A stretch of 64,000 nt of DNA from an uncultured Hyphomicrobiales bacterium (lineage in GTDB: Bacteria > Pseudomonadota > Alphaproteobacteria > Rhizobiales > Devosiaceae): positions 372,001 through 436,000 of the forward strand of contig CAIKKY010000006.1 of assembly GCA_903828145.1 (NCBI GenBank), in the 5' to 3' direction. Positions 1 to 64,000 of this stretch are shown here, piece after piece. The notes under the pieces are model-generated. The model ran no database searches, was not told the DNA's origin, and was given only the letters and a program-made list of their open reading frames with translations. The position numbers and the translations under genes are program-made. Numbering within the stretch: the first letter of the stretch is position 1; every line of letters begins with the position of its first letter.

Positions 1-64
1 TATTCAGCTGATGGACTACAAGGACGAAACGGGCGCCCGCCAGACCCGCTGGGAGATGAAGTGA
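1..64 (+). CDS. cysS: Cysteinyl-tRNA synthetase, C-terminal end (partial)
   Basis: Only the last 20 codons are inside the window, read in the frame starting at base 2 and ending with TGA at 62-64. The tail contains GIQL-like and TTW-like features seen at the end of cysteinyl-tRNA synthetases (here IQLMD, then RQTRWEMK before the stop), which in that family form the end of the C-terminal anticodon-binding region. The stop overlaps the ATG of cimA (ATGA), so the two genes are probably co-transcribed and translationally coupled. The identification rests on a very short tail and on the common cysS-cimA neighbourhood in related bacteria; another enzyme is possible. Confidence 0.45.
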   Translation, partial: IQLMDYKDETGARQTRWEMK

Positions 65-1653
65 TGTCGCGCGAACGCCTGTTTCTCTTCGATACGACCC
101 TCCGCGATGGTGCCCAGACCGCCGGGATCGAATTTTCGCTCGAGGATAAAATCTCCGTGGCCGCACTCCTTGAGCAGCTTGGCCTTGATTATATCGAGGG
201 CGGCTACCCCGGGGCCAATGTCGTTGACGACGCGTTTTTTGCCGAGCCGCGCCTCAAACACGCGACCTTCACCGCCTTCGGCATGACCAAGCGGGCCGGG
301 CGCTCGGTGAGCAATGATCCGGGCGTACAGGCGATCCTCCATTCGGCGGCGTCCGCTGCCTGTTTTGTCGGCAAGGCCTGGGACCACCAGATCCGCACTG
401 CGCTCGAAATCACGCTTGAGCAGAACCTCAACAATCTGGTCGAGACCGTCGAGGCCGGTGTGGCAGCGGGCAAGGAAGTGCTCATCGACTGCGAACATTT
501 CTTTGATGGCTATAAATCCGACCCCGCGTACGCGCTGCAGTTTGTCGAGGCCGCGCTGAAGGCCGGCGCGCGCTGGGTGGTGCTCTGCGACACCAATGGC
601 GGCACGTTACCTGACGAGGTAACCGATATCGTGCGCGCTGTGTGCCGCACCGTGCCCGGCGATCATCTGGGCATCCACGCCCATGATGATACGGGGCAGG
701 CGGTCGCCAATTCGCTGGCGGCGGTTAACGCCGGTGTGCGCCAGATTCAGGGGACGCTCAACGGCATTGGCGAGCGCTGCGGCAATGCCAATCTCACGAC
801 CCTCATCCCCACGCTGATGGTGAAACCAAGCTTTGCCGAGCGGTTCGATCTGGGTGTCTCGCCGGAGCAGCTCGCCCGGTTGACCTCGGTGTCACGCGCC
901 TTTGACGAACTGCTCAACCGCGCCCCGGCGCGGCAGTCGCCCTATGTCGGCACTGCGGCCTTTGCCACCAAGGCGGGCATCCATGCCTCCGCACTCGCCA
1001 AGGATGTGTCGAGCTACGAGCACATTGCCCCTGAACTGGTGGGCAATGAACGCTCGATCATGGTCAGCCAGCAGGCGGGAAAATCCAATCTTCTCGCCGC
1101 CCTGAAGCGCCACGGCATCACCGTCAACAAGGACGATCCGCGCCTCGAAAAACTGCTGCGCGCGGTAAAGGAACGCGAGGCACGCGGCTATTCCTATGAT
1201 GGCGCGGACGCCAGCTTTGTGCTGCTGGCCCGGCACCTGCTTGGCACCGTGCCCGAGTTCTTCACGGTTGAAAGCTATCGCGCGTCGGTGGAGCGGCGCC
1301 ACAATGCTCGGGGCGAGGAAATCACCGTCACTGAAGCCGTGGTCAAGATTCAGGTGGGCACCGAGCGCCTGATGTCGGTGGCCGAGGGCAATGGCCCGAT
1401 CAATGCGCTCGATCTCGCGCTGCGCAAGGATCTCGGGGTCTTCTCGCACCGGATCGCTGACCTTGAACTCGTCGATTTCAAGGTGCGTATCCTCGATGGG
1501 GGCACGGGCGCGGTCACCCGCGTTCTGGTTGAAAGCCGCGATGGCTCCGGCGAGCGCTGGTACACCATCGGGGTCAGCCCCAACATCATCGATGCCTCTT
1601 TTGAGGCGCTTTATGAATCAATCACCTATAAGCTGTTGAAGACCGAAACCTGA
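64..1653 (+). CDS. cimA: Citramalate synthase
   Basis: A 529-residue HMGL/LeuA-family enzyme that condenses acetyl-CoA with pyruvate to (R)-citramalate, the first step of the threonine-independent route to 2-oxobutanoate and isoleucine. Residues 10-16 hold the DTTLRDG metal-binding and catalytic motif, HAHDD lies near residue 204 and NGIGERCGN near 235; the C-terminal third matches the LeuA-type dimerisation and feedback domain. The family's close relative 2-isopropylmalate synthase has a different N-terminal pattern; GIEFSLEDK after the first motif and the overall length favour CimA. I chose ATG at 64, which overlaps the previous stop, over the GTG at 61. Cytosolic. Confidence 0.9.
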   Translation: MSRERLFLFDTTLRDGAQTAGIEFSLEDKISVAALLEQLGLDYIEGGYPGANVVDDAFFAEPRLKHATFTAFGMTKRAGRSVSNDPGVQAILHSAASAACFVGKAWDHQIRTALEITLEQNLNNLVETVEAGVAAGKEVLIDCEHFFDGYKSDPAYALQFVEAALKAGARWVVLCDTNGGTLPDEVTDIVRAVCRTVPGDHLGIHAHDDTGQAVANSLAAVNAGVRQIQGTLNGIGERCGNANLTTLIPTLMVKPSFAERFDLGVSPEQLARLTSVSRAFDELLNRAPARQSPYVGTAAFATKAGIHASALAKDVSSYEHIAPELVGNERSIMVSQQAGKSNLLAALKRHGITVNKDDPRLEKLLRAVKEREARGYSYDGADASFVLLARHLLGTVPEFFTVESYRASVERRHNARGEEITVTEAVVKIQVGTERLMSVAEGNGPINALDLALRKDLGVFSHRIADLELVDFKVRILDGGTGAVTRVLVESRDGSGERWYTIGVSPNIIDASFEALYESITYKLLKTET

Positions 1654-1681
1654 TCCCGTCCGGGCAGGTTGGCGTGGGGAG

Positions 1682-2836
1682 GTGCCGCTGACGGCCGAGG
1701 GCGAACGCCGGATCGTGTGGATCACCCTCGCTGCGGCGGGGCTGGCTGTGCTTGTCCTGATCCTCGGGCTGATGATGCCGGCCGCCACGGTCTGCGGCCC
1801 TCAGGAAGGCAGCCTGCTCGATTGCCTGCGGCGCGAACTCGACACCCGCGTCAACACAGCCGCGCCGCGCGAGGCCCTGTCCCCCGTTGCGCCAGCGCCA
1901 GCGAGCGCGCCCAAAAGTACGGCTGCGCCAGAGCCACGGGCTGCGCCAAACCCCGCCCCCACACCAGCGCCGCCTGCGCTTCGGCCCGCCGTGCCGCCGG
2001 TGACAACGCCCGTTCCCGAGCCTCCGGCCCTGGTGGTGCGAGCGCCGGTTGCGCCGCCCGCACCCGCGCCAGCCCGGAAGCCTGCCGCGCTGGTTCCCGC
2101 TGTACCGCCCGCTGCCGCGCCTGTGCCCATTGTTACGCCAAAGGCGGCGCCGCCTGGTCCGGTGATGCCCGCGCCTGCCCCCCGGATCGCCATTGACGCG
2201 GTGGAGGTGGACACTGGCACGGCCTATATCGCCGGCGAGGGCCCCGCTGAGGCGACCATGCGGCTTTATGTGAACGGCACGCCGGTCGGGGACAGCACAG
2301 TGACCGAAGGGCGCTGGTTCGTGTCGGGTCCGGGGCTCTTGAGTGCGCCCCGCGCCGAACTGCGGGTCGAAGCCCGCGACAGCACCGGGCGCATCGTCGG
2401 GGAAGGCCGCCTCACTATCGAGATGGCCGCGCCGCCGCCACCGGCACCGCTTAAACCGCTGTCGGAACCAGACCCTCGCCCGCCGTCACTGCCCAGCGCG
2501 GCACCTCTGCCCCAATCAGAACCATTGCTCCGCGGCCCGGCCGTCACAGCCCCTGTCCGCCAGCCAGTCGACGCGCGCCCGGCACCCGAACCCGAGTTGG
2601 CCGTCATGCCCGTGGTGGTGCAACTCGCGCCGTCCCGGGTTGAGCCTGCGCGTCGGCTGAGCTTTGGCAAGGCCATCATCCGGCCGGGCGATACGCTCTG
2701 GGGCCTCGCACGGCGCTATTACGGCACCGGGGCCGCCTATGGCACCATCTACCGCGCCAATCGCGACCTGATCGATCATCCGGGCCGCATTTTCCCCGGC
2801 CAAGTGCTCGAGGTGCCACTGGTGCTCGATGAATAG
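1682..2836 (+). CDS. Membrane-anchored LysM protein with Pro/Ala-rich linker
   Basis: A 384-residue protein with one N-terminal membrane helix (about residues 11-38), a long proline/alanine-rich stretch (about 60-170), a small beta-rich Ig-like segment (about 175-255), a second proline-rich stretch, and a C-terminal LysM domain (about 335-380, starting IIRPGDTLWGLARRYYG). LysM domains bind N-acetylglucosamine polymers, so the protein is probably held in the inner membrane with its LysM touching peptidoglycan. No hydrolase domain is seen. The GTG start lies immediately after a GGGGAG sequence, closer than normal, so the true start could be a few codons further in. Function unknown beyond cell-wall binding. 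Confidence 0.75.
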   Translation: MPLTAEGERRIVWITLAAAGLAVLVLILGLMMPAATVCGPQEGSLLDCLRRELDTRVNTAAPREALSPVAPAPASAPKSTAAPEPRAAPNPAPTPAPPALRPAVPPVTTPVPEPPALVVRAPVAPPAPAPARKPAALVPAVPPAAAPVPIVTPKAAPPGPVMPAPAPRIAIDAVEVDTGTAYIAGEGPAEATMRLYVNGTPVGDSTVTEGRWFVSGPGLLSAPRAELRVEARDSTGRIVGEGRLTIEMAAPPPPAPLKPLSEPDPRPPSLPSAAPLPQSEPLLRGPAVTAPVRQPVDARPAPEPELAVMPVVVQLAPSRVEPARRLSFGKAIIRPGDTLWGLARRYYGTGAAYGTIYRANRDLIDHPGRIFPGQVLEVPLVLDE

Positions 2837-2907
2837 TCTGCGATGACGGCAGGGGGCGGCGTTCTTGCCTTGCCTTGGCCCCAAGGCCGGTCTATCGCTC
2901 TTTCACG

Positions 2908-3231
2908 ATGCAGCCGCTCAATGATGACGACATCGCCAATATGATGCGGGCGCTCGGCCATCCCGTGCGCCTCAACATTCTGCGCATCGTTGCGCGCGAC
3001 CGGCAGGGCGAATGCTGCTGCACGGACGTGACCCAGTGCCTGCCGCTGGCGCAATCGACCGTCAGCCAGCACATCAAGGTGCTGCTGGAAGCCGGGCTCA
3101 TCGAGCGCCAGTCGCGCGGCACGCGCAATTGCTATTCATTGCGGGCAGACCGGCTCGCTGCTTTCGATGCCGCAACCCAGCGGCTGTTTTCGGGCCTCTC
3201 GCCCGTGTCCTCGCTTGAAGAGACCGCCTGA
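2908..3231 (+). CDS. ArsR-family metal-type transcriptional regulator
   Basis: A 107-residue ArsR/SmtB winged helix protein. The recognition region (STVSQHIKVLLEAGLI) is typical, and a cysteine cluster, Cys36-Cys37-Cys38 with Cys44, sits at the start of the DNA-binding helix region where ArsR proteins bind thiophilic metals or metalloids. I start it at ATG 2908; an in-frame TTG at 2875 would add an unlikely tail. Its stop overlaps the start of the Atm1-type exporter gene by one base (TGATG), so it probably represses this operon and releases it when its cysteines bind a metal or are oxidised. The inducing ligand cannot be told from sequence. Confidence 0.85.
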   Translation: MQPLNDDDIANMMRALGHPVRLNILRIVARDRQGECCCTDVTQCLPLAQSTVSQHIKVLLEAGLIERQSRGTRNCYSLRADRLAAFDAATQRLFSGLSPVSSLEETA

Positions 3232-5120
3232 TGAAAAGCCCCAAGCCAACCGGCCGGCGTCCGACCGTGGACGCCGCCGATGCCAATCTTATGGGAACGG
3301 TCGCGAACCTCTGGCAATACATGTGGCCGCCCGGCCGTCCCGATCTCAAGTTTCGCGTGGTGCTCGCCATCGCCGCGCTGCTCGTTTCGAAGATCGCCAC
3401 CACCCTTGTTCCCTTCGCCTATAAGGGCGTCATCGATGCGCTTGGTGCCAGCCCGGACAATGCGGTGATCCTCGGGATAGCGGTCCCGCTCGTCCTCGTC
3501 ATCGCCTATGGCGTGGGCAACATCATCGATGCCGGGTTCCAGCAGCTGCGCGACATCCTGTTCGCCGGGGTCGGCCAGAATGCCGTGCGCAAACTGGCGC
3601 TGCAGACCTTCGAGCACCTGCACCGGCTCTCCATGCGCTTTCACCTCCAGCGGCGCACGGGCGGGCTCAGCCGCGTCATCGAGCGCGGCACCAAGGGCAT
3701 TGAAGCCATTGTGCGCTTCACCATGCTCAACACGGCCCCCACAATCATCGAATTCCTGATCGCCGCCGTGGTCTTTGTGGTGATGTTCGGGGTCAGCTAC
3801 TTGGGCGTGCTGGTCGTCACCATCTGGCTATATCTCTGGTACACCATCGCCGCCTCCAACTGGCGCATCGGCATCCGGCGCGACATGAACGAGTCCGATA
3901 CCGAGGCCAATGGCAAAGCCATCGACAGCCTCCTCAATTTCGAGACCGTCAAATATTTCGCCAATGAGAAGATGGAAGCCGAGCGCTTCGACGTCTCTAT
4001 GGCCAAGTATGAACGCTCCGCGATCCGCATCTGGACTTCGCTGGGTGCGCTCAATTTCGGCCAGGCGCTGATCTTCTATGCCGGCACGGTGGTGATCCTC
4101 ATCATGGCCGCGCTCGGGGTGATGAACCGCACCCTGACGCTGGGCGATTTCGTGCTGCTCAACACCTTCCTGATGCAGATCTACCGGCCGCTCAACTTCA
4201 TCGGCATGGTCTACCGCGAAATCCGGCAGGGCCTTACCGATGTCGAGGCCATGTTCCAGCTGCTGGATCGCCCGGCCGAGATCGAGGACAAGCCCGGCGC
4301 GCCGCCGCTGCAGGTCACCGGACCGGTCATCCGCTTCGAGGATGTGCGCTTTCACTACGATGCTGACCGCCCCATCCTCAAAGGCGTCAGCTTCGAGGTG
4401 CCGGCCGGCAAGACGATTGCGGTGGTTGGCCCGTCAGGCGCAGGCAAATCGACCCTGTCCCGGCTGCTCTACCGCTTCTATGACGTGATCGAGGGCCGCA
4501 TCACCATTGATGGGCAGGACATCCGCGATGTGACCCAGGCCAGCCTGCGCGCCGCCATCGGCATGGTGCCGCAGGACACGGTGCTGTTCAACGATACCAT
4601 CGCCTACAACATCCGCTACGGACGCCCCGACGCGGCTGAAGACGATGTGAAAAAGGCCGCCGAACTGGCGCAGATCGGGCGCTTCATTGAAAGCCTGCCC
4701 AAGGGCTTTGAAACGCCTGTGGGCGAGCGGGGGCTCAAGCTGTCAGGCGGCGAGAAGCAGCGCGTGGCGATTGCCCGCACCATCCTCAAGGGCCCGCCGA
4801 TCCTGATCCTCGATGAGGCGACCTCGGCGCTGGATACCAAGACCGAGCAGGATATCAAGCAGGCGCTCGATCTTGTGGCGGCCAACCGCACGACGCTCGT
4901 TATCGCGCATCGGCTGTCGACCGTCGTCAATGCCGATGAAATCATCGTGCTGAGCGCGGGGGTCATTGCCGAACGCGGCACCCATGCCGAGCTTCTGGCC
5001 AAAAGCGGCCTGTACGCGCAGATGTGGAACCGTCAGCTCGAAGCCTCGGAAATCGAGGAAAAAGTGCGGGCCGTGGCCAACGACCCGCTCGTTCACCGAG
5101 GCGTCGCCGCCGCCGAGTAG
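3231..5120 (+). CDS. atm1: Atm1/HMT1-type ABC half-transporter
   Basis: A 629-residue half transporter: six membrane helices in the first ~320 residues, then a nucleotide-binding domain with Walker A GPSGAGKST (near 400), signature LSGGEKQRVAIAR (near 504), Walker B ILILDEATSALD and switch IAHRLST. The transmembrane part contains FETVKYFANE, characteristic of the Atm1/ABCB7 group, whose bacterial members export glutathione-conjugated or glutathione-complexed heavy metals and whose mitochondrial members serve Fe-S protein maturation. It would act as a homodimer in the inner membrane. The overlap with a cysteine-rich ArsR gene supports a role in heavy-metal or thiol stress. Confidence 0.9.
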   Translation: MKSPKPTGRRPTVDAADANLMGTVANLWQYMWPPGRPDLKFRVVLAIAALLVSKIATTLVPFAYKGVIDALGASPDNAVILGIAVPLVLVIAYGVGNIIDAGFQQLRDILFAGVGQNAVRKLALQTFEHLHRLSMRFHLQRRTGGLSRVIERGTKGIEAIVRFTMLNTAPTIIEFLIAAVVFVVMFGVSYLGVLVVTIWLYLWYTIAASNWRIGIRRDMNESDTEANGKAIDSLLNFETVKYFANEKMEAERFDVSMAKYERSAIRIWTSLGALNFGQALIFYAGTVVILIMAALGVMNRTLTLGDFVLLNTFLMQIYRPLNFIGMVYREIRQGLTDVEAMFQLLDRPAEIEDKPGAPPLQVTGPVIRFEDVRFHYDADRPILKGVSFEVPAGKTIAVVGPSGAGKSTLSRLLYRFYDVIEGRITIDGQDIRDVTQASLRAAIGMVPQDTVLFNDTIAYNIRYGRPDAAEDDVKKAAELAQIGRFIESLPKGFETPVGERGLKLSGGEKQRVAIARTILKGPPILILDEATSALDTKTEQDIKQALDLVAANRTTLVIAHRLSTVVNADEIIVLSAGVIAERGTHAELLAKSGLYAQMWNRQLEASEIEEKVRAVANDPLVHRGVAAAE

Positions 5121-5178
5121 TTGCATCCAATCCCCTTTGTGGCAGTCTCGGACCGACACAAGAAGGGGGGACTCAACC

Positions 5179-5490
5179 ATGTGGTGGCATTATCTCGTGG
5201 CCATTCCGGCCGCATTACTCATCGCTAATGGCGTGCCGCATTTTACCCAAGGGGTGGCCGGCAAGCGCTTTCCAACGGCCTTCTCGGGCGGGCCCGGCAC
5301 CGAAGATACACCGCTGCGCAATGTGCTGTGGGGCGGGGGCAATCTGATTGTCGGGGGCTGGCTCTTGAGCCTGATCGCGTCCAGCCTTGCCGACCCGCTG
5401 CTGGTCATCGAGTTGATCGTCGTCTGGCTCGGGTTTTCGGCGCTCCTTGCTACGGCCTTCGGCAACCCCGAGCGGTTCAAGCGCAAATGA
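5179..5490 (+). CDS. Small membrane protein, unknown function
   Basis: A 103-residue protein with about three hydrophobic segments (residues 3-17, 46-62, 68-90) separated by a polar loop containing HFTQGV and FSGGPGTEDTPLRN. I chose ATG 5179 because it follows the strong ribosome binding site AGAAGGGGGGA; the longer frame to 4966 lies inside the Atm1 gene. It ends directly before a perfect hairpin terminator. It is separated from atm1 by 58 bases and may be its own unit. I do not recognise a function. Confidence 0.75.
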   Translation: MWWHYLVAIPAALLIANGVPHFTQGVAGKRFPTAFSGGPGTEDTPLRNVLWGGGNLIVGGWLLSLIASSLADPLLVIELIVVWLGFSALLATAFGNPERFKRK

Positions 5491-5492
5491 AA

Positions 5493-5519
5493 AAGGCCCG
5501 CTCGAGGTGAGCGGGCCTT
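5493..5519. terminator. Bidirectional intrinsic terminator
   Basis: An 11-base perfect inverted repeat (5493-5503 with 5509-5519) with a 5-base loop sits between two convergent genes. It has A residues before it and T residues after it, so it can serve both the small membrane protein gene (plus) and the RND pump operon (minus). Confidence 0.85.
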
Positions 5520-5537
5520 GATTTTGAGCCTCAGGCG

Positions 5538-8500
5538 TTACTCGGCGGCGTGCCGGGTGACGCCGCCATTATCAGCGTCTGCCGGGACATCGCCCTTGAG
5601 GAAGCGCGTCGCGCTGTTGACACCCGGCATAGCCGGGGCGCCATCAGTTGCAGCGGTCGCCTTGCGGCCAAACAGCCGGGCAAAGAGCGACCTGATCCGG
5701 GCAAACAGCCGGCTGATGCTGTTGCGGATGGTCGAGGGCGCGGTAATCATCACTGGCACCATCACCAGCGTCAGCGCCGTGGAGACGAAGAGCCCCGACA
5801 CCAGCGCCGCCGAGAGGTTGATGAACCACGAGCCCGCGAGCCCGCCCATCACGATCTCGCGCCGGATGAAGTCGAACTCGACATTGAGCGCCATGGGGAT
5901 CACCCCGAGCGCCGTCACCGTGGCGGTGAGCAGCACCGGACGCACACGCTGCGCGGCGGTGATCAGCATCGCCTTGATCGGCTCCACCCCATCATCGCGG
6001 TTGTAGTGATTGTAGGTGTCGATCAGCACGATGCCGTTCTTCACCACAATGCCCGCCAGCGCCACAATGCCGAGGCCGGTCATGATGGCCGAGAACGGCA
6101 TACCGGTCACCACCATGCCCAAAAGCACGCCGGCGATCGACATCACCACGGTCATCAGCGTCACCAGCACCTGGTAGAAGCTGTTGTACTCCAGCAGCAG
6201 CACGAGGAAGATGATGAACATCGCTGCGAGCAGCGCCTGCCCGATAAAGGCATTGGTGTCGTTGATCTGCTGCTGACCGCCGCCATAGGAGATGGTCACA
6301 GTCGAGGGGAAGTTCTGCGTCTTCGCCCACTCCTGGATCTGCGTGATCTTGGCGGCGGCATTGATGCCGGGCTCAAGATTGGCCGCCACATTCATGACGT
6401 AGACGCCATTCTTGCGCACGATATTGGCCACCTTCGGCACGGCCTCGCGCTTGATGAAGTTCGAGACCGGAATGAGCCCGTTCGCCGTCATCACCCGCAG
6501 GGAATCGAGGGCATCAAAGCTGCGTTCCGCAATCGGCAGACGCACGCGGATATCGAGTTCGTCATCCGCATCATCGGGCCGATAGGTGCCGAGTTTCACA
6601 CCCGAGGTGACGAGCTGCACATAGGGGCTCAACTCGCGCACACCGATGCCATATTTGGCTGCGGCGACCCGATCCACCGTCACTTCCCAGTCGATACCGG
6701 GTGAGGGACGTCCGTCTTCGATGTCGAGCGTATTGCCCAGCTCGGTTTCGACGTAATTGCGCAGTTTCGTCACGGTCGGGGTCAGATCGGCGTAGACCGT
6801 GCTTTCCACCGTCAGATTGACGCCCTTGCCGGCCGGGGGGCCGTTTTCCTGCGCCGCGATCTGCACTTCGAGGCCCGAAATCTTGGCCACCCGGTCGCGG
6901 ATATCCTTGAAGATTTCGTCAGCCTTCACGCGCTCGGCCCAGGGCATGAGCTGCAGGCTGAACGAGCCAATGGTATCCGGCGGCGCCCCGCCCGACAGCC
7001 CGCCGCCACCACCGCTGAAGGTCATGATGGAATCCTGCACGCCCTTGACCTGCAGAATCTGCTTTTCCACTTCCACGAGATAGTTGCGGATTTCGATGGG
7101 CGAATAGTTGCCACGCGCAATCACGTTCACCGTGCCGAATTCCGGCTCGGAGGCGGGGAAGGGCACAACGCCCGTCGGGTTAGAAATATAGGCGGCAAAC
7201 GACGCAACGATCATCGCAAAGCCAACGACCAGCGTGATGATCGGGTGCCGGATGAGGTGCTGCAGCGCGCGCACATACAAGCCCGTAACGCCCGGCACCT
7301 TCTTCACGTCGAACTTGTCGGCATACATCACGACGTCTGCGGCTTCTTTGGCCTTCGGATCGACATGGGTCGAGGCAATGATCGCCCCGATGACCGGCAT
7401 GAACACCAGCGCCGACAGCAGCGACGCGATCATCACGACGATCACGATGATCGGCAGATAGCTCATGAACTTGCCGATGATCCCCGGCCAGAACAGCAGC
7501 GGGATAAAGGCACCGAGCGTGGTGAAGGTGGCCGACACCACCGGCACGAACATCTTGCGCGCCGCGAGAATGAACGCTTCCTTCTTGGAAACGCCTTCCT
7601 GCAGCTTTCGCTCGGCATATTCCACGACCACGATCGGATCATCGACGAGCACGCCCACAGCGAGCACAAGGCCGAACATGATCATCATGTTGATGGTCAT
7701 GCCCATGAGCTGCACCACGAGGAAGGCGATCATGAACGACACCGGGATCGAGGTGCCGATCATCAGCGCCGGCCGGACGCCAAGCGTCGCCACGCAGGTC
7801 ACCATCACGAGCGCGATGGCAGTGAGCACGGCGGCTTCAAGCGAGCGGAACAGGTTCTTGGTCACGCCCGACTGATCGACGAGGAAGCTGTGCTGGATGC
7901 CAGTCGGCCAATCCTTGGTATATTCGGCCGTCACCCGGCGCACTTCGTCGGAGACGTGAATGACATTGGTGCCCAGCTTCTTGATGACGCCGAGCGTAAT
8001 GGCCGGTTGCCCGTTCACATGCGCATATTCGGTCGCATCCTTGAAGGTGCGGGTGATGGTGGCGATATCGCCGAAGGTCACGACCTTATCGCCCACCGTT
8101 TTGATCGGCAGCGAATAGACATCGGCCGCCGAGGTGATGAGCCCCGGGACTTCAACGTTGAACGAGCCCTTGCCCGTATCAAGCGTGCCGCCCGGCACCA
8201 CCAGGTTGTTCTTGGCAATGGCATCGAACAGTTGACCGGCCGTGAGGTTATAGGCCTCAAGCCGGTTCATATCGATCGACACGGCCAGCATTTCGTCGCG
8301 TGAGCCCGAAATGCTGACGCTTTGCACATCGGCAATGTTTTCGAGTTCTTTCTTCAGCTTCTTGGCTTCGGCCACCAGCGTGCGCTCGGGCACTTCACCA
8401 TAAATCGCCACCGACACGGCGGGCGTATTGGTAAAGCTGATCTCGCTCACCACCGGGTCTGTTGCATCGGCGGGCAACTGCCCGGACACACCGTCAAGCT

Positions 8501-8834
8501 TGGCGCGGACATCGGCCAGCGCCTTGTCCTTGTCGACATTCACGTCGAACTCGAGAAACACCGACGCATGACCGGTTGACGAAGTTGACTGGTAGTTCTG
8601 CAGCCCATCGAGGTCCTGAACACGGTCCTCAATCGGCTTTGCCAGCAGTCGTTCAGCATCGCGCGGGCTCACGCCCGTCTGGCTGACCGACACATAGAAA
8701 TAGGGGATGTCGATCGCCGGGAAACTTTCCTTGGGCAGGCTCGAATAGGCGCCAAACCCAGCCAGAAGCAGCAGCGCCATCACCGTCAGAACGACGCGCG
8801 GCATCCTCAGGATGCGTTCAAGGAAGTCCATCAT
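5538..8834 (-). CDS. RND-family efflux pump, inner membrane permease
   Basis: A 1098-residue AcrB/MexB-type proton-driven exporter with the expected two sets of one plus five membrane helices and two large periplasmic loops. The membrane motif GVLVDDPIVVVE carries the paired aspartates of the proton relay. The N-terminus begins MMDFLERILRMPRVVL and the C-terminus has a charged cytoplasmic tail. Its start overlaps the stop of the adaptor gene (ATGA), so the two are translated together. No outer membrane TolC-type gene is in the cluster. Substrates cannot be predicted; the family exports drugs, detergents or metals. Probably controlled by the PadR regulator at the head of the operon. Confidence 0.9.
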   Translation of the reverse strand: MMDFLERILRMPRVVLTVMALLLLAGFGAYSSLPKESFPAIDIPYFYVSVSQTGVSPRDAERLLAKPIEDRVQDLDGLQNYQSTSSTGHASVFLEFDVNVDKDKALADVRAKLDGVSGQLPADATDPVVSEISFTNTPAVSVAIYGEVPERTLVAEAKKLKKELENIADVQSVSISGSRDEMLAVSIDMNRLEAYNLTAGQLFDAIAKNNLVVPGGTLDTGKGSFNVEVPGLITSAADVYSLPIKTVGDKVVTFGDIATITRTFKDATEYAHVNGQPAITLGVIKKLGTNVIHVSDEVRRVTAEYTKDWPTGIQHSFLVDQSGVTKNLFRSLEAAVLTAIALVMVTCVATLGVRPALMIGTSIPVSFMIAFLVVQLMGMTINMMIMFGLVLAVGVLVDDPIVVVEYAERKLQEGVSKKEAFILAARKMFVPVVSATFTTLGAFIPLLFWPGIIGKFMSYLPIIVIVVMIASLLSALVFMPVIGAIIASTHVDPKAKEAADVVMYADKFDVKKVPGVTGLYVRALQHLIRHPIITLVVGFAMIVASFAAYISNPTGVVPFPASEPEFGTVNVIARGNYSPIEIRNYLVEVEKQILQVKGVQDSIMTFSGGGGGLSGGAPPDTIGSFSLQLMPWAERVKADEIFKDIRDRVAKISGLEVQIAAQENGPPAGKGVNLTVESTVYADLTPTVTKLRNYVETELGNTLDIEDGRPSPGIDWEVTVDRVAAAKYGIGVRELSPYVQLVTSGVKLGTYRPDDADDELDIRVRLPIAERSFDALDSLRVMTANGLIPVSNFIKREAVPKVANIVRKNGVYVMNVAANLEPGINAAAKITQIQEWAKTQNFPSTVTISYGGGQQQINDTNAFIGQALLAAMFIIFLVLLLEYNSFYQVLVTLMTVVMSIAGVLLGMVVTGMPFSAIMTGLGIVALAGIVVKNGIVLIDTYNHYNRDDGVEPIKAMLITAAQRVRPVLLTATVTALGVIPMALNVEFDFIRREIVMGGLAGSWFINLSAALVSGLFVSTALTLVMVPVMITAPSTIRNSISRLFARIRSLFARLFGRKATAATDGAPAMPGVNSATRFLKGDVPADADNGGVTRHAAE

Positions 8835-10057
8835 GACTGCTTCTCCTCAGTCTGAGCCGGCGCGGCTTCAACCGGCGCATCGCCCATATTGGTTGCGTCA
8901 ACCTTTTGGCCCTGCACGACAAACTCCTGCCCGAGCGTGATGACATCAAGGCTCAGCGGCAAGCCGGTGACCCACACACCATCACGCGAGTCCGACAGGA
9001 TCGTGATCGGGTAGAACTCAACAACACCATTCACGACGGCGCGCACGCCAAGCGTGCCCACGTCATCCAGCGTCAACACCGACTGCGGCAGCAGATGCGC
9101 CGGGATCGTGCCCATTTCGACCATGGCCGAAGCGGTGATGCCCGAGAGGATCTTGCCATCGGGGTTGGGGATCGAGATCTCGACCGGGAAGCTGCGGGTA
9201 CCTTCATCGGCCATCGAGGCGAGATAGGTCACGGTGCCATCGACCGCTTCCCCGGTGATCATGGTCACCTTGGCCTTGAGCCCGGTCCGCGCCAGCCCGA
9301 TCCGGGCCTCGGGGACAGTGGCGATGAACAGCATCGGGTCCATGGCAACAATCGTCGCACAAGGCTGGCCAGGGCTCAGCATCGAGCCAACGCTCGCCAG
9401 CGGCTCCTGCACGATGCCGCTCACCTTGGCCGTCACATCGGTGCGGCCCAGTTCAGCCTTGGCATTGTCGAGTGCGGCCTGGGCCTGCTTCAGGGTGGTT
9501 TCCACGCCGCGGGCCGAATTGGCCGTAGCCAGACCCTTGTCGCGCAGCGCCTTGTTGGCGTCATAGGCGCTCTGCGCCTGGGCCAGCAGCGCTTCCGCCT
9601 GCGCCACGCCTGCCGCGCGCGTGCCCGGATCGATGGTGCAGATCAGGTCGCCCTCGGCAACCTTCTGGCCTTTTTCCACTTTCACGGCCGTAACAACGCC
9701 CGAGGTTTCCGGCGTAGCCGTAATGATCGCCGTGGCCTTGGTCCGGCCACGCAGCGGCACTTCCAGCGCCATCGGCTGGACGGCGTAGGTCTTCACCCGC
9801 ACGCTTTGCAGGGGCGCATCCGCACCGGCCGATTGCGCCACGCGTTCGGCGATGGTCTTGTCCGGATCGATGCCGTTTTCGTGGGCCTTTTCGCCAACGT
9901 CATGGGCCGCGTTCTTATCCACGAGCGCGATGATCGGCGTCTCACCCTTGCCAGGGCCATTGCCGCCGACAACCAGCGTTCCCGAGCCGAGCCACAAAGC
10001 TCCGCCCAGAACGATCAAACCGGCCACGCCATACGAAAACAGGGATTTATTGCTCAT
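8831..10057 (-). CDS. RND efflux periplasmic adaptor (membrane fusion protein)
   Basis: A 408-residue HlyD/AcrA-type adaptor that links the RND pump to an outer membrane channel. It has an N-terminal membrane anchor (about residues 6-30), a lipoyl-like half motif around SGVVTAVKVEKGQKV, an alpha-helical hairpin with repeated Ala/Gln heptads, the second lipoyl half (VSGIVQEPLASVG) and a beta-barrel. The chosen ATG at 10057 follows AAAGGACC; an upstream in-frame ATG at 10111 lies inside the PadR gene. The spacing to the PadR stop is 10 bases and the 3' end overlaps the permease gene. Confidence 0.9.
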   Translation of the reverse strand: MSNKSLFSYGVAGLIVLGGALWLGSGTLVVGGNGPGKGETPIIALVDKNAAHDVGEKAHENGIDPDKTIAERVAQSAGADAPLQSVRVKTYAVQPMALEVPLRGRTKATAIITATPETSGVVTAVKVEKGQKVAEGDLICTIDPGTRAAGVAQAEALLAQAQSAYDANKALRDKGLATANSARGVETTLKQAQAALDNAKAELGRTDVTAKVSGIVQEPLASVGSMLSPGQPCATIVAMDPMLFIATVPEARIGLARTGLKAKVTMITGEAVDGTVTYLASMADEGTRSFPVEISIPNPDGKILSGITASAMVEMGTIPAHLLPQSVLTLDDVGTLGVRAVVNGVVEFYPITILSDSRDGVWVTGLPLSLDVITLGQEFVVQGQKVDATNMGDAPVEAAPAQTEEKQS

Positions 10058-10067
10058 CAATGGTCCT

Positions 10068-10619
10068 TTACTCGGCCGCAGCCGCGCCCTCTTCGGGGCG
10101 TGCCATGGCAATCAGATCGTCACGATGGCCCACGAGATAGGCGTGGGCGCTGCGCATGCAGGTCAGCCCGAAATCCAGCACCCAGCGGTCAGCCGGGGCC
10201 ACGTCTTTCGCGCTATGGTCTTCAAGTTCCTTGATCATTTCGCGCGTCTGGTCCAGACGCTCGTTGATCCGCTGGCTCACCAGCGATTGCGGCAGTTCGG
10301 GCGCAAAGCGCGCAAACAGCAGGAATTCGCTTTTCAGATCATCTTCACCAAGCCGGTCGAACAGCGAGCCGATAAACACGCGGCGCCCTTCGGCGGTGAT
10401 GGCATAGATTTTTTTGGCCGGTTTGCCGTCCTGCGCCTCAATGCGCGCCGTCACCAGGTTTTCATCCTCAAGCCGCGCCAGAGCCGGGTAAATTGCGCCA
10501 TAGCTCGCATCAACGAAATAGGCGTATTCGCCTTCCGTCGACAGCTTGCGGATCTCATAGCCCGTCGCCTCACCCTCATAGAGGATGGCAAGGCAAATCG
10601 TGCGGACCGTCATGGCCAT
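10068..10619 (-). CDS. PadR-family transcriptional regulator of the RND operon
   Basis: A 183-residue PadR-type regulator: an N-terminal winged helix (about residues 3-85, with GYEIRKLSTEG and GAIYPALARLEDENLV, the latter typical of PadR) followed by a helical C-terminal dimerisation domain. It is the first gene of the minus-strand operon padR-adaptor-permease and is therefore the likely local repressor. ATG 10619 or ATG 10613 are both possible; longer starts run through the palindromic operator region and are unlikely. Confidence 0.85.
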   Translation of the reverse strand: MAMTVRTICLAILYEGEATGYEIRKLSTEGEYAYFVDASYGAIYPALARLEDENLVTARIEAQDGKPAKKIYAITAEGRRVFIGSLFDRLGEDDLKSEFLLFARFAPELPQSLVSQRINERLDQTREMIKELEDHSAKDVAPADRWVLDFGLTCMRSAHAYLVGHRDDLIAMARPEEGAAAAE

Positions 10620-10629
10620 AGTTCTAAAC

Positions 10630-10667
10630 CGATATATATCGAACCAGAATATGCCGGGCGTATATAC
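10630..10667. promoter_or_regulatory. Candidate PadR operator (two AT-repeat palindromes)
   Basis: Directly upstream of the padR start are two perfect palindromes built on alternating TA: a 12-base CGATATATATCG at 10630-10641 and an 8-base GTATATAC at 10660-10667, with centres about 28 bases apart. The first is flanked by TTCT and AGAA as an outer imperfect extension. PadR-family repressors commonly bind ATAT-type inverted repeats in their own promoters, so autoregulation of the pump operon is the simplest reading. This is inference from position and symmetry. Confidence 0.6.
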
Positions 10668-10715
10668 CCAACACCGTCTGTTACGCAACAACCTTGATAT
10701 CGGATCAGATCGGTT

Positions 10716-11519
10716 TCAACGAGTAAGACGGGTCATTTCCGCTGCGGCCTGGCGCCCCAACGCGAGCGTGGCAGCAGCGACAAAGAACGGGTTGAGGAAT
10801 TTCCGGTCGGCGTGGCCATAGGTGAAGGGTTCGCCATCGAGCCCGAGTACGACCCCACCGGCCGCTTCGAGCACGGCCTGGCCGGCCGCCGTGTCCCATT
10901 CGCAGGTCGGGGTGAAGCGCGGATAAAGCCGCGCCTTGCCGCGCGCCAGCAGGCAGAACTTCAGCGATGATCCCACCGACACATCGGCTTCGACCCCGAG
11001 CAATTGGCAGAGGTCATCCATGGGCCCGGTGCGGTGGCTGCGGCTCCCCACAACCAGCATCGGCCCGTCTTTGGCCACTTCAATGGGGCGCGAATTGATA
11101 ATGACGCCATGGGCGACTTCGCCTTCAAATGCGCCGTTGGCATCGCCCCAGAACACCGCGCCGGTCGCCGGGGCCAGCACCACCCCCGCCTTGGGCCGGT
11201 TGCCTTCGATATAGGCGATATTGACGGTGAACTCGCCATTCCGCTTCAGAAATTCCTTGGTGCCATCCAGCGGGTCGACCACGAAATAGCGCTCACCCAG
11301 CTCGGGAATGCGGCCCTCAGCGGCGCTTTCCTCGGCGAGAACGGGCAGGCCCGTTTCCTTGAGCATGTCGAGAATGACGGCCTCGGCCTTCTGGTCGGCA
11401 AGCGTGACGGGTGAGCCATCCGCCTTGAGGAAGCGCTCGAAATCCTCGCGATAGACCTCAAGAATGACATCGGCGGCGGCAATCGCCGCGCGGTTCATGA
11501 GCGGGATGAAGTCGGTCAT
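10716..11519 (-). CDS. cysQ: 3'(2'),5'-bisphosphate nucleotidase
   Basis: A 267-residue inositol-monophosphatase-superfamily enzyme. It has the metal ligands expected for the family: a Glu in LAEESA, DPLDGTKEF with both aspartates, and a second metal Asp in CEWDTAAGQAVLEAAGG near residue 210. The DPLDGTKEF version of the motif is that of CysQ, which removes the 3'-phosphate from PAP (and PAPS), relieving inhibition during sulfate assimilation and after sulfotransferase reactions. This fits the two sulfotransferase genes in the window, though they are not adjacent. ATG 11519 is chosen; the upstream ATG at 11570 adds a tail unlike the family. Transcribed alone. Confidence 0.85.
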   Translation of the reverse strand: MTDFIPLMNRAAIAAADVILEVYREDFERFLKADGSPVTLADQKAEAVILDMLKETGLPVLAEESAAEGRIPELGERYFVVDPLDGTKEFLKRNGEFTVNIAYIEGNRPKAGVVLAPATGAVFWGDANGAFEGEVAHGVIINSRPIEVAKDGPMLVVGSRSHRTGPMDDLCQLLGVEADVSVGSSLKFCLLARGKARLYPRFTPTCEWDTAAGQAVLEAAGGVVLGLDGEPFTYGHADRKFLNPFFVAAATLALGRQAAAEMTRLTR

Positions 11520-11708
11520 GATGGCCTTTGGCGGGACAAGGAGCGGGAGCCGCCCCTTTAGCCCCGGCACCGGGCGCTGTCCACTTCGGATTCACCCGGC
11601 ACCGCTCCGCCCCGGAGCAACGCGCCGATTGCCTTTTTTACCGCGCCGTCACATTGTCGGATTTGTCCAACCGGTCAAAAATATCACCGGTCGACAGTCG
11701 GGGGAGCG

Positions 11709-13241
11709 ATGCAGAAGATCATCAATGCGCTGAACGACCGGCGCCAGGGGGCGCGGCTCGGCGGCGGCGAACGTCGTATCGATGCGCAACATCAAAAGGG
11801 CAAGCTCACGGCCCGCGAGCGGATCGCGGTCTTGCTCGACCCGGATTCCTTTGAAGAATACGACATGTTCGTCACCCATCGGGCGCGCGATTTCGGCATG
11901 GCCGAAACCGTGATCCCCGGCGATGGCGTGGTGACCGGCTGGGGCACCATCAACGGCCGCATGGTCTATGTCTTCTCGCAGGATTTTACCGTGTTCGGCG
12001 GCTCGTTGAGCGAGACCCACGCGCAGAAAATCTGCAAGATCATGGACCTCGCGGTGCAAAATGGCGCGCCGCTGATCGGCTTGAATGATTCTGGCGGCGC
12101 CCGCATCCAGGAAGGTGTCGCGGCGCTGGGCGGCTATGCCGAAGTGTTCTGGCGCAATGTGCAGGCCTCAGGCGCCATTCCGCAGATTTCGGTCATCATG
12201 GGCCCGTGCGCCGGCGGCGCGGTCTATTCGCCCGCCATCACCGACTTCATCTACATGGTCAAGGATACGTCCTACATGTATGTGACCGGTCCTGATGTGG
12301 TGAAAACCGTCACCTCCGAGATCGTGACCCACGAAGAGCTGGGCGGCGCCTCCACCCATACCCGCATTTCGTCGGTGGCCGATGCCGCCTACGACAATGA
12401 CATCGAAACCCTGCTGGAGGTCCGCCGCCTCGTCGATTTCCTGCCGCTGTCGGCGCTCGACAAGGTGCCGGTGCTCGATACCAATGATACCGCTGACCGG
12501 ATCGAGCCGAGCCTCGATACGCTGGTGCCCGATCTCGCGACCCGTCCCTATGATATGCGCGAACTGGTGCTGAAGCTGGCTGACGAGGGCGAATTCCTCG
12601 AGCTGCAGAAAGATTACGCCGGCAATATCCTTACCGGCTTCATCCGCATCGAAGGCTCCAGCGTCGGCATCGTCGCCAACCAGCCGCTGGTGCTGGCGGG
12701 TTGCCTCGATATCAATGCCTCAAAAAAGGCTGCACGCTTCATCCGCTTCTGCGATGCCTTCAACATCCCCATCGTGACCCTGGTCGATGTGCCGGGCTTC
12801 CTGCCCGGTGTCGCGCAGGAATATGGCGGCATCATCAAGCATGGCGCAAAGCTGCTGTTTGCCTATGCCGAGGCCACGGTGCCCAAGGTGACGATCATTA
12901 CCCGCAAGGCCTATGGCGGCGCCTATGACGTGATGGCCTCAAAGCACATTCGTGCCGATGTGAACTACGCCTGGCCCACCGCCGAAATCGCGGTGATGGG
13001 CGCCAAAGGCGCGTCGGAAATTCTCTATCGGGCCGAATTGGGCGATCGGGACAAGATCGCGCAGCGCACCGCCGATTACGAAAACCGCTTCGCCAATCCC
13101 TTCGTGGCGGCTGAGCGCGGCTTCATCGACGATGTGATTGCCCCGCGCGAGACCCGCCGCCGGGTGGCGCGGGCGCTCAGGACGCTCAGGAACAAGCGTC
13201 AGGCGATCCCCGCCAAAAAGCACGACAACATTCCGCTATGA
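11709..13241 (+). CDS. pccB: Propionyl-CoA carboxylase beta (carboxyltransferase) subunit
   Basis: A 510-residue carboxyltransferase that moves CO2 from carboxybiotin to propionyl-CoA, giving (S)-methylmalonyl-CoA. The N-half oxyanion region [14 protein letters not shown] is near residue 170 and the C-half region [11 protein letters not shown] near 400. ATG 11709 follows GGGGGAGCG. It heads the operon pccB-pccA-mcm-mce. The 189-base region between it and the divergent cysQ holds two ACCGGT hexamers with 16-base spacing (11670 and 11686), possibly an operator. Similar enzymes take acetyl-CoA, but the neighbouring mutase makes propionyl-CoA the likely substrate. Confidence 0.9.
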
Positions 13242-13359
13242 TGCCCGCGCGTCGCTACCCCGTAGACCGCAGCGTGTCCGCTGTGCCGACGGGCCGCGTG
13301 CGCCAACCATCCACACTGGCACCCCGGCGACAAGCCGCCTCGATCCTTCGGAAAACCTG

Positions 13360-15339
13360 ATGTTCAAGTCGCTTCTCATTGCCAATCGCGGCGAAATCGC
13401 CTGCCGGGTCATCAAAACCGCCAAGCTGATGGGGGTTCGAACCATCGCCGTCTATTCGGACGCCGACCGCGAGGCCCTGCACGTGAAGATGGCCGATGAG
13501 GCCGTGCATATCGGCGGCTCGGCGGCGCGCGATTCCTACCTGTCGATTGACCGGATCATCGCCGCCTGCCGCCAATCCGGGGCCGAGGCCGTGCATCCCG
13601 GCTATGGATTTCTGTCCGAAAACCCGGCGTTCCCGCGCGCTCTCGCTGAAGCGGGCATTATCTTCGTCGGTCCTCCTCCGGCCGCCATGGAGGCACTGGG
13701 CGACAAAATCGCCTCGAAGAAAATCGCCGCCGCTGCCCATGTCTCAACCGTGCCCGGCCATATCGGCGTTATCGCCGATGCCGACGAAGCCGTCCGGGTC
13801 GCCCGCTCCATCGGCTATCCGGTGATGATCAAGGCCTCGGCGGGTGGCGGCGGCAAGGGCATGCGCATTGCCCATGATGATGCGGAAGCCGCCGAAGGGT
13901 TTGAGCGCTCGCGCTCCGAAGCGGCCTCAAGTTTTGGGGATGATCGGGTCTTCATCGAGAAGTTTGTCACCGAGCCGCGCCATATCGAAATCCAGCTGAT
14001 TGGCGACCAGCAGGGCACGGTGCTCTATCTCAACGAGCGCGAATGCTCTGTGCAGCGCCGCAACCAGAAGGTGATCGAAGAGGCCCCGTCGCCCTTCCTC
14101 ACCCCCGAGACCCGCCGCGCCATGGGCGAGCAGGCCGTCGCCCTCGCCAAGGCCGTGGGCTATTTCAGCGCCGGGACCGTGGAATTCATTGTCGATCGCG
14201 ACCGGAATTTCTACTTCCTCGAAATGAACACAAGGCTGCAGGTCGAACATCCGGTGACCGAGCTGACGACCGGGCTTGATCTTGTCGAGCTGATGCTGCG
14301 CGTCGCGGCGGGTGAGCCGCTGCCGCTCGCCCAGGCCGATGTGAAGCTCAACGGCTGGGCGATGGAATCGCGCATCTATGCCGAAGATCCCGAACGCAAC
14401 TTCCTGCCCTCAGTCGGGCGGCTGACGCGCTACCATCCGCCGGCAGAAACCGCCGATCTTGAGCATGTCGTGCGTGTCGATACCGGCGTGGAAGATGGCG
14501 GCGAGATTTCCACCTTCTATGATCCGATGATCGCCAAGCTCTGCACCTGGGCCCCCACACGCGCGGCGGCGATTGACGCGATGGGTGACGCGCTCGACGA
14601 ATTCGAGCTGGAAGGGGTTGGCAATAACATCGCCTTCCTCTCCGCCGTCATGGGTCAGGACCGCTTCCGCTCCGGCCGCCTCTCCACCGCCTATATTGCC
14701 GAGGAATTTCCTGAGGGCTTTACCGGCGTGGCGCTCTCTCATGAGGCGCTGACCCATCTGGCGGCACTCGCCTGCTGCTCGGCCTTTACGCTCGACCACC
14801 GCATCTATGGGGATACGCCCGAGCCGCGCTCGGTTCTGATCGGTGACACCCGCTGGGATTTTTCCGTCCGCGCCGATGGCATCGAGTTCTGGCTCACCGC
14901 GCCTGATGGCCGCAAGCTGCTGGTTGAAAGCGGCTGGAAGCCGGGCATGCGGCTCCTCATCGCGCGGGTTGATGGCGCGTTGCACCATGTGAAGATCGAC
15001 CGCATGACCTCGGGCTTCCGCCTGCGCTGGCGCGGCGCCGATATCGTGGCGCGCGTCATGCTGCCCCATGTTGCCGATCTGATGCCGCTGATGCCCGTCA
15101 AGGTGCCGCCCGATCTCAGCCGCTTCCTTCTTTGCCCCATGCCGGGCAATATCGTGCGCATCGATGTCAGCGAGGGTGAAGTGGTCGAGATCGGCCAGAC
15201 CCTCGTGGTGGTGGAGGCCATGAAAATGGAAAATGTCCTCAAAGCCGAAAAGCGCGCCCGCATTGGCAAGCTGAAGGTGAACGCCGGCAGCATCCTTGCG
15301 GTCGACGAAATCATCCTCGAGTTTGAGGCTGTCGAGTGA
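13360..15339 (+). CDS. pccA: Propionyl-CoA carboxylase alpha (biotin carboxylase/biotin carrier) subunit
   Basis: A 659-residue protein with biotin carboxylase N-terminal fold ([11 protein letters not shown]), ATP-grasp domain (glycine loop [10 protein letters not shown] near 157; [25 protein letters not shown]) and a C-terminal biotinyl carrier whose EAMKM motif places the biotinylated lysine at residue 622. It carboxylates biotin with ATP and bicarbonate for PccB. I start it at ATG 13360, the usual family start; the longer open frame reaches back into pccB. The 118 bases between pccB and pccA show no gene. The 3' end overlaps the mutase start by four bases (GTGA). Confidence 0.92.
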
Positions 15340-17468
15340 CCGGGGCGCCCCGCACGCTGGCCGATTGGGAAAAGCTCGCCCAAAAGGAGCTGGGCGATGC
15401 CCCGCTCGGCGCACTGGCCCGCGACTATGGTGGGCTTTTTATCAAGCCGCTCTATACCGCCGAGGATCAGGCGACGGACCCGGGCCTGCCGGGCTTTGCC
15501 CCGTTCACCCGCGGCGTGCGCGCCACCATGTTCGCCAACCGGCCCTGGACCATCCGGCAATATGCCGGGTTTTCTACCGCCAAGGAGAGCAACGACTTCT
15601 ACAAAAAGGCCCTCGCTGCCGGGCAGAAGGGCCTGTCCGTCGCTTTCGATCTCGCTACCCACCGGGGCTATGACAGCGACCATCCGCGCGTTTCGGGCGA
15701 TGTCGGCAAGGCCGGCGTCGCCATTGACAGCGTCGAAGATATGAAACTGCTGTTCGATGCCATTCCGCTGGGTGACGTCTCGGTTTCCATGACCATGAAC
15801 GGCGCGGTTCTGCCCGTTCTCGCCATGTTTATTGTCGCCGCCGAAGAGCAGGGGGTCGAACCGGCCCGTCTTGAAGGGACCATCCAGAACGACATCCTCA
15901 AGGAGTTCATGGTCCGCAACACCTATATTTACCCGCCCGCGCCCTCCATGCGCATTGTCGGCGACATCATCGCCTTCACGGCGAGCCACATGCCGAAATT
16001 CAACTCCATCTCGATTTCGGGCTATCACATGCACGAGGCCGGAGCGACGGCGGTGCAGGAGCTGGCCTTCACGCTGGCCGATGGGCGCGAATATGTCCGC
16101 GCCGCTCAAAGCCGGGGTCTCGATATTGATCGCTTTGCCGGTCGGTTGAGCTTCTTTTTCGGCATTGGCATGAACTTTTTCCTCGAGGTCGCCAAGCTCC
16201 GCGCGGCCCGGGCCCTCTGGTCGAAAATCATGGGCGAGCTGGGGGCGAAGGATCCGCGTTCGCTCATGCTGCGCACGCATTGCCAGACTTCGGGCGTGTC
16301 GCTCACCGAGCAGGACCCGCACAACAATGTCGTGCGCACCACGATTGAGGCGCTGGCGGCCGTGCTGGGTGGCACGCAGAGCCTTCACACCAATTCCTTC
16401 GATGAAGCCATTGCGCTGCCAACCGAATTTTCGGCCCGCATCGCGCGCAATACGCAGCTGATCCTGCAGCACGAAAGCCATGTCACCGATGTGATCGATC
16501 CGCTTGGCGGCTCCTGGTACATTGAGCGGCTGACAGCTGATCTCGTCGACGCCGCCGAAGCGCTGATGGCCAAGGTCGAGGCTGAAGGTGGCATGACCGC
16601 TGCGGTGCAATCGGGTCTCCCCAAGCTGGAAATCGAGAAAACGGCGGCGCTCAAGCAGGCGCGCGTCGACCGGGGCGAAGACGTGGTGGTGGGCGTCAAC
16701 CGCTTCAGCATCGAAGATGAACTGCCCGTGGAAATCCGCGATATTGATGCTGCGCGCGTTCGCGATGAGCAGACCCGGCGGCTCAATGAGATCAGACGCA
16801 CGCGCGACCCCGCCCGTGTCGCGACCGCGCTGGCCGATCTGACCGCGGGCGCGAAGGCCGATGCCAACCTACTTGAGCTGGCCATTCGTGCCGCGCGGGC
16901 CCGTGCCACCCTGGGCGAAATCTCGCTTGCGCTTGAAGTGGTCTTCGGCCGCCACCGCGCCATCAGCCGCCTGATCTCGGGCGTCTATGCTGAAACCTAT
17001 GGCGATGACCCGGAATATCAGCGCCTGAAGTCCCGGATCGCGGGTTTTGCCGCAACGCGCGGCCGCGCACCGGCGGTGTTCATTGCCAAGATGGGGCAGG
17101 ATGGCCATGATCGCGGCGCCAAGGTCATTGCTACTGCTTTTGCCGATCTTGGCTTTACCGTGCATCTCGGTGACCTGTTTGAAACGGCCGCTGAAGTGGC
17201 GACGCATGTGGCTGACCTCAAGGTGGATGCCGTCGGTGTCTCCTCGCTGGCGGCCGGGCACAAAACGCTGGTCCCCGAGCTGATCACCCTGTTGCGGCAG
17301 GCTGGCCTCGGCCACCTGCCCATCGTCGTTGGCGGCGTTATTCCCGAGCAGGACCACGCCTTTTTGCTTGAGGCCGGTGTGGCGCAGATTTTCGGCCCGG
17401 GCACAAACGTCCTGTCGGCAGCGTTCTCCATGCTCGACGAAATCGAGGGAAGGCTCACCAACACATGA
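15336..17468 (+). CDS. scpA: Methylmalonyl-CoA mutase, single-subunit homodimeric type
   Basis: A 710-residue adenosylcobalamin enzyme interconverting (R)-methylmalonyl-CoA and succinyl-CoA. The N-terminal TIM barrel carries [15 protein letters not shown] and the C-terminal B12-binding domain has GQDGHDRG, placing the lower axial His at residue 591. Length and the presence of both domains in one chain match the human/E. coli homodimer type rather than the split or fused small-subunit types. GTG start overlaps the pccA stop; the stop overlaps the epimerase start (ATGA). The MeaB-type GTPase that loads and protects this enzyme is not in the window. Confidence 0.92.
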
Positions 17469-17890
17469 TCGGTCGGCTCAACCACGTCGCCATTGCGGTG
17501 CCCGATCTTGCCGCTGCCGCCAGCCGCTATCGCGACCTGCTGGGCGCCGAGGTTGGTCCGCCCATGGCGCTGCCCGAGCATGGCGTCACCGTGGTGTTCG
17601 TGCTGTTGGCCAATACCAAGATTGAGCTGTTGCACCCCCTGAGCGCGGACTCGCCGATTGCAAAATTCCTGGCCGCCAACCCAGCGGGCGGCATGCACCA
17701 CATCTGCTTTGACGTGCCCGATATCCTCACCGCAGCCGAGGTGCTGCGGGGGCAGGGCGCGCGTATTCTGGGCGATGGCACCCCGAAAATCGGGGCGCAT
17801 GGCCTGCCGGTGCTGTTCCTGCACCCCAAGGATTTCGACGGCACGCTGATCGAGCTGGAAGAGGTCAAGCCGGAGATGGAACCGGCCTGA
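17465..17890 (+). CDS. mce: Methylmalonyl-CoA epimerase
   Basis: A 141-residue vicinal-oxygen-chelate protein that interconverts (S)- and (R)-methylmalonyl-CoA, joining the carboxylase to the mutase. Metal-binding positions expected for the family are visible: His7 in NHVAI, His78/His79 in GGMHHICF and Glu130 in GTLIELEE. Length is normal. Its start overlaps the mutase stop by four bases, completing the pathway propionyl-CoA to succinyl-CoA within one operon. No terminator hairpin is obvious in the 47 bases that follow. Confidence 0.92.
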
Positions 17891-17937
17891 TTTATCCCCC
17901 CGCGCCCCAGGGCCATTAGTATTGGCCGCTCTCAGGC

Positions 17938-19557
17938 GTGAGGAGATCGGCCCTGTCTACGACCCCCAATCTCGACCTGCCGTTGATCCTCCCCGGTCAG
18001 GCACAAAAGCATATCACTCACAACGAAGCGCTGGCAGCGCTCGATATCCTGCTGCAACTCGTCGTGCTCGACCGGCGCCTCACCGCGCCGCCGGCCCAGA
18101 CCCCCGCCGAAGGCGCGCGCTATATTGTGGCGACGGGCGCAACCGGCCTCTGGGTGGGCAAGGATCTGACCCTGGCCAGCTTTGTCGGGGGCAATTGGAC
18201 CTTCACCTCAGCCCGCGCCGGGTGGATGGCCTATTGCCTTGCTGAGCGCACGCTGCTCGTTTTTTCCGGCACAGACTGGCAGGCCGCCGTCGCGGCGCCC
18301 GCGCCGAGCACCTCCGCGTCGCAATTCGGCGTCAATACCACCGCCGATTCTGCCAATCGTTTCGCAGTCAAGGCCGATGCCGTGCTGTTTGCGAACGATG
18401 ACGTGACCCCCGGCACCGGCGACATGCGGCTGAAGCTCAACCGCGCTGCACCGGGCAATGCCAGTTCGCTGGTGCTGCAGACCGGCTGGAGCGGCCGGGT
18501 GGAGTTCGGCCAGATCGGTGATGATCGGGTGCGGCTCAAGGTTTCCGCCAACGGCAACACCTGGAGCGAGGCCTTCACGATTGAGCCGTCAAACGGCGCT
18601 ATCGGGTTTGGCACCAGTTGGCCGCAGGCCCGTGTTGATCTTGTGCGCAATGCCGGGCCTTTGCCCGCCCCGGTCACCGGTGCGCTGCTGCGTCTGCTCG
18701 CCGCCGATAGCGTCGAAACCCGGCTGGCACTCGATGCCTATGGCGCGCCCGCGACAACCAATTATCGCCGTGCCAATGGCACCGCCCGCACCCCCGATGC
18801 GCTCGGGAACGGCGACTGGATTGGGGGGGGCGCGGCCTGGGGCTATGGCGCGACCGGCTTTTCCACCGCACCCCGGGCCGGGCTGCGCTTTGTCACCACC
18901 GAGCGCTGGACGGATGCAGCGCAGGGCGTCTCCATTGCGCTGTTCACCACGGCGACCGGCAGCCTCAATACGGTCGAACGCCTGCGTCTTACGGCAGGCG
19001 GCAATCTTGGTGTCGGCACGGTTAGTCCGGGCGATCGGGTGAGTATTGCCGACGAAAACGCGGCCCCATTCCGCATCACCGAGGCCAATGCGACCGACGG
19101 CGCCATGGTGCGCCTTGCGCGCTCGCGCGGCACCCTCGCAGCGCCCACAGCGGTTGCGGCCGGGGATCGCCTCGGCGGCATCAATGTCTATGGCCACGAT
19201 GGCGCGCAATTCACCCCGATCAAGGCCGAGGTCAGCGTCTTTGCCGAAGAAGCTTTTACGTCCACCGCCCAGGGCGCTTCGCTGCGCTTTTCGACCACAC
19301 CGCTCGGCGCGACCACGGCCCTCGAACGCCTGCGGCTGGCGCCCGATGGCAGCCTCGTTCACCGCGGCAATGCGCAAACGATTGTCGATGCCAACAGCCA
19401 TCTCCGCCTCAGGCCCTATGCCCTCAGCGCGCTGCCCCCTGCGTCGCCGGCCGGCCAATTGATCTATGTGTCGAACGGCCCGAACGGCAAAGGGCTGGCG
19501 GTTTCGAATGGAACCGCATGGCGCTGGGCCGATGGTAGTCTGGTCGTGGCCGCCTGA
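17938..19557 (+). CDS. DUF2793-type phage-tail-like protein
   Basis: A protein of 534-539 residues. Its N-terminal ~110 residues match the DUF2793 type found in alphaproteobacterial prophage tail proteins (LPLILPGQAQKHITHNEAL, then alternating strands ending in DWQA). The rest is beta-rich with tail-fibre-like units: ERLRL followed by GGNLGVG or DGSLVH occurs twice, with a C-terminal AWRWADGSLV. No other phage gene is near. The annotated GTG at 17938 has a poor upstream sequence, whereas CTG at 17953 lies 7-8 bases after GAGGAG and would give the family-like start MSTTPNLDL. Possible roles are an adhesin, a domesticated tail fibre or a gene-transfer-agent accessory; none is proven. Confidence 0.75.
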   Translation: MRRSALSTTPNLDLPLILPGQAQKHITHNEALAALDILLQLVVLDRRLTAPPAQTPAEGARYIVATGATGLWVGKDLTLASFVGGNWTFTSARAGWMAYCLAERTLLVFSGTDWQAAVAAPAPSTSASQFGVNTTADSANRFAVKADAVLFANDDVTPGTGDMRLKLNRAAPGNASSLVLQTGWSGRVEFGQIGDDRVRLKVSANGNTWSEAFTIEPSNGAIGFGTSWPQARVDLVRNAGPLPAPVTGALLRLLAADSVETRLALDAYGAPATTNYRRANGTARTPDALGNGDWIGGGAAWGYGATGFSTAPRAGLRFVTTERWTDAAQGVSIALFTTATGSLNTVERLRLTAGGNLGVGTVSPGDRVSIADENAAPFRITEANATDGAMVRLARSRGTLAAPTAVAAGDRLGGINVYGHDGAQFTPIKAEVSVFAEEAFTSTAQGASLRFSTTPLGATTALERLRLAPDGSLVHRGNAQTIVDANSHLRLRPYALSALPPASPAGQLIYVSNGPNGKGLAVSNGTAWRWADGSLVVAA

Positions 19558-19643
19558 TACCCACTATTCAGTATTTATTCTTATCTATACATCTAAATGA
19601 GCGGTGAGGGCTCGCAGTAATACAATCTATCTTCGAGGTTTTG

Positions 19644-20441
19644 GTGTTGGGTACGGTCAGATCAGTTTCCCAATTCCGTAGGCCGGCTGACGTGCACGCA
19701 AGTCCAGCCCATGAAGCCGCTAAATACTTCGATCCGGTGGTCCTCAATGAGAGCGTGTCGATCTCGCTCAAGCACCGCTATGTGTATTTTGAAGTGCCCA
19801 AGGCTGCCTCGACATCGGTCAACGCAGTGCTGCATGAGCTGGAGCTGCGTGACCTGCCCGACCCCTATCGGGTGTCGACACACCCGCCCTCGGTCAGCTC
19901 ACCTTTCGTCAAGCCGTACCAGATCCCGCCCGCGCTGTTTCACGAGGTTCTGACCGGCCCCGGGTTTGTCCGGTTCAGCATTGTGCGCAATCCGTTCACG
20001 CGGACCCTGTCATCGTTTCTGGATAAGCTGTTTCTGGCTGACCGGAACGAGCGGGCCTTTTACCGCGATCAATTGGGTTTCGACAGTGACGGTCCCGTGG
20101 CGTTCAAGACGTTTCTCGAGCGGCTTGCCGTGACTCCGCCCGAGCAGATGAACAAGCACTGGCGACCACAGGTCATCCAGTCGTTTCACCGCTTTGTCGA
20201 TCTGGATTTTATCGGGCGCGCCGAAGACCTGAGCGCCGATCTCGCGACTATTGCCGCAAGGCTGGGCGTTGCGCTGGGTCCAGTCCCGGCAAACTCGCCC
20301 AACGCGACCGGCGCGGCCGATCGCCTCGCCGCCTATTATGACAGCGAGGCGGTCGCGATGGTGGCATCAGTCTACGCCGCCGACTTTGCGGCCTTCGGCT
20401 ATAGCCCGCACCTCGAGTTTCCCAGCCCCGGACCGCGCTAG
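19644..20441 (+). CDS. Sulfotransferase-family protein (Sulfotransfer_2-like)
   Basis: About 265 residues. VPKAASTSVN resembles the 5'-phosphosulfate loop and RFSIVRNPFTRTLSSF the 3'-phosphate site of PAPS-dependent carbohydrate sulfotransferases. GTG 19644 sits five bases after CGAGG; TTG 19641 and 19647 are alternatives. Bacterial members usually modify polysaccharides or are uncharacterised. The gene faces the polysaccharide operon and its stop TAG overlaps the opposite-strand stop of the large glycosyltransferase through a shared CTAG. The 84-base upstream region is AT-rich and is the likely promoter. A role in sulfating the polysaccharide made by the neighbouring operon is inference from position. 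Confidence 0.75.
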   Translation: MLGTVRSVSQFRRPADVHASPAHEAAKYFDPVVLNESVSISLKHRYVYFEVPKAASTSVNAVLHELELRDLPDPYRVSTHPPSVSSPFVKPYQIPPALFHEVLTGPGFVRFSIVRNPFTRTLSSFLDKLFLADRNERAFYRDQLGFDSDGPVAFKTFLERLAVTPPEQMNKHWRPQVIQSFHRFVDLDFIGRAEDLSADLATIAARLGVALGPVPANSPNATGAADRLAAYYDSEAVAMVASVYAADFAAFGYSPHLEFPSPGPR

Positions 20442-22318
20442 TCCGACAGGGCAACTATGGTCTGCTCCATTGCCTCAAACGACCGCTCCCAGCGCCATTG
20501 CGTGGCGGTGTCATAGCCTGAGGCCACGAGCCGCGCCCGGAGGTCTGCATCGTCGATCAAGGACTGCACATGTGCCCGCACGCCCGCGATATCGCCCATC
20601 GGGGCGACAAGCCCGTTGCTGCCATGCACGATAAATTCGTCGCTCCCGGTCACCTCGGTCACGACAACCGCGGCGCCGCAGGCCATGGCCTCAAGCGGCG
20701 GGCCGAAAAAGCCCTCAACCCGGCTCATTTTCAAAAAGATGTCGCAGCTGCGATAGATTGCGCCCATCTCGGCCATCGGCACCCGTTCAAAGAACCGGTC
20801 GATTTTCCAATCCGGCGGCGGTGCCCCGGCGCTTGATACCAGCCAGATTTCGCAATCCAGCCCGGCGACGGCGGCATAGGCATCGGCCACACCCTTGAAG
20901 GGAATGACAATCGGCCCCTCAATCAGCACGCGCAGTTTCTTGCCGCGCTTCACGAGCGGTTTGATCTCGGCGTTGAACAGCGCCGGATCAACACCATTCG
21001 GCGCATAGTCGCTCATCCGCCCGAAATTGCCGCGCAGCCAGGTGATGATCCAGCGCGCCTCGGTTATTACCCGATCGAACGGCAGCTGATAGGTTGTGGC
21101 GATGATGTCCTTCGTCGGCTTGTCATCCACGAAGCGCGTCTCGTCGGATTGGACAAAATAGAGTTTCCGCCGCGCTGTGCTGTTCGCCACATCGATGGCC
21201 GTCTGCCAGCCGGTGGCCACCAGAATATCGGCGCGATCGAGGACATTGCGGCTCGCCGGCAGGACGCGAACCGTGTTGCGGTGCGGATACCAGTCGAGCG
21301 CCACCGTCGGGTCCGGTGCAGCTATGGCAACATCATAGCCCAGGTCGGCCAGCGCATTGGCGTGGCGCAGCACAACATAGATTCCGCCGGATAGACCGAG
21401 GCCTGGCAGCAAGAATACAATGCTGCGTGGCGTCGGACCGCGCGTAAAATAGGTCTGCTTCATCAACGCCAGGAAATGCGCGTCGCGCTCCTTGAAGCGG
21501 GCCTCATTGTTCTCGCCGTGAATGCGAATGCGCGACAACGGCATGTTTACCCGCCGAAACACGCAGCCCATGTAGCAGAGCCGGAGCCAAAGCTCATGGT
21601 CTTCGCGGTATTCCATGTGCCGCTTCAGCATGCCGCAGCGCTGCAACGCGCTCTTTCGGACCGCCGCCGCACTGTTGGCGATGGGGTTGACCTTCGCCAC
21701 GAGGTCAAACGTGACCGGCGACGGCACGACGAGGTGGGACTTTTTGGGGTTGTCGACAAACCACAGGTGATAGCCGGAATAAACGACATTCACGTCCGGT
21801 TCTGCAAAGGCCTTGAGTGTCTCGGTAATACGGCCCGGCAGGCAGGTGTCGTCGCTGTCGATCAGGAAGATGAAATCGCCCTTGGCCTCAGCAATGCCGA
21901 TGTTGCGGCCCCATACGGCGTTGCCGCTCTGGGTGGGCAATTCGATGACGCGAAGCCGGGCATCGTCCTTGGCCAGTTGGCGGGCGACCCGTCTCGTTCC
22001 CTCGGGCGACCCATCGAGCACGAGGATGACTTCGGTCCGGGGATAGTCCTGCTCCCAGATCGATTTCACGCAGTCGATCAGCATGTCTTCGCGGTCATAG
22101 ACAGGCACGACAAAGGTCACCTGCGGCCCGGTCAGGGGGTCACTGATCTGTTTGACCTCGGCAGACTCGTGTTTGGGCACGAGGTGCGTCACTTGGTAAA
22201 ACCGGGTCTTGAAATGAAACTGAAACCGCGTCGCCAGAAATTGCAGCGTGATGCGGATTGCGCTCATCAGACCCTGGTCGCGCAGGCGTTGCTTAAACTT
22301 TTCAAGGAGTGCGAGCAT
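20438..22318 (-). CDS. Two-domain glycosyltransferase (GT2 + GT4-like)
   Basis: A 626-residue cytosolic enzyme. Residues about 70-300 form a GT2 domain (VTFVVPVYDREDMLIDCV; nucleotide-sugar DSDDT near 160) and about 300-620 a GT-B domain of the GT4 type (FLLPGLGLSGGIYVVL at its start; FGPPLEAMACGAAVVVTEVTGSDE, the family E-x7-E-like donor site, near the end). Such fusions add two successive sugars to a growing glycan. It is the last gene of the minus-strand polysaccharide operon, 29 bases after wzt, with ATG 22318. Confidence 0.85.
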   Translation of the reverse strand: MLALLEKFKQRLRDQGLMSAIRITLQFLATRFQFHFKTRFYQVTHLVPKHESAEVKQISDPLTGPQVTFVVPVYDREDMLIDCVKSIWEQDYPRTEVILVLDGSPEGTRRVARQLAKDDARLRVIELPTQSGNAVWGRNIGIAEAKGDFIFLIDSDDTCLPGRITETLKAFAEPDVNVVYSGYHLWFVDNPKKSHLVVPSPVTFDLVAKVNPIANSAAAVRKSALQRCGMLKRHMEYREDHELWLRLCYMGCVFRRVNMPLSRIRIHGENNEARFKERDAHFLALMKQTYFTRGPTPRSIVFLLPGLGLSGGIYVVLRHANALADLGYDVAIAAPDPTVALDWYPHRNTVRVLPASRNVLDRADILVATGWQTAIDVANSTARRKLYFVQSDETRFVDDKPTKDIIATTYQLPFDRVITEARWIITWLRGNFGRMSDYAPNGVDPALFNAEIKPLVKRGKKLRVLIEGPIVIPFKGVADAYAAVAGLDCEIWLVSSAGAPPPDWKIDRFFERVPMAEMGAIYRSCDIFLKMSRVEGFFGPPLEAMACGAAVVVTEVTGSDEFIVHGSNGLVAPMGDIAGVRAHVQSLIDDADLRARLVASGYDTATQWRWERSFEAMEQTIVALSD

Positions 22319-22347
22319 GGGGGAATCTAATCGCTGAAGGGAGGGGG

Positions 22348-23067
22348 TCAGGGGAGGTCGTCGATGGAGTCACTGAAGCGCGTCACGTGGCCCTGCTCAA
22401 GATGCAGCCAGCGGTTGCAGGTCTCCCGCAGCAGGGCGTGGTTATGCGAGGCCAGTACAATTATACCCGCCCGCCCGGCAAATTCTGTCATCCGCTTGCT
22501 GGCTTTGCTCTGAAATCCAGCATCACCGGCCCCGATCCATTCGTCCATGATCAGGATTTCCGGGTCGAGTGAGGTGGCAATCGCGAAGGCCAGCCGCGCC
22601 GCCATGCCCTGGCTGTAGGTCCGTACCGGCATGTCGATGAAATCGCCCAATTCGGAAAAGGCGATAATCGACTCGGCACGGCGGTTGATTTCGACCTGCG
22701 ACCAGCCATTGATCAGGCCGCGGATCACGATGTTCCGCCGTCCTGTCGCCTCTGGCCGGAACCCCAGGTTGATATCAAACAGCGCGTCCACTGCGCCATC
22801 GGCCGTCACCGTGCCGCGCGTCGGCGCGTAAATCCCCGCCAGCACCTTCAGGAGCGTGGTCTTGCCCGAGCCGTTCGGCCCGGTGACTGCCAGCCGGTCG
22901 CCGGGGGCGAGCGCAAAACTAACCCCATCGAGCGCCGTGACCAGCGTCTCGCGGCCCCGGCGGGTCACGGTGCCCCCGGTCTTCTGGTTGCCCGCCGGTG
23001 CGCGCAGCGTCAGCCGCTCACGCACCCGGTACACCAGACCGACATCATTGACGGAGAGCCGGGTCAT
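22348..23067 (-). CDS. wzt: Polysaccharide ABC exporter, ATP-binding protein
   Basis: A 239-residue ATPase of the Wzt/TagH group: Walker A GPNGSGKTT at 63-71, signature region TYSQGMAARLAFAIA, Walker B ILIMDEWIGAGD. It drives export of lipid-linked polysaccharide through its partner permease. It lacks the extra C-terminal carbohydrate-binding domain of long Wzt proteins such as that of E. coli O9a, so export is probably not tied to recognition of a modified chain end. Its start overlaps the permease stop (ATGA). Confidence 0.88.
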   Translation of the reverse strand: MTRLSVNDVGLVYRVRERLTLRAPAGNQKTGGTVTRRGRETLVTALDGVSFALAPGDRLAVTGPNGSGKTTLLKVLAGIYAPTRGTVTADGAVDALFDINLGFRPEATGRRNIVIRGLINGWSQVEINRRAESIIAFSELGDFIDMPVRTYSQGMAARLAFAIATSLDPEILIMDEWIGAGDAGFQSKASKRMTEFAGRAGIIVLASHNHALLRETCNRWLHLEQGHVTRFSDSIDDLP

Positions 23068-23861
23068 GGGATCATCAGCGCCAGCCTGCGCTTGTTACGG
23101 CCGATGAGGACCAGCGCCAGCGCCCAGATGGCAATCCCGCCCCCAGCGCACCAGCCCATCATCGACAGGGGTACGCTGCCCGAAACGATCGGCTCGCGCA
23201 CAATGGCAATCAGATAGGTGAAGGGATTGAAGTGATACAAAGCCGCCTGGATCGGGTCATTGCCCGAAAACATCCAGAACACGGGCGTGATGAACATTGC
23301 GATCCGCATGAGGTTTGAGACGATGAACTGACTGTCCGGGAAGACCGCGCCCAGAAAGGCAAAAACACAGACGATGGCGGGCGAGACGAGCACAATGAAA
23401 AAGAGGCCCGCCGCCGACCAGCCCCAGGCTGGCGTAACGCTCACCCCCGCAACCCACAAAATGACCACGCAACCGATGAGCGAATAGCCCGAGCGGATCA
23501 GGCTCTGGAGTGTAAGGCGCAAAATATACACGGTGACCGGCAGAGTTGTGCCGCGGATCAGGCCGCCCTCGCGCTCAAACAGTGTGACCGCCGGGGTGAT
23601 GATCTCGTTGATATAGGTCCAGACCAACAACCCCACCGCAATATAGATCGCGTGGAGAGCGCGGTCGTCCGAGGGTGAAAACACGAAGATGAACGTGCCC
23701 GCGAACAGAAAATAGTTCACCACAAGCCAGAGCGGCCCGAGCGTGGTGCGCCGATGCTGATCGAGCACATCTTCGGTCGCAAGCGTCACCCACAGCCGGT
23801 AGCGCCTGAGCCCGTCGAGGATATCGCTGAGTGCCAGCCTGATCGCGGCCCCTGTGCTCAT
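23064..23861 (-). CDS. wzm: Polysaccharide ABC exporter, permease
   Basis: A 265-residue ABC-2-type permease with about six membrane helices after an amphipathic N-terminus (RYRLWVTLATEDVLDQHRRT, GPLWLVVNYFLF), typical of Wzm/TagG. With Wzt it moves undecaprenyl-linked polysaccharide across the inner membrane. It overlaps rfbC upstream and wzt downstream by four bases each. Confidence 0.88.
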   Translation of the reverse strand: MSTGAAIRLALSDILDGLRRYRLWVTLATEDVLDQHRRTTLGPLWLVVNYFLFAGTFIFVFSPSDDRALHAIYIAVGLLVWTYINEIITPAVTLFEREGGLIRGTTLPVTVYILRLTLQSLIRSGYSLIGCVVILWVAGVSVTPAWGWSAAGLFFIVLVSPAIVCVFAFLGAVFPDSQFIVSNLMRIAMFITPVFWMFSGNDPIQAALYHFNPFTYLIAIVREPIVSGSVPLSMMGWCAGGGIAIWALALVLIGRNKRRLALMIP

Positions 23862-24406
23862 CGCATCGGCTCCGCATCGGTAAACAGCGGGGCGACCTGG
23901 TCCTTGTCCGAGACAAGCGCGCGGCCCGAGATCGGCCAGGGCAAGGCGAGTGTCGGGTCATTCCAGCGGATGGCGCGTTCGCTCGCCGCCGACCACAGCG
24001 CTGTGGTCTTATACAGCACCACCGTCTCATCGCTGAGCGCAACAAAGCCGTGGGCAAAACCCTCGGGAATCCAGAACTGGCGGCGATTGTCGGCGCTCAA
24101 TTCCAGCCCGGCCCACTGCCCATAGGTTGGGGAGCCCGCGCGAATATCCACCGCCACATCCCAGATCGCTCCGGCGAGCACGCGCACCAGCTTGCCCTGC
24201 GCATAGGGCGCCAGTTGATAATGGAGGCCGCGCACTACGCCCTTTTGGCTTAGCGATTGATTATCCTGCACGAACTGCTGCGTGCGCCCGGTCGCCGCCT
24301 GAAAGGCCGGGGCATTGAAGCTCTCGAAAAAATGTCCCCGCGTGTCAGCAAACACCCTGGGGGTAAACACAAACAGGCCGTCGAGGCCAAAGGCTTCGGC
24401 CTCCAT
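23858..24406 (-). CDS. rfbC: dTDP-4-dehydrorhamnose 3,5-epimerase
   Basis: A 182-residue cupin enzyme, the third step in dTDP-L-rhamnose synthesis. Family marks: GHFFESFN near 23, VRGLHYQ with the catalytic His near residue 63, RVLAGAIWDVAVDIR and FWIPEGFAHGF. Length matches the family. Its ATG overlaps the stop of rfbA by one base (TAATG). Confidence 0.93.
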   Translation of the reverse strand: MEAEAFGLDGLFVFTPRVFADTRGHFFESFNAPAFQAATGRTQQFVQDNQSLSQKGVVRGLHYQLAPYAQGKLVRVLAGAIWDVAVDIRAGSPTYGQWAGLELSADNRRQFWIPEGFAHGFVALSDETVVLYKTTALWSAASERAIRWNDPTLALPWPISGRALVSDKDQVAPLFTDAEPMR

Positions 24407-25290
24407 TACATCCGCCCTTCGCCAATGAGGCTTTCGAGATAGAGCCCATAACCGCTTTTCTTGAGCGGCGCCGCGAGCGCGAGGAGATCAGCGTCCGAAA
24501 TCCAGCCCATGCGCCAGGCCACTTCTTCGGGGCAGGCCACCTTGAAGCCCTGACGCTTTTCGAGCGTCGCAATGAACTGGCCGGCCTCGAGCAGGCTGTC
24601 ATGCGTGCCAGTATCGAGCCATGCATAGCCCCGACCCATGGTTTCGACACTCAGGCTGTTCGCGTTGAGATAGAGCCGATTAAGATCGGTGATTTCCAGT
24701 TCGCCGCGCGCTGAAGGCTTCAGCCCGCGCGCCCGCTCGACCACCGTATTGTCGTAGAAATAGAGCCCCGTCACCGCATAGTTGGATTTTGGCACGAGCG
24801 GTTTTTCCTCGATCGATACCGCGCGCCCCGCGCCATCAAACTCGACCACGCCGTACCGGTGTGGGTCCTGCACATGGTAGGCGAACACCGTTGCGCCGCT
24901 GGTCCGGGCATTGGCCGACGCAAGGAGCCGGGTGAGGTCATGCCCGAAAAAGATATTGTCTCCCAAAACCAGCGCCGAGGACGAATTGCCCAGGAAATCT
25001 GCGCCGAGCACGAAGGCCTGCGCCAGCCCATCCGGGCTCGGCTGCACGATATAGCTGAACTGCATGCCCCAGCGCGCGCCATCGCCCAACAGCGCCTCAA
25101 AGCGCGGGCAATCCTCGGGGGTCGAGATGATCAGCACGTCGCGGATTCCCGCATGCATCAGCGTGGTCAGCGGGTAATAGATCATCGGCTTGTCGTAGAT
25201 CGGGATCAGCTGCTTTGATACCGCCAGCGTTGCCGGGTGGAGGCGCGTACCCGCGCCGCCCGCCAGAATAATGCCTTTGCGCGCGCTCAT
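24406..25290 (-). CDS. rfbA: Glucose-1-phosphate thymidylyltransferase
   Basis: A 294-residue nucleotidyltransferase that makes dTDP-glucose from dTTP and glucose 1-phosphate, the entry step to dTDP-L-rhamnose. The N-terminal signature [16 protein letters not shown], the KPMIYYPL segment and [20 protein letters not shown] are visible. It overlaps rfbD at its start and rfbC at its end. Feedback inhibition by dTDP-rhamnose is known for the family. Confidence 0.94.
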
Positions 25291-26177
25291 GCTGCCAGTC
25301 CTCTCAGCGCCGACTCAACCGTGGCGCTCACATCCACCGACCAGTGGGGCAGGGCGATGCCGAGGGCTGATACCATTTTACCCGTGGCCAGGCGGGAGTT
25401 TTTCGGCCGCTTTGCTGCGGTTTCAAACCGCGATGATGGCACCGGCTCGATGCTGCGGCACTGCAGCTTGGCGCCCGAGAGCCGCGCCAGCGCCAGCACC
25501 TTTTCGGCATAGCCGTGCCAACTGGTCTCGCCCGAGGCGGTAAGGTGATAGACCCCGCTCTCGAGCGGACGATCGTCCTCGTGCCGCGCGACGGCGGCCC
25601 AGGTGACCCGCGCAATAAGGTCGGCGCTGGTCGGCGCACCGATCTGGTCGTCAATCACGCTCAGGGTATCGCGCGTCTTGGCGAGCGCCAGGATTTTCGC
25701 GGCGAAATTATTCCCCCCCGGCGCATGGACCCAACTCGTCCTGAAAATCAGATGTCGACCGCCGGCCTCGGCGACGCGCCGTTCACCCAAGAGCTTGCTG
25801 AGCCCATAGACGCTGAGCGGTGCTGGCGTATCGGTCTCGACATAGGGGCCGGGCTTTGTGCCGTCGAACACGTAATCGGTCGAATAGTGCACAAACAGCG
25901 CGTTGATCGCCGCTGCAGCTTCCGCCATGCGCGCCGGGGCTTCGGCGTTGATCGCCATCGCGAGGTCCGGCTCGGATTCGGCCTTGTCGACGGCCGTATA
26001 GGCGGCCGCGTTGATGATCACGGCCGGCCGTTCCGCCAGCACCAGCGCCGCTATGGCTGCCGGCGTGGTGAAATCGGCCCCGGCCCGGCCAAGGGTTGTG
26101 ATCTCGCCGCGCCGCGCCGCATCACCCTGCAGCGCTCGCCCGACCTGTCCATCGCGCCCGAAAATCAGGATTTTCAT
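25287..26177 (-). CDS. rfbD: dTDP-4-dehydrorhamnose reductase
   Basis: A 296-residue NAD(P)H-dependent extended SDR that makes dTDP-L-rhamnose in the last step. [16 protein letters not shown] is the nucleotide-binding start, STDYVFDG and YGLSKLLGE carry the catalytic Thr/Tyr-x3-Lys. I start at ATG 26177, which overlaps the rfbB stop, in place of the longer frame to 26198. Confidence 0.93.
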
Positions 26178-27232
26178 GCGTATTGACGCCTGACCCAATC
26201 GCGATAGGCACCGCTGGTGATCGTCTCGACCCAGGCCTCATTGGCCAGATACCAGTCTACCGTCTGCCTAAGCCCGGTCTCGAGCGACATTGCGGGTTTC
26301 CACCCCAGGTCGCGCCCGATCCGGTCGGCATTGATCGCGTAACGCCGGTCGTGTCCCGGCCGGTCCGTAACGAAGCGGATCTGCTCGGCATAGCGCCGCC
26401 CATCGGCGCGTGGCCGCCGCGCATCGAGCTGGGCGCACAACTGCTGCACCAGCGCGATGTTTTCCATCTGGTTGTTGCCACCAATCGTATAGGTGCTGCC
26501 CGGCGCACCGCGCCCGAGCACGGTTCGGATCGCGCTGCAATGATCCCCGACATAAAGCCAGTCGCGCACCTGCCGCCCATCGCCATAAACCGGCAGCTCC
26601 TTGCCGCCCAGGGCCCTGTGGATGATCAGCGGCACCAGCTTTTCGGGAAACTGCAGTGGCCCGTAATTATTCGAGCAATTGGTGATGAGCGCCTTGAGCC
26701 CGTAGGTCTCGGCATAGGCGCGCACCATGTGATCCGATGCCGCCTTGCTGGCGGAATAGGGGCTGTTCGGCCGGTAGGGCGTCTCTTCGGTAAAGGCTGG
26801 CTCGTCTGGCTCCAGCGTCCCGAACACTTCATCGGTCGACACATGAAGAAAGCGGAAGGCCTCGCGCTCGGCCGGAGCCAGTGCCCCAATATGGCTGCGC
26901 ACCGCCTCCAGCAGCCGCAGCGTCGCCATCACATTGGTCTCGAAAAACGGCGCCGGGCCTGCAATCGACCGGTCGACATGCGATTCCGCTGCAAAGTTGA
27001 TCACGGCGCGAATGCCATGGGTCCGGAGCAGCGTTTCAACCAGCGGCTGATCCCCGATATTGCCCTCGACAAAGAGGTGCCGGGCATGGCCATCGAGCGG
27101 GCTGAGATTGCCGCGATTGCCGGCATAGGTCAGTGCATCGAGGTTGACCACGGGCTCATCGGTCGTCGCCACCCAGTCGAGAATGAAATTGGCACCGATG
27201 AAGCCTGCGCCGCCGGTCACGAGGATCGTCAA
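26174..27232 (-). CDS. rfbB: dTDP-glucose 4,6-dehydratase
   Basis: A 352-residue NAD+-dependent extended SDR converting dTDP-glucose to dTDP-4-keto-6-deoxyglucose. GGAGFIGANF binds NAD; STDEVFG and YSASKAASDH hold the catalytic triad. The start codon is TTG (27230-27232) with AAAGGG eight bases upstream; no in-frame ATG is available. It lies 53 bases after the GT2 gene and begins the four-gene overlapping rhamnose block rfbB-D-A-C. Confidence 0.93.
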   Translation of the reverse strand: MTILVTGGAGFIGANFILDWVATTDEPVVNLDALTYAGNRGNLSPLDGHARHLFVEGNIGDQPLVETLLRTHGIRAVINFAAESHVDRSIAGPAPFFETNVMATLRLLEAVRSHIGALAPAEREAFRFLHVSTDEVFGTLEPDEPAFTEETPYRPNSPYSASKAASDHMVRAYAETYGLKALITNCSNNYGPLQFPEKLVPLIIHRALGGKELPVYGDGRQVRDWLYVGDHCSAIRTVLGRGAPGSTYTIGGNNQMENIALVQQLCAQLDARRPRADGRRYAEQIRFVTDRPGHDRRYAINADRIGRDLGWKPAMSLETGLRQTVDWYLANEAWVETITSGAYRDWVRRQYA

Positions 27233-27285
27233 TTCAGCACCCTTTCCATCACGTCTCCACCTTCACCTGCACTCTGGTGCGGGCA

Positions 27286-28284
27286 TTAGAACTTGCCCAT
27301 CAGGGCCGCAAGATGCAACGAAAGCTGCCCACCGCTTGTCTGCCGATAGACGCCTGACCGTCTGAGGTCGAGCATGCGGCCGATGACACCCTTTTGGCGC
27401 GCCGCTGCAAACTGGTCGAGCTGCATCCGCGCCTCGGGGGTCAGCAGGTCGCGGCAGGCTGAAAGCGTGGCAATATTGCGCGCGTTCCAATCCGAAAACC
27501 GGCCGCCCCAGGCGGCACGGATCCGCGCCAGACGCGCCCGCCACCCCTGATTTGACCCCACGAGATTATCGCCATGCTGCCGATAGAGCACCGTTGGCTC
27601 TGGCGCATAGATAATCGCCCCCCCAGCGCCCGAAATCAGTTGATAGGCGAACCAGTCATGGCTGACAAACCCGGTGCGCAGCGCGCCGGCGCGCAGCAGC
27701 CCGTGCGCGGCGCGATTGAACACCATGGTATTGCCGCCCGCGATGGATTGCACCAGCGCATTGCCGAACCCCGGTTGCCGCTCAAACAGCGGCGACAGTC
27801 CGATTTCGCCTTCTGTTTCGTCAACGGTGCGGGTCCGCCCGCAATAGAGCGCCGGACGATCCCCGAAAGGCGCCAGTGCCGCAACGGCGCGGGCGAGCTT
27901 GTTCGTAGTCCAGACATCATCCTGATCGGCAAAACCGACATAGGCCGCATCGACTTCCGGACGGGTCAGGAGCGAGCGGAAATTTTCGGCAAAGCCCCGG
28001 CCCGGACCAGCAAAGAGAGTGAACTTCCCCTTGCGCCAGATCGTCGCCGCCTCGCTGAGGATCGATAGGGTCTGATCGGTCGACCCATCATCGGAAGCAA
28101 AAATGTCGATCGGCTGCCAGGTTTGTGCATCCAGGGTTTCAAGCTGGCGCGGCAGGAAGCGGGCCCCGTTCCGGGTGGCGAGGAGCAACGCCACGTGCCC
28201 CACCTCCGAACGGCCCTCATTGGATTTCACTTGCGGCGACATCACGTCTGGACCTGCGTTGCGTGCCTTTTTTTGCCCGGGCAC
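27286..28284 (-). CDS. GT2-family glycosyltransferase (rhamnosyltransferase-like)
   Basis: A GT-A fold glycosyltransferase of up to 332 residues with VALLLATRNGARFLPRQL, the nucleotide-binding ASDDGSTD, and the metal-site region FADQDDVW. The arrangement resembles WbbL-like rhamnosyltransferases, and it sits immediately before the dTDP-rhamnose genes, so L-rhamnose transfer is likely but unproven. Start is GTG 28284 or, less probably, ATG 28242. It is the first gene of the polysaccharide operon; a palindrome lies 17-32 bases upstream. Confidence 0.82.
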   Translation of the reverse strand: MPGQKKARNAGPDVMSPQVKSNEGRSEVGHVALLLATRNGARFLPRQLETLDAQTWQPIDIFASDDGSTDQTLSILSEAATIWRKGKFTLFAGPGRGFAENFRSLLTRPEVDAAYVGFADQDDVWTTNKLARAVAALAPFGDRPALYCGRTRTVDETEGEIGLSPLFERQPGFGNALVQSIAGGNTMVFNRAAHGLLRAGALRTGFVSHDWFAYQLISGAGGAIIYAPEPTVLYRQHGDNLVGSNQGWRARLARIRAAWGGRFSDWNARNIATLSACRDLLTPEARMQLDQFAAARQKGVIGRMLDLRRSGVYRQTSGGQLSLHLAALMGKF

Positions 28285-28300
28285 TTCAGCTTTGGGCTAA

Positions 28301-28316
28301 TACGGAAAATTCCGTA
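28301..28316. promoter_or_regulatory. Palindrome upstream of the polysaccharide operon
   Basis: TACGGAA and TTCCGTA form a perfect 7-base inverted repeat with a 2-base centre. It lies just upstream of the first glycosyltransferase gene and within the 64-base gap after the creatininase-family gene, so it is placed as an operator for the glycan operon. No regulator gene is adjacent. Function is inferred from symmetry and position only. Confidence 0.4.
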
Positions 28317-28348
28317 CAGGCAAGCGGCATCGGTCGCAAAGCGAGATA

Positions 28349-29098
28349 TTACACAGATTTAGCGCCCAAAGCCTGCCGCATATGCTCCAGCATGAGAGCA
28401 ACGCCCTGTTCGCCCAGCGCCGCCGAGGCGTCTTTGGCGCTTTCGGTGTACCAGCGCGATTTATCGAGCTTGGTCATGTCCACGGCCTCCGGGCAAAGCG
28501 CCATCATCAGTGAGGTCTCGCCAATGCCCGCATGGTCAAACGGATAGTGCTGGATGAGTTCGGCAGTCAGCAGCGGATGCCCCTTGATCCAGTTGAACGG
28601 ATCGCTGCCGCCCGATTGCTGGGCATAATAATCAGCCATGGCACGATCGCCCCACCAACCGCGGCCACGCTGCTCTTCAAGGAACTGGAAGATCACCTGC
28701 CGGGCAGCGAACTTGAAACTGAGATCGGTCGGCATCCCCACCGCGAAATTCTCGCTCTGGTGATGGATGACGAAATGGATATTGCGGAACCCGATGCGCA
28801 GCAGGCTGCGGAAGAGATCGCCCGCGAAGGGGGCAAGCGTGGTCTGCTCCACCTGCACCGAGCCATTGCCCTCGGGCGGCTCCACCGCATAGCTCGCCGC
28901 CCCGTAATAGAACGGCGGCAGGATGACGATGTTCATCTCCGTCTCGAGCCGGTCCAGCACCTTGATGACAACCAGCGTGTCCATGCCGACCGCCATATGC
29001 TCGCCGTGGTATTCGAGCACGCCAAGCGGCAGCACCACGGGCCAGTTTTCGGCAATGGCCTGCCGGATCTGGTGGGGGAGCATCAATTCGTAGCGCAT
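28349..29098 (-). CDS. Creatininase-family metal-dependent hydrolase
   Basis: A 249-residue creatininase-superfamily protein. The first metal-binding segment is clear: Glu29-Tyr-His31 and Asp40 in GVLEYHGEHMAVGMD. The second, usually NGHGGN, is here IHHQSEN, so substrate chemistry probably differs from creatinine hydrolysis. Family members also include formamide hydrolases and the inositol-pathway ring-opening hydrolase IolN; the sugar transport and kinase genes nearby make a cyclic sugar or cyclitol derivative plausible. It is divergent from fucU with a shared 124-base promoter region. ATG 29098. Confidence 0.75.
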   Translation of the reverse strand: MRYELMLPHQIRQAIAENWPVVLPLGVLEYHGEHMAVGMDTLVVIKVLDRLETEMNIVILPPFYYGAASYAVEPPEGNGSVQVEQTTLAPFAGDLFRSLLRIGFRNIHFVIHHQSENFAVGMPTDLSFKFAARQVIFQFLEEQRGRGWWGDRAMADYYAQQSGGSDPFNWIKGHPLLTAELIQHYPFDHAGIGETSLMMALCPEAVDMTKLDKSRWYTESAKDASAALGEQGVALMLEHMRQALGAKSV

Positions 29099-29222
29099 GA
29101 AGGGCCTCGTCGCGGAGTCTAGCTGGGTTGGCGCGGTCTGGTTAGCATCGCCTTTTTGCCCCCTCCCGCGCTTCGGGTCCAGATGCTAGCACAGGGCTCG
29201 TCTCAACCGGGAGGTAACGAAA

Positions 29223-29672
29223 ATGCTCAAAGGGATCGATCCCATCCTCAATGCCGATATCCTGCATGTCCTCAAATCCATGGGGCATGGCGACGAACTG
29301 ATCGTAGCCGATATGAATTTCCCCTCCGATGCCATCGCGCGCCAGACCACCTATGGCCGCCTGGTGCGCATGGAAAATGTCACCGCCGGCCGCGCCGCCG
29401 AAGCCATTCTCTCGCTGATGCCCCTCGATTCGTTTGTCGAAAGACCGGCGCTGCGCATGGAAATCGTCGGCCAGCCCGACGAGCTGCCCGCCGTACAGGC
29501 CGAAGTGCAGGCATCAATCGACAGGGCCGAGGGTCGGTCGTGGCCCATGGGCTCCATCGAGCGCTTCGCCTTCTATGAGCGCGCGAAAAAAGCCTATGCC
29601 GTGGTGCAAACCGGCGAGCGCCGGTTCTATGGCTGCTTCGTCTTCGTCAAGGGCGTCATTCCGCCCGCTTGA
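29223..29672 (+). CDS. fucU: RbsD/FucU-family mutarotase
   Basis: A 149-residue protein of the RbsD/FucU family, which interconverts anomers of free sugars such as L-fucose or D-ribose on entry to the cell. Typical features are ILHVLKSMGHGDELIVADMNFP-like sequence (residues about 13-34) and the C-terminal FYGCFVFVKG. FucU-like length favours fucose-type over ribose-type members. ATG 29223 follows GGGAGGTAACGAAA. It precedes the sugar ABC transporter genes by 296 bases and probably acts on the transported sugar. Confidence 0.85.
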   Translation: MLKGIDPILNADILHVLKSMGHGDELIVADMNFPSDAIARQTTYGRLVRMENVTAGRAAEAILSLMPLDSFVERPALRMEIVGQPDELPAVQAEVQASIDRAEGRSWPMGSIERFAFYERAKKAYAVVQTGERRFYGCFVFVKGVIPPA

Positions 29673-29731
29673 GGGCAGTGGACCTGAATTCAGTCCCCGG
29701 GCGGGGGTCATCACTGGCCCTCGTCCGATCA

Positions 29732-29764
29732 TTCATCAGTGAAATAAACTTTTTTATAGATGAA
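29732..29764. promoter_or_regulatory. Candidate operator upstream of the sugar ABC operon
   Basis: In an AT-rich patch, TTCATC (29732-29737) is mirrored by GATGAA (29759-29764) across 21 bases. The left arm continues as ATCAGTGAAA, and a similar ATCAGTAAAA occurs at the promoter side of the facing btpA operon (about 37874). This suggests one regulator for both halves of the locus. No regulator is encoded nearby, so this is weak inference. Confidence 0.3.
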
Positions 29765-29814
29765 TTTTGAATGCGGTTTTGCCTTTTGCCGGTCGTTCGC
29801 GCGCGCGGAGCCGA

Positions 29815-29843
29815 TTGACTTCCGGCGCGTCACATTCCTACCA
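29815..29843 (+). promoter_or_regulatory. Candidate sigma-70 promoter and structured leader of the sugar ABC operon
   Basis: TTGACT (29815-29820) and CTACCA (29838-29843) are separated by 17 bases, close to the alphaproteobacterial TTGAC-N17-CTA pattern. The implied leader is about 120 bases and includes a GAAGGGG/CCCCTTC hairpin with a 4-base loop at 29864-29881. Nothing else, and no small gene, is evident in the 296-base gap between fucU and the binding protein gene. Confidence 0.4.
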
Positions 29844-29968
29844 TCAGCCAGTCTCTCGCACGGGAAGGGGATAACCCCTTCGCCCGGTTTTGCCTTCGGG
29901 TGCCGGGTGTGCTGCGCGGGTGCCAACACGCCGTCCGGAGGGGCGGCGCGACAAGGGAGGACTTACAC

Positions 29969-31609
29969 GTGAAAGTCGATGTCTATAATCAGCTGATGGC
30001 TCTTCAGACCGGCCGTCGTAATTTCATGAAGGGCGTCGCCGCCCTCGCCGCTGGCTCGGCGCTCGGCACCAGCCTCGCCGGCCGTGCCTTTGCGCAGGGC
30101 AATGTGCGCGCCGACATCCTCGCCATTCCAGGCGTTGGCAAGGGCTCGCCCACCGATGCCGATTGGCAGAAGGTTGGCGAACTGACCCTCGAAGCCACCA
30201 AGGCCAGCGTGGCCGAAGGCGAATTCGCGGGCGTTGAGCTGACCTTTATGGGCCTCAACAACCAGAACCTGCACAACTTCCTGTTCCGCGGCTTCCTGAA
30301 GCCGTGGGAAGCCTATACCGGCGCCAAGATCAACTGGATCGATCTCGCCCAGGCTGACTACAATGCGCGTCTGCAGCAGTCGATTGCATCGGGCACTGTC
30401 GATTTCGACATCATCGAAATGGGCGCCCCCTTCGAAGGCGATACCGCTGGCAAGGGCCTGCTCGACGAAATGCCGGATTGGGTCAAGACCCAGATCGACA
30501 TGGACGACTACGTGAACTACCTGAAGGCGCCGGTCGGCACCTGGGATGGCAAGACCTACCGCATCACCATCGACGGTGACTGCCATACCTTCGCTTACCG
30601 CAAGGATTACTTCACCGATCCGGCGATTACGGCCGCGACCGGCATGACCGAAGCGCCGACCACCTGGCAGCAGATCAACGAATTCACCAAGAAGGTGAAG
30701 GGCCAGAAGGATCCGCTGACTGGCGGCGACGCATTTGGTTACCTCGACCCGCTGAAAGGCTGGGGCGGCTTCGGCTTCTACTTCCTCGAAGACCGTGCGT
30801 CGGCCTATGCCAAGCATCCGTCCGATCCGGCATGGCTGTTCGACGCAGACACCATGAAGCCGCGCGTCAATAATCCGGCTTGGGTTCAGGCCATTCAGGA
30901 CGTGCTTGACGCCGTTCCGAGCCTGCCGCCTGATCAGATCAACGCCGATCCGGGCACGACAGCGTTCCAGCAGTTCCTCGCCGGTACAGGCTCGGGCATC
31001 TGCTGGTGGGGCGACGTGGGCTCCAACGCCAAGACCTCGGATTCGTCCGTTGTCGGCGACGTGGTGGGCTTCTCGATCAATCCGGGTTCCGACAAGGTCT
31101 ACAATTCGGCCGCCGGCGCGTGGGAAACCCCCGCGACCCCGAACTTCGCGCCCAACATGGCTTACCTCGGCTGGGGTATCTATGTGACGAAGAACGTTTC
31201 GGCCGACGACAAGAAGCGTAAGGCCGCCTGGTCGGCTGCTGCGCATCTGGGTGGCAAGGACATTTCGCTCTGGACAGCGGCTTACCCGTCGGGCTTCCAG
31301 CCCTACCGCAACAGCCACTTCCAGTACGATGAATGGGCTTCTGCCGGGTACGACCGTGCCTTCGTTGAGGACTATCTCGGCTCGAACCTCGACAGCTACA
31401 ACCACCCGAATGCGGCGATCGAACCCCGAATCCCGGGCATCTTCCAGTACTACTCGGTGGCCGAAGACGTTCTGGCCAAGGGCTTTGCCGGCCAGCTCGG
31501 CACAGCCCAGGAAATCGCTGATGCGATTGCCGCCGAATGGGAAAAGATCACCGACCAGATCGGTCGCGACAGCCAGATCAAGCTCTACAAGGCGTCGCTG
31601 GGCCTCTGA
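29969..31609 (+). CDS. Sugar ABC transporter substrate-binding protein, Tat-exported
   Basis: A 546-residue periplasmic binding protein of the family 1 solute-binding (MalE-like) type. The N-terminus has a twin-arginine signal (GRRNFMK at about 17-23, a hydrophobic stretch, cleavage after AFA near 44), implying folded export. GTG 29969 follows AGGGAGG and is preferred over the longer frame from 29900. Internal segments such as KVKGQKDPLTGGD and SGICWWGDVGS suit a large carbohydrate-binding protein. It is followed by two MalF/MalG-type permease genes; the ligand is unknown but probably a sugar or polyol matched to the nearby mutarotase and kinase. Confidence 0.88.
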   Translation: MKVDVYNQLMALQTGRRNFMKGVAALAAGSALGTSLAGRAFAQGNVRADILAIPGVGKGSPTDADWQKVGELTLEATKASVAEGEFAGVELTFMGLNNQNLHNFLFRGFLKPWEAYTGAKINWIDLAQADYNARLQQSIASGTVDFDIIEMGAPFEGDTAGKGLLDEMPDWVKTQIDMDDYVNYLKAPVGTWDGKTYRITIDGDCHTFAYRKDYFTDPAITAATGMTEAPTTWQQINEFTKKVKGQKDPLTGGDAFGYLDPLKGWGGFGFYFLEDRASAYAKHPSDPAWLFDADTMKPRVNNPAWVQAIQDVLDAVPSLPPDQINADPGTTAFQQFLAGTGSGICWWGDVGSNAKTSDSSVVGDVVGFSINPGSDKVYNSAAGAWETPATPNFAPNMAYLGWGIYVTKNVSADDKKRKAAWSAAAHLGGKDISLWTAAYPSGFQPYRNSHFQYDEWASAGYDRAFVEDYLGSNLDSYNHPNAAIEPRIPGIFQYYSVAEDVLAKGFAGQLGTAQEIADAIAAEWEKITDQIGRDSQIKLYKASLGL

Positions 31610-31690
31610 GCCCTCGGCACCTGAGTTGATTTGACAAAGTTCGGCTGGTGGCTATCCGGTCACCAGCCGTCTTCTTTAAGGGGGAATCCT

Positions 31691-32803
31691 TTGACCATTG
31701 GCTCGCTGTCTGGCGATCTCGCGACATCCCGCGCCGCTGCCGGGCGCTCTCAGCGCCGCCGTCTTGGCCGCTTCCTCATCATCGGTTCAACCGCTGCGTT
31801 CATTCTGCTGATTCTTGCCCAAGTGCTGCAGGCCGCAGGCGTTGCACAGTTCGGTTTCCCCAACTGGCGGCCAACGCTCTACGGCTATGTCACCTGGGGC
31901 GTGCTCCTCGCGATTGGCCAGATCATGGCCCGCGGCGAAGCCGGCTGGCGGGCATTGTTCATTCTACCGGCAGGCATGTTCGTCGCCGCCTTCGCGATTT
32001 TCCCAACGTTTGCCGGTCTGCTGATCGCCATGACCGATTGGAACCTGAGTTCCTCGACCGGTCCACGCTTCAATGGTCTCGATAACCTTATCGAGCTGTT
32101 TCAGGATCGCTTCTACTGGAACGCGCTCGGCAATATGGTCATCTATGTGCTGATGGTCGCGGTGGAATATGCCATCGCCTTCGGCCTTGCCCTGCTGCTC
32201 AACGCCGAAATCCGCGCCCGCAAACTCTGGCGCGTCGCCTTCCTCATTCCGCTCATGCTATCCCCGGTGGCGGTGAGCTGGATGGTCGGCAAATCCATGC
32301 TCGAAACCCGCTTCGGCCCGATTGCGCGCTTTGCCAAATCGGTCGGCTGGCAGAGCCCCACGTTCTTTGCCGATCCGTGGATTGCGCGTCTCTCTATTGA
32401 AGCCATGGATGCCTGGGTTTCGATCCCCTTCATGATGATTCTGTTGCTCGCCGGACTTCAGGCGCTGCCCAAGGAAGTATCCGAGGCCGCCAAGGTTGAT
32501 GGCGCGACCGGTTGGCAGGGCTTCTGGCAGATCACATTTCCGCTGATGCTGCCGGTCTCGATTACGGCCATCATCCTGCGCATCATCTTCAAGCTGAAGC
32601 TCGCCGATATTGTCATCAACGTGACCTCGGGTGGGCCAGGCGGCGCGACTGATACCGTGTCGAGCTTCATCTATCGCGAATATCGGGATCGATCGAACGT
32701 CGGCTATGGCACCATGTTGGCCATGTTCTATCTGGTGCTCATCATTGTGTTTATTACCGCGCTGCTCAATCTGTTCAACAAGCGCATGCAGAGGATGAGC
32801 TGA
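31691..32803 (+). CDS. Sugar ABC transporter permease (MalF type)
   Basis: A 370-residue inner membrane permease with eight or so hydrophobic segments. The cytoplasmic coupling motif EAAKVDGATGWQGFWQITFPLMLP is close to the consensus EAA loop. I start it at TTG 31691, six bases after AAGGGGGAA; an earlier open frame to 31631 has no binding site. It lies 81 bases after the binding protein gene and one base before the next permease gene. Confidence 0.88.
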   Translation: MTIGSLSGDLATSRAAAGRSQRRRLGRFLIIGSTAAFILLILAQVLQAAGVAQFGFPNWRPTLYGYVTWGVLLAIGQIMARGEAGWRALFILPAGMFVAAFAIFPTFAGLLIAMTDWNLSSSTGPRFNGLDNLIELFQDRFYWNALGNMVIYVLMVAVEYAIAFGLALLLNAEIRARKLWRVAFLIPLMLSPVAVSWMVGKSMLETRFGPIARFAKSVGWQSPTFFADPWIARLSIEAMDAWVSIPFMMILLLAGLQALPKEVSEAAKVDGATGWQGFWQITFPLMLPVSITAIILRIIFKLKLADIVINVTSGGPGGATDTVSSFIYREYRDRSNVGYGTMLAMFYLVLIIVFITALLNLFNKRMQRMS

Positions 32804-32804
32804 T

Positions 32805-33737
32805 ATGACTGCGACTCTGCTCACCCGCTCCGAAGCTGACCTCGCCGCCGCGCGGCAGCGCGAGACCAAACGGTTTTTCGGCAAAGTCGGCATCTATGGC
32901 CTTTTGGGCCTCTGGGCCGTCATATCCCTGTTTCCAGTGTTCTGGACGCTGACCACCTCAATGAAGGTGGCCAAGGATGTGCAGCGTGGCGCCATCGTCC
33001 CCTTTATTGATTTTCAGCCCAGTTGGCTCGGTTGGAAATCGCTTGGCCTCTCGCCCGAAACCATCGGCCAGGTATCAACCGTCCGCGATGAATTTCTGAA
33101 ACGGTTCTTCAACTCGGTCGCGGTGTCGGTTTCGGCCTCGTTGCTGGCGGTCCTCATCGGGGCGCTCGCGGCCTATGGGCTCAGCCGCTTTACCTACAAA
33201 TTCCTCTGGATGCGGAACAAGGACATCTCGTTCTTCTTCCTCTCCCAGCTCATCCTGCCGCCCGTGGTGCTGGCCCTGCCATTCCTCGTGCTCTACCGCG
33301 AGCTGGCGCTGCTCGATAACCTCGTCGGACTCACGCTGCTGTATACGCTGACCGTGCTGCCGATTGTCGTCTGGATCATGAAGGACCAGTTCGACACCAT
33401 CCCCTTCGAACTTGATGAAGCCGCCGCTGTTGACGGGCTCGGCTCCTGGGGCACATTCTTCCGCATCATTGTGCCCATGTCGCTGCCCGGCATGGTCGCG
33501 GCCTTCATCCTCGCGCTGATCCTGTGCTGGAACGAATACTTCTTTGCCGCGCTCCTCACCTCGACCAATGCCACCACCTTGCCGGTTATGGTGGCGAGCC
33601 AAACCGGCTCGCAGGGCATCAACTGGTGGGCCATGGCCGCTCTGGCTACGGCCGCTATCGGGCCGCTTGTGGTGATCGGCATCTTCCTCGAGCGCTACAT
33701 CATCAAGGGACTGACTGCCGGGTCGGTGAAGGGCTGA
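32805..33737 (+). CDS. Sugar ABC transporter permease (MalG type)
   Basis: A 310-residue permease with six predicted membrane helices and the EAA loop ELDEAAAVDGLGSWGTFFRIIVP. A TTS-like N-terminal periplasmic segment (FWTLTTSMKV) is typical of the MalG group. It pairs with the MalF-type protein upstream. No ATP-binding subunit gene follows; the operon ends at a hairpin terminator, so the ATPase must be shared from elsewhere, as with MsiK/UgpC-type multitask ATPases. Confidence 0.9.
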   Translation: MTATLLTRSEADLAAARQRETKRFFGKVGIYGLLGLWAVISLFPVFWTLTTSMKVAKDVQRGAIVPFIDFQPSWLGWKSLGLSPETIGQVSTVRDEFLKRFFNSVAVSVSASLLAVLIGALAAYGLSRFTYKFLWMRNKDISFFFLSQLILPPVVLALPFLVLYRELALLDNLVGLTLLYTLTVLPIVVWIMKDQFDTIPFELDEAAAVDGLGSWGTFFRIIVPMSLPGMVAAFILALILCWNEYFFAALLTSTNATTLPVMVASQTGSQGINWWAMAALATAAIGPLVVIGIFLERYIIKGLTAGSVKG

Positions 33738-33761
33738 GCCCCACCACCATGTGATAGCAAA

Positions 33762-33788
33762 AACCGCCGGGGGCTTCCTCCGGCGGTT
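33762..33788 (+). terminator. Intrinsic terminator of the sugar ABC operon
   Basis: A perfect 9-base stem (33762-33770 with 33780-33788), preceded by A residues and followed by CTGTTTTG. It ends the plus-strand transporter operon and lies between it and the facing minus-strand operon, whose last stop is at 33916. The 127 bases between hold no gene. Confidence 0.75.
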
Positions 33789-33915
33789 CTGTTTTGGGGC
33801 AGGGGGATCAGCCGAGAGCAGCCGGGATCGGCAGGCGGTCCGCAGGAGGGAAGCGCGGTGCCGCGCCCCCCCGGAACCTGGGGGCGGTCATCCCGCCCGA
33901 CGTCGCTTTGTCCCG

Positions 33916-34473
33916 TTATTCGATATTGGTGTGGTTCGCGCGCATCATGTCGGCGGTAATGCCGGTCGACTCCTTGAGGCGGGCAACCATCACCTCGAAC
34001 AGCACAAACATGGCGCCCTCAAAGACCGAGCCCATGGGCAGAACCGCACTGGCGGCCGCCGTCTGGTCACTGGCCATGGTTTGTCCGGGGATCACCAGCA
34101 GGTGCCCGGCGAGCGGCGCCAGCGGCGCACGGGCTTCGGCGGTGACCAGCAGCACTTCGGCCCCAGCGCCGCGGGCGAGCCGCATCAATTCCCCGGCCGT
34201 GCCGAGGGTACCCGGCCCGCTGGAGGCAAAGAACAGGTCGCCGACGCCAACCGGTGGCGTGGTCATGTCGCCGACCATGGCCACCTTCAGCCCCATGTGG
34301 AACAGCCGCATGCACAGCGCCCGCATCATCAGGCCCTCGCGGCCCGCGCCATAAAGCACAATGCGGTCGGCTTCCTCGATCAACCGGCAGGCATGGTCGA
34401 TCTGGCGCGGATCAATGCCGTTAAGCGCTGCGCCCAATTCCTTCAGCGCTTCCGTAAAGGCCGCCCCGCTCAT
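33916..34473 (-). CDS. SIS-domain sugar phosphate isomerase (HxlB-like)
   Basis: A 185-residue single-SIS-domain protein. IVLYGAGREGLMMRALCMRL forms the phosphate-binding start of the fold, with VGDMTTPPVGVGDLFFASSGPG next; this layout and length resemble 6-phospho-3-hexuloisomerase (HxlB) and related isomerases. It probably isomerises the phosphorylated product of the FGGY kinase encoded just upstream, whose stop overlaps its ATG (ATGA). No hexulose-phosphate synthase (HxlA) gene is present, so the formaldehyde pathway is unlikely. Confidence 0.75.
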   Translation of the reverse strand: MSGAAFTEALKELGAALNGIDPRQIDHACRLIEEADRIVLYGAGREGLMMRALCMRLFHMGLKVAMVGDMTTPPVGVGDLFFASSGPGTLGTAGELMRLARGAGAEVLLVTAEARAPLAPLAGHLLVIPGQTMASDQTAAASAVLPMGSVFEGAMFVLFEVMVARLKESTGITADMMRANHTNIE

Positions 34474-35966
34474 TGATCAAGCTCCGCCATCAGATCCTTC
34501 GTGCGGGTATAGAGGTCCCGGAACACGCGATAGCGCCGGTCATAGAGCCCCTTGAGATCGGCCGAAGGCGCAATCTCGTAGGCCACCGGGTTCCAGGTGC
34601 GGATGTCGCCCCGGGCCACATCACCAATGGCCAGCGCCGCAATGAAGGCATCGCCATAGCTCGCGCCCATGGTCTTTTCGCGCACGATCTGCACGCGCCC
34701 CGACACGTCCGATGTGGCCTGCGCCCAGACCCGGTTCTTGGTGCCGCCACCGGCGGCCAGAATGGCCCGGGGCGGGTGCCCGACATCCTCATAGGTGTCA
34801 AACACATGCCGCGTGCCGAACGCGATGCCTTCAAACAGCGCGCGATAGATATCGCCGCGCTTGTGCGTGAGGTTGAGCCCGAACACCATGCCCTTCGCCT
34901 GGGTATCGTGGATCGGCGTGCGCTCGCCCGAAAAATAGGGCAGCAGCACCAGCCCGTTTGCGCCGGGCGGCGAGGCCTCCGCTTCGGTGGCCAGGTCGAC
35001 CACGGCGGTCTTGGGGTCGAGTTCCCGCCCGAATTCGTCGCGGAACCAGTGGCTGAGCGTGCCCGAGGTCGCCAGCCCCGAAAGGGCTGCATGCTGGCCG
35101 GGGAAGAACCACGGTGCGTACCAGAGCCGCGCGTCCGGCACGCGCACCGGCGTGATCTCGATGATGAAGATGGTGGAGCCATACATGAGCAGCATGTCGC
35201 CATCATCGAGCACGCCGACGCTCAACGCCTCAGCGCCCGCGTCAATCGTGCCGCAGGTGACGGGCGTGCCTACGACGAGGCCGGTTTCAGCCGCCGCTTT
35301 TGCCGTGACCCCACCCGCAATATCGGTGGTCCAGAGGAGGTCAGGCAGCTTGTCGAGCCCGATGATGTCGTCTGCCAGCGCATCGGTCCAGTTGAGCGTC
35401 GCCACATCATAGAGCGGCGAGAAATTGGCCGCCGAATAATGGTCGATCACATAGCGACCGGTCAGCTTATGAACGATGTAGGTCGTTGAGGTCATCACCT
35501 TGGCGGTCTGGGCGTACAGGTCAGGGCGCTTGTTCTTGAGCCACAGGATTTTCGGGCCCACCGATTGCGAGGTGAGCGCATTGCCGCACCGGGCCAAAAG
35601 CACGTCTTCGCCAATCCGGTCGGTCAGAACCTTGATCTCATCCACAGCGCGCGTATCGACGCCGTAAAGCACCCCGTTCATCAGCGGTGTGCCGGTTTTG
35701 TCCACGGGCAGCATGCAGGGGCCAATGGCGCTGGCGGCCACGGCCTTGATATCCTTGGGGTCAATGCCGCTCTGGGCAATCAACGCCTTCGTCAGAAAGA
35801 CGAAATCGCCCCACCAGTCCTCTTCGGCCCGGTGCTCGGCCCAGCCCGGCTGCGGCACCAGCATCTTGTGCGGCCGCGCCGCGCTCGCGATGACAGTCCC
35901 CCCGGCGTCGACCAGCACGCCCTTGCTTTCAAACGTCCCGATATCGATGCCGAGATAGGCTTTCAT
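34470..35966 (-). CDS. FGGY-family carbohydrate kinase
   Basis: A 498-residue two-lobed sugar kinase. GIDIGTFESKGVLVD is the first ATP-site motif; GTIDAGAEALSVG carries the catalytic aspartate; YFSGERTPIHD and LAAGGGTKNRVWAQ are FGGY hallmarks. Substrates in this family range over pentuloses, hexuloses, polyols and erythritol; xylulokinase-like sequence features do not settle which. It overlaps the M42 hydrolase gene upstream and the SIS gene downstream by four bases, giving one translational unit. Confidence 0.88.
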   Translation of the reverse strand: MKAYLGIDIGTFESKGVLVDAGGTVIASAARPHKMLVPQPGWAEHRAEEDWWGDFVFLTKALIAQSGIDPKDIKAVAASAIGPCMLPVDKTGTPLMNGVLYGVDTRAVDEIKVLTDRIGEDVLLARCGNALTSQSVGPKILWLKNKRPDLYAQTAKVMTSTTYIVHKLTGRYVIDHYSAANFSPLYDVATLNWTDALADDIIGLDKLPDLLWTTDIAGGVTAKAAAETGLVVGTPVTCGTIDAGAEALSVGVLDDGDMLLMYGSTIFIIEITPVRVPDARLWYAPWFFPGQHAALSGLATSGTLSHWFRDEFGRELDPKTAVVDLATEAEASPPGANGLVLLPYFSGERTPIHDTQAKGMVFGLNLTHKRGDIYRALFEGIAFGTRHVFDTYEDVGHPPRAILAAGGGTKNRVWAQATSDVSGRVQIVREKTMGASYGDAFIAALAIGDVARGDIRTWNPVAYEIAPSADLKGLYDRRYRVFRDLYTRTKDLMAELDQ

Positions 35967-37060
35967 TGTTCAAACGCGTCCCTGTCGAGAATAAACTGGG
36001 GCCCGATCCGCGGCAGCGCTTCGGTCAGCAGCCGATGCAGCATTTCCAGATCGGCAATATCGACCAGCTCCAGCGCCGAATGCGAGTAGCGCATGGGAAA
36101 GCCCATATCGATGGCAGCCACGCCCTGGCCCACCAGTTGCACGTAGGAATTGTCGGTCAACGCCCCGATATGGGCGCTGCGCTGTAGCGGCAGCCCGGCG
36201 TCAGCCGCGCTGTCTTCCATCAGTTTCACCATGGCCGGGTGGGGCAGGGTGCCATTCAGCGTGCCGCGTCCATGAAAGGAATACAGGCTCATGGCCGGTC
36301 CGCCGCCCATCCGCACATCGCCGCGCGCCGTCATGTCGGGCGTGTCGGTGGCCAGCACCAGATCGAGCTGGATGGCGATATCGGGCATCAGCACCTGCGC
36401 CGCCGTTACCGCACCGCGGAGATTGAATTCCTCCTGTACGGAAAACACGAAATGGATCGTGGGCCGGTGCGGCTCATCCAGCATCGAGGCGATGGTTTCG
36501 AGCATCACCGCGATCCCCGCCCGATCATCAACCGAGGTGCCCGCGATGCGGCCATTGGCCAGTACCGAGACATTAGGCCGGTACACCACCGGTGTGCCCA
36601 CATCGATGCCCGCCGCCTTCACGTCCGCAGCGCTCTGGAACCCGGCATCAACATACAGCTCGGTATAGGGCAGCACCTTGTATTTTTCGTCCTGGCCCGT
36701 CGCGTGGTGGCTCTTGTGGGCAATCAGGCCCGGCACATCGCGCCCCTCGCCAATCGAAAACAGCACTTCATGCGCCGGCAGCGCCCGTTCCGGCACGCCG
36801 CCCAGCCGTTCGATGCGCACAAGGCCATTCGCCTCGATTTTGCGGGTGATGAAACCCAACTGGTCCATATGAGCAAACAGCATCACCGAGGGCGCCGCCT
36901 TGTCGCCCTCAAGCGTGGCAATCAGATTGCCCAGCCGGTCGGTCGTGGTGGGCAGGCCCAGAGGATCGAGCTTACCTTTCAGGTAACGCCGCACGCGGCC
37001 CTCGTGCCCGGAGAGCCCGGGGATCATCATCAGCTCGGTGAGCAGGGTTTGCATGGTCAT
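35963..37060 (-). CDS. M42-family metallo-hydrolase (SgcX/FrvX-like)
   Basis: A 365-residue M42 aminopeptidase/endoglucanase-family protein. The two-zinc ligand set is present: His in LFAHMDQLG, Asp in VDDRAGIA, catalytic and metal Glu in VQEEFNLRG, Asp in ATDTPD, His in YSHSALELVD. M42 genes occur inside sugar operons in E. coli (sgcX, frvX) where peptidase function is unproven, and here the gene sits between btpA/sgcQ and a sugar kinase, which suggests a sugar-derived amide or ester substrate. ATG 37060 is one base after the btpA stop; the longer frame to 37141 is inside btpA. Confidence 0.82.
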   Translation of the reverse strand: MTMQTLLTELMMIPGLSGHEGRVRRYLKGKLDPLGLPTTTDRLGNLIATLEGDKAAPSVMLFAHMDQLGFITRKIEANGLVRIERLGGVPERALPAHEVLFSIGEGRDVPGLIAHKSHHATGQDEKYKVLPYTELYVDAGFQSAADVKAAGIDVGTPVVYRPNVSVLANGRIAGTSVDDRAGIAVMLETIASMLDEPHRPTIHFVFSVQEEFNLRGAVTAAQVLMPDIAIQLDLVLATDTPDMTARGDVRMGGGPAMSLYSFHGRGTLNGTLPHPAMVKLMEDSAADAGLPLQRSAHIGALTDNSYVQLVGQGVAAIDMGFPMRYSHSALELVDIADLEMLHRLLTEALPRIGPQFILDRDAFEQ

Positions 37061-37061
37061 G

Positions 37062-37871
37062 TCAGCCCCGCGCCTCGCGCACCAGCCGCATGAATTCCTT
37101 GGCCCGCTCAGGGTCAACCGGCTTCCAGGTATCGCCATCAACCTTCAGCGACGAGCCGACAATGCAGCCATCGGCCACCTTCAGCACGTCTTTCACCGTG
37201 GCGTGCTTAACCCCGGTATTGGCAAGAACCGGTGTAGTCGGCAGCGCCTTTTTCACCGCCTCAAGATCAACCATGCGGGCCGCCTCGCCGGTAATCGAGC
37301 CGGAAACAAGAATGGCATCGGGAATGGATGAGAACACCGCGCTGCGGGCCCGGTCGGCCAGAGGCCGCTGATCGAGCGAATAGGCGAATTCCGCCGACAC
37401 ATTATAGAGCATCGCGAGGTCCTGCCGGTTGAGCCGGTCGCGGTAGCGCATGGCCGCGCCCGCGTCAGGTGTCCACGGCCCCATATCCGACGCATAGGTG
37501 CCGGTGAAGATTTCGCGCACAAAGCGTGCACCCGTGGCCGCGGCAAGCGCCATGGAACTCATCGGGTCCCACAGCACATTGACGCCAAAGGGCACGGTGA
37601 TCTCGCTGCGCAGCTGGCCGATCACATAGGCCATGGTGGCGGTTGAGGCTGTATCGACCTTGAATTCATAGGGGCGGTCGTTCTCATTACCGAACATCAC
37701 GGCATCGAACCCGGCGGCGACCAGTGCCCGCAGATCCTTGCGCGCCCCCTCGACGATCGCCTCAATCCCGCCTGCGTGATCGTGAAGCGGCGAGCCCGGT
37801 AAAGCGCCAAGATGAACCATGGCAATGATGGGCTTGTTTTCGCCGAAAACGGCTTTAAACCGGGCTGTCAT
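37062..37871 (-). CDS. BtpA/SgcQ-family protein
   Basis: A 269-residue TIM-barrel protein of the BtpA family (KPIIAMVHLGALPGSP at the start, FDAVMFGNENDRPY, PFGVNVLWDP, FVREIFTGTYASDMG, VLANTGVKH). The name derives from a photosystem I biogenesis factor in cyanobacteria, but in proteobacteria the family member SgcQ lies in carbohydrate operons with the M42 protein SgcX. It heads the operon btpA-M42-kinase-SIS. The enzymatic reaction is not established; an aldolase, epimerase or nucleosidase-like role is possible given the fold. Confidence 0.82.
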   Translation of the reverse strand: MTARFKAVFGENKPIIAMVHLGALPGSPLHDHAGGIEAIVEGARKDLRALVAAGFDAVMFGNENDRPYEFKVDTASTATMAYVIGQLRSEITVPFGVNVLWDPMSSMALAAATGARFVREIFTGTYASDMGPWTPDAGAAMRYRDRLNRQDLAMLYNVSAEFAYSLDQRPLADRARSAVFSSIPDAILVSGSITGEAARMVDLEAVKKALPTTPVLANTGVKHATVKDVLKVADGCIVGSSLKVDGDTWKPVDPERAKEFMRLVREARG

Positions 37872-38117
37872 TTATCAGTAAAACCTCAAGGCGTTTCCAT
37901 GCCTTAGGCCTAGCATCCCCCCCTTTCCGCGTCCATGCGGCACAGGGTGGTTTGCCCCGATGAAAACCTTTTAATACGGGTTGTCTCAAGTTTCGGATCA
38001 TACACAAAAGCTTGATCGAACAGAACAAATCCTCGTCGCTTATCCCCCCGTAGATGCTGGTAACCGGTCCACAAGGGCCGGGAGCACTCCCGCTGACCAG
38101 GAAATCGGAGATTGACT

Positions 38118-38612
38118 ATGAAGCTGTTGAAGGCCCTCACCGTCGCCACCATGCTTGCGGCAAGCCCGCTTATGCTGATGCCCGCCCAGGCGGCCAATAT
38201 CGTCGAGACGGCCCAGTCGGCCGGCACGTTCAATACGCTTCTGGCAGCCGCCACGGCCGCCGGCCTTGCCGAAACGCTGGCCACCACGGCGAACATCACT
38301 GTGTTCGCGCCCACCGATGCGGCCTTTGCGGCGCTCCCGGCCGGCACGGTGGAAGACCTGCTGAAGCCTGAGAACAAGGACAAGCTGATTGCCATCCTCG
38401 GCGCCCATGTGGTCGCCCAGAAGATCATGGCCGCGGACATCAAGGACGGCGTTACTGAAGTGCCGACCCTGAACCCGAACGTGACTCTCAAGATCACCAA
38501 GGACGCGATGGGCGTAACCCTGCAGCTGTCGAACAGCGCCAAGGTTGTGACCGCCGATGTGGGCGCCGACAATGGCGTGATCCACGTGATCGACGCCGTG
38601 CTGCTGCCGTAA
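38118..38612 (+). CDS. Secreted fasciclin (FAS1) domain protein
   Basis: A 164-residue protein: signal peptide (residues 1-25, ending AQA) and one FAS1 domain with TFNTLLAAATAAGL, the H1-type box ITVFAPTDAAFAALPAG, and the H2-type NGVIHVIDAVLLP. FAS1 domains mediate cell-surface adhesion or are stress-induced periplasmic proteins in bacteria. ATG 38118 is preferred to TTG 38112. It stands alone: 246 bases from the divergent btpA operon, in which I see only likely promoter sequence, and followed by a strong terminator. Confidence 0.9.
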   Translation: MKLLKALTVATMLAASPLMLMPAQAANIVETAQSAGTFNTLLAAATAAGLAETLATTANITVFAPTDAAFAALPAGTVEDLLKPENKDKLIAILGAHVVAQKIMAADIKDGVTEVPTLNPNVTLKITKDAMGVTLQLSNSAKVVTADVGADNGVIHVIDAVLLP

Positions 38613-38637
38613 TCGGCTCCAGCTTTACCATCAGAGG

Positions 38638-38668
38638 GCGCGGGGACCTATGTTCCCGCGCTTTTTTT
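38638..38668 (+). terminator. Intrinsic terminator of the FAS1 gene
   Basis: A 10-base stem (38638-38647 with 38652-38661, one G-T pair) with loop CTAT, followed by seven T residues. Its T tract overlaps the stop codon of the minus-strand 46-residue gene. Confidence 0.9.
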
Positions 38669-38807
38669 ATGCGCCCAGCAGGGGGGCAAAGAGCGAGCCA
38701 TAGACACCGGCGGCGAGGCTGAGCGCAGCCAAAGCCAAAAGCAGCAGGGCCGGTGCCATGCCCCCTCGGTCCCTGCGACCAAGCGTCTCGCTTGCCTGTT
38801 TCGCCAC
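38667..38807 (-). CDS. 46-residue single-pass membrane protein
   Basis: A short frame on the minus strand from GTG (38805-38807) to TAA: basic N-terminus (AKQASETLGRRDRGG), then one hydrophobic helix (about residues 18-44, rich in Leu and Ala) ending LLGA. GGAGA lies seven bases before the start, a good ribosome binding site. It is convergent with the FAS1 gene and shares its terminator region. Amino acid layout and binding site support a real gene, but no homologue is recognised and short frames can arise by chance. Confidence 0.5.
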   Translation of the reverse strand: MAKQASETLGRRDRGGMAPALLLLALAALSLAAGVYGSLFAPLLGA

Positions 38808-39013
38808 GATTGCGTCTCCATACCGCCACACAAGACGTCATAGTGACGGGTGCGTTCCGGGCCCGCCATTCAGGCGAGTACGCAGGGTAGCGTTACCCAG
38901 CGGGTTGGGCTCGGCAGGCACGCGGCTGGCTATATTGCGTTTTATCAGCGGCTAGGTGCCGTCATCCACAGAACATTGCCTGTATTTTTGGGCGGGCTAA
39001 CGCAGGAATCGCT

Positions 39014-39040
39014 CCATTTTGGCAAGCGGAGCCAAAATGG
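39014..39040. repeat. Long inverted repeat in AT-rich intergenic region
   Basis: CCATTTTGGC (39014-39023) and GCCAAAATGG (39031-39040) form a perfect 10-base stem with a 7-base loop, extendable to 12 pairs with one G-T. There is no T tract after it, so it is not a classical terminator. It may be a protein-binding site, part of a small RNA, or a remnant of a mobile element. Confidence 0.5.
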
Positions 39041-39205
39041 GGTGGCGATTGATTGAAGTTGATTGCCGCTTTTATAAAGTTGACTGATCGGTCCACTAAG
39101 TCTCTTTTATACGCGATTACCCTAATCGATATAGAAGAAACATAAAGAATAGGCAATTAGGCCGTCCTAAATGCCTCTCTTTATAGCACAAATCGTTATG
39201 AAACT

Positions 39206-39219
39206 GGTCTCACTTCGGA
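39206..39219 (+). repeat. 14-base direct repeat, upstream copy
   Basis: GGTCTCACTTCGGA occurs here and again at 39693-39706, exactly flanking the winged-helix gene between them (487-base period). It is immediately followed by an imperfect mirror of itself (39229-39240), giving a possible hairpin. The repeat may mark an insertion or recombination event. Confidence 0.5.
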
Positions 39220-39337
39220 TAAAAATCTCGAAGGGTGAGATGTGACTACCAAAGTCAATCTGTGCCTGATCCAAGAAAGCCGTTGACGCCAACTTGGTAT
39301 GGTGCTTTTGACGATTAACACGTCTGAGGTGCCGGGT

Positions 39338-39655
39338 ATGCAAAGTCTAGACCGCCTTCTCCATCTGCTCACTCTGCTTGAGCGTCAGCATGGATTGAGT
39401 GATCTCGAGAAGGATGAGCGTCGTGTGTTTGACTTTATCGTCGAGGCGACATCGCAGGGTGTCCCGGTGGCGATGAGTCAAATCCTGAAGGCGCAACTGG
39501 TTTCTCGCGCCAGCACCTATCGACACGTCGCCGCCCTGCTCGATCAACGCTGCATCGAAGAAGGCTTTGAGAACGGCGAGCGCGTCTTCACCGTCGCCAG
39601 CCGCTTTGGCGATCTGGCGCGGGAACTGCGAGACGCGGCCCTGGCCACGAGCTGA
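39338..39655 (+). CDS. Small winged-helix regulator, paralogue A
   Basis: A 105-residue protein that is roughly half identical to the product at 41998-42318 (shared QSLDRL, LLTLL, HGLS, DERR-FDF, RAS-YRHV-AL, IEE, GER-TVA-RF). The middle looks like an IclR/MarR-type helix-turn-helix, with SRASTYRHVAALLDQ as recognition helix and ENGERVFTVASRF as wing; an N-terminal helix (residues 2-20) may dimerise. ATG 39338 follows GAGGTGCCGGGT. It is followed by a strong terminator, so it is a single-gene unit. Target and signal unknown. Confidence 0.65.
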   Translation: MQSLDRLLHLLTLLERQHGLSDLEKDERRVFDFIVEATSQGVPVAMSQILKAQLVSRASTYRHVAALLDQRCIEEGFENGERVFTVASRFGDLARELRDAALATS

Positions 39656-39692
39656 TCCGGCGCACGGGCCTGCCTTTCAGCGCAGCGGACCC

Positions 39693-39706
39693 GGTCTCAC
39701 TTCGGA
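39693..39706 (+). repeat. 14-base direct repeat, downstream copy
   Basis: Second copy of GGTCTCACTTCGGA, 37 bases after the stop of winged-helix paralogue A and just before its terminator. See the copy at 39206. Confidence 0.5.
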
Positions 39707-39726
39707 GCTCTCACTGAAGACCACCC

Positions 39727-39752
39727 AAAACGCCCCTTCGGGGGCGTTTTTT
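39727..39752 (+). terminator. Intrinsic terminator with UUCG loop after paralogue A
   Basis: AAAACGCCCC pairs with GGGGCGTTTT around a TTCG tetraloop (39737-39740) and is followed by further T residues. A very stable terminator. The remaining 220 bases up to the GH3 gene hold no gene and include another AT-rich patch at 39835-39870. Confidence 0.92.
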
Positions 39753-39972
39753 GTTGCTCCCGTCGGCTTCTCTGAGCGCCGCTACCGGCTGTCCCCTAGG
39801 GCCTACGGCAATTCCTGTGAGACAGTTTAGCAACGAAATCTCTATTTTGAGAAAACTAAATCACGACCGTCAAAATCCGTAGCAGGCGCTCTTTTTGTCC
39901 GCCGCCCGCGCCTCTTGCCAAGCCTGCTGCCCCTCGCCACTGTGGCATCACCGAATTCGGGGGGATAAGCGG

Positions 39973-41634
39973 TTGACGGACTTTCTGCGCCTTGCGCCCT
40001 TTTTGCTTGATGACGAAGCGCTTGCCTGGGTTGAAACCACCCGCGATGGCCTCAGCCTTGATGAACAGGTGGGCCAGCTCTTCAACTTCATGTCGCGCGG
40101 CACGGGGCCGGAAGAAGCTGAGCGGCTGCGCGCCCTGCAACCGGGCGGCATCACCCGCATGTTCGGGCCCGACTTCGAAACCGAAGCGAATCTGATGGAC
40201 CAGATCCGGGCCGAGGCCGGTATTCCGCTGTTGCTCTCGGCTGATCTTGAAGGCTCGTTGATGAGCCTGCGCTTTGGCACCGAGGTGCCCAATCCGCTGG
40301 CGCTGGCGGCGGTCGATGATGTGGCGGCGACCAGCGCCATCGCCACGATCATTGCCGAAGAGGGCGCGGCACTGGGCATCAACTGGAGCTTCACCCCGGT
40401 TATCGACATCAATACCAACTGGCGCAGCCCCATCGTGGCAACGCGCGGCTTTGGTGCCGATGTGGATCGGATCGAGCGCCATGCGCTCGCGACCATCAAG
40501 GCCTTTCAGGCGGCGGGCGTCGCGGCAACGGTCAAGCATTGGCCCGGCGACGGCGAAGACGACCGCGACCAGCACCTGGTGACCACCATCAACCCCCTTA
40601 GCATCGAGGATTGGGAGGCGACACATGGTCGGCTCTACCGCGCTGCCATAGCGGGGGGTGTCGACTCGGTGATGAGTGCCCATATCGCTTTTCCCGCTTT
40701 TGTCCGCGCCCTTGACCCCAATGCGACAACCGAAGCCTATCGTCCGGCCGCGGTCAGCCGCGTCCTCAATATTGATCTCCTGCGCGATCGGTTGGGCTTC
40801 AATGGGTTGATCGTGTCGGACGCGACGTCGATGGGCGGCTTCGGCGCCTTTGCGTCGCGGCGCGATATGCTGCCCGAGGTGATCGAAAACGGCTGCGACA
40901 TGATTCTGTTTTCGCCCGATCCCGACGCCGATATTGCTCTCATCCGCGCTGCGGTGCGCGATGGTCGCATCAGCAAGGGGCGGTTGCGGGACGCGCTGAC
41001 CCGAATTCTCGGGATGAAGGCCGCGCGCGGCCTCCACCGTCAGCCCTTTACACCGGCGCTGAGCCAGCGGGCCCGCGTGGGCCGCACGGAGAGCCGGGCT
41101 GTTGCCGAAGCGGTGTTCGCGCGGACGCCCACCCTCATCAAGGACACGACGGGCCTTTTACCGCTCAATCCGGCCCGGCACCGCCGCGTTCTCCTCGTCA
41201 CTGGCGGCGTGGTTACACCGTTCATGCCGCCACAGCCGCTGGCCCTCACGGCGCTGCTGGCCGCCGAAGGCTTCGAGGTAGAGCTACATGAGCCGGGAAA
41301 AATGATTGATCCGGCCGCGCATGATCTCGTGCTGTTTGCCCTGGCCGAAGAAACGCTGTTGCTGCGCGGGCGCATCTTCTTAGATTGGCACCGGCTCATG
41401 GGCGGCATCGATGTGGTCATGCAGCGCGTCTGGCACGATGTGCCCACGATCCTGATTTCCTTTGGTTTTCCCTATATGCTTTACGACGCGCCGCGCGTCC
41501 CAACGGCCATTAACGCCTATGGCTCGAGCCCTGCCATGCAAAAAGCCGTGCTCGATTGCCTACTCGGCCGCGTATCCTTCAACAGCTCAAGCCCTATAGA
41601 CCCGTTCTGCGGTCTCGAAGACGCACACTGGTAA
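39973..41634 (+). CDS. Glycoside hydrolase family 3 protein
   Basis: A 553-residue enzyme with a GH3 N-terminal TIM barrel. KHWPGDG begins at Lys188 (the K-H substrate motif) and VSDATSMGG places the nucleophile at Asp283. The usual NagZ form of the first motif, KHFPGHG with a DSH loop, is changed (PGDGEDDRDQH), so N-acetylglucosaminidase activity is not assured; a beta-glucosidase or related activity is possible. The C-terminal ~170 residues form a smaller alpha/beta sandwich. No signal peptide is seen, suggesting a cytosolic enzyme. TTG 39973 is chosen after GGGGGATAAGC. Confidence 0.82.
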   Translation: MTDFLRLAPFLLDDEALAWVETTRDGLSLDEQVGQLFNFMSRGTGPEEAERLRALQPGGITRMFGPDFETEANLMDQIRAEAGIPLLLSADLEGSLMSLRFGTEVPNPLALAAVDDVAATSAIATIIAEEGAALGINWSFTPVIDINTNWRSPIVATRGFGADVDRIERHALATIKAFQAAGVAATVKHWPGDGEDDRDQHLVTTINPLSIEDWEATHGRLYRAAIAGGVDSVMSAHIAFPAFVRALDPNATTEAYRPAAVSRVLNIDLLRDRLGFNGLIVSDATSMGGFGAFASRRDMLPEVIENGCDMILFSPDPDADIALIRAAVRDGRISKGRLRDALTRILGMKAARGLHRQPFTPALSQRARVGRTESRAVAEAVFARTPTLIKDTTGLLPLNPARHRRVLLVTGGVVTPFMPPQPLALTALLAAEGFEVELHEPGKMIDPAAHDLVLFALAEETLLLRGRIFLDWHRLMGGIDVVMQRVWHDVPTILISFGFPYMLYDAPRVPTAINAYGSSPAMQKAVLDCLLGRVSFNSSSPIDPFCGLEDAHW

Positions 41635-41672
41635 CAGGGGGGCGAAGACTACAGCCGCAATCGGGAAAGATT

Positions 41673-41746
41673 TGGCTGGGGAACCTGGATTCGAACCAAG
41701 ATTAACGGAGTCAGAGTCCGTTGTTCTACCATTGAACTATTCCCCA
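41673..41746 (-). tRNA. tRNA-Gln (anticodon CUG)
   Basis: A 74-base cloverleaf on the minus strand, including an encoded CCA end: acceptor stem TGGGGAA/TTCCCCA, D arm GTTC/GAAC, anticodon stem ACGGA/TCCGT with loop CTCTGAC (anticodon CTG, reading CAG), variable loop TAAT and T arm CTTGG-TTCGAAT-CCAGG. It stands alone in a 363-base gap. No integrase or repeat of its 3' end is seen nearby. Confidence 0.95.
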
Positions 41747-41997
41747 GCAGGCGCCGCAGAGGGCCGAGCGCTGGTTGCCGGTTGCACGGCACGCGCGGGC
41801 TTGTAGCATATTCGCCGCTACGATCAACACCTTCGTATGCGATCGGGCCTCGTCGAGCCTCGCGCGGCATTGGGCGTGGTGCTAAAGACCCAAAAGGGCC
41901 GCTTTCAGAGTGATAGTAAAACCTAACTCGTTCTATCCACTTTTCACTTGCACGAAACCGCCTGCCCATGCTGGAAGGCGACACTGCGGAGTTTACT

Positions 41998-42318
41998 ATG
42001 CCTCAAAGCCTTGATCGCCTGTTCTACCTCCTCACCCTGCTGACGCGCGAGCATGGGTTGAGCGCCATGGCACCGGACGAACGCCGAATCTTCGATTTTC
42101 TCGTCGAAGAGGCCAATGGCGGCAAAGTTGTCACGATGTCCGTCCTTCTCACGCAAAAGATGATGCCGAGGGCGAGTGCCTATCGACATGTCAGTGCATT
42201 GATTGCAAAAGGATATATTGAGGAAGTCATCGTCGAGGGGGAGCGCGTCCTTACAGTCGCGAAACGGTTTGATGCTTTGGAAGAAGCTCTCAAAGATCTG
42301 GTCCGAGCGGACAACTGA
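41998..42318 (+). CDS. Small winged-helix regulator, paralogue B
   Basis: A 106-residue paralogue of the protein at 39338-39655, with the same plan: N-terminal helix, DERRIFDFLVEEA, recognition helix PRASAYRHVSALIAK, wing VEGERVLTVAKRF and a C-terminal helix. ATG 41998 follows GCGGAGTTT. The reading frame of the membrane protein gene begins inside its 3' end (47-base overlap), so the two are likely translated together. Paralogue A has no such partner. Confidence 0.65.
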   Translation: MPQSLDRLFYLLTLLTREHGLSAMAPDERRIFDFLVEEANGGKVVTMSVLLTQKMMPRASAYRHVSALIAKGYIEEVIVEGERVLTVAKRFDALEEALKDLVRADN

Positions 42319-42859
42319 GCTCCTTTATGTTGTCTTGATTGTCGCCGTGGCGCGGTACGGCGCTCTGGTTCTGCAATTTGGGTCGTTGCGCCTCTCCGAT
42401 CTGGACCGTTGGGTGGCCTGGGTCTTTCTCCCGGCCGGGGTCGGTGTCATTGCTGCGCTGGTCGTTGGCACCCGCGTGTTCCCCGGTGTGATGTTCGGTT
42501 CCTTCCTCTGGAATCTGTCCGGCCACCCAATGCCGCTCATCGACAATTTTCTTCTGTCGCTTGCGGGGGGCGCGGCTCCGTACCTGAGCCTTATCATCTT
42601 CCGCCGCCTCAAGCGGTTCAGGCCCGGTGAGGTCTGGCGCAACTACCGCCTCGTCGACATCGTGGGCTTTTCGGCCGTGCACGCCGTACTCAACTCGGGC
42701 CTCAACCACGGTGTATTCCTCTTGCCCGTCAGCGCGCGGCACTTCGCCTGGGATTCGCTCCTCGCTTCAATTGTTGGTGATTTCTCCGGGGGACTGGCGC
42801 TCTTTGTCCTCCTCAACGGGTTGATGCTCCTCGCCGTGTGGTCAATCCGCCGCCCGTGA
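42272..42859 (+). CDS. MASE1-like integral membrane protein
   Basis: About 195 residues with six or so hydrophobic helices. The segment FLPAGVGVIAALVVGTRVFPGVMFGSFLWNL resembles in its pattern the MASE1 membrane sensor domain (PAG, then G-R-x-x-PG, then an N-L end), a domain usually fused to a kinase or GGDEF output; here there is no output domain. ATG 42272 lies inside the upstream winged-helix gene. A membrane sensor working with the cytosolic regulator is an attractive but untested reading. Confidence 0.6.
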   Translation: MLWKKLSKIWSERTTELLYVVLIVAVARYGALVLQFGSLRLSDLDRWVAWVFLPAGVGVIAALVVGTRVFPGVMFGSFLWNLSGHPMPLIDNFLLSLAGGAAPYLSLIIFRRLKRFRPGEVWRNYRLVDIVGFSAVHAVLNSGLNHGVFLLPVSARHFAWDSLLASIVGDFSGGLALFVLLNGLMLLAVWSIRRP

Positions 42860-42920
42860 AGTGTCGTTGCGCTTCGACGGCCGATCCACTAACCTTGATC
42901 CCGACTAGAGAACTCGTCCC

Positions 42921-44201
42921 ATGACGGGCGCTCCGGGGTTCGCCCCGCCGATGCGACCGCGTGGGCTAAAGTGGAGATCCAACGTGGCCGAATTCCATCG
43001 GCCCGCGCCCGCGTCGCCCGCTGAAGGGGGGACGCGTTCCCGCGTCCAAGGGGGCAGTCCGCCCGCTCTGGACGTGGCTGGCGAGCGCAATGCGCCGGCC
43101 AAGCGGGTGTCTCAGCCGCCAGACCTGTCGTCCGGTGATCAGCCGGGTGCAGGGGGGCAATCCGGCTCGGGTGCAGCGCGCCGCCCGCGCGGGCCGCTCT
43201 ATGCTGCGCTCGATCTTGGCACCAACAACTGTCGCCTGCTCATTGCACGTCCGCACGAAGACGGCTTTAGGGTGCTCGACGGGTTCACCCGCATCGTGCG
43301 CCTTGGCGAGGGGTTGACGACCACCGGACGGCTGTCCGACGCCGCGATGGAGCGCACCATCGAAGCGCTGCGGCAGTGCCGCAACAAGCTCAATGAACAT
43401 GCCCCGGCGCGCATGCGCCTCATTGCGACCGAAGCCTGCCGTGCCGCCGCCAATGGTGCCGAATTCATCGCCCGCATCGAAACCGATCTGGGGCTCAGCC
43501 TCGAAATCGTCGATCGCCAGACCGAAGCCGCACTGGCGGTGACCGGTTGCGCCGACCTGATCGACGAGGCCGCCGCCGGCGCCCTGATCTTTGATATCGG
43601 CGGGGGCTCGTCCGAACTCGCCTGGCTCGATTTCCGCGGCGGCCGCCCGCGACGGCAGGGGCGCATGGCCTCATCAATCCGCTCGTGGCAGTCGCTGCCC
43701 GTCGGCGTCGTCTCGATTGCCGAAAAATTCGGCGGCGTCGACGTGACCCCCGATTCCTTTGAGGCCATGGTCAGTTTCGTGGCCCAGCACCTCAAACAGT
43801 TCCGCGGCCGCGAAAAGCTGCGCCAGATGATTGCCGAGCACCCGGTGCATCTCGTGGGCACCTCGGGCACCGTGACCACGCTCGCCGGGCTGCATCTGGG
43901 GCTTGAGCGGTATGAGCGCCAGAAGGTCGATGGCCTGTGGATGACGCGCGAGGAATTGGCCGCCACCACGCGGGCCCTGCTTGCCATGCCCTATGATCGG
44001 CGCGTGGCGCACCCCTGCATCGGCCGCGACCGCGCCGATCTCGTCCTGCCCGGCTGCGCCATTTTCGAGGCGATCCACCGCGAATGGCCGACCGAGCGCG
44101 TGCGCGTGGCTGATCGCGGCTTGCGCGAGGGCATTCTGATTTCGCTGATCGACGCCGATCGGGCAGGGCGCGGCAACCGGCCGCCCAAAAGGAGGCGATA
44201 A
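42921..44201 (+). CDS. Ppx/GppA phosphatase family protein
   Basis: A 426-residue exopolyphosphatase / guanosine pentaphosphate phosphohydrolase-family protein. After a ~90-residue low-complexity, basic and proline-rich N-terminal tail come the phosphate-binding motifs of the actin-like ATPase fold: [15 protein letters not shown] and [13 protein letters not shown], then [12 protein letters not shown]. It is expected to hydrolyse polyphosphate or pppGpp and so affects the stringent response. The tail may be shorter, since the first ATG has a weak binding site (ATG 42951 is an alternative). Its stop overlaps the ATG of rlmE (TAATG). Confidence 0.85.
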
Positions 44202-44917
44202 TGACCAAAGGCACAGGCCAGGGCATTGGACGACGCGGCGACCGTGATCTCAAGGTTCGCGTGAAAACCGCCAAGGGCCGCAAGATCGGCTCGACGCTGT
44301 GGCTGCAACGCCAGCTCAACGACCCTTATGTGGCGCGCGCCCGCACCGATGGCTATCGCTCGCGGGCCGCCTATAAGCTCAAAGAGCTTGATGAGCGCTA
44401 TCACCTGTTCAAAAAGGGCCAGCGTATTGTTGATCTCGGCGCCGCGCCCGGCGGCTGGTCGCTCGTGGCTGCGCCCATCGTCGGCTCAACCGAAACCGCG
44501 CCGCTGATTGTCGGTATCGATTACCTGGAGATGGACCCCATTCCGGGCGTGATCCTGCTCAAAAAGGATTTCACCGATGAAGATGCGCCCGATCAGTTGA
44601 TCGCAGCGCTGGGGGGGCACAAGCCCGATGTGGTGATGTCCGATATGGCCGCGCCCACCACCGGGCACCGCGCCACCGATCACCTGCGCATTATCGCGCT
44701 CGTCGAACTGGCGGCCGATTTCGCGGTTCAGGTGCTGGCCCCGGGCGGCACCTTCATTGCCAAGGTGTTCCAGGGCGGCACCGAGCATGAGCTACTGGCG
44801 CTCCTGAAACGGCATTTTGCCACGACGCTCCATGCCAAACCCAAGGCGAGCCGCGCCGATTCGGCGGAGACCTACCTCGTGGCACGGGGCTTCAAGGGCG
44901 ACCAGCACGACGAATAA
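44201..44917 (+). CDS. rlmE: 23S rRNA (uridine-2'-O) methyltransferase
   Basis: A 238-residue FtsJ/RrmJ-type enzyme that methylates U2552 of 23S rRNA. The K-D-K-E catalytic set is present: Lys in [14 protein letters not shown], Asp in [10 protein letters not shown], Lys in [10 protein letters not shown], with the SAM site [11 protein letters not shown]. It has a ~40-residue basic N-terminal extension ([15 protein letters not shown]) seen in alphaproteobacteria. Co-transcribed with the ppx/gppA gene. Six bases separate its stop from the stop of the facing exporter gene. Confidence 0.93.
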
Positions 44918-44923
44918 TGCCGC

Positions 44924-46330
44924 TTAGTCGGCGGCAGCAGGCTCCGATTTCGTGTGGAGCGTCCGTCCGGCTCCGCGCGGAATGCGGGCGAACATCAGAC
45001 TCGACACCAGCGTCACCGCGGCCAGCACCCAGAACGCGGCATGGAAATGGCCAAGCGCCAGCGCGGTGCCCCCGGTCCAGATCCGCACCGCCTCGAGCAC
45101 ACCGCCACCAAGCGCCACGCCGCAGGCGAGCGTAATCTGGATCAGCACCTGGCTGATGACATTGGCCTGGCCCGCGTCCTTGTCGGCAATATCGGCAAAG
45201 GTGAAGGCATTGGTCGCCGTCCAGAAAATGGATTGGAAGAACCCGGTGAGAATGAGCAACACGATAATCAGGGGCATCGGCGTTTCCGGGCTGTAGATCG
45301 CCATGCCCACAAGACCCAGCGCCGTCATCAGAGTTGCGCCCACCAGGGCCAGCCGGAAGCCGAACAGCTTCAGGATACGCTCGGCGAGGAACTTGGCGGC
45401 GAATTGGCCGATGGCGAGCGCAAAGGTGATCATGCCGCTTTGAAACGGCGTGAAGCCAAAGGCCAGTTGCAGCGCCAGCGGAAACAGAAATCCCATGGCG
45501 CCTGTGCCCAGCCGGAAGACGCCACCCGCCAGCACCGTCATGCGAAACAGCGGAAAGCGCAGCAGCGTCAGGTCGAGCAGCGGCTCGGCCACATGCTTTT
45601 CGTGCCAGACATAAAGCGCCGCCGCGACCGACCCGACGACAAGCGCAATATAGCCGTAAACCGCCGGGAGCGCCGGGAGCGTCAGCACCGAAATCCCGAA
45701 CACCCAGCCGGCAAAGCCGAGCCCGGCGAGCACGAAGCCGCGAAAATCCATGCGGCGCGGCTGGTTCCGGTGCCAGTCGGGCAGGAACAGGGTCACAGCC
45801 ACAATGCCGAGGAACCCGATGGGCACGTTGATGAGGAAAATCCAGTGCCAGGAGAAGTAGGTGGTGATGAAGCCCCCCACGGGCGGCCCGAGAATGGGCC
45901 CGACAAGCGCCGGGATGGAGAGCCATGCGAGCGCATCGACCAGCCGGTCGCGCGGGGTTACCCGCACCAGCACCAGCCGCGCCACCGGCGACATCATGGC
46001 CCCACCCATGCCCTGCAAAAACCGCGAGCCGACGAACATGCCCAGCGAATTTGAGAGCGCACAGGCCAGCGATCCGACCATGAACACGACCATGGCCCAA
46101 CGAAACACCGTCTTGGCCCCGAACCGGTCCGCCAGATAGCTCGAGACCGGGATGAACACCGCGAGCGCCACGAGATAGGCGGTCAGCGCCAGCTTGAGCG
46201 CAATCGGTTCGGTGCCGATGTCATGGGCAATGGCCGCGAGCGAGGTTGAAATCACCGTCGCATCGATATTTTCCATGAACAGCGCCACGGCAAGAATCAG
46301 CGGCGTGATGCGCGATGTGGCAAGTGACAT
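44924..46330 (-). CDS. DHA2-family drug:H+ antiporter (MFS)
   Basis: A 468-residue 14-helix major facilitator of the DHA2 (EmrB-like) type. MENIDATVISTSL holds the helix-1 acidic residue, and LADRFGAKTVFR the MFS motif A between helices 2 and 3; RVTPRDRLVDALAW follows motif C. It is clearly related to the next minus-strand gene (94 bases upstream) along its whole length, a tandem duplication. Substrate unknown. Confidence 0.88.
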   Translation of the reverse strand: MSLATSRITPLILAVALFMENIDATVISTSLAAIAHDIGTEPIALKLALTAYLVALAVFIPVSSYLADRFGAKTVFRWAMVVFMVGSLACALSNSLGMFVGSRFLQGMGGAMMSPVARLVLVRVTPRDRLVDALAWLSIPALVGPILGPPVGGFITTYFSWHWIFLINVPIGFLGIVAVTLFLPDWHRNQPRRMDFRGFVLAGLGFAGWVFGISVLTLPALPAVYGYIALVVGSVAAALYVWHEKHVAEPLLDLTLLRFPLFRMTVLAGGVFRLGTGAMGFLFPLALQLAFGFTPFQSGMITFALAIGQFAAKFLAERILKLFGFRLALVGATLMTALGLVGMAIYSPETPMPLIIVLLILTGFFQSIFWTATNAFTFADIADKDAGQANVISQVLIQITLACGVALGGGVLEAVRIWTGGTALALGHFHAAFWVLAAVTLVSSLMFARIPRGAGRTLHTKSEPAAAD

Positions 46331-46424
46331 GGGCTAAGGCCGGAACCGGTGCAAACAGGAGGTGAGGGCGGCCCACCGGGCGCCCGCCGCGCTCTAGCAT
46401 GTCAGCGCGCCCTTGTCCTGCCGA

Positions 46425-47828
46425 TCAGGCCTCGTCGTCCAATTTCGCTGCCATCCGGTGCCCGGATACATCGCTGGCCGCGCCCGCAGGCAGGCGCAGC
46501 AGCGGCATGAGCGACAGCACCGAGATCAGCCCGAGCGCGATCCAGCCGACATGAAAATCGGTGAGCGTGAGTCCCCCGCCATGGAGCCGCGACGAGAATT
46601 CAATGGCCGCCGCTGCCACCGCGACGCCGGCCGCCGTGCTCAATTGCTGCGCGACGGAATTGATGACCGTGCCCTGGCTCTGCTTGTCGCGCTCCACATC
46701 GGCAAATACCAGGGCATTGACGCCGGTGAAGAAGATCGACCGGGCCAGCCCGGCGACGAACAAGAGCCCCATAAGCAGCCAATAGGGCATGCCCGGCGCG
46801 GCGAGCGAAAAACTGAAGAGGATCAGAATCGCAATGGCCGCCGCCAGCGGCAGCGCCAGCGGAAAGCCGAAGCGCCGGAACACCGTGGTCGCGGCGAATT
46901 TGGAGAGGATCGCCCCGATCGCGCTCACAAACGTGGTGAGCCCCGATTCAAGCGGCGACAGCCCGAACGCCAGCTGCAGCATCAGCGGCATCAGAAAGGC
47001 AAAAGCGGCGTTGCCGACCCGGAACAGCGACCCCGCAAAGACGGCGGCACGAAAAATGGCATTCCGAAACAGCCCCGGCTCCAGTATCGGCTGGGCCGTG
47101 CGCCCGGCATGGCGCCAGTAGAGCAGCCCGGCGACCAAGCCCACGGCGATCGCCGCAAAGCCTGCTTCTGTGGGAATGGCCGGTAGGCCGATCACTGAGA
47201 ACCCGAACAGTGCCCCGGCAAAGGTTGTGGCCACCAGCATGAGCCCGATGAGGTCGATGGGCCGTCTGTGCCGCGTGCCGTCGTCTTCCAGCACGCGCGA
47301 AATCAGCAAAAGGCCCAAAATCCCGATGGGGATATTGATCCAGAAAATCCAGTGCCAGGAGAAAAAGGTCGTGATGAACCCGCCCACCGGCGGCCCCACC
47401 AGCGGGCCAATGAGAGCGGGTACCGTGAGCCAGGCCAGCGCATTGACCAGCTCGGTCTTGGGCGTATTGCGCGCCAGCACCAGCCGCGCCACCGGCGACA
47501 TCATCGATCCCCCCATGCCCTGTAAAAATCGCGCGAACACGAAGGTGAACAGCGAATCCGAAAAGGCGCAGGCAATGGACCCGGCCATGAACACGCCAAT
47601 GGCAATGCGGAATACGTTCCGCGGGCCAAAGCGGTCGGCCATCCAGCCCGAGAGGGGAATGAAGATCGCCAGCGCCACGAAATAGGCGGTCAGCGCCAGT
47701 TTGAGCGCAATCGGTTCCGTGCCGATGTCGCGGGCAATGGCGGGCAGCGAAGTGGCAATCACCGTGGCGTCCATGTTCTCCATGAACAGCGCCACAGCGA
47801 GCACGAGAGGAAGAATGCGCACGATCAA
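46425..47828 (-). CDS. DHA2-family drug:H+ antiporter (MFS), tandem paralogue
   Basis: A 465-467-residue paralogue of the downstream exporter, with nearly identical N-terminal pattern (LAVALFMENMDATVIATSL, IGTEPIALKLALTAY) and motif A MADRFGPRN. The start is TTG 47828 or GTG 47822; neither has a strong binding site. No EmrA-type adaptor or regulator is near, so single-component export across the inner membrane is likely. Confidence 0.86.
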   Translation of the reverse strand: MIVRILPLVLAVALFMENMDATVIATSLPAIARDIGTEPIALKLALTAYFVALAIFIPLSGWMADRFGPRNVFRIAIGVFMAGSIACAFSDSLFTFVFARFLQGMGGSMMSPVARLVLARNTPKTELVNALAWLTVPALIGPLVGPPVGGFITTFFSWHWIFWINIPIGILGLLLISRVLEDDGTRHRRPIDLIGLMLVATTFAGALFGFSVIGLPAIPTEAGFAAIAVGLVAGLLYWRHAGRTAQPILEPGLFRNAIFRAAVFAGSLFRVGNAAFAFLMPLMLQLAFGLSPLESGLTTFVSAIGAILSKFAATTVFRRFGFPLALPLAAAIAILILFSFSLAAPGMPYWLLMGLLFVAGLARSIFFTGVNALVFADVERDKQSQGTVINSVAQQLSTAAGVAVAAAAIEFSSRLHGGGLTLTDFHVGWIALGLISVLSLMPLLRLPAGAASDVSGHRMAAKLDDEA

Positions 47829-47962
47829 CTCAAATTCTGTGATGGCGCCATCTTAGCGCTGTTTGGCACACACCGCATTGGGGCAAGCGCGTGGTGGTCC
47901 AGTCGTTGATTGACCCGGTGCGGGACGCGTGTCTCAATACTGATGGAGATGGGGAGGTTAGG

Positions 47963-50939
<2,977 letters not shown>

Positions 50940-50951
50940 AAAGGCCTGCTG

Positions 50952-52247
50952 ATGCGATTTCCTGGGCGCCTCGCCGCCGCTATTGCCGTGCTCGAGGATA
51001 TGGATGCGCATCGGCGTCCTGTTTCCGAGGCCCTGAAGGCCTGGGGCCTGCTTAACCGCTTTGCCGGGGCCGGTGATCGCGCCGCTATCGGTAACCTGGT
51101 GTATGATGCGCTGCGCCGCCGCGCCTCGCATGGCTTCCGCATGGGCTCCGACGCGCCGCGCGCCGTGCTGCTCAGCGTCGCCGTGCGCGAATGGGGCGAA
51201 ACGGTCGAGGGGCTGAATGCCGCCTTTACCGACGATAAGTTCGCGCCCGCGCCTGTAACCGCCGAAGAGGCGGCGCTGCTCACCGCGCCCGATCCCATCG
51301 CGTCTGCCCCTGTGGCGCAGCGCGCCGATGTGCCTGATTGGGTAGTGCCGGAGCTTGAAGCCGCCTTTGGCGCCGATTGGATCGCCGAGGCCGAAGCCAT
51401 GGCCGGACGTCCGCCCCTCGATTTGCGGGTCAATACGCTCAAGGCGACGCCCGAAAAAGTGCTGAAGGCGCTTGAACGCCTGACCCCCGACGCGGCCAAT
51501 GCCGTGCCCGAGGCGATCCGCTTTTCAGCCGGGTCACGCGATAGCCGCACGCCCAATGTCCAGACCGACGAGGCCTATCTCAAGGGGTTCGTGGAAGTGC
51601 AGGATCTGGGCAGCCAGATCGTGTCGGCGCTCTCGGCTCCCAAGCGGGCCGAACAGGTGCTTGATCTGTGTGCGGGAGCCGGGGGCAAGGCGCTGGCGCT
51701 CGCCGCCCATATGGGCAATCGCGGCCAGATCTTCGCCCATGATTCAGATCGGAAGCGCCTCGCCCCGATCTATGATCGGCTGCAGCGGGCCGGAGCCCGT
51801 AATGTGCAGGTTCGTCCCCCCGCGCCCGGCGCGCTCGATGATCTCATCGGCAAGCTCGATCGCGTCGTCGTTGATGCGCCCTGCACCGGGTCGGGCACCT
51901 GGCGGCGTCAGCCGAGCGCCAAGTGGAAGCTCACGCCTGAGCAACTGGCGCTGCGTATGGCCGAGCAGGCCGAGATTCTTGATCACGCGGCCATTTTCCT
52001 CAAGCCCGGCGGCACGCTCTGCTACATCACCTGTTCGGTGCTACCCGGCGAGAACGGCCGACAGGCCGAGGCCTTCCTGGCCCGCCACGCCGATTTTACC
52101 GCCATTCCGGGCAATTCGCTGTGGATGGTGCTGTTTGCCGGCTCGCCGCTGCGGGCCCGGTTTTCGCCCGAAGGCGGCATCGCCCTCACGCCGCGTCTGA
52201 CCGGCACCGATGGGTTCTATTTCATCGCGCTGCGGAAAGCTGAGTAG
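50952..52247 (+). CDS. RsmB/NOP-family rRNA m5C methyltransferase
   Basis: A 431-residue SAM-dependent RNA cytosine-C5 methyltransferase. It has an N-terminal NusB-like helical part, SAM motif LDLCAGAGGKALALAAHM, and two catalytic cysteines in DAPCTGSGTWRR and ITCSVLPGENG. It is 12 bases after guaB and probably co-transcribed. E. coli RsmB modifies C967 of 16S rRNA; the exact target here is assumed. Confidence 0.88.
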   Translation: MRFPGRLAAAIAVLEDMDAHRRPVSEALKAWGLLNRFAGAGDRAAIGNLVYDALRRRASHGFRMGSDAPRAVLLSVAVREWGETVEGLNAAFTDDKFAPAPVTAEEAALLTAPDPIASAPVAQRADVPDWVVPELEAAFGADWIAEAEAMAGRPPLDLRVNTLKATPEKVLKALERLTPDAANAVPEAIRFSAGSRDSRTPNVQTDEAYLKGFVEVQDLGSQIVSALSAPKRAEQVLDLCAGAGGKALALAAHMGNRGQIFAHDSDRKRLAPIYDRLQRAGARNVQVRPPAPGALDDLIGKLDRVVVDAPCTGSGTWRRQPSAKWKLTPEQLALRMAEQAEILDHAAIFLKPGGTLCYITCSVLPGENGRQAEAFLARHADFTAIPGNSLWMVLFAGSPLRARFSPEGGIALTPRLTGTDGFYFIALRKAE

Positions 52248-52307
52248 GGGTCTCACTAGGGCGAATCCCGCGTTGCGCCGGAGCGGTTAAAGGCTCATTC
52301 TTGCTCA

Positions 52308-52787
52308 ATGAGCCCAATGCCCCGCCGATCCTCGCCCAGCGCGCTTGTTACTCTGGTGCTGTTCCTTGTTGTCGTCATCGGGGTCGGGGGCACCATCGGC
52401 GTGCTCACCGCGCCCGGCGCGTGGTATGAAAGCCTCGCGAAGCCGCCGTTCAACCCGCCCAACTGGCTGTTCGGGCCGGTGTGGACGCTCCTCTACATTT
52501 TTATCGCCATTGCCGGCTGGCGCATGACCCTGCGTGCACCGCGCTCAGCGGCAATGCGCTGGTGGGTGGCGCAGATGCTGCTCAACTGGGTCTGGACGCC
52601 CGTGTGGTTCGCCCTGCACCTGCTGTGGCCCGCCTTTGCGATCATCATCGCCATGCTGGCCGCGATCATCGGTTTCATCGTCACCACCTGGCGCGAAGAC
52701 CGCACCTCGGCCGTGTTGTTCCTGCCTTATGCGGCCTGGGTCGGGTTCGCGAGCCTGCTCAATCTGTCCATCGCCATTCTCAATTAG
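52308..52787 (+). CDS. tspO: TspO/MBR-family membrane protein
   Basis: A 159-residue five-helix protein of the TspO / peripheral benzodiazepine receptor family. WYESLAKPPFNPPNWLFGPVWTLLY is the characteristic loop and helix-2 start, and later Trp-rich helices (NWVWTPVWF) match. In alphaproteobacteria such proteins bind and help turn over porphyrins and affect oxygen or stress signalling. It is convergent with the acyltransferase gene, the stops sharing TTAG. Confidence 0.92.
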   Translation: MSPMPRRSSPSALVTLVLFLVVVIGVGGTIGVLTAPGAWYESLAKPPFNPPNWLFGPVWTLLYIFIAIAGWRMTLRAPRSAAMRWWVAQMLLNWVWTPVWFALHLLWPAFAIIIAMLAAIIGFIVTTWREDRTSAVLFLPYAAWVGFASLLNLSIAILN

Positions 52788-54022
52788 GCGGCGACGGGGC
52801 GCGGTGTCGGGGTGCGGCGGGTTTCGAGCCCCCGGGCCCACTGGATCACCGGGTTTTCGAGATAGCGGAACGAGAGGTGGGCCGCCCCGATGCTGACGAG
52901 CGTAATGCCCGCAGCCGTGACAACGAACATCGTGGCGTCCGGCATCTGCCCGTGATCGAACTGCGGCACGAGGAAGCGCTTCGTCATATCGAGCACGAGA
53001 TAGTGGTAGATGTAGATGCCGAAGGAGATGCGCGCCAGATAGCGCACGATCCCCGGTTCCAGCAGCCGCCCAAGCCGGTCGCTGGAGGGCGCAAAGGCGA
53101 GAAACAGCCCGAGCGTCAGGTGAAACAGCGGAAAGCCATAGGGCGCCCCAAGCCAGGCAAAGCCATCCGGGTACTGACCGGCGCGATAGACCGTCAACAG
53201 ATAGGCAACCGCAAGCCCAAGGCCCAACAGCGCGCCGAAATCGCACCACAGGCTGCGGATCGTCGCAAGCTTTACGCTCACCCCTGCCGCAAGGCTGCCG
53301 ATGGCGAACATGGCGAAAAACCCGATGGGATTGTAGCGCGGCATCCAGAATTGCGCGCCGCCGATCAACCCATGATCCCAACCGCGGCCCTTGAAGGGCG
53401 GACGGACCGTCTGGGTGAAGATCCAGTGCCCGAGGATTGCGAGCCCGATGACACCCACCCATAACAGCCGGGTGCGCCAGCCCTGGCCGGTGCGGCGCGA
53501 CAGCGCAAACACGCCCAAAAAGCCAAGCGGCATCAACACATAGGAGGTGATTTCAAATCCAATGGACCAGAGCGGCCCATTGAGTTCCACCGGGAACAGC
53601 GTGACCCAGTGCCAATCCGACAGGAGCAGCATGCCGACCACGGCCCGCAGCACCAGCTGTCCATCCAGCGTTGCGCCGAAAAACGCGATGCTGAGACCAA
53701 AGCCGAGCGCCAGCGCCAGATAAAAGCCCGGCAGAATGCGGGCGGCACGCCTCAGCGCATAGATCTTGAGCGAGGGCAGGGGCTCGCCCGCATCAAGCGC
53801 CTGCCAGAAAGGCCGCGCGAGAAGAAAGCCCGACAGGACGAAGAACATCGCCACGCCCGAGGTGCCAATCATGGTGAAGATCCGGAACCATTCGGTGCCG
53901 GGCCCGTAATTGACCGGTGACCCCATGCGCTGCGCCAGATGGTGAAACAGCACGGTGAAACAGGCCACAGCGCGCAAAAAGTCCGCGCCATAAAGGCGTT
54001 GCCCGGTCGTCGTCATGGCCAT
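52784..54022 (-). CDS. OafA/YrhL-type membrane acyltransferase
   Basis: A 412-residue acyltransferase-3 family protein with about ten membrane helices. LYGADFLRAVACFTVLFHH at the start gives the family Arg and His of the catalytic region. Members O-acetylate or otherwise acylate surface polysaccharides and lipids; the glycan operon in this window is a possible substrate source. ATG 54022 follows GAGGGGGATCAG; the longer frame to 54256 runs into guaA on the opposite strand. The 169-base gap to guaA is a divergent promoter region. Confidence 0.88.
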   Translation of the reverse strand: MAMTTTGQRLYGADFLRAVACFTVLFHHLAQRMGSPVNYGPGTEWFRIFTMIGTSGVAMFFVLSGFLLARPFWQALDAGEPLPSLKIYALRRAARILPGFYLALALGFGLSIAFFGATLDGQLVLRAVVGMLLLSDWHWVTLFPVELNGPLWSIGFEITSYVLMPLGFLGVFALSRRTGQGWRTRLLWVGVIGLAILGHWIFTQTVRPPFKGRGWDHGLIGGAQFWMPRYNPIGFFAMFAIGSLAAGVSVKLATIRSLWCDFGALLGLGLAVAYLLTVYRAGQYPDGFAWLGAPYGFPLFHLTLGLFLAFAPSSDRLGRLLEPGIVRYLARISFGIYIYHYLVLDMTKRFLVPQFDHGQMPDATMFVVTAAGITLVSIGAAHLSFRYLENPVIQWARGLETRRTPTPRPVAA

Positions 54023-54191
54023 CTGATCCCCCTCAGGACCCAAGCAGTGCCCCCGCACTACCGATCCAACCGCACTCATGAGCGAGCCGCGCGGCACTGT
54101 CCAGCGCCATTGCGTGTTTTCACCCGGATGCGGGGGGCACGCGGGAGCTTTTCCTTGCAGACTCCGCGGCTGGGCTTTATTGCCCATTTTC

Positions 54192-55751
54192 ATGAAAACC
54201 CCCGCCGCTGACAGCATTCTCATCATCGATTTCGGCTCCCAGGTGACGCAGCTCATTGCGCGACGCCTTCGCGAAACCGGGGTCTATTGTGAAATTCACC
54301 CCTTCCAGAGCGCCGCAGCGGCCTTCGAGCGCATGAACCCCCGGGGCGTGATATTTTCAGGCGGCCCCGCCTCGGTGATGGATGAGGGGAGCCCGCGCGC
54401 GCCAGAGGCTGTGTTTGCCTCGGGCGTGCCGATCCTCGCCATCTGCTACGGCCAGCAAACCCTGTCGCTGCAATTGGGCGGCGCGGTTGAAGGCGGGCAT
54501 GCGCGCGAGTTTGGCCGCGCTGATGTCGAGATCAAGGCCATGAGCCCGCTGTTTGAGGGCCTGTGGACCGTTGGCGGCCGCTATCCGGTGTGGATGAGCC
54601 ATGGTGATCGGGTGACCGCGCTGCCGCCCGGGTTCACGGTTGTCGGCACCTCGGAAAACGCGCCCTTCGCCATCGCGGTCGATGAACAGCGCCGCTATTA
54701 CACCACCATGTTCCACCCCGAAGTGGTGCACACCCCCGATGGCGGCAAGCTGCTCGCCAATTTCGTGCACCGGATCGTCGGGCTGAAGTCCGATTGGACC
54801 ATGTCGGCCTACCGCCAGCGCGCGGTGGAGAAAATCCGTGCGCAGGTCGGTACGAGCCGGGTGCTCTGTGCGCTCTCGGGCGGCGTCGACAGTTCGGTGG
54901 CCGCCATCCTCATCCACGAGGCAATTGGTGATCAGCTCACCTGCGTCTTTGTCGATCACGGCCTGATGCGCATGAACGAGGCCGACGAAGTGGTCTCGAT
55001 GTTCCGCGATCACTACAATATTCCGCTCGTGCATGTGGATGCAGTCGATAAGTTCATCGGTGCGCTGGAGGGGGTGTCCGACCCCGAAACCAAGCGCAAG
55101 ATCATTGGTCGGCTGTTCATCGAAGTCTTTGAGGATGAAGCCAAAAAGATCGGTGGCGCCCGGTTCCTGGCCCAGGGCACGCTCTATCCCGATGTGATCG
55201 AGAGCGTCAGCTTTTCCGGCGGCCCATCAGTCACCATCAAGAGCCACCACAATGTGGGCGGTCTGCCCGAGCGCATGAACATGCAGTTGGTTGAGCCGCT
55301 CCGCGAACTCTTCAAGGATGAAGTGCGTGCGCTCGGCCGTGAACTGGGCCTGCCTGACCGCTTCGTCGGTCGCCACCCGTTCCCGGGTCCGGGCCTCGCC
55401 ATCCGCCTGCCGGGCGGCGTCACCCGCGACAAGCTCGACATTCTGCGCCGGGCCGATGCGATCTATCTCGATGAAATCCGCAAGGCGGGGCTCTACGACA
55501 AGATCTGGCAGGCCTTCGCCGTGCTCCTGCCGGTGCAGACCGTGGGCGTGATGGGCGATGGTCGCACCTATGAATTCGTCTGCGCGCTGCGCGCCGTGAC
55601 GTCGGTCGATGGCATGACCGCTGATTTCTTCCCCTACGACATGGCCTTTCTCGGCCGTGCCGCCACACGCATCATCAACGAGGTGCGGGGCATCAACCGG
55701 GTGGTGTACGACGTCACCTCCAAACCCCCCGGCACGATTGAATGGGAGTGA
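54192..55751 (+). CDS. guaA: GMP synthase (glutamine-hydrolysing)
   Basis: A 519-residue two-domain enzyme that aminates XMP to GMP. The N-terminal class I glutamine amidotransferase has Cys85 in AICYGQQ and the His/Glu pair in FHPEVVHT; the ATP pyrophosphatase domain has SGGVDSSV near residue 230, and the C-terminal dimerisation domain ends GTIEWE. ATG 54192 gives the family start. A hairpin with flanking A and T runs lies just after the stop. Confidence 0.95.
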
Positions 55752-55762
55752 GCAATGTGCCC

Positions 55763-55887
55763 GGCGAAGCCGGGCCAAAACGCTCCGGTGGAGCGTTTTG
55801 AATTGCGAACGCCCGTAGCGCTATGCGCGCAGGGCTGGCTGGTGGCGAAGCCGGGCCAAAACGCTGCGGTGGAGCGTTTTGAATTGC
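55763..55887 (+). repeat. Tandem 44-base repeat containing hairpins
   Basis: Two copies of a 44-base unit (55763-55806 and 55844-55887), each starting GGCGAAGCCGGGCC and ending GAGCGTTTTGAATTGC, differ at a single base. Each contains two inverted repeats. They are separated by 37 unrelated bases (81-base period). On the minus strand the repeat reads as a repeated peptide in an open frame, which I consider chance. Confidence 0.85.
55777..55799 (+). terminator. Terminator-like hairpin after guaA
   Basis: AAAACGCTCC and GGAGCGTTTT form a perfect 10-base stem with a 3-base loop in the first repeat copy. The run of four T residues is short. The second copy (55858-55880) can form a weaker version. 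It may end guaA transcription and, being symmetric, also the facing sulfotransferase gene. Confidence 0.65.
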
Positions 55888-55933
55888 CAAGGTCCGGCGA
55901 GTTGCACTCGCAGGGCAGGCCCGACGCGCACCA

Positions 55934-56761
55934 TCACAGCAGCCGGAACCCTGGCCAAACCGCCTCCACCTCCGGAAAGCGTCTGGCGACCGCTTCATAG
56001 ACCCCGGCATAGGCCTGGGCCACGGCGCGGCGGCACGCGGGGTCCAGGTCCGGGGTATCGGGTGAGCCATTGACCCGTGTTTCACTGAACTCGGGGCGGA
56101 AATCGACGCCTGCGAAGTGCGACAGGCGGGCGATTGTCTCGGGCCTGAACATGGTTTCATAAAGCCCGACATAAACCGCATCGGGCGCGAAGGCGGCATC
56201 GAGCTGCGCCAGCGTAACATCATAGGCCGTCCGCACCCGGGACGACCGGGACAGCAGCGGGATCAGCGCCTCGGGTCCGCTGGCAACCGGCGGTGGCCCC
56301 CGCTTGGCTGTAGCGCGCGCGGCGCTCCAGCAGCGCTCAACCGGATCACGCATGAGAAAGATCGCCCTGGTGGCAATGCCCCGGTCAGCGAAGCTACGGC
56401 TGATCCCGGTGAGGACCTCGGCGCTCAGCGCGCCATAGGTCGGGCTGATATCGGCGCACAGGGATTTCCCAGGTTTCGTCATCAGGCCCGAAAAATAGTC
56501 GAAATACCGCGTCGGATCAGCGAGCATCGCCTGCCGCAGGGCGGTAACGTCCTCTGGCTCACGCCTCGGCGTATCGCCCCGGGGGCGGATTTGCGGCACG
56601 TGCAGCGTGTCCCAGATGTGGTATTCTTTGGTGATGCCCCGCGCAAAGCGCGGCGACCCCGATAGGTAGCGTTTGAGCCAGGTAGTGCCGCATTTCTGTG
56701 CCCCGAGGCCTAAAATGAATGTCTTGTCGCTACTCAACGGCGGGTCCCCCGACCCGTGCAT
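55934..56761 (-). CDS. PAPS-dependent sulfotransferase-family protein
   Basis: A 275-residue sulfotransferase. GLGAQKCGTTWLKRYL is the 5'-phosphosulfate-binding loop and FLMRDPVERCWSAAR the 3'-phosphate-binding region of PAPS enzymes. It differs from the smaller sulfotransferase at 19.6 kb. ATG 56761 is chosen; ATG starts further upstream (56845, 56803) lack good binding sites. The acceptor is unknown, perhaps a surface glycan or lipid. It is convergent with guaA. The 190 bases to nnrU hold divergent promoters. Confidence 0.82.
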   Translation of the reverse strand: MHGSGDPPLSSDKTFILGLGAQKCGTTWLKRYLSGSPRFARGITKEYHIWDTLHVPQIRPRGDTPRREPEDVTALRQAMLADPTRYFDYFSGLMTKPGKSLCADISPTYGALSAEVLTGISRSFADRGIATRAIFLMRDPVERCWSAARATAKRGPPPVASGPEALIPLLSRSSRVRTAYDVTLAQLDAAFAPDAVYVGLYETMFRPETIARLSHFAGVDFRPEFSETRVNGSPDTPDLDPACRRAVAQAYAGVYEAVARRFPEVEAVWPGFRLL

Positions 56762-56951
56762 TTGATCACACTCCAGTGCGCCGGGGCACCGAACCCGCTC
56801 CATCACGATCCGATCACCGTGAAGCCCGTTCCAGTCTGGCGTCAAATTGCCGCGAGACCCTGAGCTAGGGCGCTCGACACAGCAAGAAAGGCCCTATCCA
56901 AAGCGTCCGCGGCTCAGTTAACTGCGCTCATCGACTATTGAGGGGCTCATC

Positions 56952-57524
56952 ATGTGGATTTTGGTACTTGGTCTTGTGCTGTTTTTTGGCATGCACTCGG
57001 CCCGTATGGCGCTGCCGTCGCTGCGCGAGGCGCAGCTCAGCGCCAATGAAAAGCGCTGGAAGGGGCTCTATGCAGGGGTATCCTTCGCCGGCCTCCTCCT
57101 GATCATCCTCGCCTGGTGGGTTGGGCAGGGCGATAATGTGGCGCTCTATACGCCGCCCGATTGGGGACGCCATGTCACCATGCTGCTCGTCTGGGTGGCA
57201 TTCATCCTGCTCGCCTCGGCCAACATGCCCGCTGGCCGCATCAAGCAGTGGGTGAAGCATCCCATGGTGGTTGGCGTGGCGCTGTGGGGCCTCGGCCATC
57301 TGCTTGCCAATGGCGATCTCTTCGGCACGCTGACCTTCGGGGCGTTTTTCCTCTATGGCGTCATCAACCGCATTGCTGTCATCGGCCGCGGCGACCCCGC
57401 CCCGGTGGTCGTGCGCCCGCGCTCGGACCTGATCGCCATTGTGGCCGGTACCGTGCTTTACGCGATCTTCGTTTTCGCGCTGCACCAGTGGCTGTTCGGC
57501 GTGAGCCCGCTCGCCGCGCGCTAA
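56952..57524 (+). CDS. nnrU: NnrU-family membrane protein
   Basis: A 190-residue integral membrane protein with about five helices. FFGMHSARMALPSLRE at the start and WVKHPMVVGVALWGLGHLLANGD are characteristic of the NnrU family, linked to nitric oxide and denitrification regulons in rhodobacters and rhizobia, and related to isoprenoid-modifying 15-cis-zeta-carotene isomerase-like proteins. No denitrification gene is near, so its role here is open. Confidence 0.88.
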   Translation: MWILVLGLVLFFGMHSARMALPSLREAQLSANEKRWKGLYAGVSFAGLLLIILAWWVGQGDNVALYTPPDWGRHVTMLLVWVAFILLASANMPAGRIKQWVKHPMVVGVALWGLGHLLANGDLFGTLTFGAFFLYGVINRIAVIGRGDPAPVVVRPRSDLIAIVAGTVLYAIFVFALHQWLFGVSPLAAR

Positions 57525-57688
57525 GTGCCGCCGCCTCAGAACCCTTGGGGGCGCTCCATCGGGTCGCCCCTTGTGTTTATTTGGAATAGGCAGGGGCGCA
57601 GTAGAGTAGGGGCCGTGATCTGCCATTTGCATTGCACCGCGTGCCCCACTATGGTGCCGGGCGTTTTCACGGGGTGGCCCAAAGGCAA

Positions 57689-58426
57689 ATGAGCAACGAG
57701 AATCTGATCCGCGAAGTCGATGATGAGCTGCGTTCTGATCGCATGCGCCAGCTGTGGCGGCAGGCTGGTCCGTGGGTGATCGGCGCGGCCGTTGCCGTGG
57801 TCCTGGCCGTGGCGGTCAACGAGGGTTGGTCGTGGTGGCAGAATTCGAATTCTGCCCGCTCCGCCGATGCCTTCTATTCGGCACTTGATCTGGCCAACGG
57901 CACCGATGCACCAGCCGCCACAGCGGCGCTCGATAAGGTCATTGCCGAAGGCAGCGGCGCCTACCCGGTGCTGGCGCGCTTCCGCGAAGCCTCGCTGCTC
58001 GGGGTCGCTGGCAAGGTCGATGAAGCCGCTGCGGCCTATGATGCCATTGCAGCCAGTGAGAAAAATGCGCACCTGCGCGATCTCGCCTATGTGTTCTCCG
58101 CGCTTGCGCTTGTCGATAAGGGCGATGTGGCCCAGGTCGAACAGCGGGTTACCGGCTTTGTGGTGTCGGCCCATCCGCTGCGCAATGTGGCGCGCGAGGC
58201 GCTTGGTCTTGTGAAGTACAAGGCCGGCCAGCTCGATGCCGCCCGCGCTGATTTTGAGGCGATCCTCAACGATACCGCCACCTCCCGCGATACGTCGAAC
58301 CGGGTGGGTATCTATGTTCAGCAGCTCATTGCTGAAGGCGCCAAAGAACCGCCGAAACCTGAAGCAGCGGCGGCCCCTGCCGATGCCGCTCCGGCTGATA
58401 CGACTGCGGCTCCGGCCGCGAAATAA
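57689..58426 (+). CDS. YfgM-like membrane-anchored TPR protein
   Basis: A 245-residue protein: cytosolic N-terminus with DDELRSDRMRQLWRQ, one membrane helix (about residues 29-50), TPR-like helical repeats to about 215, then an Ala/Pro-rich tail. In gammaproteobacteria the equivalent YfgM binds the SecYEG/PpiD complex and is encoded close to der, as here. ATG 57689 after AAAGGCAA is preferred to the longer frame from 57632. A terminator follows. Confidence 0.82.
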   Translation: MSNENLIREVDDELRSDRMRQLWRQAGPWVIGAAVAVVLAVAVNEGWSWWQNSNSARSADAFYSALDLANGTDAPAATAALDKVIAEGSGAYPVLARFREASLLGVAGKVDEAAAAYDAIAASEKNAHLRDLAYVFSALALVDKGDVAQVEQRVTGFVVSAHPLRNVAREALGLVKYKAGQLDAARADFEAILNDTATSRDTSNRVGIYVQQLIAEGAKEPPKPEAAAAPADAAPADTTAAPAAK

Positions 58427-58443
58427 CACCGTCCGTTTTCCTT

Positions 58444-58482
58444 GCGGCGGCCCCTGCCTGGTGCGGGGGCCGTTGCTTTTTT
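58444..58482 (+). terminator. Intrinsic terminator between the TPR gene and der
   Basis: An 11-pair stem (58444-58454 with 58466-58476, two G-T pairs) followed by six T residues. It probably reduces read-through into der, which begins at 58509. Confidence 0.85.
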
Positions 58483-58508
58483 CCTCCAGACCCGCTTTAG
58501 GGTGAGCC

Positions 58509-59933
58509 ATGTCAGTCACTGTCGCCATCGTCGGCCGCCCCAATGTCGGCAAATCCACGCTCTTCAACCGGCTCGTGGGCAAGCGCATCGCGCTTGTCGA
58601 TGATACGCCGGGCGTCACCCGCGACCGGCGCGAGGCCGAGGGACGGATCGCTGACCTGCGCTTTAAGGTGCTCGATACCGCAGGCTATGAAGACCGCACC
58701 GATGGGTCGCTCGAGTCCCGCATGCGCGAGCAGACCGAAATCGCCATTCGCGATGCTGATGTCATCCTGTTCATGATCGATGCCCGCGCCGGTGTGACGC
58801 CGCTCGATCAGCGCTTTGCCCAGGTCCTGCGCAAGGCCGGCAAGGATGTGCATCTGATTGGCAACAAGGCTGAAGGCCGCGAGGCCCAGCCGGGCCTGAT
58901 GGAGGCCTATTCGCTGGGCTTTGGCGAGCCGGTGGCGCTCTCGGCCGAACACGGCCTCGGTCTTGCCGATCTCCATGCGATTATTGCAGGCGCCATTGAT
59001 GCGGCCGAAGCGCGTTCGCCCACGCCCGAGCCGACCATCGATATCCTGCCCGAAGTGAACGTCGATCTGCCTGAAGATGATGGCACATCCGAAGAGGGGC
59101 CGGCCCCGCGCTGGAACCCGAAGCGTCACCTCAACGTCGCCATCATCGGCCGTCCGAATGCCGGTAAATCCACCCTCATCAACCGCATGGTGGGGGAAGA
59201 GCGCCTGTTGACCGGCCCAGAGGCGGGGATCACGCGCGATTCCATTCTCGTGCCCTGGGCGTATAAGGGCCGCACCATCAATCTCGTCGATACCGCCGGT
59301 ATGCGCCGCAAGGCCCGCATTTCCGAAAAACTCGAAAAGCTCGCGGTGCACGATTCGCTGCGCTCCATCCAATATGCCGAAGTGGTGGTGCTGCTGCTCG
59401 ATGCCACGATCCCGTTTGAAAAACAGGATCTGACGCTGGCCGATCTGGTTGAGCGCGAAGGCCGCGCGCTGGTGATCGCCGTCAACAAGTGGGATCTGGT
59501 TGAAGACAAGCCCAAGGCGCTGGCCGAACTGCGCGAGCAGTGCGAGAGCTACCTGCCGCAGGTCAAAGGCGTGCCGCTCGTCACCATCTCGGGCCTGCAG
59601 GGCCGCAATATCGACAAGCTGATGGACGCGATCTTTGCCATTGAGGCCAAGTGGAACAGCCATGTGTCCACCGCGCGGCTCAACCGCTGGCTCGCCGGGA
59701 TGATCGAAAGTCATTCGCCGCCGGCCGTCTCCGGGCGCCGGTTGAAGCTGCGCTATATGACCCAGGCCAAGATCCGTCCGCCGAGCTTCATCATCTTTGC
59801 CTCGCGGCCCGAGGCCGTGCCGGCGTCGTACCAGCGCTATCTGGTGAACGGCCTCCGCGATGTGTTCAACATGCAGGGCACCCCGATCCGCATCTGGTTG
59901 CGCGGCGGCAAAAACCCCTACGCCAAGGATTAG
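58509..59933 (+). CDS. der: Ribosome assembly GTPase Der (EngA)
   Basis: A 474-residue protein with two tandem GTPase domains and a C-terminal KH-like domain, required for 50S subunit assembly. First domain: GRPNVGKST at 9-17, DTPGVTRD, DTAGYED, and NKAE in place of the usual NKxD. Second domain: GRPNAGKST near 213, DTAGMRRK, NKWD. An acidic linker (DLPEDDGTSEEG) joins the two domains. Confidence 0.96.
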   Translation: MSVTVAIVGRPNVGKSTLFNRLVGKRIALVDDTPGVTRDRREAEGRIADLRFKVLDTAGYEDRTDGSLESRMREQTEIAIRDADVILFMIDARAGVTPLDQRFAQVLRKAGKDVHLIGNKAEGREAQPGLMEAYSLGFGEPVALSAEHGLGLADLHAIIAGAIDAAEARSPTPEPTIDILPEVNVDLPEDDGTSEEGPAPRWNPKRHLNVAIIGRPNAGKSTLINRMVGEERLLTGPEAGITRDSILVPWAYKGRTINLVDTAGMRRKARISEKLEKLAVHDSLRSIQYAEVVVLLLDATIPFEKQDLTLADLVEREGRALVIAVNKWDLVEDKPKALAELREQCESYLPQVKGVPLVTISGLQGRNIDKLMDAIFAIEAKWNSHVSTARLNRWLAGMIESHSPPAVSGRRLKLRYMTQAKIRPPSFIIFASRPEAVPASYQRYLVNGLRDVFNMQGTPIRIWLRGGKNPYAKD

Positions 59934-60026
59934 GCCGGGGGCCTGCCGAATAAGCGGTCTCGGGCCTTTCATTAGCCTTGGCGCGCCCTATACTACGGGC
60001 TCCCGTGGTCAATCCGTAGACGCCCC

Positions 60027-61307
60027 TTGTTCATCGAACTCCTGATTGTCGCCGTCCTCACCCTGATCAACGGCGTGTTGTCCATGTCAGAGCTGGCGGT
60101 CGTTTCATCGCGGCCGGCCCGGCTCAAGGTGTTGGCCGCGAGCGGCGGCACCGGCGCTGAAACGGCGCTGCGCCTTCAGGACAATCCGGGCCGGTTTTTG
60201 TCCTCGGTGCAGATCGGCATTACGCTCGTCGGCGTTTTGTCGGGTGCCTTTTCCGGTGCGACGCTGGGCGAACGGCTGGGCTTCGGCCTTGCGGCGCTGG
60301 GTCTCGAGCCGACCATCGCCATGCCGCTCGGCGTCGGGCTCGTGGTCGTCGCCATCACCTATTTGTCGCTGATCGTGGGCGAACTCGTGCCCAAGCAGAT
60401 CGCACTGCGCGACCCCGAGCGGATCGCTGTGCTGGTTGCACCCTATATGGCGATCGTCGCCATGGTCGCCTCGCCGCTCGTCTTCGTGCTCGATCTGTCG
60501 GGGCGGCTGCTGCTGCGCCTTCTGGGGCAGGCGGGGGCCACCGAGGACCGGGTGACCGATGAGGAGGTGAAGACCATCATTGCCGAGGCCGAAAGTGCGG
60601 GCGTGCTGGAAAGCGAAGAGCGCCACATGATCTCCGGCGTCATGCGCTTTGCCGATCGGTCAGCCCGCGGGCTCATGACGCCGCGCCTCGACGTTGAGCT
60701 GGTCGACCTGTCTGACAATGAAGACGATCTGCTCGATCGGTTGCGCCATATCCGCCACTCGGTGGTGCCGGTGCAGGATGGCGGCGTTGATTCGATTATC
60801 GGCGTGATCGTGCGCAAGGATCTGCTCGATGCGCTGTTTGCGGGCGAGCGTATCGACCTGCGCGCCATGGTGAAGCAGGCGCCCGTTGTTATGGATCGCT
60901 CCGATGCGCTTGATGTGCTGAAGGCGATCCGCGCGTCTGTGGTGCATATCGCGCTGGTGTTCGATGAATACGGCCACTTCGAGGGCATCATCACCCCCGG
61001 CGATATCCTCGAGGCGATCACCGGCGCCTTTCAGGAGGAAGAGGGCGACGATCAGGCCTTTGTCACCCGCGAGGATGGCTCGTGGCTCGTCTCGGGCTGG
61101 ATGCCGGTCGATGAATTCAAGGACAAGCTCGGCGTGCCGGTGCCCCGACACGCCAAGTACGAAACCGTCGCCGGGTTCGTCCTCGCTGAACTCAATCACC
61201 TGCCGGTCGTCGGGGAAACCTTCGAGCGCGGCCCGTGGCGCTTTGAAGTGCTCGACCTCGACGGTCGCCGCATCGACAAGGTGCTGGTGAGCCGCAAACC
61301 GGCTTGA
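60027..61307 (+). CDS. CNNM/CorC-type transporter (hemolysin-family protein)
   Basis: A 426-residue inner membrane protein: DUF21/CNNM membrane domain (about residues 1-190, NGVLSMSELAVVSSRPARLK at the start), a CBS pair (about 205-330, TPRLDVELVD and FDEYGHFEGIITPGDILEAI) and a CorC/HlyC C-terminal domain. Such proteins export or regulate magnesium or cobalt, though the group was first named after hemolysin TlyC. TTG start without a strong binding site. Three bases separate its stop from that of the facing SDR gene. Confidence 0.88.
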   Translation: MFIELLIVAVLTLINGVLSMSELAVVSSRPARLKVLAASGGTGAETALRLQDNPGRFLSSVQIGITLVGVLSGAFSGATLGERLGFGLAALGLEPTIAMPLGVGLVVVAITYLSLIVGELVPKQIALRDPERIAVLVAPYMAIVAMVASPLVFVLDLSGRLLLRLLGQAGATEDRVTDEEVKTIIAEAESAGVLESEERHMISGVMRFADRSARGLMTPRLDVELVDLSDNEDDLLDRLRHIRHSVVPVQDGGVDSIIGVIVRKDLLDALFAGERIDLRAMVKQAPVVMDRSDALDVLKAIRASVVHIALVFDEYGHFEGIITPGDILEAITGAFQEEEGDDQAFVTREDGSWLVSGWMPVDEFKDKLGVPVPRHAKYETVAGFVLAELNHLPVVGETFERGPWRFEVLDLDGRRIDKVLVSRKPA

Positions 61308-61310
61308 ACC

Positions 61311-62048
61311 TCAGAGCGCCGTGAGCGCGCGGCTCGGGTAATCGTAAATCGAGCGGGTGGCGCTCACCCCGGGTTCGACGAGATCAACGATCAGCGGGGC
61401 GACTTCGGCAGGGGTGGTCAGCGTGGCCGGATCTTCCCCCGGCATGGCTTTGGCGCGCATGGCGGTCCGCACCGGGCCCGGCTGCACCAGATTGACCTTG
61501 ATCGGCGTCGTCGCCACTTCGGCGGCATAGCTTTTGACCATGGCTTCCAGCGCCGCCTTGCTGGCCGCATAAGCGCCCCAGAAGGGCTTGGCGCTCTGGG
61601 CGCTGCTTGAGGTCACGAACACCGCGCGGCCCGCCGCCGATTGGCGCAGCAGCAGATCAAACGAGCGGATCAGTCGATAATTGGCTGTGACGTTGAGCGC
61701 CATCGAGCGCTCGAAGTCCTTGGGGTCGAGATGCGAGAGCGGGCTCAGCGTCGCGAGATAACCGGCATTGCCCACGAGCCCATCGAGCCGCCCCCAGCGA
61801 TCAAAAATCGCCTGGCCCATGCGGTCGATCCCCTCATAATCAAGGAGGTCATGCGGCACCAGCGTGGCTTCGCCGCCGGCTTTCCGAATGGCATCGTCAA
61901 GCTCTTCAAGCCCGCCCACGGTGCGCGCGACGCAGAGCACATGCGCGCCGCGCCGCCCGGCCTCCAGCGCCACCTGATAGCCTATGCCGCGCGAAGCGCC
62001 GGTCACCACAATGATTTTGCCCTCAAGGCTTCGCCGGGGGTCGGTCAC
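61311..62048 (-). CDS. Short-chain dehydrogenase/reductase
   Basis: A 245-residue classical SDR: TGASRGIGYQVAL binds the cofactor, GNAGYLA follows, and the Ser / Tyr-x3-Lys set is in VTSSSAQSAKPFWGAYAASKAALE. It is 23 bases after purF and is probably the last gene of the cvpA-purF-SDR operon, an arrangement common in rhizobia. Substrate unknown. Confidence 0.88.
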   Translation of the reverse strand: MTDPRRSLEGKIIVVTGASRGIGYQVALEAGRRGAHVLCVARTVGGLEELDDAIRKAGGEATLVPHDLLDYEGIDRMGQAIFDRWGRLDGLVGNAGYLATLSPLSHLDPKDFERSMALNVTANYRLIRSFDLLLRQSAAGRAVFVTSSSAQSAKPFWGAYAASKAALEAMVKSYAAEVATTPIKVNLVQPGPVRTAMRAKAMPGEDPATLTTPAEVAPLIVDLVEPGVSATRSIYDYPSRALTAL

Positions 62049-62071
62049 GTCATTCTCCTTTGGGGCGAGGC

Positions 62072-63562
62072 TCAGCTCGCTTCGCGCATCAGCGAAACTG
62101 TTTTGGGGTCTTTCGTGCCGCGGCCTTCAAGGTCGGTCAGCGGCGTCGGGTACTGCCCGGTGAAATAATGGTCGGTAAACTGCGGGGCGTCCGCGTTGCG
62201 CTTCTGTCCACCCACGGCCTCATAGAGCCCGTCGATGGAGAGGAACGCCAGCGAATCCGCGCCAATATACCGGCACATGGACTGGAGGTCGGCATGCTGG
62301 TTCGCCAGCAGATGCTCGGGGTCCGGCGTGTCGATGCCGTAATAATCGGAATGATAGATCATCGGGCTCGCCACCCGGATATGCACTTCCTTGGCGCCGG
62401 CATCGCGGATCATCTGCACGATTTTCACGGATGTGGTGCCGCGCACGATGGAATCATCGATCAGCACCACGCGCTTGCCCGCAATCTCGGCCCGGTTGGC
62501 CGAGTGCTTCAGCTTCACCCCGAAGGCCCGGATGGATTGGGTTGGCTCGATGAAGGTCCGGCCGACATAATGGTTGCGGATGATGCCGAGTTCGAACGGT
62601 ATGCCGCTCTGCTGCGCATAGCCGATGGCCGCCGGTGTGCCACCATCGGGCACGGGCACCACCACATCGGCCTCAACCGGGGCTTCCTTGGCAAGATTGA
62701 TGCCCATCCGCTTCCGCGCCGAGTAGACGGCTCGCCCCGAGACGATGGAATCGGGCCGGGCGAAATACACATATTCAAACAGGCACACCCGTTCGGGCCG
62801 CGGCGGGAAGGGGCGCACGCTCTCGATGGTCACCGAGCCGTCCGGCTGTAATTCGCAGATCACCACTTCGCCATTTTGCACATCGCGTACGAATTTTGCG
62901 CCGATGATATCGAGCGCACAGCTCTCAGACGCGAAGATAGGTTTGCCGTCGAGATCACCCAGAACCAGCGGCCGAATGCCATTGGCGTCGCGGGCACCGA
63001 TCAGTTTGGTCCGTGTCATGGCCACCAGCGAAAACGCGCCTTCGAGGTGCATCAGCGCATCAACGAAACGATCCGACGAGGCCGGTTTTTTCGAGCGGGC
63101 AATGAGATGCAGCACCACTTCGGTATCCGACGTGGACTGGCAGATCGCGCCTTCAGAAATCAGATGGCGGCGCAGCGTCAGCCCGTTGGTGAAATTGCCA
63201 TTATGGGCAATGGCGATGCCGCCCACTTCCAGCTCGGCAAACAGCGGCTGCACGTTGCGCAAAATCGTTTCGCCCGTGGTCGAATAGCGCACATGGCCCA
63301 TGGCCATGTGGCCGGGCAGGCGCTTTACTGTGGCCGGATCGGTGAAATGGTCGCCCACAAGGCCCAGTTGCCGCTCGGAGTGAAACTGCCGCCCATCAAA
63401 GCTGACGATACCAGCCGCTTCCTGTCCGCGATGCTGCAGCGCATGCAGGCCCAGCGCGGTCAGCGTGGCGGCTTCCGGGTGGCCCAAAATGCCAAACACG
63501 CCGCATTCCTCGCGCAGCGTATCATAGTCCCAGTCGGCAATGGCGTGATCGGGGCGGCTCAT
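62072..63562 (-). CDS. purF: Amidophosphoribosyltransferase
   Basis: A 496-residue enzyme that starts purine synthesis by moving ammonia from glutamine to PRPP. A 19-residue propeptide precedes the nucleophile Cys20 (EECGVFGI), exposed on maturation. The glutaminase half has HRGQEAAGI and GHVRYSTTG; the phosphoribosyl half has the PRPP loop VVLIDDSIVRGTTS and cysteines compatible with the B. subtilis-type enzyme. ATG 63562 is six bases after GGAG; ATG 63568 abuts the GGAG and the longer frame to 63661 is unlikely. Confidence 0.95.
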   Translation of the reverse strand: MSRPDHAIADWDYDTLREECGVFGILGHPEAATLTALGLHALQHRGQEAAGIVSFDGRQFHSERQLGLVGDHFTDPATVKRLPGHMAMGHVRYSTTGETILRNVQPLFAELEVGGIAIAHNGNFTNGLTLRRHLISEGAICQSTSDTEVVLHLIARSKKPASSDRFVDALMHLEGAFSLVAMTRTKLIGARDANGIRPLVLGDLDGKPIFASESCALDIIGAKFVRDVQNGEVVICELQPDGSVTIESVRPFPPRPERVCLFEYVYFARPDSIVSGRAVYSARKRMGINLAKEAPVEADVVVPVPDGGTPAAIGYAQQSGIPFELGIIRNHYVGRTFIEPTQSIRAFGVKLKHSANRAEIAGKRVVLIDDSIVRGTTSVKIVQMIRDAGAKEVHIRVASPMIYHSDYYGIDTPDPEHLLANQHADLQSMCRYIGADSLAFLSIDGLYEAVGGQKRNADAPQFTDHYFTGQYPTPLTDLEGRGTKDPKTVSLMREAS

Positions 63563-63675
63563 GGGCATCTCCGGGGGCGGCAATGCGGCTACACTGTTGC
63601 ACTCAGCGGCACGGGCTGAACCGGGCAATTGCGCCTTCGCGCCGCACCCGTCAACCCACAAACACGGAATTCCGC

Positions 63676-64000
63676 TCAGGCGCCGTTGCCGCTTTTGGCG
63701 GCCGGTGCTGCCGGGGCCGCGTCCTGCGGCAAATCACTTTCAAGCCCGTCGGTCGCATCATCCGCCGGGGCTGTGCCAGCATCGGGCGCGGTCGTCTCGT
63801 CGGGCGAGGCCTCCTCGGTCCCGGTGTCGTCGGCGCCGGTGCGCTTGTGAATGAGGTCGGTCACCTGCTTTTCAAGATCAGGCGGCAGCACGGCAACAAG
63901 GCTGTCCCCCAGGCTTTCAAGCATGGGCAGGGTCTTTGAATCCTTGGCAAAGGCCACAAGGTTCTGCGGCAGCAGCCAATTGCCGAAAATCACCACGACT
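63676..64000 (-). CDS. cvpA: CvpA-family membrane protein, C-terminal part (partial)
   Basis: The frame runs off the end of the window. The visible 108 residues start after the membrane region (VIFGNWLLPQNLVAFAKDSKTL), have LGDSLVAVLPPDLEKQV, and end in an acidic, alanine/proline-rich tail (from about TGADDTGTEE). Alphaproteobacterial CvpA proteins have such tails, and the gene precedes purF, its usual partner. CvpA was named for colicin V production and is linked to envelope integrity. Confidence 0.82.
   Translation of the reverse strand, partial: VVVIFGNWLLPQNLVAFAKDSKTLPMLESLGDSLVAVLPPDLEKQVTDLIHKRTGADDTGTEEASPDETTAPDAGTAPADDATDGLESDLPQDAAPAAPAAKSGNGA

Follow-up and report, generated by a model that had tools for sequence, protein, structure and literature searches.

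Nine genes within positions 28349-37871 of the 64,000-nucleotide stretch analyzed here (the window) make up a real and widely shared bacterial gene set for the uptake and breakdown of a sugar compound, and this set is a relative of the E. coli sgc operon. Its core is a cassette of BtpA, M42 and FGGY genes, which is paired with two unrelated importers in different loci. The features of the locus are as follows.

28349..29098, minus strand: creatininase-superfamily hydrolase (PF02633, 108 bits), an optional accessory
29223..29672, plus strand: FucU/RbsD-type sugar mutarotase (PF05025, 131 bits; FucU model 92 bits, cut-off 141)
29969..31609, plus strand: Tat-exported solute-binding protein of a CUT1-type ABC importer, 546 aa (PF01547)
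31631..32803, plus strand: ABC importer permease 1 (PF00528; MalF/UgpA-like, under cut-offs)
32805..33737, plus strand: ABC importer permease 2 (PF00528; GlcU/MalG-like, under cut-offs)
33762..33788, no strand assigned: terminator-like stem-loop, 12 pairs long, lying between the two facing units (consensus scan)
33916..34473, minus strand: SIS-domain protein, probable sugar-phosphate isomerase of an HxlB-like subfamily (TIGR03127, 148 bits, cut-off 160), an optional accessory
34470..35966, minus strand: FGGY-family carbohydrate kinase (PF00370/PF02782; XylB model 288 bits, cut-off 380), core cassette
35963..37060, minus strand: SgcX-type M42 metallohydrolase (PF05343, 246 bits; EEFN and HGRGTL signature), core cassette
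37062..37871, minus strand: SgcQ-type BtpA, with a predicted phosphate-binding-type TIM barrel (PF03437, 257 bits; AF2 model and Foldseek), core cassette

The genes form two facing units, and each was found at the place and in the family given in the initial annotation. In the minus unit, the BtpA gene ends one base ahead of the M42 ATG, and 4-base overlaps join M42 to FGGY and FGGY to SIS, so that the claimed junctions of one to four bases can be read directly. The plus unit consists of FucU, the binding protein and the two permeases, with the creatininase homologue divergent from FucU. The earlier gene names were right as to family, but the curated equivalog cut-offs were missed by the SIS, FGGY, FucU, M42 (best score 179, cut-off 412) and creatininase-type (76, cut-off 235) proteins, and for this reason we use these five as family names only. 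The stem-loop is only suggestive of a terminator, because the region holds 13 terminator-like sites where 8.1 are expected. No regulator gene was recognized within the locus.

When neighborhoods were compared across genomes, the genes kept company, as expected of the single carbohydrate locus that had been proposed. We used the best 80 of 384 loci by BtpA similarity (75-90% identity), so that co-occurrence was assessed within one orthologue group, and among the 62 with full flanks M42 was present in 60 and FGGY in 60. Exceptions in this set of 80 were two loci with a close BtpA and neither M42 nor FGGY (L095 and L073), one without M42 (L074) and two without FGGY (L134 and L114). Across 199 genomes of the order, the distribution was nested, with 10 close BtpA genomes inside 13 with FGGY, 14 with M42 and 25 with the binding protein (hypergeometric p from 1.5e-10 to 1.7e-19, uncorrected for kinship); "close" refers to 10 of the 40 genomes with any BtpA match at E 1e-20, cut at a gap between 73% and 58% identity that was chosen post hoc. 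Neither an M42 nor an FGGY orthologue was present in 11 of the 25 binding-protein genomes, and four genomes (G010, G068, G135 and G183) carried the M42 orthologue without a close BtpA, having a 53-57% identical BtpA on another contig. In the window genome, which is 98.3% complete, one BtpA gene and one M42 gene were found.

The pairing with two importers was seen in a table of 87 loci (the 80, the window and six more), where 58 had the CUT1 type, 13 a CUT2 type, mostly with DhaK/DhaL, and 16 could not be assigned. Near-duplicates are possible in this table, and its greedy frame-choosing script misses genes (BtpA was recorded in 47 of the 58 despite its presence in every one of the 80 loci). 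Distances correlated at r 0.65-0.78 within the cassette and at 0.09-0.61 between cassette and importer.

SIS and the creatininase homologue are optional accessories outside the core. The latter occurred in 18 of the best 80 of 384 loci, and its orthologue was present in 7 of the 199 genomes, all seven of which had the binding protein; overlap with M42 gave p 5e-4 and with close BtpA p 0.04. In three genomes without M42 and FGGY orthologues, it is found together with the importer and SIS. The two metallohydrolases, previously presented as one puzzling feature, are thus separate matters, M42 belonging to the core and the creatininase homologue being optional. In the latter, E29, H31, D40, H113, H189 and E194 are kept and at least 97% conserved among 15 aligned sequences; as in creatininase, they are probably the metal and catalytic residues.

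The window BtpA passes the curated BtpA/SgcQ subfamily model and is 45.1% identical to E. coli SgcQ versus 27-37% to other sampled BtpA types. In the BtpA tree, a split with support 0.997 separates SgcQ and the A, B and C sequences from the rest, and the sequence comparisons together place the protein in the SgcQ subfamily. Its AF2 model (pLDDT 85.9, pTM 0.88) points to a TIM barrel of the phosphate-binding type: among the 50 Foldseek matches listed (E 3e-8 to 2.5e-6, TMq 0.46-0.63) are KDPGal aldolase, GGGPS/PcrB, HisF, TrpA, ThiE and TrpF. The best profile match in PDB was a weak one (E 0.0096), between residues 187-265 and a TrpA-type chain; a single-sequence search of PDB gave nothing at E 0.001, the best being EutL at 0.066. 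By motif reading, a GSSLK-type loop is a candidate for a C-terminal phosphate site.

For M42, residues H65, D179, E211, E212, D234 and H328, which we take to be the metal ligands and the catalytic Glu, are at least 97% conserved in 61 aligned sequences, consistent with a dimetal hydrolase. The EEFN motif and the HGRGTL insertion are common to the window protein and two SgcX, and were absent from the six other M42 shown (FrvX, YpdE and four more; a seventh, from Pantoea, was aligned and is not among the six). An unrooted tree of 30 sequences supported the SgcX-subfamily split at 0.960. Overall identity is not decisive, being 33% to SgcX, 34% to a Deinococcus M42 and 32% to a Thermomicrobium M42.

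The earlier comparison with SgcQ and SgcX therefore proved right and stronger than claimed, since subfamily features are shared in both proteins. Because of the SgcQ-type BtpA and the SgcX-type signature in M42, the locus reads as an sgc-like module whose PTS has been replaced by ABC import and an FGGY kinase. The cryptic E. coli sgcXBCQAER operon (KpLE2) likewise combines SgcX-type M42 and SgcQ-type BtpA with sugar-phosphorylating uptake, and the EEFN, HGRGTL and BtpA motifs are common to both. In contrast, the window locus has no PTS IIABC, and it has SIS where sgc has Rpe-like SgcE (not among the nine genes) and the regulator SgcR; creatininase and FucU are missing from sgc. A 2026 study still terms the functions of sgc putative with no known substrate, describes its induction on nitrogen-containing carbon sources, and reports no growth defect of sgcC and sgcX mutants, the last of which counts against the pathway favored below (PMC13343008).

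A second type of locus, DeoR-BtpA-FGGY-SDR-CUT1 in Rhizobium, Salipiger and Thermus, resembles the window in its SgcQ-type BtpA (53-68% identical), FGGY and CUT1-type importer, but its FGGY is just 32-35% identical, SDR is present, HAD occurs in some, and M42, SIS and creatininase were not found in these stretches. Since M42 was not in the BtpA-FGGY-SDR stretches of five genera (these three, Shinella and Labrenzia), the M42 step is dispensable in some loci.

FGGY residue D242, which we assume to be catalytic, is at least 97% conserved in 73 aligned sequences; identification of the kinase as xylulokinase XylB was rejected (288.4 bits, curated cut-off 380.25). In SIS, the residues named here are at least 97% conserved in 14 aligned sequences. 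The protein shares the SIS fold family with HxlB and YckF, and alignment with YckF showed that E152 and H181 are retained, whereas GAGRS is replaced by GAGRE and the phosphate loop is altered. Assignment as 6-phospho-3-hexuloisomerase HxlB was not adopted (148 bits, curated cut-off 160).

The binding protein has TGRRNFMKG as its twin-arginine signal, and neither of the arginines varies among 29 aligned sequences, in agreement with the Tat export first proposed; its 28 orthologues are 71-85% identical. Its AF2 model (pLDDT 63) was discarded as a guide to the ligand, and the only matches in a profile search of PDB were remote proteins of the CUT1 type, 4rya and 1eu8 among them. No ABC ATPase is encoded in the locus. 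An ATPase is linked to the module elsewhere, and its best match in the window genome (68% identical, at G000:C21:103143) has no adjoining permease genes, as judged by eye; this distant ATPase would power the importer.

We favor, with some reserve, an sgc-like catabolic module as the explanation of the whole. The binding protein and permeases, with an ATPase encoded elsewhere, would import a small sugar derivative, and FucU would bring the anomers of the free sugar to equilibrium. The FGGY kinase may then phosphorylate a ketose-like intermediate, taking the role of the PTS in sgc. The initial annotation placed hydrolysis before phosphorylation. This order is reversed here: cargo of the sgc PTS should enter phosphorylated, and BtpA and M42 therefore probably act after that step. 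BtpA would act next on the phosphorylated sugar in its phosphate-binding barrel. Our preferred guess for its chemistry, a tentative and rather doubtful one, is retro-aldol cleavage, or epimerization via retro-aldol; no class I aldolase lysine was seen in BtpA, and retro-aldol residues could not be identified. M42, as a dimetal hydrolase whose pocket is remodeled and probably not that of a peptidase, may take an acyl, amide or similar group off the same intermediate. SIS would isomerize the resulting sugar phosphate toward central metabolism, a place that SgcE may fill in E. coli, and the creatininase homologue could, as an accessory hydrolase, open the ring of a by-product that is a lactone or lactam. 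In most loci seen, BtpA was found with a sugar-phosphorylating system, namely FGGY (once in pieces), PfkB/ribokinase or PTS. Two cases count against the proposed pathway: the kinase gene adjoining BtpA in Haloferax is convergent with it, and no kinase is listed in the Rhodococcus BtpA stretch. It is conceivable, if short of probable, that SgcQ-type BtpA and SgcX-type M42 together define one catabolic pathway, with sgc as the PTS-fed version and the window locus as the ABC and FGGY version. In this pathway BtpA would be a phosphosugar lyase or epimerase of a kind not yet described, and M42 would hydrolyze that phosphorylated intermediate too, without being a peptidase.

Other readings concern the substrate and hence overlap with this module. 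The importer may take an aldose of the L-fucose/D-arabinose kind or a conjugate of it, with FucU, a fucose-dehydrogenase-like AKR, PfkB and a lactonase as the main route and the cassette serving a second moiety or side route. Among the 58 same-importer loci, frames for FucU (34), AKR (31), PfkB (29), fuconolactonase-like (16) and UxaA-like (10) proteins agree with this, and PfkB lies near the importer in 6 of the 11 binding-protein genomes without M42/FGGY, most of which also have FucU, AKR or SIS. One PfkB beats the ribokinase cut-off (312 of 300), and one lactonase reached 210 bits on the L-fucono-1,5-lactonase model, whose cut-off is 400. The proteins that we take, by eye, to be the dehydrogenase, dehydratase and hydrolase of the route scored under their cut-offs. 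As a whole answer it loses ground in the window genome, where the best AKR is a distant one (49%) that stands in another setting and PfkB is not linked to the locus, the best (56%) lying beside genes that by eye are of nucleoside type. In 13 loci, moreover, the cassette accompanies the unrelated CUT2-type importer, and FucU, PfkB and the first AKR are missing there; we consider the route unlikely. Somewhat harder to credit is a sugar that contains nitrogen, be it a glycated amine, a glycosylamide or a sugar lactam; here M42 and the creatininase homologue would break C-N bonds, with SIS serving as a deglycase. The M42, M20 and creatininase families mostly cleave such bonds, distant D-type BtpA keep company with M20-type hydrolases or TenA, and the induction of sgc described above fits as well. 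In Rhizobium the gene after FGGY encodes a gamma-glutamyltransferase, and the Salipiger locus has amidase genes on its flanks, but these may be from neighboring loci, no such hydrolase is listed in the Thermus, Shinella and Labrenzia BtpA-FGGY stretches, and SIS-subfamily members turn up repeatedly among the importer genes of polyol-like loci.

Two further readings are far less probable. BtpA and M42 might be helper or housekeeping proteins, an assembly factor and a general peptidase, since one BtpA group bears the name photosystem I biogenesis protein in a curated model and structurally solved M42 relatives are mostly named aminopeptidases. Yet the window BtpA scores 167 on that model (cut-off 400), the only BtpA and M42 genes found in the genome both lie in a sugar locus, and the M42 pocket departs from other M42 proteins in a conserved manner, making this very improbable. 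The idea that the creatininase homologue opens an oxidized cyclitol ring in the fashion of IolN, raised in the initial annotation, appears least credible: the two share a superfamily, but identification as the IolN diketo-inositol hydrolase failed (44.3 bits, cut-off 245), no inositol-dehydrogenase gene was recognized in the locus, and the orthologues travel with the window-type importer.

Many environmental bacteria have a homologous BtpA/M42 pair that comes with a dedicated importer, binding protein and kinase, and the binding protein offers a direct route to the substrate by ligand screening. The module could yield a biochemical function for SgcQ-type BtpA and explain why a relative of the M42 "aminopeptidases" is retained in sugar operons; if the pathway is shared, one alphaproteobacterial substrate would solve sgc and the window locus together. 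In open-licence PMC text, we found no paper joining BtpA with FGGY or with M42, none joining at least three of creatininase, FGGY, fucose mutarotase and aminopeptidase, and no occurrence of "BtpA family", "BtpA SgcQ" or "SgcQ family". PHROGs gave no match for BtpA or the creatininase homologue and one weak match for SIS, to a family of unknown function. The SIS subfamily recurred among importer genes in 6 of the 8 other regions mapped.

The window (G000:C6:372001-436000) belongs to a genome of 2.95 Mb in 32 contigs, and window annotation combined with family profiles places nine genes within 28349-37871, in two converging units. The minus-strand genes are separated by a one-base gap and then two four-base ATGA overlaps, an arrangement as in a single operon, and this agrees with the initial annotation, which had described two facing units, one of them with one- to four-base junctions. 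The genes are given below with their occurrence elsewhere.

Genes of the locus in transcriptional order within each unit, with counts in 62 full-flank loci and in 199 genomes of the order
btpA, minus strand: close BtpA (orthologue at least 73% identical) 10/199, some BtpA match in 40
M42, minus strand: 60/62; orthologue 14/199
FGGY, minus strand: 60/62; orthologue 13/199
SIS, minus strand: 12/62; relatives 36/199, commoner than other module genes
FucU/RbsD-type gene, plus strand: 32/62
Tat-exported binding protein, plus strand: 43/62; 25/199
CUT1-type permease 1, plus strand: 44/62
CUT1-type permease 2, plus strand: 43/62
creatininase-superfamily gene, divergent from FucU: 17/62; orthologue 7/199

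The 178-base gap between the units holds a 12-pair stem-loop, recognised by consensus match only. BtpA alone of the nine passed a specific curated NCBIfam model (BtpA/SgcQ subfamily); M42, SIS, FGGY, FucU and the creatininase homologue scored below their own equivalog cut-offs. In relatives the module is linked to a UgpC-type ATPase. The nine-gene locus lacks an ATPase gene, and the best genome match to that ATPase (68%) is on a different contig, with no permease genes beside it by eye. The genome yielded one BtpA gene and one M42 gene. Families assigned by eye place dTDP-rhamnose synthesis genes, an ABC-2-type polysaccharide exporter and glycosyltransferases immediately left of the locus (20438-28284), and elsewhere in the window two similar proteins about 117 aa long that may be winged-helix regulators (39299-39655 and 41968-42318) and that flank a GH3-like frame (39895-41634) and a tRNA-Gln.

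Co-occurrence was examined in 80 named loci, taken as the best 80 of 384 confirmed; their BtpA is 75-90% identical, and 62 of them extend at least 9.9 kb right of BtpA (full-flank loci). M42 or FGGY was missing in eight of the 80; L063, L066 and L080 stop too early for the absence to count, and L073, L074, L095, L114 and L134 do not. SIS was found in 14/80, the creatininase homologue in 18/80 and both together in 7/80. Since the creatininase gene directly follows SIS on the btpA strand in seven loci (L082, L086, L096, L112, L116, L128 and L134), it is evidently part of the system despite its divergence in the window. In the independent sample of 199 genomes, picked without regard to BtpA, genomes with close BtpA were nested within those with FGGY, these within M42 and these within the binding protein, which also enclosed the creatininase set (p 2.2e-7 to 1.7e-19, kinship ignored); the overlap of creatininase with close BtpA reached a p of only 0.04, kinship likewise ignored. 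The binding protein lay at most about 2.5 kb from the creatininase gene in 5 of 7 genomes; of the other two, one has both genes at contig ends and the other has them apart. The genes of the locus belong together, so the initial annotation's own refuting condition of no co-occurrence elsewhere does not hold. The locus is real and conserved, and the account in the initial annotation is borne out in part. Four genomes (G010, G068, G135 and G183) pair an M42 orthologue with a BtpA of merely 53-57% on another contig, and in two regions from genomes without close BtpA (L187 and L188) the M42 orthologue frame is about 640-738 aa long, which may reflect a fusion or a start-site artefact.

Among 87 loci (the window, the 80 and six further), 58 had a CUT1 importer, 13 were CUT2-type and 16 were not assignable; the CUT2-type loci included RbsA in 12 and DeoR, DhaK and DhaL in 11 each. 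Protein distances agreed best among BtpA, M42 and FGGY, the cassette (r 0.65-0.78); for cassette versus importer proteins r was 0.09-0.61, with BtpA-permease 2 not significant. The CUT1 importer occurred without the cassette in 11 of 25 binding-protein genomes, which lack M42 and FGGY orthologues: PfkB, AKR, creatininase and SIS lay near it in G069, G105 and G136; PfkB, partly with FucU, a TIM-barrel isomerase, AKR or SIS, in G023, G071 and G155; and in G050, G087, G121, G150 and G198, which all belong to one genus, the importer alone was recognised, with its ATPase in four. Because the importer occurs without the cassette and the cassette with two importers, import and cassette are separable. 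Regions from four genomes of one genus (L181, L184, L186 and L191) have the same binding protein, permeases and ATPase with no sugar enzymes recognised, and in three of them serC- and serA-like genes (named by eye) adjoin the importer. The BtpA of Shinella and Labrenzia (L032 and L033; 70-72% identical) clusters with CUT2-context BtpA (tree support 0.939) although the loci are of DeoR-SDR-HAD type, which suggests that BtpA passes from one pathway context to another.

The E. coli sgcXBCQAER operon combines M42, PTS, BtpA and an Rpe-like epimerase, and a Salmonella plasmid carries an M42 gene, sgcB, sgcC, sgcQ, a ribulose-phosphate epimerase-family gene and a DeoR-type regulator. The comparison with SgcQ and SgcX drawn in the initial annotation held. 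Window BtpA shares 45% identity with SgcQ and 27-37% with the other sampled types (Haloferax, Rhodococcus and phosphotriesterase-PfkB loci), and the split of the SgcQ side from these had a support of 0.997. Identity of window M42 was 33% to SgcX, 34% to Deinococcus and 32% to Thermomicrobium M42, but window M42 and SgcX have in common EEFN (EEVG in other M42) and a seven-residue insertion with HGRGTL, which FrvX, YpdE and the M42 proteins of Thermomicrobium, Anoxybacillus and Listeria lack and which is shorter and of another sequence in that of Deinococcus; the motif comparison covers these six, and the alignment also included a Pantoea M42. Conservation of the shared residues is at least 97% across 61 aligned M42 proteins of the module. 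An unrooted tree of 30, a small sample with long branches, put SgcX between the clade of module proteins and all others (support 0.960). SgcQ relatives (E 1e-40) occurred in 9 of 398 genomes of the phylum, and six mapped regions comprised an sgc-like operon (L211; SgcX 66%, SgcQ 87%, SgcB under the frame-length limit), a window-type module with SIS and creatininase (L213), a CUT2 type (L215) and three of DeoR-SDR-FGGY type (L212, L214 and L216). The locus therefore falls within the uncharacterised group of sgc-like modules and is not a kind apart. A 2026 study (PMC13343008) reports induction of E. coli sgc on nitrogen-containing carbon sources and mutants without growth defect, and the SlyA paper (PMC5797941) describes sgc as coding for the PTS of an unknown sugar. 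In open-licence PMC text, no paper linking BtpA with FGGY or with M42 was found. The binding protein of the present locus makes the old sgc question testable.

With exceptions, the loci examined place SgcQ-type BtpA together with FGGY or a PTS, and BtpA of the distant type together with PfkB; the FGGY gene of the Shinella and Labrenzia loci lies 6-8 kb off on the opposite strand. BtpA is predicted with good confidence to be a TIM barrel (AF2 model), whose closest solved relatives among the Foldseek matches listed are KDPGal aldolase, GGGPS/PcrB, HisF, TrpA, ThiE and TrpF. It also has a faint TrpA-type profile match (residues 187-265, E 0.0096) and a GSSLK-type loop that, read as a motif, would lie at the phosphate-binding position of such barrels. 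From this context and fold we propose that BtpA acts on a phosphorylated sugar; retro-aldol chemistry would be the likeliest reaction, though itself a doubtful assignment, and a release of dihydroxyacetone would fit with the DhaK/DhaL genes that adjoin the cassette in CUT2-type loci. The sgc cargo should enter phosphorylated through the PTS, a step that FGGY would take over in the window. M42 keeps its metal site and its pocket region departs from other M42, for which reason a hydrolase of a sugar derivative is expected. As fucose-type genes lie near the importer in relatives (87-locus table), our leading guess for one moiety of the substrate is an L-fucose-like or D-arabinose-like aldose, or a conjugate.

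SIS relatives were mapped in eight fetched regions (L217-L224), and the SIS frame lay among importer genes in six, CUT1-type in four and RbsA/RbsC with DhaK in two; in L218 nothing beyond SIS was recognised in the mapped region, and in L222 the frame selection used did not show the SIS frame. Several of these regions have a SorC-like regulator and an alcohol-dehydrogenase-like or polyol-type dehydrogenase gene (by eye), sometimes with DhaK. From this recurrence SIS appears to be a general isomerase of sugar phosphates that polyol-like loci have recruited. A GxGRE motif marks the SIS subfamily of this locus; window SIS retains Glu and His where HxlB relatives have them, whereas their GAGRS is GAGRE here.

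In a second BtpA type, 28-33% identical (L141, L142, L143 and L148), a Lys-His pair follows strand 5 at the position of Glu in SgcQ types, and the recurrent neighbours of this type are an ABC importer, phosphotriesterase-like, glutamine-amidotransferase-like and PfkB/ribokinase genes and an M20-type hydrolase or TenA. On a Vibrio nigripulchritudo plasmid (L038:6881-11500), a 45% FGGY relative accompanies a split transketolase-type enzyme and a RuBisCO-like protein.
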